A program made the position numbers and the translations under genes. Below, piece by piece: positions 1-64,000 of a stretch of 64,000 bases of DNA. Source of the DNA: Arenibacter certesii DSM 19833 (GTDB lineage: Bacteria; Bacteroidota; Bacteroidia; Flavobacteriales; Flavobacteriaceae); NCBI RefSeq assembly GCF_000429545.1, contig NZ_AUCB01000020.1:1-64000 (forward strand). The letters run 5' to 3'. The stretch's first letter is position 1. Each line of letters starts with the position of its first letter. The notes below the pieces were generated by a model. The model was not told where the DNA came from and did not search any database. It worked only from the letters and a program-made list of their open reading frames with translations.

Positions 1-144
1 TGTCGGCCATGGCGCTGGAAAAAGCGGCATAGGGACTAGCGATCCGAAACTTCGATGGGAAAGGTATGCCAGAACCTCACTAAAACGACCAAAAAGCCCT
101 CTTAAACCGGACGAAAATCCACTTCGAAAATAAACCATAAAAAA

Positions 145-173
145 AATCCCGGAAACATCGATGTTCCAGGATT
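145..173 (-). terminator. Hairpin terminator, minus strand
   Basis: An imperfect inverted repeat (AATCC-GGAA-CAT against ATG-TTCC-GGATT, with single-base bulges) is followed on the minus strand by a run of T. It is the second such hairpin downstream of the barrel gene, so the sequence between the two (174-379) may carry a separate short transcript or a gene remnant. Confidence 0.45.
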
Positions 174-379
174 CGTTCTGTCCAGTTTTTAGTGAAAATC
201 GGCCTACTCCCGAATATCCCTATATAGGTTTCCTGGTTTAGAACCGAAGAAGCTTAAAATACAAATCCACGCTGTTTCTTTAACCCAGCGCCCAGCGATA
301 TGGATGCCATCGTAAAAATAGAAAAGAGACCTAATAATCTATTTGAGGCTTGACTACATCCTGACCAATAAAACAAAAG

Positions 380-407
380 GGCGTATATGGAATTCACCAC
401 ATACGCC
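380..407 (-). terminator. Hairpin terminator of the barrel/TPR operon
   Basis: An 11-bp stem (GGCGTATATGG against CCACATACGCC, one mismatch) with a 6-base loop lies about 50 bases past the stop of the barrel gene. On the minus strand it is followed by CTTTTGTTTTATT, as expected for an intrinsic terminator. Confidence 0.65.
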
Positions 408-460
408 TTCTTATTATTTACTTATAAGGAAACAACCCCTTATCTATATAAAGATTTGGG

Positions 461-2215
461 TTATAGGTCAAACTTGTAGGTAGCACCCGCCATAACCTGC
501 AAGCCCTGTACCTTAAAGTTGTTCCACCTCATATAATTTTCATTCGCAATATTATTGACCTTAGCAAATACAGATAATTGCTGGTTCAATCGATACCCTA
601 CATGGGCATTTGCATCAAAATAACTTTTTAAGGTTATTGGTGTCATCGTAAAATCTGCGGGCGAAGCACCTGGTGTAGCTACAGAATAGACATCATCCCT
701 TTCTCCTACAAAAAATAAGTTAGCTCCCATATACCACTGCTCTCCAATCTGATAATCCATAAACAAAGAGCTAGTGAAACTAGGAAGGTTCCAAGCGGGA
801 TTTCCAGTTTCCGTATCATAATCAAAAGCTTCGGCATTAATACCAATACTAAAGTTACGATTAATATCCACGTTTAATTCCCCAAATATCCCTAAGGTTC
901 TCACATCATCATAAAAGACCTGAAAGCTATTTCCATAATAATAACCTTTCTTATCGTTCCTAGAAGTATTCTCTGGATTTAGCATAAACAATGGCTTTCT
1001 GTTTTCGGCAGTATAAGACCCCTTTATATTATAGCTAAGGTTGGACAACAATTGCCCTTTCATACCAATATACCCGTCATACTGTTGATCTGTAGGCTGA
1101 ATTTCCAAGGTTGGGGAAACATAGGGATTCTCTTCTACATACCCGTAAAAAGAATTCTGATTAAGTCCCCCTTCAATTCCTCCATAAACAATGGCCAAAT
1201 CATCTAGCAACCTATAGGATCCTGTAATTTTAGGATACACATAAAAATTATTGCCATTATTTTCCATATCCATTCCGTAAACAAAGTTCGCTCCTAAATT
1301 AAGGGTAATATCGTCCTTTATTATTTCGATATTTGGATTTACACCGAGCTGCAAAAAGGCGTATTTTGTTTCGGGGTCTTTAGTGTCATTGCTTACTGGG
1401 GCATTTTTAAAAACACCTCCCAGATAGTCAATTTCTGTTTTTACGGTCAGTAGTTCATCTCCTATTGGCGCTTCAAAAACCGGCTTTAAAACCGCCCTAT
1501 TTTCACCTGAATTTGTAGCGTCCCAGAAACGTCTAAATAGTAGATTTGCTCCTTTAAAGAAGGAATCCTCTAATCTAATATGAGCTCCTGCATGAACATT
1601 AAAATAGTTTTGTTTTTCATCGATACCGTTTACCAACTCCTCGGTATAATATCCATTTGGAATACCATACCAATTGTACATTTGATGTTGGAAACCCATA
1701 TTGGCACCCCAACTTAGATATCTATCGTATTTGGAATAATTAGCATCCAATTTAGAATTGTAATACAGATTATCCAGAGCGGAAGTAGGTATATCTCCTC
1801 TTGAAGAATGATGATTTAATGAAATATCTAACCTTTCATCTCTGTTTAATGCCCTACTGGTATAAAAATCTAACAACGCATTGTTATAATTCCCAAGTCC
1901 AATGGAAGCCGAAGAATTAAAAAGCTTTGGTGCTGGTGTTTTCTTTATCCCAGAAGCCTTTCCCTTAGCTGGGGTAAATGTGGAAGCTACTGGTACAGAA
2001 AAGATGCTATATGAAATTGGCTTCTTCTGTAGAACAATAGAATCGTTCAACGTAGGGACCGATTTAATCTTGAAAGCATCGGAAATAGATGGGGCATATG
2101 CCTTTACTACAGTAACTGTCTCTGTCCCAATATCTTTTTTATCTTCATCCTGTGCTTGAATGGTCTGGAACAAACCAACCATTACAAAAAGGCTTAATTT
2201 TATATAATTGTGCAT
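461..2215 (-). CDS. Outer-membrane beta-barrel protein, TonB-receptor-like
   Basis: This is probably an outer-membrane beta-barrel protein. It has a signal peptide (from MHNYIKLSLFVM to a cleavage site near TIQA-QDE), a short periplasmic N-terminal segment, and a long body of alternating short strands rich in Tyr, Asn and Gly. The C-terminus has the barrel-closing pattern ending in the aromatic YKFDL. The barrel resembles the C-terminal half of TonB-dependent receptors, but no plug domain is visible. I chose the ATG at 2215 because it starts the signal peptide; an in-frame ATG at 2251 overlaps the stop of the upstream TPR gene and would add 12 polar residues. The overlap or near overlap with the TPR gene suggests translational coupling, and the two proteins probably act together at the outer membrane. 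The substrate is unknown. Confidence 0.75.
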   Translation of the reverse strand: MHNYIKLSLFVMVGLFQTIQAQDEDKKDIGTETVTVVKAYAPSISDAFKIKSVPTLNDSIVLQKKPISYSIFSVPVASTFTPAKGKASGIKKTPAPKLFNSSASIGLGNYNNALLDFYTSRALNRDERLDISLNHHSSRGDIPTSALDNLYYNSKLDANYSKYDRYLSWGANMGFQHQMYNWYGIPNGYYTEELVNGIDEKQNYFNVHAGAHIRLEDSFFKGANLLFRRFWDATNSGENRAVLKPVFEAPIGDELLTVKTEIDYLGGVFKNAPVSNDTKDPETKYAFLQLGVNPNIEIIKDDITLNLGANFVYGMDMENNGNNFYVYPKITGSYRLLDDLAIVYGGIEGGLNQNSFYGYVEENPYVSPTLEIQPTDQQYDGYIGMKGQLLSNLSYNIKGSYTAENRKPLFMLNPENTSRNDKKGYYYGNSFQVFYDDVRTLGIFGELNVDINRNFSIGINAEAFDYDTETGNPAWNLPSFTSSLFMDYQIGEQWYMGANLFFVGERDDVYSVATPGASPADFTMTPITLKSYFDANAHVGYRLNQQLSVFAKVNNIANENYMRWNNFKVQGLQVMAGATYKFDL

Positions 2216-2240
2216 ATAATGTTCTTTTTGCTGGGATTTT

Positions 2241-5200
2241 CTAGTTCCCATTGGAGTTAATTGAGGAATTACTTTGAGCTTCTTTTGCTTTAATAATGGC
2301 CGACTCCCTTTTAGCTTCTTCTACTATTGAAGGATAGTCTCCAAAGTTTGCGATTACACTATCTAAAATATAGGTAGCCTGAAAAGCATCTCCCAAGGCA
2401 TAGAAATTCTTGGCCATTACAATCAATCCTTTAGCACTCCATTCTTTATAACCTGGATAATCTTTCGCCAATTTTTGAACCGAGGCGTTGGAAGCTTCAT
2501 ACTTTTGGTCCTTATTCTTAAAATAGGCATCATAGTAATATGCCTCTGCTGCCAATTCGCCAGTAGCAATTTTTAGCACTTCGGAATAGGCTGTTTTGGC
2601 CCTACCTTCATTATTAGTCTTAATAGCCGATCTAGCGATCATTATATGGGCATCACTCTTAATTCGGTCATCAATTTTAGAAGTAGCCAATACTTTCCCG
2701 GCATAGTCCATGGTCTTATTATAATTGGATTGCTCGTAATACCCTTTCATAAGGTTAGAACGTGCATAGGTAACATTTTGTTGAATCTGCGCAGTAGCTT
2801 CAAGTTTCTCCAAATAGGGAATTGCAGTAACATAATCGTTATTACTCACATATATCTCACATACTCTGGTAAGCGCCTGTTCTGCATATTCATTTTTACC
2901 TTTCTCTGCTACATTCTTAAAATAGGGCAGAGCCTTGTCTTTTTGGCCTTTCCCAAAATAAAGTTGCGCGAGGTTAAAATTGGCCTTCAGGGAATTTAAC
3001 CCATTAGGGAATTGCTTTATGTAACCCTCATATCCTTTTATAGCGGCATCTATTTTACCTTCTAGTTGCTGCTTGTCTGCCGACTCGAAAGTAGCGTTAT
3101 CCAATTCTGCATCTGTTACCTCTACAAAGTCTAGACCGTCTACCCACTGGGCATATTCGTTTACCCGTCCAAGGTCCACGTAGATTAATTTGGCTGTGGT
3201 TACTGCTTGTAATGCTTCCTGGGAATTAGGATAATCCCGTACCACAGTCTTGAATTTCGCTAAGGCCTGCTCGCCCCTATTAGCATTGTAATGTACCAAT
3301 CCCTGTCTCATTAGGGCTTGTGGCACCAAGGAACTTCCACTATATTCCCTTATCATTTGGTCATATAATTGTAATCCTTTATCCGTATTATTAGATCGCA
3401 CATAAGAATTTGCTAGTTCAAATAGCACATCATCCTTTAGTGTAGATTTAGGGTACTTGGAAACGAAATTGGTGAGCTCTTCTATTTTAGTAGCATTCCT
3501 ATCCACAAATCCGTAACTCAATGCTTTTTGATAGGCAGCATAATCCTGTTCTGGAATATTTCTGGCAATAGCCTTATTATAGGTCTCGATCGCCGGCCAG
3601 TATTTACTGCTAACAAAATAACTATCTCCCAATCTCAAGTAGGCATCGTTTAATTTCTCTGCATCCTTTCCATTGGCCTCCACATAGTTATTGAAGGCGC
3701 TAATAGCCCCTGCATAATTCCTAAGCTTAAAATAAGCATAGGCAAGATTATATTCCACATCCTTATATTCTGGAGTCGATTTTGAAGCGGGGTTTTGTTT
3801 AAAGGCCAAATACCCTGCTACTGCATCATCAAATCGGTTGATAGCAAAATCAGATTCCGCTTTCCAGTAATTTGCTCTAGCCTTAAACACCTGATCTTCC
3901 GCACTATCCAAAGATTTCTTAAAGGCTTGTGAAGCGCCTTCATAATTGGTTTCCAAAAATAATTCCACCCCTCTATAAAAGGCTACTTTCTGATAAGTAG
4001 CTTTACTAGCAAAATTTTTATTGGTTTCCATAAGCAACATAGCCCCCTCAAAATTCTTTGAGGTAATGTAGGAATCTACCAATAGATCTTGAATCTCCTC
4101 CTTATATTTATCGTTGGGATATTTTTGCAAATAGGTGGTCAGTACTTTTGGTACTGGCTCATAAGCATTTCCTACTTCGTAACTTAGTCGAGCGTAATTT
4201 AGGTAGGCGTCTTTCTGGATCTCTAGATTAAAATCCATTTGGGAAGCATTTCTAAAAGCGTTCAGGGCTTCCTGTTTCTTATCTAACTTAAGATAACATT
4301 CCGCCAAATGGTAATACGCATTTTGGGAAACATCATTATTACCATCAATAATCCTATTGAATTGCTGTACCGCATTGGCATAATCCCCTTGCTTGTAATA
4401 GGAATAGCCTAGCAAATAATAATCTGTATTATTCCATTTCCCTCTTTTCCCCTTGTATTCGGTTAAATAAGGAATAGCGTTATCATATTGATTTAGGTTG
4501 AAGTAACTTTCCCCAATAATTTTATTGAGTTCTGATATTTCGGTCCTGTCCGATTTTGGTAATTGCGCCTTGGCCAAAGATATAGCCTCTTCAAACCTAC
4601 CTAGCTTAAAGTTCATATCCGCCTGATAATAGGTTAACTTTTTATCAATTAGATCTTGATCGGTAATTTGATCGAATTTTTGATTAGCCCCTACATAATC
4701 ATCTTGTTGGTAAGCGATATATCCCAAATAATACTTTGCTTGGGAACCATAGGTGCGTGAAGTAGTCACTTTTTCCAGGTATCTTTCTGCCTCTTTAGGT
4801 TTATTTGAGGAAAATAACGCATACCCATTGTTAAAATTAAAACGCTCCTTATCCTGACGCGATAGTGCATTCTGGTCTACCTTGGCATACCATTTTAAGG
4901 CATAAGGATATTTTCCTGTTTCAAAATAATAATCTGCTACATCAATATAGGCAGAATTTCGTTTGGTAGAGGTAGGGTAGTTTTCTACAAAATCCTCCAT
5001 CAACCTATCCGCGCCCAATTGATTTAAGCGAATAGCGGCGTTGGCCGCATAATAAGCGCTATTGGCCTGCGTTTCCACATTCTTGGCATTGCGCTGTACC
5101 GATTCAAAAATTGTCTGTGCTGCTTGATACTGCTTATTATTATACAATGCCAAAGCCTCTTGATATTCCTTTTGGTCATGCGTATAAATCTTAGACTCCT

Positions 5201-5264
5201 GCGAGATACCATAAAATAAGGACCCAGCGAAGCATAGTAGTACAGCGGTTTTTTTTCTTAGCAT
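2241..5264 (-). CDS. Exported 1007-residue TPR-repeat protein
   Basis: The protein begins with a signal peptide (MLRKKTAVLLCFAGSLFYG, then ISQES) and is otherwise almost entirely tetratricopeptide repeats of about 34 residues. Typical pairs such as AYYNLAECYLKLDKK-like and ANFNLAQLYFGKGQ helices recur from about residue 30 to 980. TPR solenoids bind other proteins, so this is likely a periplasmic or outer-membrane-associated scaffold rather than an enzyme. It is the first gene of an operon with the beta-barrel protein (ending at its start) and is divergent from ftsE, with 128 bases between the starts. A long TPR protein next to a plug-less barrel suggests a barrel plus periplasmic partner. 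I know of no proven function for the pair. Confidence 0.8.
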   Translation of the reverse strand: MLRKKTAVLLCFAGSLFYGISQESKIYTHDQKEYQEALALYNNKQYQAAQTIFESVQRNAKNVETQANSAYYAANAAIRLNQLGADRLMEDFVENYPTSTKRNSAYIDVADYYFETGKYPYALKWYAKVDQNALSRQDKERFNFNNGYALFSSNKPKEAERYLEKVTTSRTYGSQAKYYLGYIAYQQDDYVGANQKFDQITDQDLIDKKLTYYQADMNFKLGRFEEAISLAKAQLPKSDRTEISELNKIIGESYFNLNQYDNAIPYLTEYKGKRGKWNNTDYYLLGYSYYKQGDYANAVQQFNRIIDGNNDVSQNAYYHLAECYLKLDKKQEALNAFRNASQMDFNLEIQKDAYLNYARLSYEVGNAYEPVPKVLTTYLQKYPNDKYKEEIQDLLVDSYITSKNFEGAMLLMETNKNFASKATYQKVAFYRGVELFLETNYEGASQAFKKSLDSAEDQVFKARANYWKAESDFAINRFDDAVAGYLAFKQNPASKSTPEYKDVEYNLAYAYFKLRNYAGAISAFNNYVEANGKDAEKLNDAYLRLGDSYFVSSKYWPAIETYNKAIARNIPEQDYAAYQKALSYGFVDRNATKIEELTNFVSKYPKSTLKDDVLFELANSYVRSNNTDKGLQLYDQMIREYSGSSLVPQALMRQGLVHYNANRGEQALAKFKTVVRDYPNSQEALQAVTTAKLIYVDLGRVNEYAQWVDGLDFVEVTDAELDNATFESADKQQLEGKIDAAIKGYEGYIKQFPNGLNSLKANFNLAQLYFGKGQKDKALPYFKNVAEKGKNEYAEQALTRVCEIYVSNNDYVTAIPYLEKLEATAQIQQNVTYARSNLMKGYYEQSNYNKTMDYAGKVLATSKIDDRIKSDAHIMIARSAIKTNNEGRAKTAYSEVLKIATGELAAEAYYYDAYFKNKDQKYEASNASVQKLAKDYPGYKEWSAKGLIVMAKNFYALGDAFQATYILDSVIANFGDYPSIVEEAKRESAIIKAKEAQSNSSINSNGN

Positions 5265-5410
5265 AATGTTCTCTAATAGTTAAGAGTTACCGTTCTTCAA
5301 TAGATAACGATAAATATCGTTCACAAGTATATGATAAAGAAAAACATTTTTCAAGTTGTTTAGACCTTATTCCAAAGTAACTTATTACTTTTATGTCAAC
5401 ATTTATAACT

Positions 5411-6094
5411 ATGGGCGAGAGTATATTGAAGTTGAAGGACGTAGCGGTATTTCAGGCAGAAAATTTAGTGTTAAACGACATAAGTCTTGAAATAAAAAAA
5501 GGCGAATTTGTATATCTTATAGGCAAGACCGGTAGCGGTAAAAGTAGTTTCATGAAAATGCTCTACGGAGACCTTCCTTTAAAGCAAGGTGATGGAACTA
5601 TTGTAGATTTTGACCTAAAGACCCTAAGAGAACGGGACATCCCCTATCTAAGGCGAAAATTAGGGGTAGTTTTCCAAGATTTTAAGTTATTGCCAGATCG
5701 TAATATTAACAATAACCTATTATTTGTGCTGAAGGCTACTGGCTGGAAAGACAAAAGCAAAATGGACGCCAAGATTGAAGAAGTCTTAGGAAAGGTGGAT
5801 ATGAAGACCAAAGGTTTTAAATTTCCGCACGAATTATCTGGGGGAGAACAGCAACGAATTGCTATTGCACGCGCCCTATTAAACGATCCAGAGCTTATAT
5901 TGGCCGACGAACCCACAGGAAACCTAGATCCACAGACCAGTGTGGAAGTGATGAAGGTACTTCAGGATATAAACAAAACGGGAAGAACTATTTTAATGGC
6001 TACCCATGATTATGCCTTGATATTAAAATATCCATCCAAGACCCTGAAATGCGATGGCAATAAAGTGTTTGAAGTGATCCAACGGGCGGTTTAA
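5411..6094 (+). CDS. ftsE: Cell-division ABC ATPase FtsE
   Basis: This is the ATP-binding subunit of the FtsEX complex, which couples ATP hydrolysis in the cytoplasm to activation of peptidoglycan hydrolases at the septum. Walker A (GKTGSGKSS), the ABC signature (LSGGEQQR), Walker B ([10 protein letters not shown]) and the switch histidine (MATHD) are all present in the expected order and the length is normal for FtsE. The start at 5411 ([10 protein letters not shown]) fits family proteins best; an in-frame ATG at 5393 would add six residues. A -7-like element, TACTTTTA, overlaps the upstream ATG, which also favours the later start. No ftsX is adjacent, which in my recollection is common in Flavobacteria. 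The gene stands alone, divergent from the TPR operon. Confidence 0.88.
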
Positions 6095-6580
6095 TTCCTT
6101 AGCCTACTTATCACTAACAAAACTCAAAACCTAGAATTATAGACTGCATGCCAAGGAAGCTTTATGGCAAATCCGGTAATGCAGCTATAGAAAAGCGTAA
6201 AAGGTAAATACCTTATATAAGTGAACTTATTCACTAAAAGCGCGTATTTTTTAATTATGAAAAATTAGAAAAAATTCCCCAATTGCAATTTTACACCGAA
6301 AAGCTAACCCCATTTACAACTCACCTGAGTTAGCATATTATAAGAGTTGCCTTTTATTATATAGGATTTAACTACTTGCCATCAATAAAATTTACCACCT
6401 AATTTAAGCCCAATTTTAGAGCAAACCACCCCGACCAAGAAAATGGGAAACCCGGTTAAAAGCATCCCCACAACTGCCTGAGCAACAAAGCCCTATACAC
6501 CTCAACCTCCCCCTACTACGTTTCACTTGCCATTTTATACACTTCACCCAATTACCTCCAAAAGCAGCAATATATGAGGC
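6095..6580. other. Intergenic stretch, no gene seen
   Basis: About 490 bases between ftsE and the promoter of the repeat protein. No convincing ORF, RNA or strong hairpin was seen. A 19-codon frame (6148-6207, MPRKLYGKSGNAAIEKRKR) exists but has nothing else to support it. Confidence 0.5.
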
Positions 6581-6588
6581 TATATTTG
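6581..6588 (+). promoter_or_regulatory. -7 promoter element of the repeat-protein gene
   Basis: TATATTTG matches the Bacteroidota -7 consensus TAnnTTTG exactly and lies 76 bases before the chosen start codon. No clear -33 TTG is seen at the usual distance. Confidence 0.5.
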
Positions 6589-6664
6589 TACTTCGAATAA
6601 TAAAGTAAACCTAGTCAGAGTGCAAACCAAATCTTTAAAGTACACAAACAAAATTATAAATCAC

Positions 6665-7381
6665 ATGAAAAAACTAAGTATATTAATTGGAATGGTGATG
6701 GTTTCTACCACACTACTTTCCTTTAGCGACAAAAATGAATGTATAATATCTATGGATGACAATGGAGAATTCTTCACTTTATCTGAAGTTTCCTGTCTTT
6801 TTGAAGATGTATTGTCGGATGATCAACAGGCTGGGAATTTAAGTCTAGAAGAAATTAAGGTAGTTGAACCGAACGAAGAAGAAGAAATTATCCTTGATTT
6901 CAATACCGCAGCATACCTGCCAATTGGCTTTAACGCATATACACCTATAAAGCTAAACCTAGACAATATTGTTGTAGAAGAAATGGAAGAAGAAATTACC
7001 CTAGATTTCAACACTGCAGAATACCTGCCAATAGGTTTTAACGCCTATGCAGGAATGAAGCTAAACTTAGATGATATTGTTTTAGAAGAGGTTGAAGAAG
7101 AAATTGTTCTAGATTTCAATACTGCAGAATACCTGCCAATAGGTTTTAATGCCTATGCAGGAAAACAGCTAAACTTAAATGATATAGTTTTAGTAGAAAT
7201 AGAAGAAGAAATTGTTCTAGATTTCAATACTGCCGAATACTTGCCCATAGGTTTTAACGCTTATGCAGGTAAAGCGCTAGACCTCAACGATATTAAAGTG
7301 GAAGAAGTGGAAGAAGAAATTGAACTTGGCAAAGACCTGCGCAATTACCTACCCAAAGGGTTTAACGTATTTGCCAAGTAA
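6665..7381 (+). CDS. Exported protein with five 36-residue tandem repeats
   Basis: A signal peptide (MKKLSILIGMVMVSTTLLSFS) precedes an acidic linker and then repeats of exactly 36 residues (108 bp). The core is EEEIxLDFNTAEYLPIGFNAYAG, followed by KLNLDDIVLEE. Four full copies start near 6880, 6988, 7096 and 7204, and a fifth diverged, truncated copy ends the protein as LRNYLPKGFNVFAK. The start at 6665 is chosen because it opens the signal peptide; an upstream in-frame ATG at 6620 gives an implausible leader. Proteins with YLPxGFxxY repeats occur in other Flavobacteriaceae as far as I recall, without a known role. The very acidic, Asn/Tyr-rich repeats could bind cations or a cell-wall partner, but that is only a guess. 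The gene is monocistronic, with its own promoter and terminator. Confidence 0.75.
   Translation: MKKLSILIGMVMVSTTLLSFSDKNECIISMDDNGEFFTLSEVSCLFEDVLSDDQQAGNLSLEEIKVVEPNEEEEIILDFNTAAYLPIGFNAYTPIKLNLDNIVVEEMEEEITLDFNTAEYLPIGFNAYAGMKLNLDDIVLEEVEEEIVLDFNTAEYLPIGFNAYAGKQLNLNDIVLVEIEEEIVLDFNTAEYLPIGFNAYAGKALDLNDIKVEEVEEEIELGKDLRNYLPKGFNVFAK
6880..7378 (+). repeat. Tandem repeat, 108-bp unit, about 4.6 copies
   Basis: The word GATTTCAA recurs at 6896, 7004, 7112 and 7220, exactly 108 bases apart, and the surrounding sequence is highly similar between copies. Copies 2 to 4 are the closest, which indicates recent in-frame duplication or homogenisation. The last copy is shorter and diverged. Confidence 0.9.
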
Positions 7382-7418
7382 GGAATTAGTTTTAGAGGTT
7401 AGTTGGTTAATTAGTTAG

Positions 7419-7455
7419 ATAGGTCTTTAGCAAATGCAAAGGACCTATTGTTTTT
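7419..7455 (+). terminator. Terminator of the repeat-protein gene
   Basis: ATAGGTCTTT pairs with AAAGGACCTAT (one bulge) and is followed by TGTTTTTAAA, 38 bases after the stop codon. Confidence 0.6.
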
Positions 7456-7606
7456 AAACCCACTTGAGAAGTAGCGTTGTGACATACACCAACTAAATTA
7501 TATACTATAATATTCCAATAAGAGACGCTCCTTGCAATCAATCAACAGCATATATCCACTAAAAATAGACAGAAACAATCAATTCCAGTTTTTTGAATTA
7601 ATTAGG

Positions 7607-7614
7607 TATCTTTA
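7607..7614 (+). promoter_or_regulatory. -7-like element before the histidine kinase
   Basis: TATCTTTA differs from TAnnTTTG only at the last base and lies 17 bases before the ATG of the kinase gene, so the leader would be very short, which is common in this phylum. Confidence 0.35.
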
Positions 7615-7631
7615 AAAATTAGAATGTAAAA

Positions 7632-8669
7632 ATGCAGCGCGTAAAAAAGGTTAAACTACAAGAAATTTTAAAAATAGCGGTACTAATAGCTGTATTGGTA
7701 ACACTTCCTTTAACTTTAAGCCTGTTTAAATCGGTTTGGTTTACGGATGAGCTTTTCCTCAAGGATCTTATTAACGACTTTATATTAAAACTGCTATTTT
7801 TCTTCCTGTTTTCTTGGATCACATTGCAATTTAATACCATTTGGATCTATAAAATTCCAAAAGAAAGCAAGTTTATTGATCTTGGACTCCGTTTTATTGG
7901 AAACTTAATCCTTCTGGTCGCTACAACCACACTCTTCAGTAAATTAAATCCATATTTCGTGGATAAGGTCATCTCTGAAAGGGAAGCTGGATTTGTGAAC
8001 TCTATTTTTATTGTAGTGCACATAATTATTTTATTTATATCTAGAATTCTACGCCTACAAATTATACAACGCGAGAGTGTTTTGGAAAACGAATATCTAA
8101 AACAGCAGAACCTGGAAAACGAACTTACCGCTTTAAAGAATCAGATAAATCCGCATTTTCTATTTAACTCTTTAAATTCGCTCAATTATCTTATTCGCGA
8201 TAATAAGGAGGCCACACAATTTGTAAAGAAGCTTTCCTTTATGTACCGATATATATTACAGAGCGGGGATCGTAACTTAGTATTATTAAAGGAAGAACTT
8301 AAATTCTTGGAAAGTTATACCTATTTAATAAAAACACGGTATCGCAACCGTTTTTTAATTGAGATAAACATAGATGATACTTACCTGGAACGAAGAATTC
8401 CACCTTTAGCGCTACAGTTATTGGTAGAGAACGCCGTAAAACACAACGAGATTTCAGAGACCAATCCATTAAAGGTCATCATCTATTCGGATAACGATTC
8501 GCTTTATGTAGAAAATAAAATTAGAGCAAGGTCCTCGTTGGCAGAAGGGACGGGTAGCGGACTTCTTAATTTGTACAAGCGATATTATATGATTAGGAAA
8601 CAAAAAATAGTAATTGACAGAAATAATGAATTTTTCCGTGTTAAACTCCCATTGAATAAAATGTCATGA
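7632..8669 (+). CDS. LytS-type sensor histidine kinase
   Basis: This is a membrane sensor kinase of the LytS/YehU (His_kinase) family. Four hydrophobic segments (about residues 13-32, 50-70, 86-104 and 121-139) are followed by a short coiled stretch and the kinase motif NPHFLFNSLNSL with the phospho-acceptor His near residue 175. A degenerate ATP-binding domain follows, with PPLALQLLVENAVKHNE as the N-box and GTGSGLLNL as the glycine box. It has no recognisable extracellular sensor domain, so the signal probably acts at the membrane. The stop overlaps the start of the LytTR response regulator by 4 bases (ATGA), so the two proteins are a cognate pair with coupled translation. Confidence 0.9.
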   Translation: MQRVKKVKLQEILKIAVLIAVLVTLPLTLSLFKSVWFTDELFLKDLINDFILKLLFFFLFSWITLQFNTIWIYKIPKESKFIDLGLRFIGNLILLVATTTLFSKLNPYFVDKVISEREAGFVNSIFIVVHIIILFISRILRLQIIQRESVLENEYLKQQNLENELTALKNQINPHFLFNSLNSLNYLIRDNKEATQFVKKLSFMYRYILQSGDRNLVLLKEELKFLESYTYLIKTRYRNRFLIEINIDDTYLERRIPPLALQLLVENAVKHNEISETNPLKVIIYSDNDSLYVENKIRARSSLAEGTGSGLLNLYKRYYMIRKQKIVIDRNNEFFRVKLPLNKMS

Positions 8670-9427
8670 AAGTTGTAATAGTAGAAGACGAAGTTGCGGC
8701 AAGTGAGAACCTTGCCTTTATGCTTAAAAATATAGATGACTCCATTGAGATTTTGACCGTTCTGGATTCGGTTAAAGCATCTATCGCATATTTTTCCAAA
8801 AACCATGAGGCTGAACTTATTTTTATGGATATCCACTTGGCAGATGGGCTCTCTTTTGAAATATTTGACTCTGTTAAAATTGAGTCGCCTGTTATATTCA
8901 CTACAGCTTATGATCAGTACGCGCTACAGGCGTTTAAAGTAAATAGTATAGATTACTTATTAAAGCCAATAGATGAAGACGAGCTGGCTGAGAGCTTAGA
9001 TCAGTATAAGGGGCAGTTTAAAGACAAGGGCCTCTATACTGATCAAGTTAAAGGATTATTAAACCTTATCAGTACAAAAAAAAACACCTATAAATCCATG
9101 TATTTGGTCCACCATAGAGACCAATTAGTTCCTGTAAAGACTGAAAACATAGCCTACCTATACATTGAGACCGGCACTGTTAAAGCCGTGACCGATGATA
9201 AGCAGACCTATATCATGGAACAAAATTTAGAGGATATGGAAAATGATCTTGATCCATCTATTTTCTTTAGGATAAATCGACAGTTCATAGTAAAAAAAGA
9301 CGCAATAGAGGGCATAAAACAGTATTTTAATGGGAAGCTTATCGTTGGGGTTACCCCTCCCTCTCCAGAAAGGATTGTAGTGAGTAGAGCAAAAGCGCCA
9401 GAGTTTAAAAACTGGATGAGTCAATAA
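8666..9427 (+). CDS. LytTR-family response regulator
   Basis: Cytoplasmic partner of the upstream LytS-like kinase. The receiver domain (residues 1-125) has the acidic pair at EDE, the phospho-acceptor Asp55 in LIFMDIHLADG, the conserved Thr in FTTAYDQYALQAF and the Lys in YLLKPI. A LytTR DNA-binding domain (about 150-250) shows the typical IAYLYIETGTVKAVT start and FFRINRQFIVKKDAI core. Such regulators bind direct repeats upstream of their targets; no target site could be identified. The closest gene outside the operon is the repeat-protein gene upstream, but a link is not shown. The operon ends at a strong palindromic terminator. Confidence 0.92.
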   Translation: MKVVIVEDEVAASENLAFMLKNIDDSIEILTVLDSVKASIAYFSKNHEAELIFMDIHLADGLSFEIFDSVKIESPVIFTTAYDQYALQAFKVNSIDYLLKPIDEDELAESLDQYKGQFKDKGLYTDQVKGLLNLISTKKNTYKSMYLVHHRDQLVPVKTENIAYLYIETGTVKAVTDDKQTYIMEQNLEDMENDLDPSIFFRINRQFIVKKDAIEGIKQYFNGKLIVGVTPPSPERIVVSRAKAPEFKNWMSQ

Positions 9428-9456
9428 AATACTGGCAATATTTAAACTAATAGCAA

Positions 9457-9492
9457 CCGGCCCAATAGATGTTTAAACATTTATTGGGCCGG
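9457..9492. terminator. Strong symmetrical terminator hairpin
   Basis: A 36-base inverted repeat, perfect except for one central pair: the outer stem CCGGCCCAATA pairs with TATTGGGCCGG and the inner part ATGTTTAAACAT is itself palindromic. It lies 30 bases after the response-regulator stop. T-richness is modest on either side, but the stem would be very stable. Confidence 0.65.
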
Positions 9493-9627
9493 CATTATTT
9501 AAATAGAGATTTATAATATATACTTAATAAACTACATTACATGCTAGACTTCCAATCCAGTGAAACATACAGCTATAACAATCAACTTACAGTAAAAAAA
9601 AACTCAGCTATCTTTTGATTACTAGTT

Positions 9628-12600
9628 TTAATTTTGCGTGGTATCGAAGGTGTCTGAATCACTCTTCAACATAACCGATTTAGTACCTGTAAGCGGTTTA
9701 ACGTTATTCTCTCCCTGGTCTGTATAGGAAGCCGAGATAACCATAACCTTCCCACTATCCCCTTTTGAAGGAACTATAGTACCAGCAGCAGGCAGGGATT
9801 TTTGTACGAGACCGGTATCCGCCAAAGACTGGATATAGGCAGTGATTTGCCTAGCCTCATCCTGAGTCATTTTAGGGTGTGCCGGCATGGTTACCTCTCC
9901 CCAAACACCGCTACCACCTGAAATTATTTTCCCTTGTAAATAGGTTGCTGCATTTTTATCATTCTTGTATTTCCTTGCAATCTGATCATAGCTAGGGCCT
10001 ATAGACTTCTCTAATTCCTTATGACACGTTCTACAATCCATGGCCTGGGTAAGTGACTTACCGGTAACCGCCGCTGAAACCTCTTGATGCCCAAGCGAAA
10101 GGGACGCTTCATCCAGACTCTCCAAATAATCCACGGAAACAAAAATGTTCTCTTCTAAAATCTGTGAACCATCTGGATCACTCACGATAACATTATAATT
10201 TACCGGCTCACCCACTGTGAAGAAAGAAGTATTTCCTCCGCTTAGGTCTATTGATACCTCCGGTCTAGAATTCCCCGCCACTATGGATACAGAGTTGCTT
10301 TTTGCAGATGCTCCTTTATCATCTTTTACTTCTACGGAAATAAAATAATCTCCCCCCTCCTCATAAGCATAAGCAATTTCAGGCTTAGTAGTTTCCTTGG
10401 TTTCTCCATTACCAAGATCCCACATATAGGTCAATTTATCATTCTCGCGATCCGTAGCAGTCACTTTTGCCACGACATTTAATGGCAATTTTCCTGAAGT
10501 TTTATCTACCGTCATGCCTTCTACCAAGGGAGGGCGGTTACCGCCGTTATAGTCGATATAGCTTAAGGCCGAGTCATCATTTTTTGAAAACCAACCGCTT
10601 CCGTATTCTAAGAGATAGATTCTTCCATCTGGCGCCACTTCCATATCTATAAGGTTATTAAGCTTAATCTGATCGGCAAAAGGTTCCATTTTATTAAATT
10701 CTCCATTCGGGAACAGACTTACAGCCTTCATCCAACCTCGTATCCAGTCGTACACAAGAACCTTACCGTCATAATAATCGGGCAATGCCTTTTCTCCATT
10801 ATAGATATCCTTGTAGTAGACAGGTCCGGCCATGGCATTCCTTCCTCCGGTACCCACTTGCGGGAATTCCTGTGATTCTACATAAGGATAATATACAAAG
10901 GCCGACATTGCTTTAGGCAATTCCCTAATTCCTGTGTTGTTTTTAGAATTATTGATAGGCTTTTCGGGATCAAATGCTTCCCCGCTTTCACCCGTGGCAT
11001 AATCGTAGCTTCGGTACGGCTTATTATCTGCAATAAAAAATGGCCAACCAAAATTTCCAGCTTCTTTTGCTTGATTTAATTCGTCATACCCTCTTGGCCC
11101 TCTAGTCTGTAAACTGTCTACACGAGCATCGGGACCTACATCACCCCAGTAGACATAACCATTTTTAGGATCCACAGAAATTCTATATGGATTTCTATGA
11201 CCCATTGTATAAATTTCTGGACGAGTTTTTGGAGTCCCCTCAGGAAACAAGTTGCCTTCCGGTATACTATAAGATCCGTCCTCATTTACTTTTATACGTA
11301 ATATCTTACCACGTAAGTCATTGGTATTACCCGAGGATCGTTGGGCATCGTATTGCTCACGACCGGGGATATCGTTCAATGGGGCATAGCCTCTATTGAC
11401 ATATTTAACGCCCTTTTCATTAAAAGGAGTACTATTATCACCCGTGGATAGATATAATAGATTGTCGGGGCCAAAAGCGATGGAACCTCCAGTATGACAG
11501 CAAATTTCTCTTTGACTTTCTAATTCTAGTATAATCTGTTCAGAATCCATCTGCAGCATATCGTCCTCAAACTTAAATCGCGACAATCTATTTACCCAAT
11601 CATCCCCGGAAGGGCTATAAAAAAGATAGACCCAACGATTGTTGGCAAAATCGGGGTCTTTTTGTATCCCCATCAATCCTTCTTCGGCATTTACACCTGG
11701 CGTCTCCAATGTTTTGTGGTATACATCCAAAAAGCCTACCTGATTAACTTCACCCGTTTCATGCTTGTACAACACAATCTCTCCTCTTCTTTGTGCTATA
11801 AGCACGTCCATATTGGGAAGTATGGTCATTTCTGTAGGTTCAAAGAAATCACCTACCTTCAAAGGCACCTTGGTAAATCGGTCTGAATCTGGTGGAATCT
11901 GAGAAGTGACTTTCTCATAACGAAGGTTTTCATTGTTCCCAATCGCATATTTAATTCCGCCTAAAAGATGTTTTAAAAACAAGTCTTCTGAAAAACTTTC
12001 CTCTGTATGCCCCAAAGCAGTATAAAACGCCCTTCCCCCATCATATTCATGATACCAACTCATAGGGTGAAAATCACCATTCTCACCACCTTCATAGGAA
12101 TTCTCGTCTACCGTCATTACTACATTGACATCCGAATTAATTTTCTTGAAATTGTACAGTTCATCAGAGCGTTTCCAAATAGTATCCTGAAACATATCGG
12201 TAGCCATGAATGTGGGATCTTTAATAATAAAATCGGCTTGTGGAGTTCCTGGGGGATGACTCTGGAAATAGGCTCCTACCAATTTTCCATACCAGTTCCA
12301 GTCGTACTCCGCATCAGTAGCTGCATGTACGCCCACAAAACCACCACCGGCCTGAATATATCTCTCAAATGCAGCCTCCTGCTTTGCATCCAAAATATTT
12401 CCCGTAGTACTTAGGAAGATTATAGCAGCGTATTTTTTAAGTTCTTCATCAGTAAATAAGTCCGCATTCTTGGTAGTATCTACCACAAATTGATTTTCCT
12501 TCCCCAGTTTTTGAATTGCGGCAATTCCCGCAGGAATAGAAGCATGCTTATACCCCATGGTTTTTGAGAATACCAAAATTCGGGGTGCTCCTTCTCGTTT

Positions 12601-12666
12601 ATTACTGTCACACCCCATAACTAAAATCATGGAAATAGATAGAAGTAATAGAAAATAGTTTTTCAT
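9628..12666 (-). CDS. Lipoprotein: ThuA, PQQ sugar dehydrogenase, PKD, cytochrome c
   Basis: This is a large surface or periplasmic lipoprotein with four parts. A lipoprotein signal (LVMGC, Cys near residue 19) is followed by a ThuA-like domain (about 28-240, with FVGVHAATDAEYDW and YHEYDGGRAFYTALGH). A six-bladed soluble glucose/sorbosone dehydrogenase-type propeller follows (about 260-700, with GLMGIQKDPDF, CCHTGGSIAFGPDNLLYLS and MGHRNPYRISVDP). Then come a PKD domain (about 715-800) and a class I cytochrome c domain with heme motif CRTCH (878-882) and a likely Met ligand near residue 927 (VTMPAHP). The likely role is PQQ-dependent oxidation of a sugar or sugar derivative, with electrons passed to the fused heme; ThuA domains are linked to sugar (trehalose or keto-sugar) metabolism. 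The gene is single, with its terminator shared or weak. Confidence 0.85.
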   Translation of the reverse strand: MKNYFLLLLSISMILVMGCDSNKREGAPRILVFSKTMGYKHASIPAGIAAIQKLGKENQFVVDTTKNADLFTDEELKKYAAIIFLSTTGNILDAKQEAAFERYIQAGGGFVGVHAATDAEYDWNWYGKLVGAYFQSHPPGTPQADFIIKDPTFMATDMFQDTIWKRSDELYNFKKINSDVNVVMTVDENSYEGGENGDFHPMSWYHEYDGGRAFYTALGHTEESFSEDLFLKHLLGGIKYAIGNNENLRYEKVTSQIPPDSDRFTKVPLKVGDFFEPTEMTILPNMDVLIAQRRGEIVLYKHETGEVNQVGFLDVYHKTLETPGVNAEEGLMGIQKDPDFANNRWVYLFYSPSGDDWVNRLSRFKFEDDMLQMDSEQIILELESQREICCHTGGSIAFGPDNLLYLSTGDNSTPFNEKGVKYVNRGYAPLNDIPGREQYDAQRSSGNTNDLRGKILRIKVNEDGSYSIPEGNLFPEGTPKTRPEIYTMGHRNPYRISVDPKNGYVYWGDVGPDARVDSLQTRGPRGYDELNQAKEAGNFGWPFFIADNKPYRSYDYATGESGEAFDPEKPINNSKNNTGIRELPKAMSAFVYYPYVESQEFPQVGTGGRNAMAGPVYYKDIYNGEKALPDYYDGKVLVYDWIRGWMKAVSLFPNGEFNKMEPFADQIKLNNLIDMEVAPDGRIYLLEYGSGWFSKNDDSALSYIDYNGGNRPPLVEGMTVDKTSGKLPLNVVAKVTATDRENDKLTYMWDLGNGETKETTKPEIAYAYEEGGDYFISVEVKDDKGASAKSNSVSIVAGNSRPEVSIDLSGGNTSFFTVGEPVNYNVIVSDPDGSQILEENIFVSVDYLESLDEASLSLGHQEVSAAVTGKSLTQAMDCRTCHKELEKSIGPSYDQIARKYKNDKNAATYLQGKIISGGSGVWGEVTMPAHPKMTQDEARQITAYIQSLADTGLVQKSLPAAGTIVPSKGDSGKVMVISASYTDQGENNVKPLTGTKSVMLKSDSDTFDTTQN

Positions 12667-13028
12667 TTATAAGTTTTTAAAGGTGATTGTTTGGATGGTT
12701 GAATCCATTATTAAGTTTTGTAGTAGATATAGTATCTTAACTGAAAATTGATTAGGAACATCGCCTTTAATTAACAGTAAATACCATATAAATTTATGAA
12801 ATCTTCCAAATATAATATTAATTTCAATTTATTGAACTCCATGCCGGCTTATTTTAAAAATCCTAGTCTGGATACCACTAAGATTGCTTAGCCTATTTTT
12901 AGGAAAAAGCTCCTCATTATTAATCGGGTAGATTTTGAAACAACTATTAAATAAATAGAAAAACTCCTAAAATACCTTAATAACCAATAAAACTCACAAC
13001 ATAACCAACCTATAATTTTTCACATAAG
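12667..13028. other. Intergenic, divergent promoter region
   Basis: AT-rich 362 bases between two divergently transcribed genes. It presumably holds both promoters, but no clear -7 element, operator or RNA was recognised. Confidence 0.4.
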
Positions 13029-13844
13029 ATGATCATAAAAAAACAAGTTTATACCGCTGATAAGCGCGTTAATCCCTTGATAGGAATTATATTATTTTTC
13101 ATATCAATCATACTATTTGTAATAACAGTACCCCTAGGTTTTGTGTATGGACTATTCCATTCCATATACAAAAAAGGAATAGTAGGCATTGGAGAGTATT
13201 CATTAAAAATGGCGGTATCAATAGATCAGCTAGGCAACGTTGTCATGCAGCATTTATTAAATGTAATCTGGATAAAAAAAGGTGGATACAAATTTGGCAA
13301 TAGAGACGAAACCATTTCCAGTGTTTTAGGAAGGAATAATAAATTAAAGACACTGACCGCGGCGGGAAAATTTATAGATAATTTCCTTAACCTTATAGAT
13401 AAAGATCACTCCTTAAACTCTATAGATTATTATGTAGAACCTACCCCAGAAATTTTAGATATGCTAAGCTGGATATGCATTGTAGACTTTAAGATACTTG
13501 TCCTTTTCCATAAAAACACAGGCACTTTTAGTCTTCCCGGAGGTTATAAGATAAAAGAAGAATCAGATGCCAAAGTGCTTCAAAGTTATATGAAAGAACT
13601 TTTAGGGATTAATTTAATAATCTCCAGTATTACGTACTTAGGCATATTTGAAGCACAGAGCGCTTTCCCCAGCCCTGTTATCTTAGATAGAAAAACCTGC
13701 TATACTACCGGATTTACAGGGATTATTTCTCCAAACCTTACACACCTAGAGGTTGGTTGGTTTAGTTATAGCGAAAAGGAGAAGTTAAGCGAAGTGGATA
13801 AACTGATATTCGACTATCTGAAAGAAAGGGAATATTTACACTAA
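13029..13844 (+). CDS. Membrane protein with degenerate Nudix domain
   Basis: The N-terminal half has a strong hydrophobic segment (about residues 17-42) and a conserved-looking stretch ([15 protein letters not shown], then [14 protein letters not shown]). From memory this resembles small membrane proteins often found in phages and prophages. The C-terminal half (about 134-271) aligns by eye with Nudix hydrolases: FSLPGGY is in place, and the end ([19 protein letters not shown]) matches the usual last helix. However, the Nudix box at 171-194 has lost its catalytic residues: of the REUxEE motif, Arg is Ser, the first Glu is Tyr and the last Glu is Leu; only one Glu remains. It is therefore probably a non-catalytic, ligand-binding Nudix fold on a membrane anchor. 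The gene is followed by its own terminator. Confidence 0.7.
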
Positions 13845-13851
13845 GGACCAG

Positions 13852-13879
13852 ACCAATTGTACTATAATTGGTTTTTTTT
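13852..13879 (+). terminator. Intrinsic terminator after the Nudix-like gene
   Basis: ACCAATT pairs with AATTGGT around a 7-base loop and is followed directly by eight T. It lies 8 bases after the stop codon and just before the ppgK promoter region. Confidence 0.85.
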
Positions 13880-13880
13880 G

Positions 13881-13888
13881 TTACTTTG
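13881..13888 (+). promoter_or_regulatory. Likely -7 element of the glucokinase gene
   Basis: TTACTTTG matches TAnnTTTG at all but one position. A TTG at 13857-13859 lies 21 bases upstream, the right distance for the -33 element, but it falls inside the terminator hairpin of the previous gene. The ATG follows 23 bases later. Confidence 0.4.
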
Positions 13889-13911
13889 TCATAAATACTT
13901 TAAATAAATAC

Positions 13912-14649
13912 ATGGAAATCCTAGGAATAGATGTCGGTGGCTCAGGCATAAAAGGAGCTTTGGTGAATATGGAAACGGGTGAAATGATTTCGGAACGATT
14001 TAGAATCCCAACACCCAAATCACGAAAACCTAAGGCAATGGCAAAGGTGGTCGCAAAGATCGTTGCCCATTTCAACTATAAAGGTCCAGTAGGATGCGGT
14101 TTTCCAACAGTAATAAAGAATGGCGTTTGTAACACCCCTGGAAATCTGCACAAATCATGGAAAGGCGTAAAAGTGGATGAGCTTTTTAGTGAGGTAACGG
14201 GATTACCAGTAACTGTAGTAAACGATGCGGACGCTGCCGGTTATGCTGCTGTTAATTATGGCGTAGGACAAAACAAAGAAGGACTGGTGGTTATGATCAC
14301 CATAGGAACCGGACTTGGTAGTGGGGCATTTTTAAATGGAAAACTGATTCCCAATTTTGAATTGGGCCAGATTCCCTATAAAAAATATGATAAAATAGAA
14401 CTATGGGCAGCAGCTTCTGCCAAAGAAAGGGAGAATCTTAGTTACAAAAAATGGGGCAAGCGTTTTAATACTTTCTTGGAATATGTAGACCTTATTATCT
14501 CCCCAGACTTAATCATTTTAGGAGGAGGAACATCTAAGGATTGGGATGAATTTAAAGAATACATTACCATTCCAACTCCTGTAATCCCTTCTTTACTGCA
14601 AAACCACGCAGGAATTATAGGAGCGGCGGCAGCAGCTTATAAAAAGTAA
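13912..14649 (+). CDS. ppgK: Polyphosphate glucokinase (ROK family)
   Basis: A ROK-family sugar kinase of the polyphosphate-glucokinase type, which phosphorylates glucose to glucose-6-phosphate using polyphosphate (and often ATP) in the cytoplasm. The phosphate-binding loop is [15 protein letters not shown] at the N-terminus and the catalytic Asp lies in [24 protein letters not shown] is the second phosphate loop. As in PpgK proteins, the zinc-binding cysteine motif of classical ROK kinases is absent and the region reads [19 protein letters not shown]. Length (245 residues) is normal. The gene is monocistronic, convergent with typA, and shares a bidirectional terminator with it. Confidence 0.88.
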
Positions 14650-14702
14650 AGCCAAACATATTGGAAGGTTATTAATGTGATAGCCCCTACAAAAGGAAAC
14701 AA

Positions 14703-14735
14703 AAAAATCCCCAAAACACAGTTTTGGGGATTTTT
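14703..14735. terminator. Bidirectional terminator between ppgK and typA
   Basis: A perfect 15-bp stem (AAAAATCCCCAAAAC against GTTTTGGGGATTTTT) with a 3-base loop. It has A-runs on one side and T-runs on the other, so it can serve both convergent genes. Confidence 0.92.
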
Positions 14736-14754
14736 ACTTATCAAACCGGATCGA

Positions 14755-16554
14755 TTATGCGATTTTATTTCGCTTACGATCGTTCTCAGTTAAATAAATC
14801 TTCCTTAAACGGATATGTTTTGGAGTAACCTCAACATACTCGTCTTTCTGTATATATTCCAAAGCCTCTTCCAATGAAAACTTAATTGCCGGAACAATTT
14901 TCGCTTTATCATCGGCACCTGAAGAACGTACGTTAGACATCTTCTTAGTTTTAGTAATATTAACGGTCATATCGTCCCCTCTAGAGTTTTCACCAATTAC
15001 TTGGCCTTCGTAGATATCCTCACCTGGATCAACAAAAAACTTACCTCTATCCTGCAGTTTATCAATAGAATAAGGAATAGCTTTTCCAGTTTCCATAGAA
15101 ACCAAGGATCCGTTTTGTCTTTGTGGAATTTCACCTTTCATGGGTTGGTATTCCAAAAAGCGGTGCGACATAATTGCCTCTCCAGCCGTTGCAGTCAGCA
15201 ACTGGTTTCTAAGACCTATAATACCACGCGATGGAATTAAAAACTCACATACCATACGTGTACCTTTGGATTCCATACTGGTCATTTCACCTTTACGGAT
15301 CGAAACCATTTCTACTGCTTTTCCTGAAACTTCTTCTGGAAGGTCTATAGTCAAGTGCTCAATAGGCTCACATTTAACCCCATCTATTTCTTTTATAATT
15401 ACCTGAGGCTGACCGATTTGCAGCTCATATCCTTCTCGCCTCATGGTTTCTATCAATACAGAAAGGTGCAATACCCCACGTCCAAATACCAAAAACTTAT
15501 CTGCACTATCGGTCGCGTTTACCCTTAAGGCCAAATTCTTTTCCAATTCTCGCTTTAAGCGTTCATTGATATGCCTAGACGTTACGAATTTACCATCCTT
15601 TCCAAAAAACGGACTATCGTTAATGGTAAACAACATACTCATTGTAGGCTCATCAATAGCAATCGTTTTCATTTGCTCTGGGTTATCGATATCGGCAACA
15701 GTATCACCAATTTCAAAACCTTCAATACCTACCAAAGCACATATATCTCCAGTAACTACTTCTTTAACCTTTAATCTGCCCATACCTTCAAAGGTATAGA
15801 GTTCTTTTATTTTGGACTTCACAATGGTACCATCCCTTTTAACCAACGATATTTGCTGTCCTTCTTTTAGAGTGCCTCTCTGAAGTCTTCCAATAGCAAT
15901 TCTACCGGTAAAAGAAGAGAAATCCAAAGATGTGATCAACATTTGCGTATTTCCTTCCTTTGCTTCAAATGATGGGACATGCTCTATTACCATATCCAAT
16001 AAAGGCTCTAAACTATCGGTCTGGTTTTTCCAGTCTGTACTCATCCAGTTATTCTTTGCAGAACCGTAAACAGTTGGAAAATCTAACTGCCACTCTTCTG
16101 CACCCAACTCGAACATAAGATCAAAAACTTTCTCATGTACTTCTTCCGGAGTACAGTTCTCCTTATCTACTTTATTGATAACCACACATGGCTTAAGACC
16201 TAAGTCTATTGCCTTTTGCAATACAAATCTTGTCTGTGGCATAGGCCCTTCAAAGGCATCCACTAAAAGAAGTACCCCATCGGCCATATTTAAAACACGT
16301 TCCACTTCACCACCAAAATCGGCGTGACCAGGAGTATCTATAATATTGATTTTGGTATCCTTGTATACAACGGAAACGTTTTTAGAGGTGATCGTAATCC
16401 CTCTTTCACGTTCAAGATCGTTGTTGTCTAATATTAAATCACCAGTGTTCGTGTTTTCACGAAACAATTGGCAATGGTGCATAATTTTGTCTACCAAGGT
16501 TGTTTTACCGTGGTCTACGTGAGCAATAATAGCTATGTTTTTTGTTGCTGCCAT
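14755..16554 (-). CDS. typA: Ribosome-binding GTPase TypA/BipA
   Basis: A translational GTPase that binds the ribosome and affects ribosome assembly and stress responses. G1 is AHVDHGKTTLVDKI, G2 is RGITITSKN, G3 is DTPGHADFGGEVERVL and G4 is NKVDKENC. EF-G-like domains II, III and V follow, and the BipA-specific C-terminal domain ends in PKHIRLRKIYLTENDRKR. The length (599 residues) is normal. Upstream there is a good -7 element at 16596-16603. It is monocistronic and ends at the shared terminator with ppgK. Confidence 0.96.
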   Translation of the reverse strand: MAATKNIAIIAHVDHGKTTLVDKIMHHCQLFRENTNTGDLILDNNDLERERGITITSKNVSVVYKDTKINIIDTPGHADFGGEVERVLNMADGVLLLVDAFEGPMPQTRFVLQKAIDLGLKPCVVINKVDKENCTPEEVHEKVFDLMFELGAEEWQLDFPTVYGSAKNNWMSTDWKNQTDSLEPLLDMVIEHVPSFEAKEGNTQMLITSLDFSSFTGRIAIGRLQRGTLKEGQQISLVKRDGTIVKSKIKELYTFEGMGRLKVKEVVTGDICALVGIEGFEIGDTVADIDNPEQMKTIAIDEPTMSMLFTINDSPFFGKDGKFVTSRHINERLKRELEKNLALRVNATDSADKFLVFGRGVLHLSVLIETMRREGYELQIGQPQVIIKEIDGVKCEPIEHLTIDLPEEVSGKAVEMVSIRKGEMTSMESKGTRMVCEFLIPSRGIIGLRNQLLTATAGEAIMSHRFLEYQPMKGEIPQRQNGSLVSMETGKAIPYSIDKLQDRGKFFVDPGEDIYEGQVIGENSRGDDMTVNITKTKKMSNVRSSGADDKAKIVPAIKFSLEEALEYIQKDEYVEVTPKHIRLRKIYLTENDRKRNKIA

Positions 16555-16595
16555 AAATAATTTTTATTTGCATTCAAGTAACTTAAATGCGGGTG

Positions 16596-16603
16596 CAAAG
16601 GTA
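16596..16603 (-). promoter_or_regulatory. -7 element of typA
   Basis: On the minus strand the sequence is TACCTTTG, an exact match to TAnnTTTG, about 42 bases upstream of the typA ATG, giving a leader of roughly 35 bases. Confidence 0.6.
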
Positions 16604-16784
16604 CGCATTTTTTTTATGCCGACTAGAAAAGGTTTATTTTTCTTATCTCTTTGATAATGAATATGTTTAAGAGGCTTTCAATAGTTATTTATGGACTAGG
16701 TATGCGTTTAGAAAACCTTTAAAAAAAATATTTCAAATAACTAATTGCCAGTTATTTAAATATTAAATAAGAGTTCATCACCGC

Positions 16785-17279
16785 TTACTGATGGTCGTCG
16801 GCAGAGGGACCATAACTTCCTGGCACAGGTATATCGTTGAGTCGGTAAAAAACACCTAATTGTGCCCTATGATGCGTAATTTGGTTAAAAGCATGTCGCA
16901 AAGCACCATATTTTGACCATTCTTGAAAGACTGTATCCCCTTGACGAATATCCCATTTCCCATCCAATTTCTCCAGGGTTAGATTTTTTAAGGTTGTCTT
17001 TCCTAAATTATAATCCGTTTCCAATTTCTTTTGCATTTCTGCTCGGGTACTCAATTGGGGCTGAGTATAAGGAGTTTCCGCAAAATCGAGATAATCCGTA
17101 TTCATTATTATATCAGGCCAAGCAAAAATTTCAATGATATGCACCGTAAGTGTTTTCATATCCATGGATTTCTTATGGGGTTTCCATGAGTTTTTATCTT
17201 CAGGATAAAGGTCAATAAACTTTTTAGTTATTATATATTCGGATTCTAGTTCCTTCTGAAGCGCTTCAATACAATCCAT
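16785..17279 (-). CDS. DinB-family four-helix protein
   Basis: A small cytoplasmic protein of the DinB/YfiT fold, a four-helix bundle with a metal site. The three likely metal ligands are His47 (TLTVHIIE) and His136/His137 (NQITHHRAQL); the latter motif is the most typical feature of the family. Some members are thiol transferases (bacillithiol-dependent), but the substrate cannot be read from sequence. The start at 17279 gives the usual N-terminal helix (MDCIEALQKELESEYIITKK). It stands alone on the minus strand between typA and the divergent kdsA. Confidence 0.82.
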   Translation of the reverse strand: MDCIEALQKELESEYIITKKFIDLYPEDKNSWKPHKKSMDMKTLTVHIIEIFAWPDIIMNTDYLDFAETPYTQPQLSTRAEMQKKLETDYNLGKTTLKNLTLEKLDGKWDIRQGDTVFQEWSKYGALRHAFNQITHHRAQLGVFYRLNDIPVPGSYGPSADDHQ

Positions 17280-17540
17280 AGTGTTTCTATTTGAGCATAT
17301 ATTAATTTCCCTGACCTAGACTTAAATTTACGAATTCCATTTAAATAACTGCTGTGATTTTTATTGTTTTTTGGTTTTATACAATAGGGTCCATTTCCTC
17401 AAAAGAATTTGGAGGTAGTTTAGGTACTTAAGCTCATAACATTCTTATTAACCTAGTAAAGCGTCATGAGTTACACAAAAAGAGATTCCCTATCCACTCC
17501 TAAATGTGTTTTTGATATTCCTCTGCATCTTTCAATTTCC

Positions 17541-17548
17541 TATCTTTG
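17541..17548 (+). promoter_or_regulatory. -7 element of kdsA
   Basis: TATCTTTG matches the consensus exactly and lies 17 bases before the kdsA ATG, giving a leader of only about ten bases. Confidence 0.65.
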
Positions 17549-17565
17549 CAACAAAATAATAATTC

Positions 17566-18387
17566 ATGGATTTAGCGTTAATACCACAACTCAAACACCA
17601 TCAAAGCAATAATTTTTTTCTTCTATGCGGGCCTTGTGCCATTGAAGGAGAAGAAATGGCAATGCGTATTGCAGAGAAAGTAATGACCATTACGGACAAA
17701 CTGAACATCCCCTATGTTTTTAAAGGAAGTTTTAAAAAAGCCAACCGTAGTAGGGTAGATTCCTTTACGGGGATAGGAGATGAGAAGGCGCTAAAAATAC
17801 TAAGAAAAGTCTCCGAGACGTTTAAAGTACCTACCATTACCGACATCCATGAGATTTCCGATGCGACAATGGCTGCCGAATATGTTGACATTCTACAGAT
17901 TCCAGCTTTTCTAGTGCGCCAGACCGATTTGGTAGCAGCAGCAGCTAATACCGGCAAGGTAATTAACCTGAAAAAAGGACAATTTATGAGTCCCGAAAGC
18001 ATGAAACATGCAGTACAAAAGGTTTTGGACAGCAATAACGGACAAGTAATGGTTACCGATAGGGGAACCATGTTTGGATATCAGGATATGATCGTCGACT
18101 TCCGTGGTATACCTACCATGAAACAATTTGCTCCAGTAGTATTGGATGTAACTCACTCCCTTCAACAACCCAATCAATCCTCAGGAGTAACAGGGGGAAG
18201 ACCGGATATGATAGAAACCATTTCCCGTGCCGGAATTGCTACAGGAGTTGATGGTATTTTTATGGAAACCCATTTTGATCCCGCCAACGCAAAAAGTGAT
18301 GGCGCCAATATGTTGCATTTAGACCATTTAGAAAAATTATTGACTAATTTAACAGCTCTTAGAAAAACGGTCAATAGTCTCTCCTAA
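17566..18387 (+). CDS. kdsA: 3-deoxy-8-phosphooctulonate synthase
   Basis: Cytoplasmic enzyme that condenses phosphoenolpyruvate with arabinose-5-phosphate to make KDO-8-phosphate, the first committed step of KDO synthesis for lipopolysaccharide. Family motifs are CGPCAIEGEE near the N-terminus, FKGSFKKANRS, PTITDIHE and VTHSLQQPN. The Cys in GPCAIE, where metal-independent enzymes such as the E. coli one carry Asn, together with His (VTHS), Glu (FMETHFDP) and Asp (KSDGANM), are the expected ligands of the metal-dependent class. The length (273 residues) is normal. It is followed by a strong terminator and forms a single-gene unit with its own promoter. Confidence 0.96.
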   Translation: MDLALIPQLKHHQSNNFFLLCGPCAIEGEEMAMRIAEKVMTITDKLNIPYVFKGSFKKANRSRVDSFTGIGDEKALKILRKVSETFKVPTITDIHEISDATMAAEYVDILQIPAFLVRQTDLVAAAANTGKVINLKKGQFMSPESMKHAVQKVLDSNNGQVMVTDRGTMFGYQDMIVDFRGIPTMKQFAPVVLDVTHSLQQPNQSSGVTGGRPDMIETISRAGIATGVDGIFMETHFDPANAKSDGANMLHLDHLEKLLTNLTALRKTVNSLS

Positions 18388-18779
18388 TCCATCTAGTTAT
18401 AATATATAAAGAAAGGATATAAAAGTGAACAGCTGGCCCCAATGCCAGCTGTTCACTTTTATAAATCTTTAATTCACTCAGAAATCTAGTAGGCAACAGC
18501 GCCCACCACATATATAGCCTCTATATAATCGTGCAGAGAAGCGTATTTTTTAATCGGTTTGCAACTAAACAATATCTTTCCCACACCCCTTAATTGGAAT
18601 ATTATTCGATTCAAATAAGGAAAATACGACCATATATACGGTTTTCCATTCGGATTATACAACCAGAACACAATAAGCCCATAAATGCTGTAACTTAAGT
18701 ACAGCTAGCTATTTACTTAGTTAAAAAATACCCCCAAATTGCAATAGATGTTTACCTAATTTTTAAATAACGAAAACCT
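18388..18779. other. Intergenic stretch after kdsA
   Basis: It holds the kdsA terminator (18421-18460). A 61-codon minus-strand frame at 18486-18671 has no supporting feature and is not called as a gene. No promoter element could be assigned for the downstream lipoprotein. Confidence 0.5.
18421..18460 (+). terminator. Terminator of kdsA
   Basis: A perfect 17-bp stem (AAAAGTGAACAGCTGGC against GCCAGCTGTTCACTTTT) with a 6-base loop, 33 bases after the kdsA stop and ending in TTTT. Confidence 0.9.
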
Positions 18780-19139
18780 ATGAAGTCGACTGATAAAATC
18801 ATTGTTGTTTTTGTACTTCTAGCATTATCAATTACATCTTCATGTGTTAGCACCCGAGTAGAGGCAAGTCCCTATCAAGACAGTGTGGAAAACTTGGAAT
18901 GCAGAAAAGTTTCTAACTGGAGCTACTATTGGGGTTTAAAACAAAAAAGAGTAGACGCCAACCCTGAGGTGGCCGATAACCAATGTCCTTGTCGCGAAGG
19001 TGCTTTATCTTGGGTAGTGGTTAAAACCTCTCTTGGCGATTTTCTATTAAGCGCATTAACATTAGGGATTGTAAATCACAGAACCGCCACCTTTGGTTGT
19101 TCGAGACCCCAACAGGGAGAGGGCGATATGGATAATTAA
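18780..19139 (+). CDS. Small Bor-like lipoprotein
   Basis: A 119-residue protein with a lipoprotein-type signal (hydrophobic IIVVFVLLALSI followed by TSSC, Cys22). The mature part contains NWSYYWGLKQKRVDANP, two further cysteines (CPC) and LLSALTLGIVNHRTATFGC. This layout (a YYWGL-type segment, a cysteine, a hydrophobic TLGI stretch, then a basic or aromatic segment and a last Cys) resembles the phage lambda Bor family of outer-membrane lipoproteins; the match is by eye only. The gene lies 11 bases before the flavin oxidase gene and is probably co-transcribed with it. Confidence 0.6.
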   Translation: MKSTDKIIVVFVLLALSITSSCVSTRVEASPYQDSVENLECRKVSNWSYYWGLKQKRVDANPEVADNQCPCREGALSWVVVKTSLGDFLLSALTLGIVNHRTATFGCSRPQQGEGDMDN

Positions 19140-19150
19140 ACAAAAACAGT

Positions 19151-20725
19151 ATGACTCCAATAGGAATAGATCCACTACCCATACAGCAATGGTCTAATAA
19201 GCACCAGAATTTCACGCATGACTTAATACCCGATTGCTCTTTTAAGCTTTGGAATCCTCCTGCGGTTAACTACAGGAATCGCTACCTAGCTACTACGAAG
19301 AATTTTCAATGGTTAATTGAAAATGCCATTAACAAGAACCATAAATTAAGAGCAATGGGAAGCGGTTGGTCTTTCACAAAAGTTGGACTTACGGAAGGTG
19401 GATTGATTGATACCGCAGGCTTAAATTTCTCCTTTCCAATTTCGGCTGATTATGTAAGTCCGCTTTATGCCCAGGAACCCGAAGACCTATACTTTCTTCA
19501 ATGTGGTGCCATAATCCATGAAGTAAACACTCGATTATCGTCCAAAAATCCGCAACGTTCATTAAAAGCCTCAGGAGCCAGTAACGGCCAAACCATCGCG
19601 GGGGCCCTTTCCACTTGCACGCACGGTGCCGCTTTTAATGTTGGAGCGGTCCCTGATTTTGTTGTGGGACTTCATCTGATTACCGGGGCCGATAAGCATA
19701 TATGGTTAGAAAGAGCAACTTATCCCGTGGCCTCCCCAAATTTTATAAACTGGTTGGATGCAGAATTGATACAGGATGACGCTTTATTTAATGCCGCTTT
19801 GGTAAGTTTTGGCAGTTTTGGATTTATACACGGGGTAATGATTGAAACCGAACCTCAATTCTTACTTACCGAGCATCGCTATGGCACCATAGCCTATGAT
19901 GACACCCTAAAAACTACTATGAGCACCTTAAATTTTTCTGGTCTTAACCTACCTGGAGTAGGAGAAAATGGGGAGATGTACCATTTTGAGGTGGTTTTCA
20001 ATATTCATGATTTTGAACCCAACAATCCGGCCAAGGGGGCATTTATTAAATACATGTTTAAAAAACCATTTCAACTCCCTCACACCCCTCTACAAAGGCG
20101 AAACGATTTTACTTATGGTGATGATCTTTTAGGTATTATTTCTACATTAATGGATAACCTACCAGGCTCAGGTATGGCGGTTCCTGCATTGGTAAATGTA
20201 ATGTTCAAGATGGCTTTTAAGCCAGAGCCTCCCCGTATTGGAACGGTGAGGGAGATTTTTAACTATACTAAGTTTAGAGGCAAAGTTTGCAGTGCAGCTA
20301 TAGCGATAGATATAGCAGATTCACCACGGGCAGTAGAATTACTAGTGGAGGTAAACAAACAAAATCCATTTCCTGGCGGACTTTCCCTACGCTATGTAAA
20401 AGGCACCAAAGCCACCTTAGGATTCACCAAATTTCCAAAAACCTGCGTATTGGAAATGGACGGAATTGACGGACAAGCCGCAAGGAAATTTTATGAAGCG
20501 GCATGGAATAGATTGGAACAAGAAAATATTCCTTATACCCTTCATTGGGGAAAAATCAATTTTAATTTAAACGAGACTCGGATAAAGCAGATGTTTGGCA
20601 GCACACAGGTAGAGGCATGGGTAAATGCTAGAAACACTTTGTTGAACATCCCCACTCTAAACGTTTTTAACAGTCAATTTTTGAAACAATGCGGTTTAGA
20701 TAAAATCCATGGGGCCATAGTGTAA
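19151..20725 (+). CDS. FAD-linked oxidase, aldonolactone-oxidase-like
   Basis: A flavoprotein of the vanillyl-alcohol/aldonolactone oxidase family. The FAD-binding domain shows RAMGSGWSF (about residues 72-80) and SGASNGQTIAGALSTCTHG, then DFVVGLHLITGA. A substrate-binding C-terminal half ends with typical TLHWGKINF and FNSQFLKQCGL. Family members that bind FAD covalently have His in the motif GSGHSF; here it is Trp, so FAD is probably held non-covalently. No signal peptide is present, so the protein appears cytoplasmic. The substrate (sugar lactone, sterol or other alcohol) cannot be told. It sits 11 bases after the Bor-like lipoprotein gene; a 20-bp palindrome separates it from the M15 peptidase gene downstream. 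Confidence 0.8.
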   Translation: MTPIGIDPLPIQQWSNKHQNFTHDLIPDCSFKLWNPPAVNYRNRYLATTKNFQWLIENAINKNHKLRAMGSGWSFTKVGLTEGGLIDTAGLNFSFPISADYVSPLYAQEPEDLYFLQCGAIIHEVNTRLSSKNPQRSLKASGASNGQTIAGALSTCTHGAAFNVGAVPDFVVGLHLITGADKHIWLERATYPVASPNFINWLDAELIQDDALFNAALVSFGSFGFIHGVMIETEPQFLLTEHRYGTIAYDDTLKTTMSTLNFSGLNLPGVGENGEMYHFEVVFNIHDFEPNNPAKGAFIKYMFKKPFQLPHTPLQRRNDFTYGDDLLGIISTLMDNLPGSGMAVPALVNVMFKMAFKPEPPRIGTVREIFNYTKFRGKVCSAAIAIDIADSPRAVELLVEVNKQNPFPGGLSLRYVKGTKATLGFTKFPKTCVLEMDGIDGQAARKFYEAAWNRLEQENIPYTLHWGKINFNLNETRIKQMFGSTQVEAWVNARNTLLNIPTLNVFNSQFLKQCGLDKIHGAIV

Positions 20726-20784
20726 GTTCAATTGCTGCCTTTTTGGTATATACGCATCTGGATTGGTAAGAAAATTGAATAGCG

Positions 20785-20804
20785 ATATAGTTGATCAACT
20801 ATAT
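20785..20804. promoter_or_regulatory. Perfect 20-bp palindrome, operator or hairpin
   Basis: ATATAGTTGATCAACTATAT is a perfect dyad 60 bases after the oxidase stop and 100 bases before the peptidase start. It has no loop and no adjacent T-run, so a protein-binding site fits better than an intrinsic terminator. Confidence 0.4.
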
Positions 20805-20905
20805 AAATTTATTCGCACAAGGTGAATTAAATTCGACATCCTCGGCACTAATAAAGTTCCTTCCTCCTGAAATTACGCCATAAATAATCATTTTAATCAG
20901 CGCAA

Positions 20906-21988
20906 ATGGAATGTTCTAACTACCTGGAAACGGCCTTAAATAAAGGCGAAATCCACAAGCATCTATACCAAGGCTCCAAAGACAAAATAGTGGTCACAGA
21001 CCTGCAACGGACTCTATTTGAACTGGGTTTCCGACAGGAACTGAAATGGAACAATTATGAGGCCGATGGGGATTATGGACCTGCCACTGCTGCAACAGTA
21101 AGAGCGTTTGCGAAAAAGAACAGATATACCACTGATGGTATCTCGGTTTCTAATGATCTGGCCAAACTAATCCTTCAACGTCACGATTTTCTGCCAGACA
21201 TGTACCTACTATGGTCTATTTACAAATCGGATCTAAGAACAAGATATTATGTTTCTAAGGGCACATCTACCAGCATCACAGCGATACAGTTACTCCTAAA
21301 TGAAATGGGCTATGGCAATCTGCTGAATTTCCCAAAATACGGCGCCGACGGTCTCTATGGCAAGAGCACCAGAAATGCGACCATTGCCTACGCCAATGAT
21401 AATTCATTGCCCTCTGATGGCGATTTATTATCCCGTCCTTTTGTAGATCTAATGATAAGGGACATAAATGCCTTTTATGGTGAAAATTGGAGCGATCTGG
21501 CCAAAAACAATCTTCCACAAAGCAAATCCCCTTTAATTTTCTTTGAAGGCTCCCGTTTCCGTGGGAAAGCTTGCCGCACAGATATCCTGTTTGCGCCGAT
21601 GCTTGAAAAAGTAAATGACTACGCCGAAAGATCCCAGGTTTATGTATATGTTACTAGTTCCTTTCGCACCTCCACCAATGTTGCTGGTGCCATTGTAAAA
21701 CCTGCTAGCCGATCTAATCATATGGCTGGTCACGCTATAGATATGAATGTTATTTATGGAAATGGGCAATTGGCCAATTCTAAGGTATTGAACCACTACC
21801 CTGCCGTGGACGAACCGGTAAGGCAGTTTATATCCTACATTATCAATGACCCCCAATTACGCTGGGGTGGGCAATTTAGAATTAAAGACTCGGTTCATAT
21901 AGACGACAATCTTAATTCGGACAGAAATGCATGGGACCAAAGATACTTGGCTATGCAAAGGGCAGTGCAATTTGGAGTATACGCCTAG
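20906..21988 (+). CDS. M15-type peptidase with two peptidoglycan-binding domains
   Basis: Likely a zinc D,D- or L,D-peptidase acting on peptidoglycan cross-bridges or stem peptides. Two PG_binding_1 domains lie at about 24-90 (ADGDYGPATAATVRAFAKK) and 119-180 (ADGLYGKSTRNATIAYAN). The catalytic domain (about 205-350) has the M15 zinc motif S-x-H-x2-G-x-A-x-D in SNHMAGHAIDM (His272, Asp279) and the third ligand His331 in DSVHID. There is no signal peptide, so the enzyme is not exported by Sec; phage endolysins and injected effectors share this property. The muramidase at 57.8-58.7 kb has the same combination of an N-terminal PG-binding domain and no signal. It may belong with the flavin oxidase cluster upstream. 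Confidence 0.82.
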   Translation: MECSNYLETALNKGEIHKHLYQGSKDKIVVTDLQRTLFELGFRQELKWNNYEADGDYGPATAATVRAFAKKNRYTTDGISVSNDLAKLILQRHDFLPDMYLLWSIYKSDLRTRYYVSKGTSTSITAIQLLLNEMGYGNLLNFPKYGADGLYGKSTRNATIAYANDNSLPSDGDLLSRPFVDLMIRDINAFYGENWSDLAKNNLPQSKSPLIFFEGSRFRGKACRTDILFAPMLEKVNDYAERSQVYVYVTSSFRTSTNVAGAIVKPASRSNHMAGHAIDMNVIYGNGQLANSKVLNHYPAVDEPVRQFISYIINDPQLRWGGQFRIKDSVHIDDNLNSDRNAWDQRYLAMQRAVQFGVYA

Positions 21989-22141
21989 GATATTTATTCT
22001 TAAGTGCTATACTCTATACATCTATTTAACAGAAAGACCCATAACAAGCACTAACGCTATGACACCGGCCACTGTTTATAGATTATTTTCCACTGTTTAC
22101 CTTTTACTGGCCACTGCCGACTGATCACTGGTCACTGATTA

Positions 22142-23359
22142 CTACTGACTGGCAATTGATTTCGGCTCAATATAATCTTGAAGATAAGCGAATCTTTTAG
22201 TTAGCTTGCCATCTTTGGTCATCCTGGCCCTTTCCAGAATGCCATCCTCGTCCCCATTATAGAATGCAGGAATAACATATTTCAGGAATGATTTCCCAAA
22301 CCCCACACTTGCATCCCTAGGTAATTCGCAGGGCAAGTTATCTACGGCCATTACTGCAATGGCGTTTGGATCCTTAAAGTGCACCTCAGACCCGGTTATG
22401 GGATCGTATCCATAAACGGGGTCCGCAATAGTACTTGCCCTTATAGTGGGGGCAATAGGACCATTTATATCGCAGCTGATATCGGCAATGACTTTAATTT
22501 TGAAATCCTTTTGCCTTACATCTTCCTTAGTTAGAAGATAGGGAGCCCCTTCGTCATAAAAATGTCCCGCTATATACAGATCCGTTACCCTTGCAAAACG
22601 AAAGAAATTGGATGTATACTCCTTTGGATTTTCAAAAAAGTCGGCCCTACTTCCCACAATACCATCGGTTCGCTTATTATATTTTGAGGCATCTATTTGG
22701 CAATAGACCGGTTGAGTAAACTCCTTGTTCAGAAAATCGGTAGCATTTACTTTTTTAAGACCCATAGCCTTAAGCATTTCTTCGGCACCATTGCCAACCC
22801 TCCCCCTACCGGTAAGGAGAATTTTTATATTGGGAAGCTTAATTTTTCTTAATTCTGAAATAAGTTCCTTTTGATCTGCCAAGGTTTCCGCTTTTGGCAA
22901 TTGGAACAAATCGAACTTAAGTCCGTAAGCTCTTATTCCGTTATAGGCCCCAACAATTCCCGCATACTTGCCAAAAGCCACCAATCGTTGGCCCTTTGTT
23001 CCGGTAATCACCTCGTGGTCATACAACTCTATGCCCTTGGCTAATATAGCCTGAAGCAAGGTTCTATTATAGGGTTGCCTTTTAATAGTATGGGAGAAAA
23101 ATATGTATCTTTTATTGGGTATCAGATTGTCAATAGGCACTTCTTTTACCCCAATCAGCACATCGCATTCTTCCATTTTATTGGCCACCTCTATTCCGGC
23201 ATCCTTATAATCGGCATCCGAGAACACCCTAATGGGCGAAGGTTCTACAATAATTTGTGCCTTATTGAATTTGGCCAATAATTTTCCACAGGTTTCAGGA
23301 GAAAATACCACTCTTCTATCAGGTGGATTTTTTCGCTCTCTAATGATTCCAAACGTCAT
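22142..23359 (-). CDS. Saccharopine/alanine-dehydrogenase-type NAD(P) oxidoreductase
   Basis: A cytoplasmic NAD(P)-dependent enzyme of the AlaDH/PNT superfamily. The N-terminal domain starts with MTFGIIRERKNPPDRRVVFS and carries GVKEVP and FFSHTIKRQPYNR, the latter pattern being closest to lysine-forming saccharopine dehydrogenases. A Rossmann domain follows with ILLTGRGRVGNGAEEM. The C-terminal part has ISCDINGPIAPTIRASTI and DNLPCELPRDAS, again typical of the LYS1-like branch. The natural reaction in Flavobacteria is not certain, so no gene symbol is given. It is transcribed alone, away from the ncRNA/ssrA region. Confidence 0.78.
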   Translation of the reverse strand: MTFGIIRERKNPPDRRVVFSPETCGKLLAKFNKAQIIVEPSPIRVFSDADYKDAGIEVANKMEECDVLIGVKEVPIDNLIPNKRYIFFSHTIKRQPYNRTLLQAILAKGIELYDHEVITGTKGQRLVAFGKYAGIVGAYNGIRAYGLKFDLFQLPKAETLADQKELISELRKIKLPNIKILLTGRGRVGNGAEEMLKAMGLKKVNATDFLNKEFTQPVYCQIDASKYNKRTDGIVGSRADFFENPKEYTSNFFRFARVTDLYIAGHFYDEGAPYLLTKEDVRQKDFKIKVIADISCDINGPIAPTIRASTIADPVYGYDPITGSEVHFKDPNAIAVMAVDNLPCELPRDASVGFGKSFLKYVIPAFYNGDEDGILERARMTKDGKLTKRFAYLQDYIEPKSIASQ

Positions 23360-23455
23360 TCAAATATTGTTTTATAACTCTAAAAAGGAGTTTAGTTGTA
23401 AATATAACATTTAGCATCTTGGGATGCAAAACTTTTTTAGGAATAGTTTTTGCAC

Positions 23456-23463
23456 TATCTTTG
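23456..23463 (+). promoter_or_regulatory. -7 element of the candidate ncRNA
   Basis: TATCTTTG is an exact TAnnTTTG match placed just before the conserved-looking GCCGCGTTAGGGATAG start of the structured RNA, which would put the transcription start at about 23468. Confidence 0.55.
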
Positions 23464-23464
23464 C

Positions 23465-23605
23465 AGCCGCGTTAGGGATAGAGGCAAGTACCTGCCTGCC
23501 AACAAGCAGGCTTGTACTGCCGAAAGCCCGACCCAGAGCGCACTTCAGAAGGTTTTTATAAAACCGTGTGAGATGCGAGCGAAGGGAAACGCCCACAACA
23601 GGAAT
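23465..23605 (+). ncRNA. Candidate structured RNA (6S-Flavo-like?)
   Basis: The 230-base gap before ssrA contains no plausible gene but has strong RNA-like structure right behind a consensus promoter. The 5' end CGCGTTAGGGATAG can close against GGGAAACGCCC near 23584-23594. Inside, CAAGTAC..GTACTgcCG with an inner GCCTGC...GCAGGC forms a hairpin, followed by a single-stranded GCCCGACCC motif. I recall the combination GCGTTAGGGATAG / GCCCGACC / GGAAACGCCC from intergenic RNAs of Flavobacteriaceae and suspect the 6S-Flavo family, but the assignment is from memory. The 3' end is approximate. A minus-strand reading frame over this stretch is judged spurious. Confidence 0.5.
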
Positions 23606-23694
23606 ATACAGTTCATTGAAAAAAATCATTGAGGATTGGAATGACCCTTCGGGCAAGTTCAATTATGGTACACAATTTGCACCAAACTCATGAA

Positions 23695-24090
23695 GGGGCC
23701 GACTGGTTTTGACAGCGAGACCAATTGGAATGTAAGCATGCCGAGCGCTGGGCTACAGCTCGTTAATCTCATTTTCCACACTTTTTAATTGGCGAAAATA
23801 ATTACGCTCTTGCCGCTTAATCTGAATTATAGTAGGATTTAGCCTCGTCCCTACAAGGTAGGGAAGCGAGATGTTTCTGGGAAGCCCTTGTTGACGGCGT
23901 CCCTATCAGAAGCACCAGCAATGTCAACACAAGGGTAGTGAAGCTTCGGCACTACCACCAAAATTCAAGAAGCTAAGTGTGTATTGGGCTGTTCCTGGTC
24001 AGGTGCACATCGAAAACTAATTAGGAACTAAGCATGTAGAAGGCATTGTAATTGCTTGTTTGGACGGGAGTTCGATTCTCCCCGGCTCCA
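23695..24090 (+). ncRNA. ssrA: Transfer-messenger RNA (tmRNA)
   Basis: tmRNA rescues stalled ribosomes and tags the nascent peptide for proteolysis. The 5' end GGGGCCGACTGGTTTTGACAG is typical, and the acceptor stem GGGGCCG pairs with CGGCTCC at the 3' end. The T-arm GGGAGTTCGATTCTCCC sits just before it. The tag frame at 23791-23820 reads GENNYALAA and stop (so A-GENNYALAA with the alanine from the charged RNA). The gene ends in the discriminator A, then CGA instead of CCA, so the CCA end must be added after transcription. It is followed at once by hairpin terminators. The partner smpB is not in this window. Confidence 0.97.
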
Positions 24091-24096
24091 CGACAC

Positions 24097-24158
24097 TTAA
24101 AAATACGTAGCAGTTTAGAGCATTAAAAACTGCCAAGCTCGCTTGAGTATTTTTTTAA
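24097..24158 (+). terminator. Terminator hairpin directly after ssrA
   Basis: TTAAAAATAC pairs with GTATTTTTTTAA around an inner stem GCAGTTT/AAACTGC. The T-run on the 3' arm and its position 7 bases after the RNA suggest it ends the ssrA transcript. Confidence 0.6.
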
Positions 24159-24167
24159 AGATTTAAG

Positions 24168-24200
24168 ATGCCCATTGTTAACGCAATGGGTATTTTTATT
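24168..24200 (+). terminator. Second terminator after ssrA
   Basis: CCCATTG pairs with CAATGGG around a 6-base loop and is followed by TATTTTTATTT. It backs up the first hairpin. Confidence 0.7.
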
Positions 24201-24362
24201 TGCAACATTACAAGACCCAGAGAACAACGAAAGTTAAACTCTCTCCTACTCTACTTATCAAACCAACTTTGGGTGATTTTTTTTAAAGATACCTTCGGGA
24301 TTCAAAAGCCACCTTTTCGACTATTGCCAAAGCTTAAAGTGTAATTTCGAACAAATAATAGT

Positions 24363-26681
24363 TTAATAACCACCTTCAAAATCCCTAGATAATTTTATGG
24401 CCTCTCTTTTTGCATTTCCCTCTAATGGGTACAAATTCCAATTATTATGGTCTAACTGTTCCAAGTGCCAATTCCTTTTTGGATCTACCAATATTTTTTT
24501 TATATCACGCGGAAATGCATTTGCAGCCCTGGCATTCTCCCATGTTCTGATAACCTTAAAAATAGCCTCCTTTTCTGGGCAGCTTTCCACATCCTTCTGA
24601 TTTAAATAAAGGCTATAAGTGGTGCCAAGACCAACCGAAATTGCCTGTATATGTTCATATTGCTCCGCCGTGGATTGAGCGTTTATTGGAAAATTGCCTC
24701 CCATACCTGTTGGGAAATAATTGGCATAGGTGACGTCCCTAAGATCCTTGCCCTGGCTAGTAGTACTGCCCCATTCCCTAGTATCCAGATCATAAAGATT
24801 TTTTCCACCCCCAACATTCCATATGCTTTGGTAATGCCAGGATCCTTCTGATAATGTGGCACCTGTAAAACGAATGGGCGCAATACCATGTGTGGCCGCC
24901 TGTTTAAACATTTTACCGAAAAAACGTTTTGTAGAATAATAACCATGTCCGTTATTGAACAAAAACTCCTGACCGTCAAAATCGTAATAGCCTATGCCGT
25001 TGATGTAACATACATCTGCATAATATTCAGCTATTTTATCCTGTAGTTGCATATTAGGAATTAAACCATCATAACCATAATTTAAAGTTACTTGTAGTTT
25101 ATATATAGTATCCTCTTTTACGTGTTCAATAGGTTTGGTTCCCCAATACCCGCGCTTTACATTTAAAAGTCGGTAAGGTTCATCTTTAGAAACCCCTAAG
25201 TAATGAATGAGCTCATTCCCTATTTTCACCATATTCAAATTCTCTGCATGTCCTTCCCAACTGGCAATCTCATCCATATATGTAGGGTCATCTACGATAA
25301 TGATGGTATCTGTTGAACTAATAGTATTCTTTAATAAGCGCTTTTGTTGGTAACACAGACTGTCACTGGGATTAGGACTGGCATCCTTAGTGCCGGGAGC
25401 TAAAGCAGTAGTTATTGGCGTTCTCCCTATAATAATATTTCGCTCCGCTGCAATCTTGGCGAATTCTTTATGGGACAGGTTGCCAGAAGTTAGTTTTAAA
25501 GGCTTTTTCTCAAAATATTTCCCATCTATAAACCCCTCATTCCCACGGTCTGGTCGCAAAAAATCTTGATCATAGAGGCTAATAGCCTTAAAACCCAATC
25601 TGGAAGTATAAGAAATAATGCTATCGTACAAACCTCCGCTGGTAATTGCATCGGGAACATAAGCGGCCGGGTCCTTTACCCACTTCCCATCTATTGTCGG
25701 ATATGGAAGTCCTTCTGCCAAAACAATATCCTGAATCACATCCATAAGGGCAGTACTGTCGGGACTACCCCATAAAGCAACCGAAGATCCTATGTAATCA
25801 ATTGGTAGCGGTTGTACCTCCAAATGGTTTGGAGTATTAGCAGGCATATTAGGTATCAAAGAAAAATAAATTTCTCTCTTTTTTGAACGGTCCCTTGAAT
25901 TGTAGGTAATGGATATCTTTCCTTCGTTGTCTACCTCAGCAGCATTACCGTACATGATTCTATAATACGGTTCCTTGTGGGCATAAAAAGCAACATCACT
26001 AATTCCATCACCTCCTAATGTAAACACCTGCCCTTCATGTAAATGATCCGGTAATGGATATAGTAACGTATCTGGGGAGTGGATTATATATTGAAAAGGT
26101 GCTGCGTCTCCAATCGTTCTCGAATTTCCCCCAAGGGTATTATCATTTAGGGCAAGCATTCCAATAGCATAATTTACAGTTTCACTGGTATCACGTGCCA
26201 CCCCAATAATCTCACCAAGTAAATTGTTAATATTAGTATGAATAGATCCCCACTGAACCCCTTCTATATCTTCTCTGTTTGATAAGGATAGGAGGGTGAA
26301 TTTTAAATACTTCTCCTTCGCATCAATCCTTATTTCAGCTACGGATTGGTTCCCATAGTTAAGCCTAATAATATTATCTGAGTTGTTATAATCTGCACTT
26401 TGTGGTGCGTATAGGGTATCAAGCTTGCTATTGTATAAAGACAACAATGGAGAGGGTTTATCGGGGGGACTAAAATCATGAAGCTCTTGCTTAGTTAAGT
26501 TTTTAAGGCTAGTAATATACCCTTTATCATTTAAGGTTATACCCAAATAATTAGTAGCGAATTTTACTTGATCGGGATTTTGGCAACTTAATACAAGGGA
26601 TATAACAAAGAAGAAAAATAAACTTTTATTGATCCTAATAGTTTTTAAAGGATATTGCGTATTACACTTAACTATTTTCAT
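24363..26681 (-). CDS. Large lipoprotein of unknown function, possibly a TIM-barrel glycosidase
   Basis: A 772-residue protein with a lipoprotein signal (hydrophobic FFFFVISLVLSC, Cys near residue 33). The mature protein has a beta-rich N-terminal half (about 40-300) followed by a part that reads like a (beta/alpha) barrel. This includes GFKAISLYDQDF, NIIIGRTPITTALAPGT and INGIGYYDFDGQEFLFNNGHGYYSTKRFFG, with acidic residues on predicted strand ends (YYDFDGQE). Such features occur in glycoside hydrolases of several clans, but I cannot assign a family, so catalysis is a suggestion only. It is divergent from the M81 metallopeptidase lipoprotein, and the 290 bases between them hold a dyad that could co-regulate both. 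Confidence 0.6.
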   Translation of the reverse strand: MKIVKCNTQYPLKTIRINKSLFFFFVISLVLSCQNPDQVKFATNYLGITLNDKGYITSLKNLTKQELHDFSPPDKPSPLLSLYNSKLDTLYAPQSADYNNSDNIIRLNYGNQSVAEIRIDAKEKYLKFTLLSLSNREDIEGVQWGSIHTNINNLLGEIIGVARDTSETVNYAIGMLALNDNTLGGNSRTIGDAAPFQYIIHSPDTLLYPLPDHLHEGQVFTLGGDGISDVAFYAHKEPYYRIMYGNAAEVDNEGKISITYNSRDRSKKREIYFSLIPNMPANTPNHLEVQPLPIDYIGSSVALWGSPDSTALMDVIQDIVLAEGLPYPTIDGKWVKDPAAYVPDAITSGGLYDSIISYTSRLGFKAISLYDQDFLRPDRGNEGFIDGKYFEKKPLKLTSGNLSHKEFAKIAAERNIIIGRTPITTALAPGTKDASPNPSDSLCYQQKRLLKNTISSTDTIIIVDDPTYMDEIASWEGHAENLNMVKIGNELIHYLGVSKDEPYRLLNVKRGYWGTKPIEHVKEDTIYKLQVTLNYGYDGLIPNMQLQDKIAEYYADVCYINGIGYYDFDGQEFLFNNGHGYYSTKRFFGKMFKQAATHGIAPIRFTGATLSEGSWHYQSIWNVGGGKNLYDLDTREWGSTTSQGKDLRDVTYANYFPTGMGGNFPINAQSTAEQYEHIQAISVGLGTTYSLYLNQKDVESCPEKEAIFKVIRTWENARAANAFPRDIKKILVDPKRNWHLEQLDHNNWNLYPLEGNAKREAIKLSRDFEGGY

Positions 26682-26908
26682 ACATCTAATTTAGTCTCTT
26701 CCCCTCTTTAATTCGTACTTGAGTTAAGTATTACTATCAATATCGCCCCTATCCTATGTATTTGCATACTGTATTAAATACTTCGTTGGTAATTAATGTA
26801 AATAGCCGTTTCTACAGATTCATACCAATACGTGAATCTATAAAAGATAAAAATTTGTTTTCCTACCGTAAAAAATCTATACGTTAAATTCTTATATTCG
26901 ATTCCTAT

Positions 26909-26924
26909 ATTGTAAAATTACAAT
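26909..26924. promoter_or_regulatory. Dyad in the divergent promoter region
   Basis: ATTGTAA and TTACAAT flank a 2-base centre, 48 bases before the M81 start. The site lies between two divergent genes and could be an operator. Confidence 0.3.
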
Positions 26925-26971
26925 GAAAATATATTATTTTTTTATCACTAACCATAAAACAGCCTAAAACT

Positions 26972-28543
26972 TTGAGACAACTTTACACTTGCTACATTTT
27001 ACTATTAATACTTCTAACTTCATGTAAAGAAGGAGATAAGCAAAATAATACCAAAGCACTTCCTCGAATTGCAATTGCCGGTCTAGGTATTGAAAGTAGT
27101 ACCTTTTCACCTGCCTTAACCCATGAAGAAGCTTTTCATGCCACAGAAGGAGAGGACGTATATAAAAGATACCCCTTTCTGCAAATGGATTCTTTAAATA
27201 GAAATAGGGCACAATGGGTGCCTACCCTGGTGGGGAAATCATTGCCAGGAGGTACTGTAACGAAAGAAGCTTACGAATCCTTGGTATCCCAAACCTTGAA
27301 ATTATTAAAAGAAAACGGACCTTATGACGGACTTTTCTTTGATATACACGGTGCAATGAGCGTCGTAGGATTAGACGATCCAGAAGGCGATTTAATTAAA
27401 CGAATTAGGGAAGTAATTGGGACAGATGTACTTATATCTACCTCTATGGACCTACATGGAAACGTATCGGAAAGATTAGCCCAACATACCGATTTAATAA
27501 CCTGCTATAGAATGGCACCCCACGAGGATGCTATGCAATCCAAGAAAAGAGCAGTGGACAATCTTCTAGAGCGACTTGAAAATGGGAAAGGGAAGCCCAA
27601 ATATAAGGCTTGGGTACCAGTCCCCATATTATTGCCGGGCGAAAAAACCAGTACCCGTATTGAACCAGGTAAAAGTCTATACGCTAAGGTACCAGAGGTA
27701 GAGAAAGAAGAAGGGGTTATAGATGCTGCAATTTGGATTGGTTATGCTTGGGCAGATGAACCGCGAAACCATGCTGTAGTTATGGTTACTGGTGATGATA
27801 AGGAACAAGTTGAAAAGGGGGCTGAATTTTTGGCACAAAGTTTTTGGGATGTTCGAAATCAATTCGAATTTGTTGCTCCAACTACCACCCTGGAAGAGAG
27901 TTTAAAATTAGCCTTGGCCAGTGAAAAACAACCTTACATGATCAGTGATATGGGAGATAACCCTACCGCTGGCGGTTCGGGTGACGTTACGTGGACTTTA
28001 AAACAATTATTGGCCAGGCCCGAGTTTAAATCAGAGAATGGTCCATCTTTAATTTATGCCTCAATCCCAGGACCTGAGTTTGTTGCTAAAGCTCTTGAAA
28101 TAGGTGTAGGCGGAAAAATTAAAGCCTTGGCCGGTGCTGCTGTAGATGATAGATTTGCTGGACCCCTAGAACTTGAAGGTACTATAGAAGCGATTAAGGA
28201 AGGTGACAGGAATGCAGAAGTAGAAGTAGTTGTTAAAGTGGGCAGTATTCACGTAATTGTAACCAAAAAGAGAAAACCGTATCACTATTTAAGCGACTTT
28301 ACCAATTTGGGCTTAAATCCTAAGCAAACGGATATCGTTGTGGTCAAAATAGGCTACTTGGTACCAGAGCTTTATGATATGCGTGGAGATTGGGTTATGG
28401 CGTTAACCCCAGGTGGTGTTGATCAAGATCTTCATAGATTGGGCTATAAGCGCATTAAAAGGCCTATGTTTCCCTTAGATAGCACCATGGTACAACCAGA
28501 TTTGAAAGCCCATTTTATTCCCGCATCAAATTCAACCGAATAA
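26972..28543 (+). CDS. M81-family metallopeptidase lipoprotein (MlrC-like)
   Basis: A lipoprotein (TTG start, then RQLYTCYILLLILLTSC with the lipid Cys near residue 18) of the M81/MlrC family, named after an enzyme of microcystin breakdown. Family features are IAIAGLGIESSTFSP, GLFFDIHGAM, STSMDLHGNVS, MAPHEDAM and the C-terminal MlrC domain with SDMGDNPTAGGSGDVT. His and Asp/Glu residues in these motifs are the likely zinc ligands. There is no ATG between the upstream in-frame stop at 26924 and the signal, so TTG is the start. Most homologues are cytoplasmic; a membrane-anchored form suggests an extracytoplasmic peptide substrate. A hairpin terminator lies about 200 bases downstream. Confidence 0.85.
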   Translation: MRQLYTCYILLLILLTSCKEGDKQNNTKALPRIAIAGLGIESSTFSPALTHEEAFHATEGEDVYKRYPFLQMDSLNRNRAQWVPTLVGKSLPGGTVTKEAYESLVSQTLKLLKENGPYDGLFFDIHGAMSVVGLDDPEGDLIKRIREVIGTDVLISTSMDLHGNVSERLAQHTDLITCYRMAPHEDAMQSKKRAVDNLLERLENGKGKPKYKAWVPVPILLPGEKTSTRIEPGKSLYAKVPEVEKEEGVIDAAIWIGYAWADEPRNHAVVMVTGDDKEQVEKGAEFLAQSFWDVRNQFEFVAPTTTLEESLKLALASEKQPYMISDMGDNPTAGGSGDVTWTLKQLLARPEFKSENGPSLIYASIPGPEFVAKALEIGVGGKIKALAGAAVDDRFAGPLELEGTIEAIKEGDRNAEVEVVVKVGSIHVIVTKKRKPYHYLSDFTNLGLNPKQTDIVVVKIGYLVPELYDMRGDWVMALTPGGVDQDLHRLGYKRIKRPMFPLDSTMVQPDLKAHFIPASNSTE

Positions 28544-28949
28544 TTAACTGACACATGGTAGACATTAAGGCGAATTAAAACTTTAAGGTTTTCTCTGACT
28601 AATTCTATTGTAGATTCAGTCATATCAATACCTGAAACAATAGTCAGTTTAAAAGCAAGAATTCCTATACAGTTATATTAATAGGATCTGCTATTAATCG
28701 AAATTTTGAAATCCATAGAATATCATTATCATCTACTATAGTTACCTATGTCCGCGCAACTTCTAAAATGGAGTCTAGTGCGGACCTAGGTTTAATTTTT
28801 TTAATGATGTTGGTCCATGATAAAGTTATAATACGATGTTGAACATTCTGAAACATTGGAAAAATGGAGGGAAATGGCTGGAATGTAAGGAATCCTATTT
28901 AAAATAAATGAAGCATAGGAGCTTTAAGCAAATAATTTTATTTCCATTA
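28544..28949. other. Convergent intergenic stretch
   Basis: It contains one hairpin terminator for the M81 gene (28745-28801). Nothing else was recognised. Confidence 0.5.
28745..28801 (+). terminator. Terminator downstream of the M81 gene
   Basis: CCTA-GTCCGC pairs with GCGGAC-TAGG (one internal mismatch), an inner ACTTC/GGAGT stem adds to it, and a T-rich run follows. Confidence 0.7.
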
Positions 28950-29723
28950 TCAGTCTTCGAAAGTTCTATATTTGGAAAGAAATATAAAGAATAAACCGTA
29001 GGATATAAATCCCACTGAAGAGAAAATCATCAAAACTGTGCCGAGGAGAGATTGATCCAAGAATGAAAAAGCATCTTGAATGCCCTTTATTTCATGACTT
29101 CCAGAATATAACCCTGCCCGTAAAAAAAAATAGGCGATGATTCCCACGATAAAAGCCCTCGAAAAAAAGCCAAATTTCCCTACAAGACGAATTAAAGATG
29201 ATCCTTTACGGCCTTCAAGGTTAAACTGATCTAAAAGACCGCCTTTTATTACACCCACTATTAGAATAATTGCTTGCATCACTAATACAACCCCAATACA
29301 AATAAAAAGAATCGAAATTAGGGATGGACCTAGTAAATCAACATAACGGGAACCCGAACTTCCTTCCGGAGAATAAGTGAACAAGTGATAAAAAGGGAGA
29401 AGTGCTAAAAAAGTATAGACCAGACCAGTAATAAAAATACCAATACGAGACATTTTGCCTTTTATATCATTGCTAATATTTTCAGGGTTCTTAATACTTC
29501 GCACAAACATCCAGTAGGAATAACATAGCAAACCTGTACCTAGAGCGAACAGCAGCACTTGGCCAAAAGGTTGTTTTTTCAGAAACTTTAGGGCGGTATT
29601 AGTACCCGAGCTTTGCCCCCCCATGTTCAAAGCAGCCAAAAGAGTAAGCAGTCCAATAATCAGATAGATAAAGCCCTTTGATATGAAACCAATAATAGCT
29701 GTGGTTTTCAACGATTCTTTCAA
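28950..29723 (-). CDS. DUF1206 membrane protein
   Basis: An integral membrane protein with six predicted segments arranged as three similar pairs, each beginning like GFISKGFIYLIIGLL, then RIGIFITGLVYTFLALLPF, and GFFSRAFIVGIIAYFFLRAG. This three-fold internal repeat is the hallmark of DUF1206 proteins, whose function is unknown. The length is normal. It is monocistronic on the minus strand, convergent with the M81 gene. Confidence 0.85.
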   Translation of the reverse strand: MKESLKTTAIIGFISKGFIYLIIGLLTLLAALNMGGQSSGTNTALKFLKKQPFGQVLLFALGTGLLCYSYWMFVRSIKNPENISNDIKGKMSRIGIFITGLVYTFLALLPFYHLFTYSPEGSSGSRYVDLLGPSLISILFICIGVVLVMQAIILIVGVIKGGLLDQFNLEGRKGSSLIRLVGKFGFFSRAFIVGIIAYFFLRAGLYSGSHEIKGIQDAFSFLDQSLLGTVLMIFSSVGFISYGLFFIFLSKYRTFED

Positions 29724-30504
29724 AATTTCTGATATTTAATTCGCAAGGTTAACTTTAAGATACAATTATACACCTAAATTCATTTAATTCCGTTCTTAAC
29801 TGATACTCATTCTACCTGCTTAGCACGATTTATCATACATGTAGGATGCTTTTTCCAGTAGAGTGCCATATGGTATTATGGGCGGGAGTCCGCTATATAA
29901 TGACTATTAGAATAAACTTATAGTTCTTATTTGAAAGAATATAATATTAGAATACTACAAAACTATTCTCAAATTTAATAATAGTCCAATAGTTGTAATT
30001 GGAACCTTTGATTGTACTCCCCAAAAATAATGTAGCTTATGATACCTTTATAATTAGGCCCATCAAGATTAGGGTTATGCTGCCACCAAAGTGTACAAAA
30101 TGCAATAGTAAACCTACTGGACACGATCTAAAAATATTATTATTAAAAAATCATCCCATATAAGATACACTAGCTGGATTATAAGAAAAAGTGGTAAATT
30201 CCTAAATATGCTAAAGGAAAATATTGTAACTTAATAGCAAGTATAACAGCAGAAATAACTTATACTACAATGTAGCAACTAGAAAACGTACGCTCCAATA
30301 CCGGTTCTATAGTCATTAAGCATATTATTCGCTCCCCCTCATTGATATTCATTTTAAAAAGGGGTTCACATGATAAATAATGTAAAAGCTAATCAAAATA
30401 CTACTGGATTATCTCAGTATAAAAATATCAAAAATATCTGCTATCTAATTCCCGAGATAGCCAAGACATCCCACTTTATTGCCATTTTATCTTTTTGCAT
30501 TCCT
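29724..30504. other. Long intergenic stretch, no gene seen
   Basis: AT-rich region of about 780 bases between divergent genes. The frame of the next gene extends back to an ATG at 30370, but the added residues do not look natural. No RNA, repeat or insertion was recognised. Confidence 0.4.
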
Positions 30505-32139
30505 ATGGGTGGAGGTTCGATTGCAGCAAATAATAAAAATTTCAAAATAAACTACGCTAGAAGCCTATTCGTTTTTTTAATCTTAATATACTTTTCCTTT
30601 GCTTTGCCTGCCCAAGATTCACCTCTTATTCAAAAGAATGAATCATTCGCTCTTGCCCAGGTCTATATGAACTTGTCCTTGACCGAAAAGTATTTTGATA
30701 GCCTTAGTACATCGAGGATTTCTAAGATAATTCCCTATGAAGAAAATGTATTGGAATCGTTTGAAAATAAAAAATTCATTCGCCAAAATGCCAATCTTTA
30801 TAATTTTTCCTACTCTTTATTGAACTTCAACAAGGCAAAATTGCTTTTCAGAGATAGAAGGGAAGTAAATCGTGATAAACTGGTAGAATGGAAGAATGAA
30901 TTGGGGCTGGCCAATAGATACTATAAAAGGGCATTGGAAAAGCCAATGTTTACGCGTCTTGACACATCATTTTATGACCTGATAAACTTTAACCAAGACT
31001 CCGAAAAATCATTGTACTGGGGAATAGAAAATTTTAGGGCCAAATTTACGCCCTATTTCAATAATGACATCTATCCAGAATATCAAAAGCTATTTTTTAG
31101 TGCAAAACGCGCTAACAACTTCAATTTCCTAGCACTATGGAGCAGTGCGGCTATCTATGACCTGTCCTTGGAATTTTCCATTTTAAATGCAATGGGAGAG
31201 AAAATAACTAATTATCTAAAACCTTCGGGAGACATTATTTATACTCTAGACCGCAAGCTCGATTTAATTTCCAGATATATTCAACTTAAATATATCGCCT
31301 CAGATCAGTTTAATAAGACATTGACCGAATTTCAAATTAGAGAACTATATGATTCTTATGATAGTTTTAATAAAGATCTGAAAGGTGAAAAGGATAGATT
31401 TATAATACAAGAACTGAATACTGCCGTAAGTAAAACTTTGTATAATGAACTGCAAAAAAAGTATCCCCATGAGAAAGTGCAAATTGCATATAGCATCAAT
31501 AATCCTTCACCTTCTGGTGTAGAGGCTATGGAATATATTAAAATTGATCAATATTTCTTTCCGGACCCTGCCCCCTTGGCTTCGGCAAATATAACCGTTG
31601 AAAATTACCAACCTAGTTCGACAGTTTTAGGTGACGTTGATACCCATATAAGTGGAATTTTGAGAACAGCGGGATATAGGAATCAATTACACTATTATTA
31701 TGATCTGGACGGATTTGCATTGGCAACAAGTTTAGAAAAATTCAATACCAATGGTTCTACTATAGCAGAGGATGAACGTTGGATAACACATCTAGGAAGT
31801 GAGGGCAAATTTTCCTATTACGAAATATTTAAATCCCTATTTTTTGAAATAGAGTCCGAGTTCAGGATGTTTGTCTTTATTGTGGCTTCTAAAAATGTAA
31901 CCTTTAGTACGGAGCCACCAAGCCCTGGAGACGTGGAGTTCTTGATACAACATAGTTATGAAACTCTTCCAAAAGATTTAAAAGAGAAATCGCTACCTAA
32001 TAAAAACCTAACAGTTATAGTATATTATTTTCATCAAAACGATATTGGCCAAGTACCAGAACTTGAGCTAAGCGGCACTTTAAGTGCTTTGGACCACCTG
32101 AATCTTGCAGAAATAAACAATTTAATCCGAAATGATTGA
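30505..32139 (+). CDS. Exported protein with a GYxxxxYY...GFALAT C-terminal domain
   Basis: A likely exported protein of about 544 residues. A hydrophobic segment (SLFVFLILIYFSFALPAQ) follows a short N-terminal stretch and has a plausible cleavage site at PAQ-DS. I chose the ATG at 30505; an ATG at 30370 adds 45 residues. The N-terminal half is helical and reminiscent of TPR-like helices. The C-terminal ~150 residues (VDTHISGILRTAGY, LHYYYDLDGFALATSLE, FRMFVFIVASKNVTF, LTVIVYYFHQ) match by eye a domain I remember at the end of bacterial caspase-like and other conflict-related proteins, where it often reads GFALVTRLEQI. Its function is unknown. The gene is convergent with the TIR-like/STAND pair and lies only 45 bases from it. 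Confidence 0.6.
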   Translation: MGGGSIAANNKNFKINYARSLFVFLILIYFSFALPAQDSPLIQKNESFALAQVYMNLSLTEKYFDSLSTSRISKIIPYEENVLESFENKKFIRQNANLYNFSYSLLNFNKAKLLFRDRREVNRDKLVEWKNELGLANRYYKRALEKPMFTRLDTSFYDLINFNQDSEKSLYWGIENFRAKFTPYFNNDIYPEYQKLFFSAKRANNFNFLALWSSAAIYDLSLEFSILNAMGEKITNYLKPSGDIIYTLDRKLDLISRYIQLKYIASDQFNKTLTEFQIRELYDSYDSFNKDLKGEKDRFIIQELNTAVSKTLYNELQKKYPHEKVQIAYSINNPSPSGVEAMEYIKIDQYFFPDPAPLASANITVENYQPSSTVLGDVDTHISGILRTAGYRNQLHYYYDLDGFALATSLEKFNTNGSTIAEDERWITHLGSEGKFSYYEIFKSLFFEIESEFRMFVFIVASKNVTFSTEPPSPGDVEFLIQHSYETLPKDLKEKSLPNKNLTVIVYYFHQNDIGQVPELELSGTLSALDHLNLAEINNLIRND

Positions 32140-32184
32140 TTGGAATTATCTTATTCCTATAAACCTTTAAATTTATAGATGTCA

Positions 32185-34101
32185 TTACTCTTCCTTAACG
32201 AAGTCATTATATGACAAGGAACGCCGAATTGTATCGCCTTTTTTTAAGATAATATCAATTTCATACCCAGCCGGACAATACCCCCATCCAAGATATCCAA
32301 TCGAAAATGAAGACGATGGTTCATTGGAAATCCGTACACGATCCCCAAAGCCCGGGCATAATCTGTATTGCACTTCTTTAATTTCATTTTTACGGAAAGA
32401 AGGCACATCTATCCACATTAAATAATTTCTGTTTTTACTTTTTTGATTTTTGGCACTAACATAACCTCTTGGTTTAACAAGGGCTTCAATTGGCATATTT
32501 TGTTGCAGTTGAAGGCGCTCGATAATGACACTATCCGCCTGATTTTCAAATTTCTCCCCTCTTCCCTGCATTACAATGTTTAACAATTTCTTGGTTTGTC
32601 TTTCAGCTTTTCGTGCTTCTACCTTTTTATTTTCCGCAATTATAGTCTGTTTCCTTGTCTTGATTGCTAACTGAATTACCAAAGCAGTAAATCCTATTAA
32701 AATCACAAGGGCTGCAGCCATAATGCGCATTTTTTTCCTTTTATTGCGATTCGAAATTTCTCGTGTAATTTCGTTTTCCTTTTGCTCGTTAATAGCAGCA
32801 GTACTTTCATCAATTCGCTTCTGTAGGTCTTTAGGTAATTTTAGGCTTTTTTGAAATGGCCTGATATAATCGATGTCATCTTGGGTAAATAGCCCTTGGC
32901 GTTCTGCATATACCACATAAATATCTGCAGCCTTTTCTCTCATCTTCATTTCTTCGGTACGATTTTCACCCACTACGAATGCCAATGAATCGTGACTGAT
33001 CTCGTATTGCGTTTCATCACCAGACTTTAGCGTACGAAGGATTCGTCTTCTCACCAGTTCTTCCAATAAATCAGGGATTGGTTTCTTGCATTTTACATCG
33101 TCATGATCCAGTTTCGCTTCTATTGCCGCGGCACTCATTGGTAGCTTCGTGAATTTCTCAGAAATCATGCTAGCCAGAAGTTCTAAGGGTACGTTTTCAC
33201 CGTAAATGCCTTCCAATGCTTGTAGTTGTTTCTTCAAGAAGCTCTCCAGTATCTTCTCCAAATCATCTCCTTTTTGGATTAACTCGGCACTTAAAACGGG
33301 TAGCTCTTGGTCTTTCTTTCTACTTTGTGCCCGATCCCAAATCTCACTTAGAAACACCTGAACGTGTGCCAATTCTATTTCCTTTTTCTTATCTGGCAAT
33401 CTGGACAAGATTTTTTCAGCAAGTTTCTGGCCATCATCTAACTTATAGTATTTCTTATACTCTGGAGCTTCCAATATTTTAAATATGACTTCCTCCACAT
33501 TTTTCCTACCCATTTTCTCCACGCGGAATCGGTTCTGTAAAATACTTGGACATAAGGCTTCAAATTCCGACAGGTGACCAATGAATTCTTCACGCATAAT
33601 GAGCATAATACGACAAGGTACCGTATTGTGAATAAGTTTATTAATGCCTACAAAAAAAGTACGCTGTTCATCAGGGTTACCAGAGATCAGTAATTCCTCA
33701 AATTGATCGAACAATAAATACACAGGTTGGAAGCGCTCTTTAAATAATTTCTCAACCGCCTCGGTAAACCCTATGGAAGCATCCTCTGGTAATTTGGTAA
33801 CTGCATCTATGGGTATCTTATTTTTAAGGGCACCATTAATAGCTGAAAATATGGAAGTATTGATATTCTCTGCTTTGCGAATGGTCAACGCAAACCAATC
33901 GGCATTGGAAAATCGGTTTCGAAGTCCACATTCCACCAAACTGGTCTTTCCAGAACCCGAAGGGCCATAGACCATAATATGTTTCACCCCGCTCAAGGCA
34001 TTATAAAGCGCGGTGGTTTCCTTACTTCGGCCAAAGAAAACCTGGGCATCGGATTGCTGATAGGAGTCCAAGAACTTAAAAGGAGATGGAACCCTGCTCA
34101 T
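32185..34101 (-). CDS. STAND NTPase with membrane segment and pYEATS-like domain
   Basis: A signal-transduction ATPase of the nSTAND type. It begins with PFKFLDSYQQSDAQVFFGR (typical start) and has Walker A GPSGSGKTSL (46-55) and Walker B VYLLFDQFEELL (127-138), followed by the helical and winged-helix parts (to about 400). A basic stretch and a transmembrane segment (about 459-480, MAAALVILIGFTALVIQLA) then anchor it. The last ~95 residues (543-638, with RNYLMWIDVPSF, IKEVQYRLCPGFG and FSIGYLGWGYCPAG) look like a prokaryotic YEATS domain, a module known from predicted sensing proteins with STAND or TIR parts. The start overlaps the stop of the TIR-like gene upstream by 4 bases, so the two are translationally coupled. 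This suggests a sensor-effector unit, possibly a defence or stress system. Confidence 0.82.
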   Translation of the reverse strand: MSRVPSPFKFLDSYQQSDAQVFFGRSKETTALYNALSGVKHIMVYGPSGSGKTSLVECGLRNRFSNADWFALTIRKAENINTSIFSAINGALKNKIPIDAVTKLPEDASIGFTEAVEKLFKERFQPVYLLFDQFEELLISGNPDEQRTFFVGINKLIHNTVPCRIMLIMREEFIGHLSEFEALCPSILQNRFRVEKMGRKNVEEVIFKILEAPEYKKYYKLDDGQKLAEKILSRLPDKKKEIELAHVQVFLSEIWDRAQSRKKDQELPVLSAELIQKGDDLEKILESFLKKQLQALEGIYGENVPLELLASMISEKFTKLPMSAAAIEAKLDHDDVKCKKPIPDLLEELVRRRILRTLKSGDETQYEISHDSLAFVVGENRTEEMKMREKAADIYVVYAERQGLFTQDDIDYIRPFQKSLKLPKDLQKRIDESTAAINEQKENEITREISNRNKRKKMRIMAAALVILIGFTALVIQLAIKTRKQTIIAENKKVEARKAERQTKKLLNIVMQGRGEKFENQADSVIIERLQLQQNMPIEALVKPRGYVSAKNQKSKNRNYLMWIDVPSFRKNEIKEVQYRLCPGFGDRVRISNEPSSSFSIGYLGWGYCPAGYEIDIILKKGDTIRRSLSYNDFVKEE

Positions 34102-36056
34102 GATGTTTTAATTTTAAAGGGGTTAAAAGTTTCTTCTAGCTGTTCAAAAAGATCATCTAGTCCAGAAAGATCCGTATTGGTAGATTTTACATAAAGGGTT
34201 GGATATTTACCATGGTCATCCTCCTTAGACCCCATAGGCAATTCCTTATTATAAGGAGAATAGGTGTATTGTCTACCCTCTTTTTGATAGCCAGTGTAAT
34301 GAAATATCTCTGGTGTTTGCTTTATGTTTACATCGTCGTAAACACTTTTATCTATAAGAAATGGGGATAGCGAGATATAGGAGTCTTTGTCCACAATATT
34401 TCGTAAGCAGGCCGCCAGTACATTGCCTCTAAACAATAAAATGCTTTTACTATAGGTAAATGAACCCTTTACTTGAATGGTTTTAGTCTTATCTGTAACG
34501 CTACTTTTGTTATAGACACTATGCAATTCTGCATAACGATGTAGATAGGTTTCATCGGACCCTATACGGTAATTTAGGTTGATATCATTTATGGATACGA
34601 GGCGGTAATTGGCTAAGAACGATAAATTTTTTAGCCAGTAGATAAGAGCTGTCAAATACTCTTCCATTAATAAATGAAACGCCTCATTTTTTTGAGTGGT
34701 ACCAGAGAGTAAATTGCGACGTTCAGACTCTAAAAAAAATGCGGTACCAAAAAGATCGGAATCTGTTTCTCTAAGTTTCTCTACAAATGTATAGATTTCA
34801 GGAACAAAACTATTTTCACCTATAAAATCAGAGGTCGTAAGAAGCAGACTGGTATAATCAAAATCAAGATATTCTTCATCACCCAACTGTAGAAAACTAG
34901 AGATAATACCCAGTTTTGGGGGTTCCTCCAATTCTAACAATTGTGCCATCTGGATATAGCATAAATATCGCAAGGATGCTTCGTAGGCTTCAACCATAAA
35001 AGAAAATGCATATATCGTTTTTTCCCGACCAGAAGGGGTGCACATTTTTTGTAGAAAGACTTGTATGAGCCAATCATAATTGTGGAAGATTTCTATAGGG
35101 TCATCCCCAACAGGAATACCTTCTTTTAGTAAGTCTTTACCAAGACTTTTAATCCATTCATCTCCAGACCCCACTAAATTTTGAGATAATGAAGTTGGTA
35201 AGGATTGATCGCGTCCCGCTTGACCCATTAAATACCCAAAATTGGCATTTGTGATAGACCCTATATTATATACTTTATCTGCAGTCTGAACAGATTTAGT
35301 TGCTTGCTGCTCCATTAGTGCCTGCAAGGCATCAAGTTTTCTTTCTACTTCATGTAATTGGCCGTCTACGTTTACCGTTATAGAACTTTCAGAAACCCCT
35401 TGGATAATTATGTTATTACTACCTTTAACAGTTGTGTTTTGGGTGATATTATCACCAACATGCACATCACCACCAGCAGTGATGTTAGAATCTATAACCG
35501 CATTTTTAACATTAAAATAATTGGTAACTGCCTCCTGTGTCCTGACCTTTATTTCATTTTGAAACTCAAGATGTCCCTTGTCCTCAAGACGGTCTAATTG
35601 TTGTCGGAATTGTAATTTAAGGTTATCTATATTGGAATATGAGGTATAAAAATGCCCCAGTTTGGACAAGCGATCTTTAAATGAAACAAGGTCTTTTGCC
35701 AATTGATCGGAAGGATCTGGTTGGGGTGCGCCAGATTTGAAATAGGTATATATCAATGGGCTTCCCGTCTCCTTGAAATGGGATAGAGCGGTGTCAAATT
35801 CCTCTTGGGTATATTTTCCGGCCTTGGTATAAAATAAACAGATTACAATATGAGCCGTCTTGATTGCTTCGTTGTATTCGTCCTGAAGTCTCGTCTCTGA
35901 TACCACATCCAGAAAGTATTCCCATTGAATTAACTCAAGATAGACCCCATTTTTATGCAACCGATCATTTTCTACACTTAGATATTCTCGGAACTCTTTT
36001 CTATCTGCTACTAACTCTGAGGAAGATGCTATAAAAATTTTGATGGTAGACGCCAT
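34098..36056 (-). CDS. TIR-like N-terminal domain protein, partner of the STAND NTPase
   Basis: The N-terminal ~140 residues form a TIR/nucleosidase-like fold: KIFIASSSELVADRKEFREYL, ELIQWEYFLDVVSETRLQDEYNEAI, HIVICLFYTKAGKYTQEEFD. Glu85/Glu86 lie where TIR-type NAD hydrolases have the catalytic Glu. A segment rich in Asn and Gly (GGDVHVGDNITQNTTVKGSN, about 195-214) resembles linkers seen in bacterial conflict proteins. The rest (about 290-650) is unassigned and mostly helical. No signal peptide or membrane segment. The gene is directly upstream of, and coupled to, the STAND NTPase, so the NTPase is likely the switch and this protein the effector or adaptor. NAD cleavage is inferred, not shown. 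Confidence 0.65.
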   Translation of the reverse strand: MASTIKIFIASSSELVADRKEFREYLSVENDRLHKNGVYLELIQWEYFLDVVSETRLQDEYNEAIKTAHIVICLFYTKAGKYTQEEFDTALSHFKETGSPLIYTYFKSGAPQPDPSDQLAKDLVSFKDRLSKLGHFYTSYSNIDNLKLQFRQQLDRLEDKGHLEFQNEIKVRTQEAVTNYFNVKNAVIDSNITAGGDVHVGDNITQNTTVKGSNNIIIQGVSESSITVNVDGQLHEVERKLDALQALMEQQATKSVQTADKVYNIGSITNANFGYLMGQAGRDQSLPTSLSQNLVGSGDEWIKSLGKDLLKEGIPVGDDPIEIFHNYDWLIQVFLQKMCTPSGREKTIYAFSFMVEAYEASLRYLCYIQMAQLLELEEPPKLGIISSFLQLGDEEYLDFDYTSLLLTTSDFIGENSFVPEIYTFVEKLRETDSDLFGTAFFLESERRNLLSGTTQKNEAFHLLMEEYLTALIYWLKNLSFLANYRLVSINDINLNYRIGSDETYLHRYAELHSVYNKSSVTDKTKTIQVKGSFTYSKSILLFRGNVLAACLRNIVDKDSYISLSPFLIDKSVYDDVNIKQTPEIFHYTGYQKEGRQYTYSPYNKELPMGSKEDDHGKYPTLYVKSTNTDLSGLDDLFEQLEETFNPFKIKTS

Positions 36057-36658
36057 ACATTAATGGTTTTTATTTAACTGATTTTTTTAGGCTGTCAAAA
36101 TACCTACAGCCTTTATGCTACCAAAAAACTCCTGCATTTAAACTTCTAGCCCTCTTAATTACGCAAGTCTGCCATTTTAAATTGGTTTCATGTTTTACTC
36201 ATTATTTGGAGTTAATGCGATATAATTTTTTTCTGGTTGTAATACCTCGTCACTAAATACGCCTCTGTTAAAGAAGGAGAACAAATGGAAAGAAGTCCTT
36301 TCCCATTTTGGAAAACACCTTCTAATCTGGAGATTGCGTGTTCGTTTAATAATCTTGGTTTCAATAATTAACTTTGAAAAATTCAAACTTTTCATATCCC
36401 CATTTACAGTAAAATGGAACACCCTTTATTGGCTTACATTTAGGACGCCGTGGCTGTCCATGTATCAGGTTACAAAATAACCACAACTTAAGGGCAATCG
36501 TATGAAATTAGATAGGGGGGAATATATTTTTTGACGGTATCTTAACTACCAACCTCAACTTTAAACATTAATCCTACCTCAATTTACTGATTTTTATTGT
36601 TAATCCGAACCGTTAAGATTGATTTATTCTGAAGTGCTTGCCCAAGAAAATCCTAATA
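36057..36658. other. Intergenic stretch between two minus-strand units
   Basis: About 600 bases with the promoter of the TIR-like/STAND pair presumably near 36060-36150. A 75-codon minus-strand frame (36195-36422) has no supporting evidence. No terminator for the upstream gene was recognised. Confidence 0.4.
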
Positions 36659-39600
36659 TTAACTACCCAAGCTCAAAAGTGTATCCATAGCCTTATTGAT
36701 TAAGTCCACGTTTCCAAATAACAGATCATTTTTTGTAGTCTTATGTAGTACGTCTGGAACAATACCTAAATCTTCAATAGGTTCGTCATTTTTTCTTAAA
36801 ATCCGACGCACTGCTACACTTAAATTAGCTCCTTTAGGCATTGGTTTTAGAGCTATCGCTTCAGAATCTTGGTCCGCTAGGAGATTCCTCAATATTTCAT
36901 GGCTCCAAACGTTTGCACCACCGGCGCCAGTATTGGCATGAACCCCGATAATTTGCCCAAGACCATGGTCTTGAAAACCTGCAGCGAACATATCTGCGGC
37001 ACTATAGCATAACGCATCCGTAATTAAAACCTTTGGTTTGGCGAAAATACATTCTAGCGGATCACCCTTGTCTAGTTTAGTAATAGGATAACCCCTAGAA
37101 TAACGATCTCCAGTAACTTTGGAAAGGTTGATGGAACGGATCCAATCGGATAAATCTATAACACCGTTATTATTACCGTATTTCTCGCAGAGCTGAAGCG
37201 TAAGATCCGAATTGATAAACTGCGCTCTTTGCAATTCTATAGGTCCCCCAGCCAAATATGCCAGTAAAAGTTCACTCGCAGTAATTAATCCACCACCATT
37301 ACCTCTAATATCCAATATAAGTCCAGCTATATTTTTCAATTCTAAAACCCTAAGAACCATACTAAAATCCGTTACAAATTTTTCAGCATTGGAAGCGGCG
37401 AAACTATAAATTCGGATATACCCAAAGTTTTGATTTCCCTCCGTATCCTGCACCACTTTTCCCTTCATCAAATCTGGATAGTTCTCTGGACGTGTCCAGG
37501 AACTCTTTTTTTTGGGTTTGCTTTTTCTGGATGCACCTCCATAGAGTGTAGCCTTTAATCCGTTCACCGATAAGGTGTCGTAATCAAACCCATAAGACAT
37601 CATGGTAGCGTTCCTTTCCTGTTTATCCAAATCGAAATGAGGCGGGTGATAAGACACCAGCCATTCAAATTCCAACTCTATATTTGATTTGGTAGTTTGA
37701 TTGTAACATACCAATCGCACCCTATGTTCATCTGGCGGATTGGATGTTCCTAAAGACCGTATGGTCAAGGTATCCAGACCCCTTGCGTTTCTGGCCACCT
37801 CATTGCTCCCCGACTGATTTTCCGAATTAAGCGCGATCGCTTTTTTAATGGGAATGTTATTCCAGTATAATACCTCCAATCCTATTTTATATTCTGGTCT
37901 GTCATTTAAAATCTCCTTAAAATAGGTAGTTATGATATATTTCGGTTCACTATCGTATGGCGTGGGATAATACTCCTCTATTAGAAATGGCAAAAAAGCA
38001 AACCTATTTTTGTAAGGTTGGGGAAGGATATATTTGGTATGCAAATCCCGAAGTGAACTAAATATATCTAACAGTTCATGGTGGAATTTATGATCGTCTT
38101 CTAAATGCTCTGGATGGTATCTAGCATCGTTTCTAATGTTTCGTTTCATCAAATCAATTCTATGAACTGGATTTACGGCGTACATGGATCTTTTCATAAC
38201 CTGGTGCACATATACTTCCTCAAGGATAATCTTCACCTGGTCTAGAATGCACAACTTATCACTTACAGATAGATTACTGGACGATTTTAAGAAGCGCTCC
38301 AAAGTAATGGGTTCCTCCAAATTTGTTACTTTTAGTCCCTCAATATCATAGTCGCTATGGGACAATGAAAGGGAAGAGCGGTCATAGAAATCTGGAAGTC
38401 CTTTTCTAACATATTCTGGCAAGGGATGGAAACTCATTCTTCTAAAATGCTCGTCATCCTCAATAACGGTCAGCTTATCCAAGGGCAGGGGTTCCGCTAG
38501 CTCACTGAAGGGTATGCCTCTTCCCCACTCCAACTGCCCTTCCTCCAGACCTGTACCAGCGCCATCATGCTCATCTGTCACTAAAATCCATTCCGTATTC
38601 AAGGGATTATCGGAAGCGGACAGCAAGGCATTACCATGGGCTTCCTCCAACTTAGTTGCCAGTACGTTTAAATTTTGTAGCCCACTGGCTATTTTATCAT
38701 GGGCCATTTTTAAAGAAATATCTTGGAGCATATTATCGGGATCGGATTCTTTCAGGTAGAGGTATCTAGTGGAATTGCCAATCTTAAATTTTTCAATATG
38801 TGCTGAATTAAAATTAAATTTTTTCATAATTCTACTTTGGGCACACCTGGGCACCCCATTGATGAAAATCCCCAGTAAACTGATTTCCGTAGCTTGGATG
38901 AGCTTATAAAAAGGGTCACCGGTATACCCATGGACAATAAGCATATCGGCTTTCATCCCCACCTCAAGGGAGCCTAATGCAGCCTCCCAACCTAATATTT
39001 TGGCGGGATTGCATGTAACCATTCGTACCAGTTCCTCATTGGAAAAAACGGGCTCATCATATTCATGTTCACTTACTAGATAGGCAACCTTTAACTCTTC
39101 TAAGAGATTTTTGCTACCACTTGGCGACCAATCGGATCCCAAGGCGATTAATATGTTGTTTTCCTTGGCCGACTTTATATGGGCCGTACCCCCATATAGA
39201 ACCAAATTACTCAGTGGAGACCAAGTCATGGAACCTCCATGGTCTCCCAAAATCTTAAAATCTTCCGGTTCCAAGCCAGCACAATGAATACCGTTTAACT
39301 TTGGGGTAATAGCCCATTGGTGGTCATTGATCTTTAGATTGGTAAAAAAGGACCGTGCCCTTTCATCCACTCCCTCCGCTAGGTGCAATAACCTTGTCTT
39401 AATTTCAGACAAGGAATCTTTAAACGCTTGGGCACCACCAGATGTTACATCTGCAATTTTGGTGAGCGCCTCAGGCAAATCATCCTCATTGGTCTCCTCC
39501 ACATTCCTAATAATTCCATGAAATACTTTTTTCGTAAGGCTAGAATTGGCCAAAGTAATGCCTTGGGATGTAGTTACTCCACCTACCAAACATTTACATT

Positions 39601-39991
39601 CCACATATCTTACTATCGCTCCGGGAAATTCCGGGGATTTCCCCAAAGTTTGCATGGGTCCGGTAACATTAATCCTATATCCCTTTATTCCCTTCCATTG
39701 GGAATGGTTTCTATACTGTTTATCGGCCACCCAATACGGTAATATATTATAGGGAAGATGATTGTGAAGCTCAATCATACCTGGGAATATAGTTCCTCCA
39801 GATTTAATTATATCAGCCTTCATAAAACCATCAGGATAGCCTTCGTTTACTTTCTTAATGGCTACAATAATGCCATTTTCCACAAATATTCTTCCTCTTT
39901 TTATAACGGTACCCACTTTATCCATAGTCACAACCCTGCCCTCAAGGGCATACTTCAGACCAAAACTAGGATGTATTGGGTTGTTGGGCAT
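36659..39991 (-). CDS. Amidohydrolase fused to S41 (tail-specific) protease
   Basis: A 1110-residue two-enzyme fusion without a signal peptide. Residues ~12-400 are a metal-dependent amidohydrolase: the HxH motif HNH at 76-78, HLAEG (His203/Glu206), GIHCAG (His236) and Asp287 in LGSDWSPSGS are the expected metal and catalytic residues, and the end (GSLEVGMKADMLIV) is the usual closing strand. Residues ~560-1100 contain a C-terminal-processing-type S41 peptidase: LILDIRGNGGG near 900 and a likely nucleophile Ser997 in DALCYSAADMFAAGFQD. The two are joined by about 150 residues of unassigned sequence. It lies 58 bases after the UDG-fold gene, likely co-transcribed with it. The substrate is unknown; S41 proteases are usually periplasmic, so the cytoplasmic location is odd. 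Confidence 0.82.
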   Translation of the reverse strand: MPNNPIHPSFGLKYALEGRVVTMDKVGTVIKRGRIFVENGIIVAIKKVNEGYPDGFMKADIIKSGGTIFPGMIELHNHLPYNILPYWVADKQYRNHSQWKGIKGYRINVTGPMQTLGKSPEFPGAIVRYVECKCLVGGVTTSQGITLANSSLTKKVFHGIIRNVEETNEDDLPEALTKIADVTSGGAQAFKDSLSEIKTRLLHLAEGVDERARSFFTNLKINDHQWAITPKLNGIHCAGLEPEDFKILGDHGGSMTWSPLSNLVLYGGTAHIKSAKENNILIALGSDWSPSGSKNLLEELKVAYLVSEHEYDEPVFSNEELVRMVTCNPAKILGWEAALGSLEVGMKADMLIVHGYTGDPFYKLIQATEISLLGIFINGVPRCAQSRIMKKFNFNSAHIEKFKIGNSTRYLYLKESDPDNMLQDISLKMAHDKIASGLQNLNVLATKLEEAHGNALLSASDNPLNTEWILVTDEHDGAGTGLEEGQLEWGRGIPFSELAEPLPLDKLTVIEDDEHFRRMSFHPLPEYVRKGLPDFYDRSSLSLSHSDYDIEGLKVTNLEEPITLERFLKSSSNLSVSDKLCILDQVKIILEEVYVHQVMKRSMYAVNPVHRIDLMKRNIRNDARYHPEHLEDDHKFHHELLDIFSSLRDLHTKYILPQPYKNRFAFLPFLIEEYYPTPYDSEPKYIITTYFKEILNDRPEYKIGLEVLYWNNIPIKKAIALNSENQSGSNEVARNARGLDTLTIRSLGTSNPPDEHRVRLVCYNQTTKSNIELEFEWLVSYHPPHFDLDKQERNATMMSYGFDYDTLSVNGLKATLYGGASRKSKPKKKSSWTRPENYPDLMKGKVVQDTEGNQNFGYIRIYSFAASNAEKFVTDFSMVLRVLELKNIAGLILDIRGNGGGLITASELLLAYLAGGPIELQRAQFINSDLTLQLCEKYGNNNGVIDLSDWIRSINLSKVTGDRYSRGYPITKLDKGDPLECIFAKPKVLITDALCYSAADMFAAGFQDHGLGQIIGVHANTGAGGANVWSHEILRNLLADQDSEAIALKPMPKGANLSVAVRRILRKNDEPIEDLGIVPDVLHKTTKNDLLFGNVDLINKAMDTLLSLGS

Positions 39992-40049
39992 CTGCTATAT
40001 GGATTGCCAGATTATATTTTTAACCCTATCAGCGGGGTCTCGCTTGCTG

Positions 40050-40952
40050 TTAGTACCATGTGTTCCGTGCCAAAAAAGGAATATCATATGGCAGATCAAA
40101 TCTAGGAATATTGGTCATATGAAGCGTTTTGTCCCATTTTCCAGTATACGGTTCCATATTTATTATATTGGGATCATCAGCCTCCAAGAACTCCGCAATC
40201 TCTGAAAGTTGGTTATTCCAGCTAGGATGTGTAGTTGCCTCGGGTGCCGTAGGGTGTACCAGATTGAACACTTTACTATTTTGAGTGTTTTCCCAATTAT
40301 CCATGGCATGCTTGGCGCCGGCTCCAAAAGTTAGGATCACTTGAATGGGATTTTTTTTAATAAGGGTGTCAATCAAATTTTCTCGAAAGTTTTTTAAGGT
40401 AGGTTCTAGGGAGATTCTCCGCATTTCCGAGTCAAATTGTCCCAATATGCTATAGGCAAATGTGTTTATAATAATATAAGAACGGGTAATACCCACCTTG
40501 TTCAAGAATTTTTGCAGGCGTTGTCCCGCAGATCCAACAAAGGCTCTTCTCGCTATAGCCTCATCGGTGGAGGGGTCTTGGCCAACAACCAACACCCTTG
40601 CGGTATTATCCAATCTCCCTCTGTACAATACACCTCCAAACGCACTTCTAAATCGTGCCGAAGGGTGTTGTACAAAATAGTCGTCCGACAATTCAGAGAA
40701 TTTTTGAAGCCAAAATGGTGGCGGTCCTGCATCGTACTCTTTTTCCATTTCTGCCCGATAGATAGCTTGGGCAGCTAGAAAGTAAGGATTGGATCCAAAA
40801 TCATTGATAGTTTTGATACCGAATGCCTGCTGTAAAAGGTCTGCATCCTTTTTGGACACCCCCTTTAAGGTATCTATTGGCATTTTGCCCAACTCCTCTA
40901 AAGAGTTATTGAGGTAGGCCTTATCGATAAGCTTGTCCCATGCAAATGGCAT
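40050..40952 (-). CDS. Uracil-DNA-glycosylase-fold protein
   Basis: The core (about 110-285) belongs to the UDG superfamily, closest by eye to family 4/5-like proteins: LVVGQDPSTDEAIARRAFVG, then SAGQRLQ, is motif 1, IIINTFAYSILGQ follows, LTFGAGAK is the central strand and HPTAPEATTHPSW is motif 2. The four Fe-S cysteines of family 4 are missing, as the protein has no cysteine at all. Motif 1 carries Asp where family 4 has the catalytic acidic residues, so activity is possible. The N-terminal ~60 residues (TLKGVSKKDADLLQQAFGIKTINDFG) look like a helix-hairpin-helix DNA-binding module. It precedes the amidohydrolase/S41 gene by 58 bases and lies 235 bases after the giant operon, from which it may be partly transcribed. 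Confidence 0.75.
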   Translation of the reverse strand: MPFAWDKLIDKAYLNNSLEELGKMPIDTLKGVSKKDADLLQQAFGIKTINDFGSNPYFLAAQAIYRAEMEKEYDAGPPPFWLQKFSELSDDYFVQHPSARFRSAFGGVLYRGRLDNTARVLVVGQDPSTDEAIARRAFVGSAGQRLQKFLNKVGITRSYIIINTFAYSILGQFDSEMRRISLEPTLKNFRENLIDTLIKKNPIQVILTFGAGAKHAMDNWENTQNSKVFNLVHPTAPEATTHPSWNNQLSEIAEFLEADDPNIINMEPYTGKWDKTLHMTNIPRFDLPYDIPFLARNTWY

Positions 40953-41121
40953 TGATATAGATTTTAGTAAACTTTAAAGGGGAGAGGAATACGTGTATCA
41001 GGAATAAAACAACTATTAGTAACAATGTACCGAAATTGCGGCAAAAGATTGTGCAGAACTTTATGGTTGGTGACCTTTTATGTGTAACTGGTGCCAGCGT
41101 AGGCAGTTAAGCACTGCTATA

Positions 41122-41135
41122 CCCGAAAAATCGGG
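41122..41135. terminator. Small hairpin in the gap after the giant operon
   Basis: CCCGA and TCGGG flank AAAA, in the 235-base gap between the last giant-operon gene and the UDG-fold gene. The stem is short and the T-run weak, so it may only attenuate transcription. Confidence 0.25.
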
Positions 41136-41187
41136 AGTTTTAGATAAAACGAAAACAGATAAATACTAATTTGAGTATATTAATACA

Positions 41188-42933
41188 TTATGGATCATTT
41201 TTACGGATGTCCAACAACTGGTCGAACTTCAAATTGGCAGATCCCTCGCCTCGTCCTGCTGCTTTTCTCCTTCCCAACCAAAGAAATGTTTTCCCGTTGA
41301 TCCATCTGGTTCGCTGAAAATTTCTGGTAACGATTGTTCCCGCGCTCAGCACTTCTTGTTCTTCAATAAAATAAACCGGCTGTACTTCAGAGATCAATTT
41401 ACTTTTTGCAGCACTGGACTGGGGCATTCTGGCCCTTTGCAAGCGAATTTCCTGTGGAATTACATTTGCGGGCACCTTTTTATGGACCGGTATAAAGGGA
41501 ATCCAGTTGTCTGGAACGGTATTCCCAAGAACATATCTAATCTTTGATTCCTCATCCGCTGGCTCAAAATCGCTCAAGGAGGGAATATTTCGCTTTAATA
41601 CCCTACCCATACCAGCGGCCGAGGGGACAGTGTTTTCAATGGCCCATACCATATTGGACATTTCATCCCTCATTAGATTTACCTTCTCTATATCCTCACT
41701 TTCCATAAGTTTCCCAACAGCGGGCACCAAATAAAAAATACTTTCGTTAAAGGTGGCATTATCGCGTTCGGTATGATGAAATTGGGCAAATTCCTGCCAA
41801 TCCATCTCGGGATCTTCAACCGTTGGAGCAATATGGAAATGCTGTCCAAAAACATCGGTTATACAAATTCCCTTAACCTCACAAATAGTATTTATATTCA
41901 ACTCATAAGGTAATACAAACCAATCATTGGAATAGGTGAGCCCATATTCTGCAAGCAGAAGGTTCATTATTGATGTGGGTGAGGCACTTAACGCCCCAAA
42001 ATCTGTAGTGCCATCCTCCATTTGCCAAAGTCTAGGGTGGGGCATTCCACTAAACTGCAATGGGGCCGGTATAAAAGTTTGGACTACCTCAACAGGATCG
42101 CTAAAGGGGTGGTCAGAAGCGGTGGCACTAGATTGTTTTTGGTCAAAATCCTTCCAATCCAAATGACCCGATGCATACTGATCGGCCATCAACGTTCTTT
42201 TTAAATCGGCATTTATCTTGCTATCTAGGGCAAAATTATATTCCAGGTGTTCCGGTACCCAAGCCGATTCATCTTTCCCTGGTTGCTGGTACAACCTGTG
42301 GAACCAAGCCCCAAATTCATCTGCGGACTTGGCCAACAGATCATAATGACCCACATCTATATTGGCGTTGGTTTCATACCATGATTTAAACTCATTTTTA
42401 ATTATCGCGCCATAGACCAAATAGCCATCTGGTAATAGGTGACCTATAGCTTTCTCCAAGTAAATACCTTCATAATCATCGGCATCCACCTCCACTTCTA
42501 TGGGATACTCCAATTGTAGCTCCTTGGTATATTTCGCTATATTTTTACTTTTCAAGATCTTGCTCAGATGCCTTCCCATTTGTGCCCTAAGAAAAAGCGT
42601 AGCATCTATATCTTCCCGCTCAATAACCATCTCCAAGGGCTTGTCTATGGAATAAGTAATTTTATTTCCGTTATGGAGGGTGATTTCTTCCGGGACAGAG
42701 TGGACTCCCATTATATTGGCCTGATAGGCAGTAGCCGCATCCTCTCCCTGAAATTCCCCAAACTGCCATTGTCTACATAAAAACCAGAGGGGATCACGCA
42801 CCTCCATTTTTAGGTTATGATTTGGGTTTTTGGAACGCGGGCTCCCCTCTATCCGGTTATAATTCCTGATGTTGGGGTTGGAATAGCGATCTCCTTTCAG
42901 TTTTAAGTTTGCTAATGCCAAGAGTTTTGCCAT
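41188..42933 (-). CDS. Giant-operon protein of unknown function, 581 residues
   Basis: Last gene of the five-gene operon. No signal peptide, membrane segment or catalytic motif is recognised. Its most distinctive part is near residue 45: DPLWFLCRQWQFGEFQGEDA. I recall the same DPLW-LxRQWQ-GEFxGEDA pattern in uncharacterised proteins encoded next to DUF6603-type proteins in other bacteria, including actinobacteria, so this is probably a conserved member of the same system. Later segments (PHPRLWQMEDGTTDFGAL, WFVLPYELNINTICEVKGI) are rich in aromatic residues. It begins 31 bases after the 1614-residue gene. The tight spacing argues for a stoichiometric partner in a complex. Confidence 0.6.
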   Translation of the reverse strand: MAKLLALANLKLKGDRYSNPNIRNYNRIEGSPRSKNPNHNLKMEVRDPLWFLCRQWQFGEFQGEDAATAYQANIMGVHSVPEEITLHNGNKITYSIDKPLEMVIEREDIDATLFLRAQMGRHLSKILKSKNIAKYTKELQLEYPIEVEVDADDYEGIYLEKAIGHLLPDGYLVYGAIIKNEFKSWYETNANIDVGHYDLLAKSADEFGAWFHRLYQQPGKDESAWVPEHLEYNFALDSKINADLKRTLMADQYASGHLDWKDFDQKQSSATASDHPFSDPVEVVQTFIPAPLQFSGMPHPRLWQMEDGTTDFGALSASPTSIMNLLLAEYGLTYSNDWFVLPYELNINTICEVKGICITDVFGQHFHIAPTVEDPEMDWQEFAQFHHTERDNATFNESIFYLVPAVGKLMESEDIEKVNLMRDEMSNMVWAIENTVPSAAGMGRVLKRNIPSLSDFEPADEESKIRYVLGNTVPDNWIPFIPVHKKVPANVIPQEIRLQRARMPQSSAAKSKLISEVQPVYFIEEQEVLSAGTIVTRNFQRTRWINGKTFLWLGRRKAAGRGEGSANLKFDQLLDIRKNDP

Positions 42934-42964
42934 GACGTGTCCTATTTAAAATTAGTAATGGTTT

Positions 42965-45900
42965 TTATTCAAAATCCTTGTATAGACCAAAGTCTTTGGT
43001 CTTCATCGTTCTCAAAAATTCATCATTCGTTACAAGATAATCCAGGGAAATATTGGATCTCTGCAAATCATAACTTGCGACGGTCATAGGGGATAAGGTA
43101 TCCAATGCTACATCTTCCAGTAATTGTGCAGGTTCAACCGCTCTGGATTTTGAGCGCTTTAAGGTGTCCTCCAATATCCCCATAAGAACGTCCCAGTCCC
43201 AATTCTTAGAACCGGTGGGTTCAATTGCCAACAACATTGAATTTGGAGATGTGGCGTTTGGTTGATCGTAGTTAAAGGCCACCCCCGTAATTTCTCCTGT
43301 ATTTGGAATAGATTCCGTCCAATCATCTACTACCAAAGCAGATTGTGCCTGAGATACGATACCAGCAGTTTGCCCGTGTATAGATAGGCAGATTGTATTA
43401 TCCATTATATTAAAAGGATCTCCAGTTTCGGTGTCCAATTCAGGGAATTCTACTGCCAACCAAGTATCTTTTTCCTTAAACGGTAACTGTGCAGGCACAA
43501 AGGATATTTCTGCGCCTCCTTGAGCTTCTGAAATCATTTTTAATTGTTCCAAACGGCGCATATTTGGTCTTACGGGTGCCACTGAAGCTATCCATGTCTC
43601 CATCGTCAATTCAGTGGTAGCATCTTCCTTGTCATTGATAAATTTTAATAATTGCTTGTGCTCATCTGCCTTTAGAGTATCTGCAATAGCGGTTTGATCT
43701 ACATAGGTAAAAGTGGGAACTATTACAAAATCATCCCCTAATACCGCTTTGCCTGCTTCTACAAGGTGCCTAATCTCCTTACTGGCAACTTGTCCGGAGG
43801 CAGCCAGCAGTTTTTCCTCGGCTAATAAAATTTTCTTATTGATGGTCTGTAGGTAAGAGCCAACAACCGCTACTAGATCAACGGTCTTTTTACTGTCCCT
43901 TAAATCCAAGTTATCAGGATAAGAGACCTTAACCCCAAATTTGCTTCCACTTTCTAAAAACGATAACAGATTTTTAATGGCGGAATCGGTATAGGATATG
44001 CTTTCTAGGTACTCCCTATTACCACCACCTTCATAATGGAATTCATATAACTGCTGAAAATTGGCCGGATTTTCCTTATTCTTTGGCTGTTGGTCATTGG
44101 GTATGGTAGCTGTTACCTTTCCTAACTCCTCTTTAAGTTTGGTCAGGGCTGTATTTACCCTAACCTTTAACTCGGGTCCGTTATAGCCATACAATAGTTC
44201 AGGATCACTTATTTTGGATTTAGAACTGGGTAAAAAATCTTTGCCATTGGCCGGTCTAGATGAAGTTACCAATAGGCGAAGACTTCGAATAAGCGGTAAC
44301 ATGCTTGCAAAACTATGTTTGGAGGCAGTAAGATTTTCAGGTTCAAACTTAATATGGATCCTATTTTCTTTGGGAACATTTACTTTTTCAGCATAAACTT
44401 TGGCTATGACATACTCCAATTCCTTAGCTCCGGACAGGATATCCTCGCCAGCACTATACATTAAATCGATGGGCTGTAAATTCAGTTCCTCAAGTCCAAT
44501 CGATGTCGCAACTGATTCATTTCCATCCAAATCTACGTGAAATACGGAACAGACTATTGTTGAGGGATCTCCCAGCACTTTTCCCGTCCAAAGATTTAGT
44601 CCGGCCTCCATCGCGGAACGTGGAGAAGGTTCTGTAGACCATCCCGGAGCCAAAGGTCCTACTGAGGAAGGTTCAAAATGTAAGGTTACTCGGTTCGTGA
44701 TGCTCAAATGGGTAGACCTTGGAGTTACGTTAACCTCCAATTCCGGGGGCACATCGGCATTTTTCAACGAATTTAAAATGGCTGCAGTTCTATCTGTTTT
44801 CCCTTGAGTGGCTTGGAATGCCGCTTCCGATACCATAAGATCGTTAAGGGCGTCCAAAGTATCCTCTAAACGGTCTTTCTCTTTTAAAACCAAAATGGAA
44901 TCATCAGGATTTGCTACAAGGGCCTTTATTTGATCAGAAGTTGCTTCTATGATTTTTAATCCGTTAACCACTGAATACGGACTAATGGTCTCCTGGGCCT
45001 CATTTCCCTGTTGGGGGATAGACCTAGCTTTAATAGGAAACTTATCCCTGATGGCCAATATATATTGATTTAGATTGTTTGCTGCGTTGTTTGTAGTGAT
45101 ATCGTGCAAAGCTCTTTCAAATTGGTATCCCAACAGTGCTTCTATAGACTGGTTATTCTGCACCCCTTCCAATACATATAATGCCCTGCGCACACGTTCT
45201 GAGGAGAGGTTTACGGCAAATGGTCCTGGATCTAATTTTGTTGCATGGTTCTGATAACCAGATAAGAGTAATCCTGCCGCTGTCGCATGGTTTAGGGAAG
45301 GAGTATGGATAAAGCCCGCATTCTTCCTTAATTTATGTACTGGTTTGCCATCGGCGGGTTTCAATGCCTCAGGAACAACAACTTCCGACTTTACATTTTC
45401 CCGGAGATTTTCTACCCAACCGTAGGCGCCTAAATAAATCCCTTCCGGATTTTTCTTTCGCATCTCCAACAGTCTTTTGTAGAAAAGTCCCATTTCCCAA
45501 GCATCCAGTCTATAGGAACACAGGTCTATATGATCGGATAAAAGATTGTGCAGTTTGGAAGTGGGCAACTTGGCCAGTACGGACATTGCATCCCGCATTT
45601 CCTTCAAATTTCTTGAGGATTCGGTATTGTCCCTCAAATTTAAAAAATGGTCCCCGATGGGTTCTTTTACTTTTAGGTTTATTTTATCTACCTTTTCTGG
45701 TACTCCCAAAAGTATTTCCCATTCGGTAAGGTCTTGAGTTTCGGCAGAAAAATTATAAAGGCTCTTTTCAAATGCTGCACGTCTGTAGGGCACGTTTCCG
45801 TCAGTATAGTATTTCTCAGCCCCTTTTTTCAGTTCTTGAAGCAAGGCATTCCGCAACAATAAAAATAAAATCGATCTAGGGAATATCACCCCGTGGATAC

Positions 45901-47809
45901 GACTTTCAAGCTCATTGACTTTTGTAACGGAAGCCAACCATTCTATATAATTATTTTTGGTGATTTTATTCTTTTCCAAAAATCGTGTTGGGGAAGGCAG
46001 TTCCCTATCCACAAGATGGTTAGTAGATATGTTGTTTAAAAATCCATAGAAGGATAGATTACTGATATAGGGATAGGCATTTTCTCCCCTATCAAAACCC
46101 AGTTCCTCCAACATTTTTGTGATTTCCGATTGCTTATGGACAATAGATCCCATTAGATCTCCTGGGATGGACATGGTCATCCAAATGTCCGGTAAATTGC
46201 CCAAACGCTGTTTAAATGAAACCGATCCCGCGCTGAGTCCCAAAATATTTAACATCAATGCCCCTGGGTCTCCTGGTTTACCAACATGGGACACCTTGTT
46301 GCTGGCAATATTATCCCATTTTTGCTGAAGCACGGATAGGGTTTTGGTGAGCCCTGAATGAAATGGATCACTTTCCTTCCATATATTTAGATCACTGGTC
46401 AACAATGTTCCGTAGGGTTGATTTCCAACCCTTATGCAAGGTAGTGGTCCCGGAGCCGTTACAAAATCATTAAAAAATTGCCTTAGCTTGGGGTGTGCGG
46501 CCTTGTTCACCACTGGATCCGCCAATACTTCAATAAAATTACCTATTGTAGATGAGTAGATGGCCTTGTTCATGGCCGAAGCTTCATAAGATTCTACCAT
46601 CCCTGCATGATTCACTTCTTTAAGAACAGTACTTTTGATTCCTAGATATTCTGCAAAATTATTACCCTCCGCATTGGGCAAATTGTCCAAATCCACGATA
46701 TCGGACCCATCATAATAATTTTTCGGTAGGTAGTCTTCATTCTTTTCATAGGCAGAAGCTGTTTCCTCAGTATTGTTAGTTGCACTCATCTGTGGCATAA
46801 AACTGAAGCCATTGTGCGAATAATGATGGCTATCTATCAACTGCTCCAACAAATCCTTCCCCTCTTGGGGAGTGGCAGAGGGCATTAATCCCATAACCAT
46901 TACCCTGTCTATAATCGACCGGTTAAAGTGGGTATTGTCCAAGGGTATTTTCACACCAAGTCCTTGTTGCACCGCTTTGTCAAAATTGGTTATCCAAGCA
47001 AAACTCTCATCCAAGGTGATGGTGTTCTCCTCATTGTTGAAAGCCTCTTCCGCCAAGAAAGGATCGGGTCCTAAAAAAACCGTATCAGGTACTTGGTTTC
47101 CTAAGGTCATCTGCACTACTCTTCCGTCTCTAATGATACTCACAGCAAACTTGTCCGGTAGTATCTGTGTTCTAGGGGCTCGGGTCCAATCATGTATCTT
47201 CGTTTCCGAAAGGTCTGGAAACATTAATTGCGTTTCGCCTACGGTTAGATCTACTGTCCAATTTATGGGCATCGTCCTTTTCACGATCCAGAGTGCCCTT
47301 TGTATACCCGCCATTCCATTTAATACCTGCCATGCCTTTTGCTTAATGGCTTCCTTATCCTCCCCGCCTTTACGGTTGGCTATAAGCAGGTCTACCCAGT
47401 ATTGCTTCCCGTAATTTACTTCATTTTCAGTAAGGTAGGGCTCATGGGAGTGCACATGAATATCATCGGGATAAATGCGCACCCATAGTTCTTTTCTATT
47501 GTTCACGTTCATAAAACGGGTCTCCAATCGTAAGGGAAGAAAAAGTATAGGGATATTGGCATCCATCGCTGCGGTCGCCTCCTTTAATTGGTGATTCCGG
47601 TATAAATTCGCCAAGCTAGCGCTCAACACTTTTTCTGCGTCAAAATAAGCCCTACTACTTGCTTCCAATTCAACCTTTACTTCGGACAACAAATCAGGAT
47701 TTTTCGCCTTGTGAACAGACAATTTTGTTCTATAAAACGAAGCCTCAGCCTTTTTTAGGGCTTCTCTTGCCTGTGCTACTACTTGTTGGTCTTCCTTAAA
47801 TGTTGCCAT
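42965..47809 (-). CDS. Giant-operon protein, 1614 residues, unknown function
   Basis: The largest protein of the window. It starts with about 75 residues of charged helix (likely coiled coil), then a conserved-looking region: PILFLPLRLETRFM, ELWVRIYPDDIHVHSHEP, LTENEVNYGKQYW. The PxRLETRF and RxYPDxIHVHSHEP motifs are what I remember from large uncharacterised proteins next to DUF6603 genes. The middle is a mix of helices and strands without a recognisable domain, and the C-terminal part (GITGVAFNYDQPNATSPNSMLLAIEP, like EITGVAFNY) contains no catalytic motif either. No signal peptide, no membrane segment. It lies 15 bases after the 1073-residue gene and 31 before the 581-residue gene. Function unknown; structural role in a large assembly is my inference. 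Confidence 0.6.
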   Translation of the reverse strand: MATFKEDQQVVAQAREALKKAEASFYRTKLSVHKAKNPDLLSEVKVELEASSRAYFDAEKVLSASLANLYRNHQLKEATAAMDANIPILFLPLRLETRFMNVNNRKELWVRIYPDDIHVHSHEPYLTENEVNYGKQYWVDLLIANRKGGEDKEAIKQKAWQVLNGMAGIQRALWIVKRTMPINWTVDLTVGETQLMFPDLSETKIHDWTRAPRTQILPDKFAVSIIRDGRVVQMTLGNQVPDTVFLGPDPFLAEEAFNNEENTITLDESFAWITNFDKAVQQGLGVKIPLDNTHFNRSIIDRVMVMGLMPSATPQEGKDLLEQLIDSHHYSHNGFSFMPQMSATNNTEETASAYEKNEDYLPKNYYDGSDIVDLDNLPNAEGNNFAEYLGIKSTVLKEVNHAGMVESYEASAMNKAIYSSTIGNFIEVLADPVVNKAAHPKLRQFFNDFVTAPGPLPCIRVGNQPYGTLLTSDLNIWKESDPFHSGLTKTLSVLQQKWDNIASNKVSHVGKPGDPGALMLNILGLSAGSVSFKQRLGNLPDIWMTMSIPGDLMGSIVHKQSEITKMLEELGFDRGENAYPYISNLSFYGFLNNISTNHLVDRELPSPTRFLEKNKITKNNYIEWLASVTKVNELESRIHGVIFPRSILFLLLRNALLQELKKGAEKYYTDGNVPYRRAAFEKSLYNFSAETQDLTEWEILLGVPEKVDKINLKVKEPIGDHFLNLRDNTESSRNLKEMRDAMSVLAKLPTSKLHNLLSDHIDLCSYRLDAWEMGLFYKRLLEMRKKNPEGIYLGAYGWVENLRENVKSEVVVPEALKPADGKPVHKLRKNAGFIHTPSLNHATAAGLLLSGYQNHATKLDPGPFAVNLSSERVRRALYVLEGVQNNQSIEALLGYQFERALHDITTNNAANNLNQYILAIRDKFPIKARSIPQQGNEAQETISPYSVVNGLKIIEATSDQIKALVANPDDSILVLKEKDRLEDTLDALNDLMVSEAAFQATQGKTDRTAAILNSLKNADVPPELEVNVTPRSTHLSITNRVTLHFEPSSVGPLAPGWSTEPSPRSAMEAGLNLWTGKVLGDPSTIVCSVFHVDLDGNESVATSIGLEELNLQPIDLMYSAGEDILSGAKELEYVIAKVYAEKVNVPKENRIHIKFEPENLTASKHSFASMLPLIRSLRLLVTSSRPANGKDFLPSSKSKISDPELLYGYNGPELKVRVNTALTKLKEELGKVTATIPNDQQPKNKENPANFQQLYEFHYEGGGNREYLESISYTDSAIKNLLSFLESGSKFGVKVSYPDNLDLRDSKKTVDLVAVVGSYLQTINKKILLAEEKLLAASGQVASKEIRHLVEAGKAVLGDDFVIVPTFTYVDQTAIADTLKADEHKQLLKFINDKEDATTELTMETWIASVAPVRPNMRRLEQLKMISEAQGGAEISFVPAQLPFKEKDTWLAVEFPELDTETGDPFNIMDNTICLSIHGQTAGIVSQAQSALVVDDWTESIPNTGEITGVAFNYDQPNATSPNSMLLAIEPTGSKNWDWDVLMGILEDTLKRSKSRAVEPAQLLEDVALDTLSPMTVASYDLQRSNISLDYLVTNDEFLRTMKTKDFGLYKDFE

Positions 47810-47824
47810 GACTTCTTGCTTAAT

Positions 47825-50800
47825 TTATTGTGGGGTTATTTTTGCGTACGCTTTTAAAGTGATCATTTCCTTTAGGCCTATGATTCTGGCAGGGACCTCT
47901 TTGTTTAACATTTCTTTGGAATGTATTGCAACCATAACGGGACGTTGGAATAATATACTGGCCATATCAGCAGAGCTTTTGCCCCAAACCCCTGTTTTCG
48001 GATCGTTGGGAGGGGTGAATTTGCCTCCTAATTTATTGGCATTCTTTGGTGATTTATCAGATTTCACAAACTGTAGGTCCTCATCAAAATTTTCCCAAGA
48101 TAGATCGTTCCAAGTAAAGTTATCTGGTTTGGGAGGATCGGAGGGCTGATTGGGGTTATAGGAAATATCCATTCCAAAATGAGGCTCCCCTGGAACTTCG
48201 GCAATGATAAAATACCAGCCCAATTCACCATCAAATCCGGGCGTCTCAACTTCTCCAGACGCCTCTTCAATGGTAAGATCAAAACCTAAAAGCTTAATAT
48301 CTGGTCGTATCTCGGCTTGGTATAGTGGGAACCGTACGTGTTTTTTGTATACACTCTCATCGGTCATATCCTCAATAATTTTTGTCTTGTCCCCATCTTT
48401 TACCGCCTTTTGGGCATAGATCACGGTATTGGGAAATTTCTTTAACAAATCTCCCTTAATCACAAAGACCAGCTGTTCTGGATCTCCCTCTGCATCCCGT
48501 TTGTTATGGGTCCCAAGGTTACTTGTATTGGGCCATAGGTGAATAGGTTCTATATCCTTTAAAGATTCTGCATCTTTGGGGGTAGTATCAGGAGTAACAA
48601 ATCCCGATACATCCCAGAACTGTCTAAAATAACTGCCACGCATATCGGTAGGGTACTCGCGCCATAGCAGTTCTTTCCCCATTTCAAAATTGAGCCCCAT
48701 TAAATACGCTTCTATAAACTTCTGATTGGTTCTTAATAGGGATAGCGTATTTGGAGGTATCAGCCTTAGGTTTGGAAGCAAAAACTCCTCATCTATATCC
48801 AACAAGTATTTGTACGATGGTTCTGGAATATCGGGATAGGCCATTGCCGGTAAAAACTCCTCTTGGGGCTCCTTAAATACCCCTGCAGGCCATTTTATCA
48901 TGGCATCCATCAACTTTTTATAGGCATTGGATGGCTTTATGGTTTCGGTTATCTTAGTTTTTATTTCAGCAACCTTTAAGGTAGTTTCCGCGATTTCCTT
49001 ATCCCTATATTCATATCGGAACGAGGCATCGGAATAGGCCGTTTTTATATGTTTTATCTGAGTCGCTCTTTCCAATCGGTTTTTGGCAACAACGGTATCG
49101 GTCAATAGTATCCTTGATGGTATGGAAGCACCAGATGAAATTGTGGGCCTTCGATGGGGCGTGAAAATTGTAGGGCCTGTTGTAGCGGTAGGAGTACCTG
49201 CCCTTGGGGAAACGGGTCTACTAATATTTATATTGGGCGAAACTGGCCTTCCTATATTCAAATTTAAATCGAATTTCTTATTCCATTTATCTGCCTTTGG
49301 CAATCCTCCGTCAAATTTTTCACGATTATAAATAAAATCTTCATCCAGATTGGATTGAACACTCCAAACCTTAATATCCATTACCGCAGCTGGTGCAGTG
49401 AATTCTTTTAGGTCCTGTAACTGATGGTGAGACTTAAAATCCCCCTTCACATCTACACTAATCCCGTTTATCTTGTTCATTGCCTTAATAGTAGTATCAA
49501 AGTGCTTAACGGCATTGTCAATTTCCAGCCCCCGGACCAAGGAAGTCTTATTTCTGGTCAATCGCTTAAAGGCGGGTTGAAATATAGCTTCTGGAAGAAT
49601 GCTATCCTGAATGGAAAATTTCACGGTGGTGGCACCGTCCAAAATACGAGTCGCTAGGGGCCTGGTAAAACCAATGAGGTTTTCGGCTGATTGCACCACA
49701 ATATTTTTCTCGTACATTTTCCCCATCAGCTGCACCATAAACTGCGCCAGCTTCATTCTCTTATTTGCTTCCAAGACCTCTGTTAACTGCTTCCAAGCAA
49801 TATCCATAAACTTCTCTTGATTCTGCTGTACTACCCGCATACCGAAACCTGCTGGAACCCTTGTACGTGGGTCTCTATTGAGATCATTATACCAATTTTC
49901 AGAATGCGCCTTAAACTCGGGCACCGCCCTTTTTCCCGGACTGTTATTGTCTTTGCGCATGGCGTGGTACATACCGTAATAGGGCACGGTTACAAAAGGA
50001 TCTTCAGTAGTGTTTTCTTCCTGTAGGGTATTGAGATTAATTAGTTTTTGAATTTGATCAAAAAACGGTTGCGGCGTATTAACTGGCGGAAAAACAGTGG
50101 ATTTTGCTTGTGGTGCCTTCATTGCACCCTCCAAAAGCATGATAGGTGGTACTGGGGCCGCTACCTCCTCCTTCTTATCGGCCTGTATAAATGCAGGTTT
50201 GGAGCAATCCATTGGACGTACCCCTACCCGTTCATCCATAACTCTGGGCTTAAGTAATTTTACCAAATATTCAAAATCAAAATTCTTCCCGGTACGGAAG
50301 TACCATCGGTGATAAATAGGGAATTCCAGATCCGAGGCAAAAGCATGTTGCTGGGTCTTTATGCCTGTTGTTGGCCTGCCCAGACCAATAAGCCGCCCGG
50401 TTTCATAAGAAGGCACCAGAAACGCGTGATACAGTGCTGTGGAATCTAGTTTCCTAGGACATAGCAACCTACTATAAATTCCATCGGGATCCATTTTTAC
50501 ATCCTTTTCAAGTCCTTCTAAAAATTCTGTAAAATCACTTTCAGTATGGGGCAAATTGGAATGCATATGTGCCCAGAGGTGTAGTTCATCTGCCGGTGGC
50601 AGATAATCTGCACTCCCAATTTTTATACTTGGTAGGGGTTCCCTTCTTTGGGTATCCAAAAATTCATTTTCTTTGAGAACAAGGAGCGCCATCCAAGGTC
50701 TAAGGTGTTCATTTTTGGTTCCTGTGGCCGATGCTGGAGTATATCGCCATGGAAAATCCTCATCATAAAATTCGATATAGGGTAGCAGATTAGGCTCAAA

Positions 50801-51046
50801 ATCTGGTATTCCGTTCAAGGGCTCTGTCCTAACGATCATCTTCTGTTGGATGCCGGTAATATCTCCAGGACCAATAAGGTTAAACTCTTGGGTATGGTTG
50901 GTGGCTGAATTTATTTTTACAGAGATAGGAATTTTCGCCCGTTCCACAGCAGTACCTGCGGACTTCCCCAGCGTATCTTTTTCGATGATACTTCTGGCGA
51001 TACCCCTGCGGGACCACGAAAGAAATTGATATTTGCCGAATTCCAT
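47825..51046 (-). CDS. Giant-operon protein, 1073 residues, unknown function
   Basis: Uncharacterised protein without a signal peptide. Its N-terminal ~200 residues have a distinctive pattern (LIGPGDITGIQQKMIVRTEP, then FEPNLLPYIEFYDEDFPWRYTPA, LRPWMALLVLKENEF and LHLWAHMHSNLP) that I recall from proteins found with DUF6603 genes in unrelated phyla. A proline-rich spacer with two near-identical units (LNIGRPVSPN and NISRPVSPR) and PTATTGPTIFTPHRRPT lies around residues 600-660, probably a flexible link between two folded halves. The C-terminal ~170 residues look beta-rich (EVPGEPHFGMDISYNPN). It lies 38 bases after the DUF6603-like gene and 15 bases before the 1614-residue gene. Confidence 0.6.
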   Translation of the reverse strand: MEFGKYQFLSWSRRGIARSIIEKDTLGKSAGTAVERAKIPISVKINSATNHTQEFNLIGPGDITGIQQKMIVRTEPLNGIPDFEPNLLPYIEFYDEDFPWRYTPASATGTKNEHLRPWMALLVLKENEFLDTQRREPLPSIKIGSADYLPPADELHLWAHMHSNLPHTESDFTEFLEGLEKDVKMDPDGIYSRLLCPRKLDSTALYHAFLVPSYETGRLIGLGRPTTGIKTQQHAFASDLEFPIYHRWYFRTGKNFDFEYLVKLLKPRVMDERVGVRPMDCSKPAFIQADKKEEVAAPVPPIMLLEGAMKAPQAKSTVFPPVNTPQPFFDQIQKLINLNTLQEENTTEDPFVTVPYYGMYHAMRKDNNSPGKRAVPEFKAHSENWYNDLNRDPRTRVPAGFGMRVVQQNQEKFMDIAWKQLTEVLEANKRMKLAQFMVQLMGKMYEKNIVVQSAENLIGFTRPLATRILDGATTVKFSIQDSILPEAIFQPAFKRLTRNKTSLVRGLEIDNAVKHFDTTIKAMNKINGISVDVKGDFKSHHQLQDLKEFTAPAAVMDIKVWSVQSNLDEDFIYNREKFDGGLPKADKWNKKFDLNLNIGRPVSPNINISRPVSPRAGTPTATTGPTIFTPHRRPTISSGASIPSRILLTDTVVAKNRLERATQIKHIKTAYSDASFRYEYRDKEIAETTLKVAEIKTKITETIKPSNAYKKLMDAMIKWPAGVFKEPQEEFLPAMAYPDIPEPSYKYLLDIDEEFLLPNLRLIPPNTLSLLRTNQKFIEAYLMGLNFEMGKELLWREYPTDMRGSYFRQFWDVSGFVTPDTTPKDAESLKDIEPIHLWPNTSNLGTHNKRDAEGDPEQLVFVIKGDLLKKFPNTVIYAQKAVKDGDKTKIIEDMTDESVYKKHVRFPLYQAEIRPDIKLLGFDLTIEEASGEVETPGFDGELGWYFIIAEVPGEPHFGMDISYNPNQPSDPPKPDNFTWNDLSWENFDEDLQFVKSDKSPKNANKLGGKFTPPNDPKTGVWGKSSADMASILFQRPVMVAIHSKEMLNKEVPARIIGLKEMITLKAYAKITPQ

Positions 51047-51084
51047 ATTTTTTAATTTAAGTTAAAGATGCCTATGTACATTTC

Positions 51085-54000
51085 TTAGTTCGCCAGTTCA
51101 AAACTTTCCACAATTTGAAGCTTGGACACCAATTCAGGGTCTTCGCTGATCAAGGCTTCATAAGCTTTATTGATCTCTGCGAGGGTAGACGCCCTAAATT
51201 GTCCCTCAAACTCTTTCATATCGGAGGTTTTGGCAATGGCATAGCCATTATCGTTCAAAATAACTTCCTTAGGTTTGTTTATAGCATTTAAGGCAGATCG
51301 GTTCCAAGCTATTTCGGATTTGGACACGGCTGCCAATCGGGACATATGGTTAAAACCAGTTTTAGGAAGTCTAAGATTAACCTTTACCTCGTCATCTTCC
51401 GTATAATTCAGTTCATAATCCATAACGGTAGGATCCAAAACCGGGTCTGCGGTCAACAATTTGTTACTGTCCTTAAGTTTAAAACCACTATCCAATTCTT
51501 CGTACGATTTTCTGTTCAGCTTTTCCTTTTCCGTAAGCTGTGTGAAATGGCCTGGTGCAAAAAACTCTTTTTGTAGGTCTATTTGATTTACATCCTCACC
51601 AACTTTCACCTCCGAAATCTGAAAGCGTTTTTCGTCCTTGGGTTTTTTGGTGCCGTATTTTTCAATGTTATAATTTAATGGGATGCTCCGTTGAGAAAAC
51701 TTCAGTTCCCCGAAAGGATGTAGAATAAGGGACGCATCTACCCCATCTTCCAAACTTTTAAGCGTTACGTACTGATGTTGGTTCTCGCTATATAAGGCTT
51801 GCCAATTGGGAAGGGCTTCCAATTCCCGCGTTACAATGGAGAGCAGATCCTCCGTTGCGGAAACAACCGATGGTGTTGGATCGCCCCAGGTAGCGCTGAA
51901 ACCGATGGTAACATCAAAAAACAGAACGGAAAACGAAACTTCCCCTTCCACATGCCAAGGTGTTGGCCCGGACAGTCTTCCCTTGAAGTGGATACCAAAG
52001 AGCACGCTTGTTCCTTTTCTTATGGCCAGTGTGGCCTCTAGACTAATTATAAAACTGAACGGATCAAAAATAAACAGGGCATCAAAAGCCAACATTCCGT
52101 AAAGGTTGAAACTAAACGGTCCTTTAGCCAACAGCTCCAATTTTGCGCCAAATTGGACCGAATTGGAAGTAACGGCAAAATAACATTCAATAGTCAATTT
52201 TGGATTGCCGCCCTCCAATAAGGAAAGTCCAATCCTTGCCATTTTCCTAAAAGCTCCGGGCAGGGTAGGTACGGTGGGATAATCCCTAAAATCTGGGTGG
52301 AAACCTCCCACGCTGATGGCAAATATGTTTTGTCCGCTCCAAGCTACCGCAAAGGCCAGACTACCGGTTAATGGGAACCCTACCAACATGGATTCAAAAA
52401 GATGGGCCTCGAAATAAATAAATTTATTCTGGAAATCTATTACTCCCAAAAAGTTCACCTGCAACTTTAGTAGTGCTGCATCCTCTGTAGGTAATGCCAA
52501 TTTGATGACCCCTAAGATCACCACTCTTGGATTTGGGAACTCTATAATAAACCCCAACTCTATATGAAGCAAAGTGGGTGAACCCCATCCAAATTTCCCC
52601 ATAAGTCCCACTAAGAATTGATCCTCCTTAATGGGAAAGATTTGCCTTATATCGTTAATGATCCGTGTTATATTCCCAACCACATCTTCAGGGAAGAGCA
52701 CACTTTTTATGGCATTGGTACGGATCCCCGCTCGAAGTACTTCTACTTCCATGGTACGGTCTATTCCCAATAGTCCTCCTACAGCAATCAATGTAAAACC
52801 AAAACCGAGCTGTACCGGTGAAAACTCTGCGGTAATGATGATCAGCATGGAGAACCCCTTGGAACCATCGGGCATTATAGTATTGATAATCCCTACGGCC
52901 TTTAAAGTAAATAAATTTTTGAACTCCAATTCCAGAGAACCGAAATATTCCCCTTTTTCATCATCGAAATATAAGAACCCACCTCCTTTTATTACTTCAG
53001 CATTGATCCTAATCCCTGCGCCATTGGGCGGTTTAATTGAGGGGACCATATCATACCCTAAAACGCCGCCATTATCGTCCCGTTTAAGCATATTTAGATT
53101 AAACCCTAGCCGACTGATACTGATGGTAACAACGGGACCAAATTTCACCCAAAAATCTAAGGAGGTCTCCAACTTCATCTTATCAAAATTCCCTTCCACT
53201 CCGGTCCTCAAATTCAGGGTCTCGAACCCTACAATGTCCCCTATACTTTTGTGAATAGGAATACGAAGGTTAATAGCATTGAGTATTTTAGCCACAACTC
53301 CTGCAACAAAGGAAGGTTCTTCTGCGGCAGCTCCCCCACTACTGGCGGTTGTTTCAGCAGGCTTTGTTGATGAGCCTGCACTTCCGTCCCCAAAGAAAAA
53401 GTCGCGCTTAAGGGAATACCCAAACCCAATGGGGATCTTCTCATCTATCTTTTCCGGTAAAAGGTCCCATGGAAATCCGGTTTTATCACCGCGACCGAAT
53501 TCGAATGGCATTTCAAAATTCACCTTGATTTCAAAATCGTCGGGAGTCACGGTCATAGCGATGGAATAGGTCCCAAATCCCAGTTTAATGACAGGGGCAT
53601 CCATCAACGAAAACTTATCGGCCTTCTTCCTGTCGTGTTTATAGGTTACCTTGATCTTATTGTTTTTACCTGCCGAAGCTTCTGGACTGGTCCCTATTCT
53701 GAATACTCCTTCTCCAGAAGCATCAAATTTAAATGAGATATCTTCTGTTACGGGCAGCGTAAAATCTACCTCCCCGGACAGGTCGGTGATAAATGCGATT
53801 CCCCCTTGTTGTTGGGGAATAAATCCAAAGGTATTGAACAAGGTAATTTCATTATCGGGATCGGCAGTCGGATTTATGGTAACAGAATAGTTTACAAACC
53901 GGTTGCTGATCTTATCGGCATTAGGGGTAACAGAAGTACTTGCCCCTTCGTACCCATAACCTGCCTTGATCTGAAGGGTATCCGACCCATGTTTTTCAAG

Positions 54001-54591
54001 GATGTATTTTTTAACCAGGAACAAAACAATGACAAAACCCACAAAAACGGTATCGGATACCGCCTTGGTGCTCTCTTCACTTTCCAGACCTTTGCCCATT
54101 CGTTTAAAGAAGTCTACGACAACATCTTCAAAGAAATTATTCATCCCTCCTTCTGCCGCGGACTGCTGGGTCACTACCTGAAACAAATTGACCATTCCGT
54201 AGACCTCTGGCGACTGACGCCTTATAAAGTCCATCAATAGCACATTTAAAAAGGATTGATAAATTTCATCAGCAGCAAATTCAGGATTATCTCCGGCGGC
54301 GACTCCTGCTCTTATAATTCCCTCAATTGCCAGCGATAAGGCGGTAAGGTCTGCGATAGCACTAACCAGTTGGAAGGTATCTACTTCCTCTGACTCCGAT
54401 TGTATGTATTGATCTAAATTGGTAGTGGCCGGAAGGTTAATGGGGCCCCCTGTACTAGTTAAACCAAGAGTTCCAAATAATTCGGCACGGGCCTCAGAAT
54501 CCTGTAATATTCCCAGCCCAGGCTTCAAAATATCACTGATCCCTGTTAATAAAACCTTGAAAAAATCGCTATTTTGCTCTTCTTGTGCCAT
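51085..54591 (-). CDS. DUF6603-like protein, 1168 residues
   Basis: An unusual, highly hydrophobic beta-rich protein with no signal peptide. Residues 1-180 are helical. A hydrophobic stretch at 181-197 (TVFVGFVIVLFLVKKYI) could be a membrane segment. The body (about 205-930) is made of amphipathic strands. Diagnostic pieces are LGFGFTLIAVGGLLGIDRTM, KSVLFPEDVVGN and LMGKFGWGSPTLLHIELGFI, then FALSVGGFHPDF-like FAISVGGFHPDFRDYP and SNSVQFGAKLELLAKG, which I associate with DUF6603. The family's function is unknown; the long strand-rich, apolar body invites comparison with lipid-transfer or pore-like folds, but this is speculation. The start is 2 bases after the PhoD-like gene's stop, so translation is probably coupled. 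Confidence 0.7.
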   Translation of the reverse strand: MAQEEQNSDFFKVLLTGISDILKPGLGILQDSEARAELFGTLGLTSTGGPINLPATTNLDQYIQSESEEVDTFQLVSAIADLTALSLAIEGIIRAGVAAGDNPEFAADEIYQSFLNVLLMDFIRRQSPEVYGMVNLFQVVTQQSAAEGGMNNFFEDVVVDFFKRMGKGLESEESTKAVSDTVFVGFVIVLFLVKKYILEKHGSDTLQIKAGYGYEGASTSVTPNADKISNRFVNYSVTINPTADPDNEITLFNTFGFIPQQQGGIAFITDLSGEVDFTLPVTEDISFKFDASGEGVFRIGTSPEASAGKNNKIKVTYKHDRKKADKFSLMDAPVIKLGFGTYSIAMTVTPDDFEIKVNFEMPFEFGRGDKTGFPWDLLPEKIDEKIPIGFGYSLKRDFFFGDGSAGSSTKPAETTASSGGAAAEEPSFVAGVVAKILNAINLRIPIHKSIGDIVGFETLNLRTGVEGNFDKMKLETSLDFWVKFGPVVTISISRLGFNLNMLKRDDNGGVLGYDMVPSIKPPNGAGIRINAEVIKGGGFLYFDDEKGEYFGSLELEFKNLFTLKAVGIINTIMPDGSKGFSMLIIITAEFSPVQLGFGFTLIAVGGLLGIDRTMEVEVLRAGIRTNAIKSVLFPEDVVGNITRIINDIRQIFPIKEDQFLVGLMGKFGWGSPTLLHIELGFIIEFPNPRVVILGVIKLALPTEDAALLKLQVNFLGVIDFQNKFIYFEAHLFESMLVGFPLTGSLAFAVAWSGQNIFAISVGGFHPDFRDYPTVPTLPGAFRKMARIGLSLLEGGNPKLTIECYFAVTSNSVQFGAKLELLAKGPFSFNLYGMLAFDALFIFDPFSFIISLEATLAIRKGTSVLFGIHFKGRLSGPTPWHVEGEVSFSVLFFDVTIGFSATWGDPTPSVVSATEDLLSIVTRELEALPNWQALYSENQHQYVTLKSLEDGVDASLILHPFGELKFSQRSIPLNYNIEKYGTKKPKDEKRFQISEVKVGEDVNQIDLQKEFFAPGHFTQLTEKEKLNRKSYEELDSGFKLKDSNKLLTADPVLDPTVMDYELNYTEDDEVKVNLRLPKTGFNHMSRLAAVSKSEIAWNRSALNAINKPKEVILNDNGYAIAKTSDMKEFEGQFRASTLAEINKAYEALISEDPELVSKLQIVESFELAN

Positions 54592-54593
54592 GA

Positions 54594-57233
54594 TTACGTA
54601 ATTTGTGGCCTATTGGTCTCGCTTCCGGACGCCACTAATGGCATCGTGTGTTTTATATGGGTACCCACAATATTCTTGTTGATATCCCTATCGCCCTTCC
54701 TGAACAAAAATTCATGTTTTACCTTCCAACTGGCACCATCAGCCTCAAATTTTATCAGGCCTACATTAGACGGCCAAACCATACGCCGATGTACTCCTGA
54801 AATAAAATTCTCTTGGCTACGCTGCACAATTTTCTTATATCCTTCTTTTAAGGAAGTGGGGTTGTTGAGAACCACATCTTCCGTAACCAGATCATCTTCA
54901 CGTACCGTTAAGTCTGTCTGCACGGACATCCTATATCTGTAATCGGGAGCCTGATTTACGGTTGCGCCGGTTTGCCATCCTGCCGTAGGTAATACGGCAG
55001 GGTTCTGTCTTAATCTATTTCTATTTCTAATACTGACATCACCTGTAACGGACAATACCTTGTTTATCCAAACCAATTTCTCTAGTTTATCCCCTATTCC
55101 GGTCAGCACCTTTTCGGCAAGTGCCGATCTGTACAAGTGTTCAAAGCCAAAAGACTCATTTTTCAGGGAACTTGCGGTAAGCTGTATCATCCTTGCCTTG
55201 GGAGTAGTGCCACTTCCTTCCCAATAATCTAGGACGGAAGAAAACCCATAATGGACATCTCCGGAAAGGAGGATTACCTTTTCGAGCTTTGCCAATCTTT
55301 GGATCAAATTTTCCAAAGCCTCAAAATTAAATCCCCATGCTTCAAAGTCATAGTCGATCTGCCCTTGCAATACCCCAGGATTGGGCCCGGTAGTAGTTGT
55401 TATTCCCACAACCGAAGCGGCCGCCGGTTGTATTAATTCTTCAAAACTTTGAAGCCCAAAAACTGGGGCTGCCGAGATAACAAAGGAAAAAGGCGCATTC
55501 CCAAAAGGAACTGTTTCCGGTGTCTGTTCTAATAGTGCCTCTTTGGATACTAGTCCGGGCGGACTGTTTAAAGAGGGAAAGTTTCTTCGCGTTCGCGTGT
55601 CCAAAACATAGGTTTTGGTGGGGCCTGTATCCACATTATAATGCCATCTTACCAGATCTTGCGCGGGAATCGTGGCAGCGCCCATCCCCAATAAGTTTTC
55701 AATTGGTGATATAGTATTTTCCCTTAAGGCATCCAGTCCGGAGGTATTGGCGATACTAAAGCAATAATCGGATATTTTTCTGATCAGTTTGGTTCTTGGT
55801 TTAAGCGTGTTGGCGTTTTCCCCCGCCTGTTCAATTGCCACATACTCGTCCGGTACGTTGCCCCAATCTTGGAACACTGCATATGCCATTAGGCCATTTC
55901 GAATTACATCCCTTCCCAAAGGTTTTGAAAAAACTTGATTTTGCCATCTTTTGGAAAGGTTCCAATCGTCAGTCACTTCATGGTCATCAAAAACCATATA
56001 AGTGGGGGTATTGGCCATAACCCTGCTCACTTGGGGTAGACTATCAGCAAATTCTGCCATTTCCTTTAGTTCTCCGATCAATCTATTTTTGATTCCGGTT
56101 TTCCAACTGTTGAATTTTTCGGCAGGCGGACTTTCATTAAATATTTCGTTGAGTTTGTCGTTAAATACAAACTGTGTGGCATTCCCTCGTAGGTTGTCCA
56201 CATCTCTAATGATAGGTATAAGGCCAGAGGTTTCTGGAAGGGAGTCGTCTTGAAGAAATTTATCGGCTACTTGGGCGATTACTGTTTTCACCTTACCACC
56301 CGTTTTCTTAATCTCATCACCTATTTTCTTTATTTCTTTGTAAAAATCAAGGTTCCAAGAGCGAACACTCCAATAATTGAGATACGTACCCGCAAACTCT
56401 TCAAAAGAGATCAGATGACACCTAGAACTTCCACCAGAGGTTAGACCGGCGTACTCTGCCAGAAGATGCTGTCTTAAAAATGGAGGAAAGCTAACACTGT
56501 CTACCTCCACATTTTCTGTAGACGCAGAATTGTTTATCCGTATCTGCACGGTTTCCTGTCCTACCAAGGAACCTCCGTCCTTTAACCCGGCATTAAACAG
56601 CAGCATGCCCGGCACATCATCTGCATAGATTTGGTCTCCGGTAAGGAATAGCTGTTGGGGCCTTTTGAAAGGGTCTACATCCACACCAATCACGCTTTTT
56701 TTAATGATATCGTCTAGATGGGCAAGGGCATCCATCCCATGACCGTGCATTTTTCTACAAGAAGCATGTGCTATAAATAGGTTTGCCGGATCATCGGCTG
56801 GCAATACAAAGGTGGGCAGTTCATCCGGTTTATAACCCAAAGCCTTTTGTGACCGCCCTTCGTGCTCACTATCCTTCAACAATCCATCTGTCCTTAGGTC
56901 CCCTTTGTCCGAAGGGTCATCGGAACTTCTAAAGAGCACATTATAGCTATAGGTTTGGCCTACTTGTAAGGGCAATAGGAGTTCTGCGGTGACCACCGTA
57001 ATCCATAAATTTCTACCAAATTGCACGGTTACCGCTTCTGCGGCCGTTGTAGTATCTAGTTTAACTGCCACTGTAGTCGAAATTTCGGTTGCATCTGCGT
57101 TAACTTTCACATTATCCCCCTGATACACATTTAAGGTTAGCCTATAGTTCCTGGAACAAGCCATCCAAACAGACACTTTCCTCCTTTCTACCCTCCGTAG
57201 AATTGGTCCACAAATAATTTTTGGCATTGACAT
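54594..57233 (-). CDS. PhoD-like metallophosphoesterase, first gene of the giant operon
   Basis: An 879-residue protein whose core (about 150-680) is a PhoD-family phosphodiesterase/phosphatase. FIAHASCRK opens it, FLTGDQIYADD (Asp200, Asp205/206), VFDDHEVTDDW (416-423) and LLSGDVHYG (658-663) carry the metal ligands. The N-terminal ~110 residues form a beta-sandwich as in PhoD proteins. Classical PhoD enzymes are exported by Tat and anchored outside; this one has no signal peptide and no twin-arginine leader, so it is apparently cytoplasmic. The C-terminal ~200 residues have no family match. It is the first gene of the operon, preceded by a hairpin in the leader and a poor -7 element. Its substrate could be a phospholipid, nucleotide or teichoic-type polymer; not known. 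Confidence 0.82.
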   Translation of the reverse strand: MSMPKIICGPILRRVERRKVSVWMACSRNYRLTLNVYQGDNVKVNADATEISTTVAVKLDTTTAAEAVTVQFGRNLWITVVTAELLLPLQVGQTYSYNVLFRSSDDPSDKGDLRTDGLLKDSEHEGRSQKALGYKPDELPTFVLPADDPANLFIAHASCRKMHGHGMDALAHLDDIIKKSVIGVDVDPFKRPQQLFLTGDQIYADDVPGMLLFNAGLKDGGSLVGQETVQIRINNSASTENVEVDSVSFPPFLRQHLLAEYAGLTSGGSSRCHLISFEEFAGTYLNYWSVRSWNLDFYKEIKKIGDEIKKTGGKVKTVIAQVADKFLQDDSLPETSGLIPIIRDVDNLRGNATQFVFNDKLNEIFNESPPAEKFNSWKTGIKNRLIGELKEMAEFADSLPQVSRVMANTPTYMVFDDHEVTDDWNLSKRWQNQVFSKPLGRDVIRNGLMAYAVFQDWGNVPDEYVAIEQAGENANTLKPRTKLIRKISDYCFSIANTSGLDALRENTISPIENLLGMGAATIPAQDLVRWHYNVDTGPTKTYVLDTRTRRNFPSLNSPPGLVSKEALLEQTPETVPFGNAPFSFVISAAPVFGLQSFEELIQPAAASVVGITTTTGPNPGVLQGQIDYDFEAWGFNFEALENLIQRLAKLEKVILLSGDVHYGFSSVLDYWEGSGTTPKARMIQLTASSLKNESFGFEHLYRSALAEKVLTGIGDKLEKLVWINKVLSVTGDVSIRNRNRLRQNPAVLPTAGWQTGATVNQAPDYRYRMSVQTDLTVREDDLVTEDVVLNNPTSLKEGYKKIVQRSQENFISGVHRRMVWPSNVGLIKFEADGASWKVKHEFLFRKGDRDINKNIVGTHIKHTMPLVASGSETNRPQIT

Positions 57234-57834
57234 AGAGGTTCCGTATTAAATGAATTAATATGGGAGCAGACCCCATCGGTCTGCGACCAAATATTAAAGT
57301 TAATTCTACTGTTCCAATGAAACAGTGGGTAAGCATTGGGGGAATATTAATTAACCGGTAAAAGTTAATATGAACAAATGGGAGGATTTGGCCCTAGTTG
57401 CGAAAAACTACAAAACCTTCAATAAACACCATAAATATCAGAATATAAACGGTTAAAATCAATCCCCATTTTTAGGGGTTTTTAGATTGAAACACTACTT
57501 TGCTAAGCCTTGAAGGTTTTCCTAAAAATATCCATTACCTGGATTTTTTTGGAATACCCCTATTTTCCGTAGTTTTAGATTTCATCCAAGAATATCATGA
57601 ACAGTTTCATTTGAACGGTTGTCTATGCCTCAGGGGTGAATATTTTAGAACCACTTGGGATATAAAAATACTTCGTTCGTTATTTTATGGATAACTTTCG
57701 CCAAATGCGATTGGTTTATGACTGGCTCAAACACAGGAAATCTAATTTATTCTCGTATCTATTCCGTGTACAATTAGATTAGCAGACCATTATTTTAAAT
57801 AATTGCACAACTGGACAAAAGAAGTTTTTTTGTG
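57234..57834. other. Leader and promoter region of the giant operon
   Basis: About 600 bases between the muramidase and the PhoD-like gene. It contains the leader hairpin at 57266-57284 and a -7-like element (AATATTTG on the minus strand, 57288-57295). No other RNA or gene was seen. Confidence 0.4.
57266..57284 (-). promoter_or_regulatory. Hairpin in the operon's 5' leader
   Basis: A perfect 7-bp stem (GCAGACC/GGTCTGC) with a 5-base loop lies 33-51 bases before the PhoD-like start and directly after the possible -7 element. It would form the 5' end of the mRNA, a position where such stems protect long transcripts. Confidence 0.35.
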
Positions 57835-58677
57835 CTATTGGTTACGGTATCGTTCATAAGCTGCTCTTAATTTAGCATCATATTTATTCTGCTTGTACCC
57901 CGGCCCATTATAGCCATGGGCAAAATTGGCCCAATTCTTTTCTTTTAACCAATTGGTCAACGTTTTGCCCCTAAAACGGTTTAGGGATATAAATTTCCCA
58001 AAGGCGACTAATTGTTCTCGTTCGTGCTCTTGCATCTTTAAGACAAATTCGTTTATTGAGGCATAGCCCAAGTTTTCATAATGGTATCCCATAATTTGAA
58101 AGGCTCCCCAAGAAGCCGAGCTGTATGCCGCATCGGCTACCTCAGGAAGGTCTGATATTTCAATAGCTTTTTGCAATCGGGAATATTCCCCAGAACCACC
58201 CTTGTAATATTTTCTTGTCCATTTTTCGTACAACACCTCTTTTGTTTTATCATTATAGAAATCTTGGGCGTTAAGACCCCGTTTTTTCAACTCCCGCCAA
58301 AACACGTGACCCTCAAATAAAATGACTGCTCTTCCGTCTACCAAAAAACCCTTTCCTCTGCTCTCTACCGAGTTCACGGCCTTGACCGCAGGGAGTTCTA
58401 GACCGTAATGATCTGCAAAATCTTGAAGATCTTGTTCTGACAATAACTTGGAGTTAAAGTTGGTGAACAGGTTTTTCTTTTCTACCAATTTGGCCCAGGT
58501 TTTTAACCCAACCATACCATCAACAACCAGTTCGTTTTCCTTCTGGAATTCCAAAATAGCTAGATGGGTATCCCTACCAAAAAACTGGGAGACATAAACC
58601 TCATACCCCAAGATGTTTAAAACTTCCTCGAGGAGAAATACTTCAGGGCCGCGGGAACGATATTTTAGTGTTTTCAT
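57835..58677 (-). CDS. N-acetylmuramidase with peptidoglycan-binding domain
   Basis: A peptidoglycan hydrolase. Residues ~5-65 are a PG_binding_1 domain (LEEVLNILGYEV, VDGMVGLKTWAKL). Residues ~85-278 are an N-acetylmuramidase (DUF3380) domain with the likely catalytic Glu105 in AVNSVESRGKGF, ILFEGHVFWREL, SSASWGAFQIMGYHY and ANFAHGYNGPGY. This family was first described in phage endolysins. There is no signal peptide, so without a holin-type or lysis event it would stay in the cytoplasm. It is on the same strand as, and 600 bases upstream of, the giant operon. Confidence 0.85.
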   Translation of the reverse strand: MKTLKYRSRGPEVFLLEEVLNILGYEVYVSQFFGRDTHLAILEFQKENELVVDGMVGLKTWAKLVEKKNLFTNFNSKLLSEQDLQDFADHYGLELPAVKAVNSVESRGKGFLVDGRAVILFEGHVFWRELKKRGLNAQDFYNDKTKEVLYEKWTRKYYKGGSGEYSRLQKAIEISDLPEVADAAYSSASWGAFQIMGYHYENLGYASINEFVLKMQEHEREQLVAFGKFISLNRFRGKTLTNWLKEKNWANFAHGYNGPGYKQNKYDAKLRAAYERYRNQ

Positions 58678-59865
58678 TTGGTCTTTGTTTTAAGGGGGGA
58701 CGTTATATAATTTGATTTTGGGAAAAGAGTATTAGGTGATGATTTTTTAATGACTCATGACGTTCACTATGAACTTGATATTTGTTCTCCATAATTGGCA
58801 TGCAGTATTAGCAATAATTGGTGATAACATTTAAATTTTAAAGGGAGATCCCGGATATTTAATGCCCTATCACAATATAAATACCTTTAACAACACATTG
58901 AAAAATCCTGAATTAGTTTCAATGAGTGTCATCACCTAGCCTTATAATTTCAAATAATTCCTCTAAACCAGATTTACAACGGTAGGCATTCTAACGGAAA
59001 CTGTTTTTGCTCCCGCCTACCTTGCGGCGGCTATTGCCCATTGTTCATAGGCTGCATGCACCAACCAGCTACGTTCAGAGTTCACAATTACTCCTCTCGT
59101 GATAACCAGTTCCCTCTCTTCCAGAATTACATTTACTGCTCCAAATTCTACTCCTTCTATCCCAATAGTTCCAACTTCAGTGGTACCATCCCTTAACAAT
59201 CTTGTGAAAAATCTGGAAAGTCGGGATGTAGCCCTGCCCTACAAGTCCAGGCGAAACTGCTAATGCACCGCGAATTACAGAAGCTCCGGCACTTGTTCCA
59301 TCTGAAGGAAGTAAATTAACAAGGATGTCAATAATTTCTAACCGCTCCAATACTTCTACCATTCCTGAAGCCACAACATCCCTATTTCTGGAATATTCCC
59401 CTTGCATGGCGTAAAACCCCAGAAAAATGCGGAGCGGGCAATTGTTTCTTTATTGATGAGATTATTTACCTTATCTTCTTCAAGATAGTTCGTGATCTTT
59501 AGTTAGTCGTTGATAGACCTAGTTAGAAACTTAAGGGTCAAATGTTTCATATATGGGTACATTATATTCTATTAAAAACCTGTGGGGAATAGGGGGCAAG
59601 TTAGAATCAAGGGCAAAGGAAAATTTTTTATAAATCTTCTTTTTGTTTTTTCTGAAGATGTAATAATACTACAAATAATAATCAATACTCTAGGTCCCAT
59701 CTCTCTGGAAGGGAGAAATTGACTTATCCTATGCAAAAAAAGGGACGATTACGCAATGAACCCCTTATTTTACTATGTAATATTTTAAGATAAGCTTATA
59801 AAACAATCCCCATTTTCAGGGATATTAGTATTTTTTATAATAGGACCAGGGGGTTGCTCCTATGG
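58678..59865. other. Gene-poor stretch with a frameshifted remnant
   Basis: Nearly 1.2 kb without an intact gene. It contains a decayed gene (see 59017-59407) and otherwise AT-rich sequence with no recognised RNA. Confidence 0.4.
59017..59407 (-). pseudogene. Frameshifted gene remnant of unknown family
   Basis: Two minus-strand frames read as one protein broken by a single extra base near 59225. The first part is MQGEYSRNRDVVASG, then MVEVLERLEIIDILVNLLPS and GALAVSPGLVGQGYIP. The second continues as RFFTRLLRDGTTEVGTIGIE, ELVITRGVIVNSERSWLVHA and ends at TAG after AIAAAR. Amino-acid composition and codon use look coding in both parts, and the first frame stays open for about 15 codons upstream of its ATG. 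I do not recognise the family. It could also be chance, as no ribosome-binding site or conserved motif supports it. Confidence 0.4.
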
Positions 59866-60555
59866 TCAGATAAATGCGGCAGCTTTTTTAATTAAGTGTG
59901 CTGTATTTTTTACCTGAAACTTTTCGATTAGATTTTTACGATGTGATACCACGGTATGATTACTTATAAAGAGCATATCCGCAATTTCTTTGGAGGAAAA
60001 GCCATTAGCTATATGCTCTAGTACCTCTTGTTCCCTTCCTGAAATTTGAAGGCAATTATTGTTGGGAAAAGAAATGTCGTTTAGGCTTTGTGGAACTTGA
60101 AAACATTCTTCGACCTGTTCCTTAACCGAAACATCGTATATATAATTAACAGCTATTCTCTGAAATTCCATTTGATGTAAATAAATTTCATGCTTTACAC
60201 AAATTCGTTTTCCCTCCAAAGTGGCAATATGATATTTTAGTATAAGGGGAGATTGGCTATTGTTAGCAACAAAAAAGTTGTTAAGAAGCTCCATCACATA
60301 CATTACTTCATCTAAATCGATCTTTGAAAACCAAAAGCTCCAACCTTCACTCCATAATTTGGGAAGATTATTCGCTAGAATATTTTTACATCCCTGGTTA
60401 CAATAAAGAAATTGAGCTTTTTCAATAAGATAAATACCCACCATCAAATTTTTAGAACGCTCACAAACCGCTACAATTTTTGCAATCCTTGTTAGCAATA
60501 CCTTTTCACAAATGATATTGGGATTAAGACAATCGTTTATTTCCGTTACCTTCAT
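59866..60555 (-). CDS. LuxR-family transcription regulator
   Basis: A 229-residue regulator. The N-terminal ~150 residues look like a PAS-type sensor (KNLMVGIYLIEKAQFLYCNQG, VNYIYDVSVKEQ), and the C-terminal ~60 residues are a LuxR/GerE helix-turn-helix: SGREQEVLEHIANGFSSKEI, then ADMLFISNHTVVSHRKNL, IEKFQVKNTAHLI. PAS-LuxR proteins of this type in Flavobacteria respond to unknown internal signals. It is the only regulator in the accessory right half, so it is a candidate controller of the nearby TIR/CsgG-like unit or the muramidase, but no binding site could be identified. Confidence 0.85.
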   Translation of the reverse strand: MKVTEINDCLNPNIICEKVLLTRIAKIVAVCERSKNLMVGIYLIEKAQFLYCNQGCKNILANNLPKLWSEGWSFWFSKIDLDEVMYVMELLNNFFVANNSQSPLILKYHIATLEGKRICVKHEIYLHQMEFQRIAVNYIYDVSVKEQVEECFQVPQSLNDISFPNNNCLQISGREQEVLEHIANGFSSKEIADMLFISNHTVVSHRKNLIEKFQVKNTAHLIKKAAAFI

Positions 60556-60893
60556 TTTTCTGGGGCGTTTATCTGAAGTTAATCAACATTTATTGTTCTG
60601 TAGTATTCAATTGTGTGTATGGTTATTTTTTTTGTATAAATGAACTCATATATTGATTTATCTACTTTCATTTTTACGGTATAATATCTTACAAGGGTTG
60701 GAAATCAGTTTTCTGTGTTACATCAACTATTCTATGTAGAGGTAAACCAACAACGCTCCCAATAAAATTTCACTTTTCTCAAAATGAAAGAATGGTAAAC
60801 ATCCAGCTTTTTCTTGTTTATTTGAAGTAACACTTTTGAACATATATCGTTTAAGGACCTTAACTTTTGTCTTCCATATAAAATGCTAACGTT
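60556..60893. other. Intergenic stretch upstream of the LuxR gene
   Basis: About 340 bases containing presumably the LuxR promoter. No clear -7 element, hairpin or operator was recognised. Confidence 0.35.
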
Positions 60894-61307
60894 TTATCGT
60901 ACCAAAACAATAGACCCTTCGGACGAAGTTAAATTGATACGATTAATGAAATGGTTGGTCTCACTAATGGGTGTCATTTTACCTTTATATTTGACTTTTA
61001 CATTGTTTGCTCTGGTAATGGTAAATTCAATATCAAGACCATTAAAGCTTCCGCTTAAGGGGTTACCATCCAATGCCGAATTGTTATCATGCTCCTCTCT
61101 CCCATTAAACACACCTGACGGCACATTTTTATTGGCATCATTGGGCTGAAGATCCATTCGGTATTCATCATTAGTTCCCTCTACAGGCCATGTAGCATTA
61201 AATCCGGGAATAAATACAGTTCCACCACCATCGCTTGAGCTACAGCCTACACATGCGAATATAATGATAGCTATAACCATAATTTTAAATAAACTAAGAG
61301 TTTTCAT
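60894..61307 (-). CDS. Small lipoprotein, last gene of the TIR unit
   Basis: A 137-residue lipoprotein: hydrophobic FKIMVIAIIIFACVGC (lipid Cys near 22) followed by SSSDGGG. The mature part is beta-rich (FNATWPVEGTNDEYRMDL, LSGSFNGLDIEFTITR) and small; it could form one beta-barrel or sandwich. No family is recognised. It starts 41 bases downstream of the CsgG-like gene and likely belongs to the same transcript. Confidence 0.7.
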   Translation of the reverse strand: MKTLSLFKIMVIAIIIFACVGCSSSDGGGTVFIPGFNATWPVEGTNDEYRMDLQPNDANKNVPSGVFNGREEHDNNSALDGNPLSGSFNGLDIEFTITRANNVKVKYKGKMTPISETNHFINRINLTSSEGSIVLVR

Positions 61308-61348
61308 ATCTGTTGGATTTAAATTATTAATACATATTATCTTCTAAA

Positions 61349-62362
61349 TTATTCACTTATTTCTACCCTAAGATGGGACAGAAACGGATTTATTTTTCCG
61401 TGCATAATATCAATTTGCCTCTCAAGGTCATCGGTAGTTGTTTTAACACTCTTAAGGATATCGTTCCTTATTTTTTGCTTTTCTTTCTTACCCCCAGTGC
61501 TTTCGCCATACTCCCAAATCGCCAATCTAACCTTGTCCAATTTAAGAATGTAGGTTACGTGTATATCATCTAGAATTCCTTTGAAAATAGCTTCTAGCTC
61601 TTGGCCCCTTGGCTCTTCCCAATATTTTATAAAACCTAAGTGATATTTGGCCCTATTGGCCGTAAGGGTATCAAACACATCATTATAGGCAAATATGGTC
61701 TTCCCCAGTTCTTCAAAGTAATTTTTATCGTCGAAGGCGAATCTGGAAATATCCTGAAATCTATTTTGAACATCCTTCACGCGAACCATATAGGTTGCCA
61801 ACACCCCTGAAATTAAATCGTATTGTCTTTTTTTTGCAGCCAAAAGTTCTTTTGCGTGAACAAGATCCACTAAATCTTTCATGAATTTTTTTCGGGTCTG
61901 GTTATCCCGTATTAGCCCCCTGCCTATCAGGATACTCCCTTTTCTCAATATCACTTCGTTTAAACTTTGGAACGTTACCGTAACCTCGTAGACACCGCTA
62001 TCAATATCATCTTTAACCTCCCCAAAAATGACCACTCCTGCCCTATTGGCTTCCAGACTATCTTTTGAAGCAATAGGTATTTTTTTGACATCCGAAATTT
62101 CCTTTCCTAAGTTTTGATGGGCCAGCACCCTATTAAAACGCCTTCGTTCTAACACCGTATAAAGTCCTGAATTGATGAGTTCAGTTTCAAAATCGTTGGT
62201 CAACATCGTTGCGATAGGCTTTAAGGCCACGTCGGAAACGCTAAAATCCCAGACGTAAACTATGGAATCATTTATGTTTAATGGGGGCACTATAGCCTGC
62301 GCCTTATTAGACAAAGCAATTATTAGAAATCCCGTAAAAAACACCAAGACTATATGCTTCAT
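61349..62362 (-). CDS. CsgG/FlgO-like exported protein
   Basis: An exported protein of 337 residues. The start at 62362 (MKHIVLVFFTGFLIIALSNKAQA) gives a good signal peptide; an ATG at 62437 would add 25 residues of unlikely leader. The mature N-terminal ~150 residues match the CsgG/FlgO/TolB-N fold: VYVWDFSVSD, MLTNDFETELINSGLYTVLE, RRRFNRVL, GVVIFGEVKDD, YEVTVTFQSL. The rest (about 165-337) is helical, perhaps a coiled coil. Unlike CsgG there is no lipid-anchoring Cys, so it is likely periplasmic. It follows the TIR gene, and the pairing of an extracytoplasmic CsgG-like domain with a membrane TIR protein suggests a shared sensing role. Confidence 0.72.
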   Translation of the reverse strand: MKHIVLVFFTGFLIIALSNKAQAIVPPLNINDSIVYVWDFSVSDVALKPIATMLTNDFETELINSGLYTVLERRRFNRVLAHQNLGKEISDVKKIPIASKDSLEANRAGVVIFGEVKDDIDSGVYEVTVTFQSLNEVILRKGSILIGRGLIRDNQTRKKFMKDLVDLVHAKELLAAKKRQYDLISGVLATYMVRVKDVQNRFQDISRFAFDDKNYFEELGKTIFAYNDVFDTLTANRAKYHLGFIKYWEEPRGQELEAIFKGILDDIHVTYILKLDKVRLAIWEYGESTGGKKEKQKIRNDILKSVKTTTDDLERQIDIMHGKINPFLSHLRVEISE

Positions 62363-62492
62363 TCTATATGGTTTATAGTTCGCAGTTGTACTGCCAACAA
62401 TCGTCAAGATGCCCATATAATGGGAATCTTTGCACAATTGGAATACTTACTAGTGGGGGAACTGGACTATTATGCAAATACAATTGACCAAT

Positions 62493-63623
62493 CTAGTTAC
62501 ACAAGGTTAACTGAACATTGTCTTTATTAATCAGTATATCTGTAGCGCATTTATCTAAACCATCATTTATTTCGAAATGATGACTTTTTGCTTTCTTAGT
62601 TATCCTTACCGTTATGGATATTAGGCCTCTATCGATTATTTCGGCCCTTTTCCCATCTACTAAAACGGTCGCCTGCGCCATGGTGGAGGGGACGATTAAT
62701 TTTACATCATACTTAATATTGGATACCGGAACCTCCTCTTTGTCATCTGACACCACTTCTTTATATAATATCGTCTCCGGATTTTCAGCCTCTAAATCCG
62801 AAAGTGAATCAGTTTTTTCACCCTTTACAATTGTACTGTCTAACGGAATCTCCTTTTCATTTCCCGGACCCCATTTGGTTATCGTCTGAAAGGCAGCCAC
62901 CACTACCAAAAGAAATGCAATCAACAGAGCAATTCGTTTAAATATCTTGGTTTTATCTTTTTTTTTGTCCTTTAGACTAGAGCGGTCAACCTCTGCTGGC
63001 ACTGCATCCCCTACAACTTCCTTCTTGTTTTGATTTTCATCATGCACGTCCGACTTCACTTTAACTTCTACGAGTTCATAAAGTTGTTTAAAGTCCGATT
63101 TAATGTGTCGGTCGGTATTAAGGGTATTTATATCCTTTAGGATATGCGTAAGTCGTGCTATATTACCTCTTATCGCTGTATACAGATTAAGATCGTCCGT
63201 AACCCCCTGAATATTGGAAAGTTCCTTTAATTCCTTAATCTTATTATTCAGGTTTTCGGTCTCATTTTCCCAGTATTTCAACAAATCTAGTCGATCTACT
63301 GCTTTTGCAATTTTGACCTCATCCAATACCACAGGAAAAATACGCTCATAAAAATCACGGTTCTCAAAAATCTGCAGCAACTCGAACATGCAATTCTCGG
63401 ATCTCAGATATTTGTTGCTAATGATAAGGATGACATACTTTCCCCGTCCGATCTGCTCCATAAAATCTTTGATCCTACCCTTGTAGCCCAAATCATTCTT
63501 ATCACGAATAATCCGTAAGCCTCTCTTTTGAAATTCCTTTTCTACTGCCTCAGCAATTGCTTCACTTTCAGAACCCCAAGCGTATGATATATAAATGGAC
63601 GGCACATAACTACTTTTCTGCAT
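62493..63623 (-). CDS. Membrane-anchored TIR-domain protein
   Basis: A 376-residue protein. Residues ~8-120 are a TIR domain: SIYISYAWGSESEAIA, IIRDKNDLGYKGRIKDFMEQ, IGRGKYVILIISNKYLRSEN and CMFELLQIF, with Glu81 at the place of the catalytic Glu of NAD-cleaving TIR domains. A charged linker (about 125-228) leads to a transmembrane segment (231-246). The C-terminal ~90 residues (VKLIVPSTMAQATVLVDGKR) look like a small beta domain of PEGA type and lie outside the cytoplasm. So an outside-facing sensor domain could control a cytoplasmic NADase. It is the first gene of a unit with the CsgG-like protein and the lipoprotein. Confidence 0.85.
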   Translation of the reverse strand: MQKSSYVPSIYISYAWGSESEAIAEAVEKEFQKRGLRIIRDKNDLGYKGRIKDFMEQIGRGKYVILIISNKYLRSENCMFELLQIFENRDFYERIFPVVLDEVKIAKAVDRLDLLKYWENETENLNNKIKELKELSNIQGVTDDLNLYTAIRGNIARLTHILKDINTLNTDRHIKSDFKQLYELVEVKVKSDVHDENQNKKEVVGDAVPAEVDRSSLKDKKKDKTKIFKRIALLIAFLLVVVAAFQTITKWGPGNEKEIPLDSTIVKGEKTDSLSDLEAENPETILYKEVVSDDKEEVPVSNIKYDVKLIVPSTMAQATVLVDGKRAEIIDRGLISITVRITKKAKSHHFEINDGLDKCATDILINKDNVQLTLCN

Positions 63624-64000
63624 TTACAGAACGTGTATTCCGATTGACGTTTATTCGTCCTTCGGCATCAATCTTTCTTTAAAGTACAATATTTCTTACT
63701 TAAGTTACGAAAAAATGTGTTTCCTGCAATGAATTTTATGTATTTGGTACTGAGAAATGCACCTTATAATTGTTTGTCAAATTAGGAATTTTAAAAACGT
63801 ACTGCTTTATTTACATAGGGATGAATTACGATTTTATGAAAAATAGATTTATGGTTCGGATATCTGATATAGATGCAGTAGTTGTTTTGCTTAAATAAGT
63901 GGTTTTCGCAACCCTAAATACCTTTCAAAACCAATCACATAACATCCGAAGACCATTGCCAGTTTTGGAAACCAATGGGTAACCGACTATACATTAAATA
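63624..64000. other. Right-edge stretch
   Basis: Presumably holds the promoter of the TIR unit. A minus-strand frame of 21 codons open to the window edge (63935-64000, ending WQWSSDVM) could be the tail of the next gene, but is too short to call. Confidence 0.35.

What the first reader, a model, noticed from the sequence alone, without database searches (positions are those of the whole stretch)
41188..57233. Five-gene operon of giant signal-less proteins around a DUF6603-like core
Five minus-strand genes with gaps of 2, 38, 15 and 31 bp encode about 5300 residues. One is a PhoD-like phosphohydrolase and one a DUF6603-like hydrophobic beta protein. The other three carry distinctive motifs (DPLWFLCRQWQFGEFQGEDA; RLETRF with YPDDIHVHSHEP; DFPWRYTPA with LRPWMALLVL) that I recall only from uncharacterised proteins encoded next to DUF6603 in distant phyla. 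None has a signal peptide. A conserved, tightly coupled set spread over phyla suggests a true, undescribed system, possibly a large assembly.
Basis: partly seen in the sequence, partly recalled or inferred. Interest (0 to 1): 0.9.

Follow-up and report, generated by a model that had tools for sequence, protein, structure and literature searches.

The report
Four-gene core with swappable enzymes
Bacteria and salt-loving archaea share an unstudied block of four giant genes in a fixed order, and the gene placed just in front of it is often swapped between different enzymes (proteases, phosphatases, lipases, oxidases), which looks like a new kind of enzyme-carrying machine.

Summary
In detail: five minus-strand genes (gaps 2, 38, 15, 31 bp; 5315 aa) at 41188-57233. 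The interpretation needs revision: the conserved unit is four genes. DUF6603 (B), C, D and E keep one order and strand in the loci found: C in 86/86, D in 82/82 and E in 11/12 with room, in about 12 phyla including haloarchaea. C, D, E match no Pfam, NCBIfam or PHROG family; no paper in the held library contains DUF6603 or PF20248.

The PhoD-like fifth gene is one of many interchangeable enzymes at that position (trypsin-like, subtilase, M64, M14, phospholipase D, tyrosinase, galactose oxidase, tentative caspase-like and others). On a tree of B, 66 loci need at least 26 changes of enzyme class (23 after merging doubtful classes). A new ~117-aa C-terminal domain is shared by trypsin-like and subtilase enzymes. 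29 of 91 loci had no assignable first gene. A distant second subtype keeps B and C homologues only in part. In two lineages, one in the window's own family, the operon lies just upstream of an extracellular contractile injection (eCIS) locus; the window's genome has no sheath gene.

Best reading (0.42): an undescribed enzyme-carrying assembly for external delivery. Main rival (0.25): intracellular defence with exchangeable effectors.

The parts
54594..57233 (-). First gene: PhoD-like phosphohydrolase, 879 aa; the exchangeable enzyme position
   Evidence: PF09423 E 4.3e-09, DUF7800 E 0.0023 below cut-off; GDQIYAD, DDHEVTDDW, SGDVH at 199, 416, 657 (that these are PhoD metal motifs is recalled); replaced by other enzymes in other loci
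51085..54591 (-). Core B: DUF6603 protein, 1168 aa
   Evidence: PF20248 E 7.7e-118; model: residues about 441-902 a long antiparallel beta meander; no solved fold matches well
47825..51046 (-). Core C: 1073 aa, family without name (DFPWRYTPA)
   Evidence: follows B in 86 of 86 loci with room; homologue in the second subtype; model pLDDT 75, no PDB match at E < 0.2
42965..47809 (-). Core D: 1614 aa, family without name (RLETRF, YPDDIHVHSHEP)
   Evidence: present in 82 of 82 loci with room; no family match; no PDB sequence match
41188..42933 (-). Core E: 581 aa, family without name (DPLWFLCRQWQFGEFQGEDA)
   Evidence: 11 of 12 loci with room; same six of 296 genomes as C

Best explanation
Shown: B-C-D-E is an invariant four-gene core that has spread horizontally over about 12 phyla, and in most loci it is led by one (sometimes several tandem) genes for an enzyme whose class is exchanged between loci; some of these enzymes share a C-terminal domain on unrelated catalytic domains. 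Inferred: the core proteins build a large cytosolic-made particle or complex; the first gene is its cargo or warhead (in the window a PhoD-like phosphohydrolase); the shared C-terminal domain is a docking tag for one cargo class; the amphipathic beta domain of DUF6603 is the lipid- or membrane-contacting part; because neither core nor (mostly) cargo has a signal peptide and the same core works in archaea, monoderms and diderms, the particle is self-contained and leaves the cell without an envelope-specific secretion system, e.g. by lysis, as eCIS particles do. It would work like an eCIS (a carrier with exchangeable toxic or digestive enzymes) without sheath or tube.
For: Core synteny 86/86, 82/82, 11/12 (loci). 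C and E in exactly the same 6 of 296 genomes, all with B. First-gene classes: 66 loci, 13 labels, 26 changes on the B tree, least possible 12; 64 loci, 10 labels, 23 changes after merging caspase-like labels; 19 if trypsin-like and S8 are merged too; 20 with five long-branch rows dropped. Coupling is tight: 51 of 61 classed first genes in these loci end within 50 bp of B or overlap it. Shared C-terminal domain in 31 ORFs of 23 loci: 23 trypsin-like, 6 of 8 S8, 2 fragments; no Pfam family at E < 0.02. Fusions and additions of modules common in exposed proteins: Kelch on B (L104), LTD on two haloarchaeal E, FG-GAP on C and PG_binding_1 on the first gene of L016. eCIS locus immediately downstream, same strand, in the Chitinophaga group (L035, L037, L038, L039) and in G035 of the window's family. 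S74 fibre-chaperone domain gene next to the second subtype in L107 (over cut-off) and L111 (just below).
Against: No export, particle or enzyme activity was shown. 29 of 91 loci have no assignable first gene; about a dozen, chiefly Algoriphagus with a ~2200-aa B, have only distant or housekeeping-like upstream genes. The C-terminal domain also occurs once without the core (G087). Most loci are not next to eCIS: 4 of 49 genomes searched (one lineage), plus G035; the window's genome has no sheath. Sheath genes in 5 of 12 DUF6603 genomes against 74 of 296 overall is no clear enrichment. Four of 18 PhoD-class and 1 of 29 trypsin-class proteins do pass the crude signal-peptide rule, as does 1 of 88 D. 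Trypsin-like, caspase-like and MBL enzymes are also the usual pool of intracellular antiviral effectors. The Foldseek matches of B to outer-membrane barrels have TM <= 0.16 and are not fold matches. No viral or phage relative.
Confidence: 0.42

Rival explanations
1. Intracellular defence or programmed-death system: the giant core senses infection or damage and licenses an exchangeable effector enzyme (protease, phospholipase, phosphohydrolase, MBL nuclease), as in other systems that draw on a shared pool of effectors.
For: No signal peptides; trypsin-like, subtilase, PLD and caspase-like first genes; first genes of second-subtype loci L107 and L111 match the defence MBL models LmuA (E 8.5e-08, 1.3e-17) and, for L111, Avs1a; TIR- and SIR2-like genes upstream in G035 (by eye), TIR plus nSTAND/DUF4062-like genes in the window (by eye), TIR near L013. 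PMC12799240 (outline with abstract and introduction seen) describes trypsin-like proteases and MBL nucleases recurrently acquired by antiviral systems.
Against: No PADLOC model matches B, D or C, and E only Csn2 at E 0.0045; of 10 first genes only subtilase, PLD and MBL ones match at E <= 0.001. M14, M64, tyrosinase, galactose oxidase, Kelch, LTD, FG-GAP and PG-binding parts are unusual for such effectors. eCIS adjacency in two lineages. No NTPase or nucleotide-signalling domain found in the core by Pfam.
Confidence: 0.25
2. A dedicated chaperone/maturation or storage complex (a proteinaceous compartment) for dangerous or unstable hydrolases inside the cell.
For: Large conserved cytosolic proteins with variable enzyme partner and a shared C-terminal tag.
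Against: Does not explain eCIS neighbourhood or exposed-type modules; no similarity to shell proteins found.
Confidence: 0.15
3. An accessory module of eCIS (for example an alternative payload carrier loaded on the eCIS) that has become independent in some genomes.
For: Direct adjacency and same strand in Chitinophaga group and G035; S74 is an eCIS shell domain and GerE regulators lie near a quarter of eCIS (PMC8213781, section 10 read); a GerE/LuxR gene lies 2.6 kb upstream of the window operon and a full-length relative directly upstream of L117.
Against: The window's genome, G091 and G138 have the core and no sheath match; 22 of 49 further core genomes have no sheath match at E <= 0.001. 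A GerE-like match was found in only 4 of the loci scanned.
Confidence: 0.13

Closest known systems
Extracellular contractile injection systems (eCIS; PVC, Afp, MAC, AlgoCIS)
   Same: Fixed core plus locus-specific enzymes or toxins; similar scattered distribution in environmental Bacteroidota, Actinomycetota, Cyanobacteria and haloarchaea (PMC8213781: abstract, passages and sections 10-11 seen); physically adjacent in two lineages.
   Different: No sheath, tube, spike, baseplate or AAA gene in the four-gene core; window genome has no sheath gene; cargo sits first in the operon and lacks DUF4157 in those scanned.
DUF6603 (PF20248), Pfam family of unknown function
   Same: B is a clear member.
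   Different: Pfam records no function; here it is shown to be one of four co-inherited genes and to occur in two operon subtypes.
Antiviral systems with exchangeable proteases and nucleases (Hachiman, Avs, Lamassu, canu)
   Same: Trypsin-like, caspase-like and MBL partners (PMC12799240, outline seen).
   Different: No core homology found in PADLOC; partners include extracellular-type enzymes.
Bacterial gasdermins with neighbouring proteases
   Same: A beta-rich, partly hydrophobic protein next to a variable protease (known here from search listings only, and recall).
   Different: B is a 1168-aa DUF6603 protein with three further giant partners; many first genes are not proteases; no gasdermin match in Pfam.

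Membership tests
DUF6603 (PF20248) | Score above Pfam's curated cut-off | tested here: met
   394.7 bits against 27
PhoD-like phosphatases (PF09423) | Score above cut-off and metal-binding motifs | tested here: met
   36.4 bits against 27; motif strings found, their identity as metal ligands recalled
PhoD-like phosphatases (PF09423) | Phosphodiesterase or phosphatase activity; usual Tat-type export signal (recalled) | tested here: not met
   No signal-like stretch in the window protein by a crude rule; activity not testable
eCIS | Phage-type sheath gene in the locus or genome | tested here: not met
   No PF04984 match in the window's genome
eCIS | Tube, spike, baseplate genes in the operon | tested here: not met
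   None of the five genes matches such a family
eCIS | Locus-specific enzyme or toxin cargo | tested here: inconclusive
   Exchangeable enzyme genes shown; that they are cargo is inferred
Known anti-phage defence systems | Core protein matches a described system | tested here: not met
   PADLOC 2023: B, C, D, PhoD none, E only Csn2 at 0.0045
Known anti-phage defence systems | Protects against phage | not testable with these tools
   needs a plaque assay
Gasdermins | Gasdermin fold; activation by cleavage | tested here: inconclusive
   No Pfam gasdermin match; Foldseek list of B shows none in the 50 rows seen; cleavage not testable

The most novel reading that the evidence does not exclude
B-C-D-E is a previously undescribed, self-contained protein delivery nanoparticle, unrelated to phage tails, that carries a swappable enzyme to other cells in bacteria and archaea, with DUF6603 as its membrane-inserting or lipid-handling element and a modular C-terminal tag for loading.
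Probability: 0.3. Interest if true: 0.97.

Novelty: categorically new. Interest (0 to 1): 0.86.

Why it matters
Four giant families with no known fold relative or function, kept together in bacteria and archaea and paired with changing hydrolases, would be a new class of modular enzyme system. If it is a carrier, it is a natural delivery platform without a phage tail; if it is defence, it is a new immune architecture. Either way three unnamed protein families, each 580 to 3200 aa, and DUF6603 become testable as one system.

Tried and rejected
Five-gene system as such: rejected, PhoD is replaced in most classed loci. DUF6603 always with C/D/E: rejected, a second subtype exists. D homologous to the third gene (D') of the second subtype: not detected (hhalign probability 0.1); C homologous to C': supported (96.2%, E 2.3e-09; a first run was in global mode by mistake). 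C, D, E as paralogues: no support. Phage or viral origin: no match in phages or viral contigs. Muramidase 57835-58677 as part of the system: no relative in the loci scanned. Dependence on eCIS: not supported. Known solved relative by sequence: none convincing. Foldseek for B: outer-membrane barrels, ushers, LptD, apoB, all TM <= 0.16 and rmsd 17 A or more, so not taken as a fold; viral library likewise; C: no match at E < 0.2. Promoter and terminator scans: no more sites than in shuffles. VIA-align was not available. Two literature searches for related gene sets found nothing on point.

Weak points of my own labels: caspase-like, alpha/beta-hydrolase, GH-like and L020 labels rest on motifs seen by eye, with no Pfam match; my motif pairs for caspase-like were both found in only 4 of 8, 1 of 2 and 2 of 4 members, and strict motifs in 5 of 8 S8, 2 of 8 M64 and 14 of 18 PhoD-class members; L063 was placed with the caspase-like group through a neighbouring 327-aa protein only; the 1561-aa first gene of L016 is PhoD-related by my profile but has no Pfam PhoD match. 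'Trypsin-like' rests on a Nal1_C Pfam match in L048 and motifs in 28 of 29. Rows dropped before the tree: 29 of 91 loci without an assignable first gene or with a split B; loci L009-L011, L023, L025, L026 and L090 (a duplicate record) were left out of the synteny count.

Full report
Observation. The five ORFs are present as described: A PhoD-like 54594-57233, B DUF6603 51085-54591, C 47825-51046, D 42965-47809, E 41188-42933, minus strand, 5315 aa. The cited motifs are there. A and B have Pfam matches; C and D have none at E <= 0.1, E only one below its cut-off. NCBIfam, PHROGs and PADLOC give nothing convincing for the five.

Core synteny. tblastn of B found 13 plasmid records and no phage record. 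Eleven of the plasmid regions, one region of a genome of the window's family (G035) and 79 of the 80 loci kept from a scan of GTDB contigs (276 relatives, best 80 kept; one was a duplicate of a plasmid record) were scanned with profiles of the five proteins. Ninety-one loci have B. C is present in 86 of 86 with at least 1.5 kb of contig after B, D in 82 of 82 with 5.5 kb, E in 11 of 12 with 10 kb (the exception, L015, has a 619-aa ORF in the E position and looks frameshifted in B). Order and strand are the same in every one of these loci. Because only the best 80 were kept, the sample favours close relatives of the window's B. The organisms fall into Bacteroidota (57), Pseudomonadota (8), Actinomycetota (5), Chloroflexota (2) and one each of Rhodothermota, Acidobacteriota, Planctomycetota, Aminicenantes, Cyanobacteriota, Verrucomicrobiota and an unplaced bacterium, with Gemmatimonadota and four haloarchaeal plasmids besides. 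Several of the single-locus phyla are metagenome bins, whose assignment may be wrong.

Independent test. In the same 296 Bacteroidota genomes, DUF6603 passes its cut-off in 12, C in 6 and E in 6; the six with C and with E are the same, and all have B. So C and E never occur without B in this sample, but B occurs in six genomes without them.

Second subtype. Seven loci of those six genomes hold a longer DUF6603 protein (about 1300-3200 aa) followed by C', which matches the C profile (E 2.8e-06 to 0.021 in that small set; hhalign 96.2%, E 2.3e-09) and in L108 and L110 is split over two genes, just as C is in Rhizobium (L018). Five of the seven have a third large gene D' that is conserved among them but not detectably D. 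Nearby first genes are metallo-beta-lactamase-like (L107, L111), DUF4135 (L113) or unknown; a Peptidase_S74 protein adjoins in L107 (over the cut-off) and L111 (just below).

Exchangeable first gene. The gene directly before B varies: Pfam finds Nal1_C (trypsin-like), Peptidase_S8, M64, M14, galactose-oxidase/Kelch, PLD and tyrosinase in different loci, and my profiles give 13 classes over 66 loci: PhoD 17, trypsin-like 17, two caspase-like groups 8 and 6, S8 6, M64 5, and seven singletons. In the loci given a class, 51 of 61 measured first genes end within 50 bp of B or overlap it. On a quick maximum-likelihood tree of B (SH-aLRT support only) the labels need 26 changes, at least 12 being unavoidable; the labels are clustered (shuffled mean 41.8), that is, inherited for a while and then exchanged. 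Conservative merging leaves 23 or 19 changes; dropping five long rows leaves 20. Tandem first genes occur (L072, L086, L100, L102). Against this, 29 of 91 loci had no assignable first gene; in about a dozen, chiefly Algoriphagus with a B of about 2200 aa, nothing lies close upstream.

Shared tag. A ~117-aa C-terminal domain occurs in 31 ORFs of 23 loci: 23 trypsin-like, 6 of 8 subtilases, 2 fragments. It matches no Pfam family at E < 0.02. In 296 genomes it is found in three: twice in the first gene of this operon and once in a stand-alone trypsin-like gene in a genome without the core. I read it as a docking domain for one cargo class; that is inference.

Location hints. By a crude rule no B, C or E homologue and 1 of 88 D homologues has a signal-peptide-like stretch, nor has any S8, M64, PLD, M14, tyrosinase or caspase-like first gene; 4 of 18 PhoD-class and 1 of 29 trypsin-class proteins pass the rule; the background is 113 of 1559 ORFs. 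Modules usual in exposed proteins are fused to core or first gene: Kelch on B of L104, lamin-tail domain on two haloarchaeal E, FG-GAP on C and PG_binding_1 on the first gene of L016.

eCIS neighbourhood. In G035, of the window's family, E is followed about 2.3 kb later, on the same strand, by a full eCIS locus (Pvc16_N, sheath, gp19 tube, CIS_tube, injector, gp25, an eCIS_core/DUF4157 protein). In four genomes of the Chitinophaga group (L035, L037, L038, L039), one lineage on the tree, the eCIS locus starts about 0.5 to 1.4 kb after E. Of 50 loci given, 49 genomes were searched: 27 have a sheath match at E <= 0.001 (16 over the cut-off), against 74 (51) of 296 in the Bacteroidota sample; the two sets differ in genome size and phyla, so this is no clean test. 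Among the 12 DUF6603 genomes of the sample 5 have one. By my own arithmetic, 46 sheath matches in genomes of about 6 Mb would put about 0.08 within 5 kb of the operon by chance. The window's genome, G091 and G138 have none. So the core is sometimes linked to eCIS and does not need it.

Structure. B (49 sequences): mean pLDDT 72, pTM 0.49; residues about 441-902 form a long antiparallel beta meander with mostly amphipathic strands, some hydrophobic on both faces. Foldseek's best hits are outer-membrane barrels, ushers, LptD and apolipoprotein B at TM <= 0.16, which is not a fold assignment. C (46 sequences): pLDDT 75, pTM 0.64, no PDB match at E < 0.2.

Regulation. A GerE/LuxR protein lies 2.6 kb upstream of the window's operon; a full-length relative lies directly upstream of the first gene of L117 and another 1.3 kb upstream of the core in L053. 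PMC8213781 (section 10 read) reports GerE regulators next to 25.8% of eCIS loci.

Mechanism. Most likely an enzyme-carrying assembly: core genes fixed and spread horizontally, cargo exchanged, no export signals, linkage to eCIS islands and exposed-type modules. The step from 'exchangeable partner enzyme' to 'delivered cargo' is inferred. The intracellular-defence rival explains the proteases and MBL enzymes as well and is not excluded. DUF6603 and PF20248 occur in no paper of the held library.

Noticed in passing
window 57835-58677: N-acetylmuramidase with PG_binding_1, endolysin-like (PHROG 1224, E 3e-88), 601 bp upstream of the first gene on the same strand; no relative in the loci scanned.
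   Followed up: partly
window 59866-60555: GerE/LuxR-type regulator; full-length relative directly upstream of the S8 first gene in L117.
   Followed up: partly
window 36659-39991: Amidohydrolase and S41 peptidase fused in one 1110-aa ORF.
   Followed up: no
window 40050-40952: Uracil-DNA-glycosylase-superfamily protein (PF03167) with a helical N-terminal part, 235 bp after E.
   Followed up: no
window 32185-36056 and 62493-63623: ATPase-like (nSTAND by eye), DUF4062-like and TIR-like proteins, a conflict-type neighbourhood.
   Followed up: no
L120:3041-5211: TIR-like and SIR2-like genes (by eye) and an integrase just upstream of the G035 operon, whose first gene (L120:5977-7932, 651 aa) has no Pfam match.
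   Followed up: partly
L119:9380-10792: Stand-alone trypsin-like protein with the new C-terminal domain in a genome without the core, near a patatin-like gene (by eye).
   Followed up: partly
L066:5663-12292: Algoriphagus DUF6603 protein with about 1000 extra N-terminal residues of repeated beta segments; no close first gene.
   Followed up: partly
L123, L138: Sheath-like gene standing alone, without other tail genes, 58-60 kb from the operon in Algoriphagus-type genomes.
   Followed up: no
L104:8750-14507: Kelch domain at the C-terminus of DUF6603 and a second Kelch ORF right after it, plus an M14 peptidase on the other strand.
   Followed up: partly
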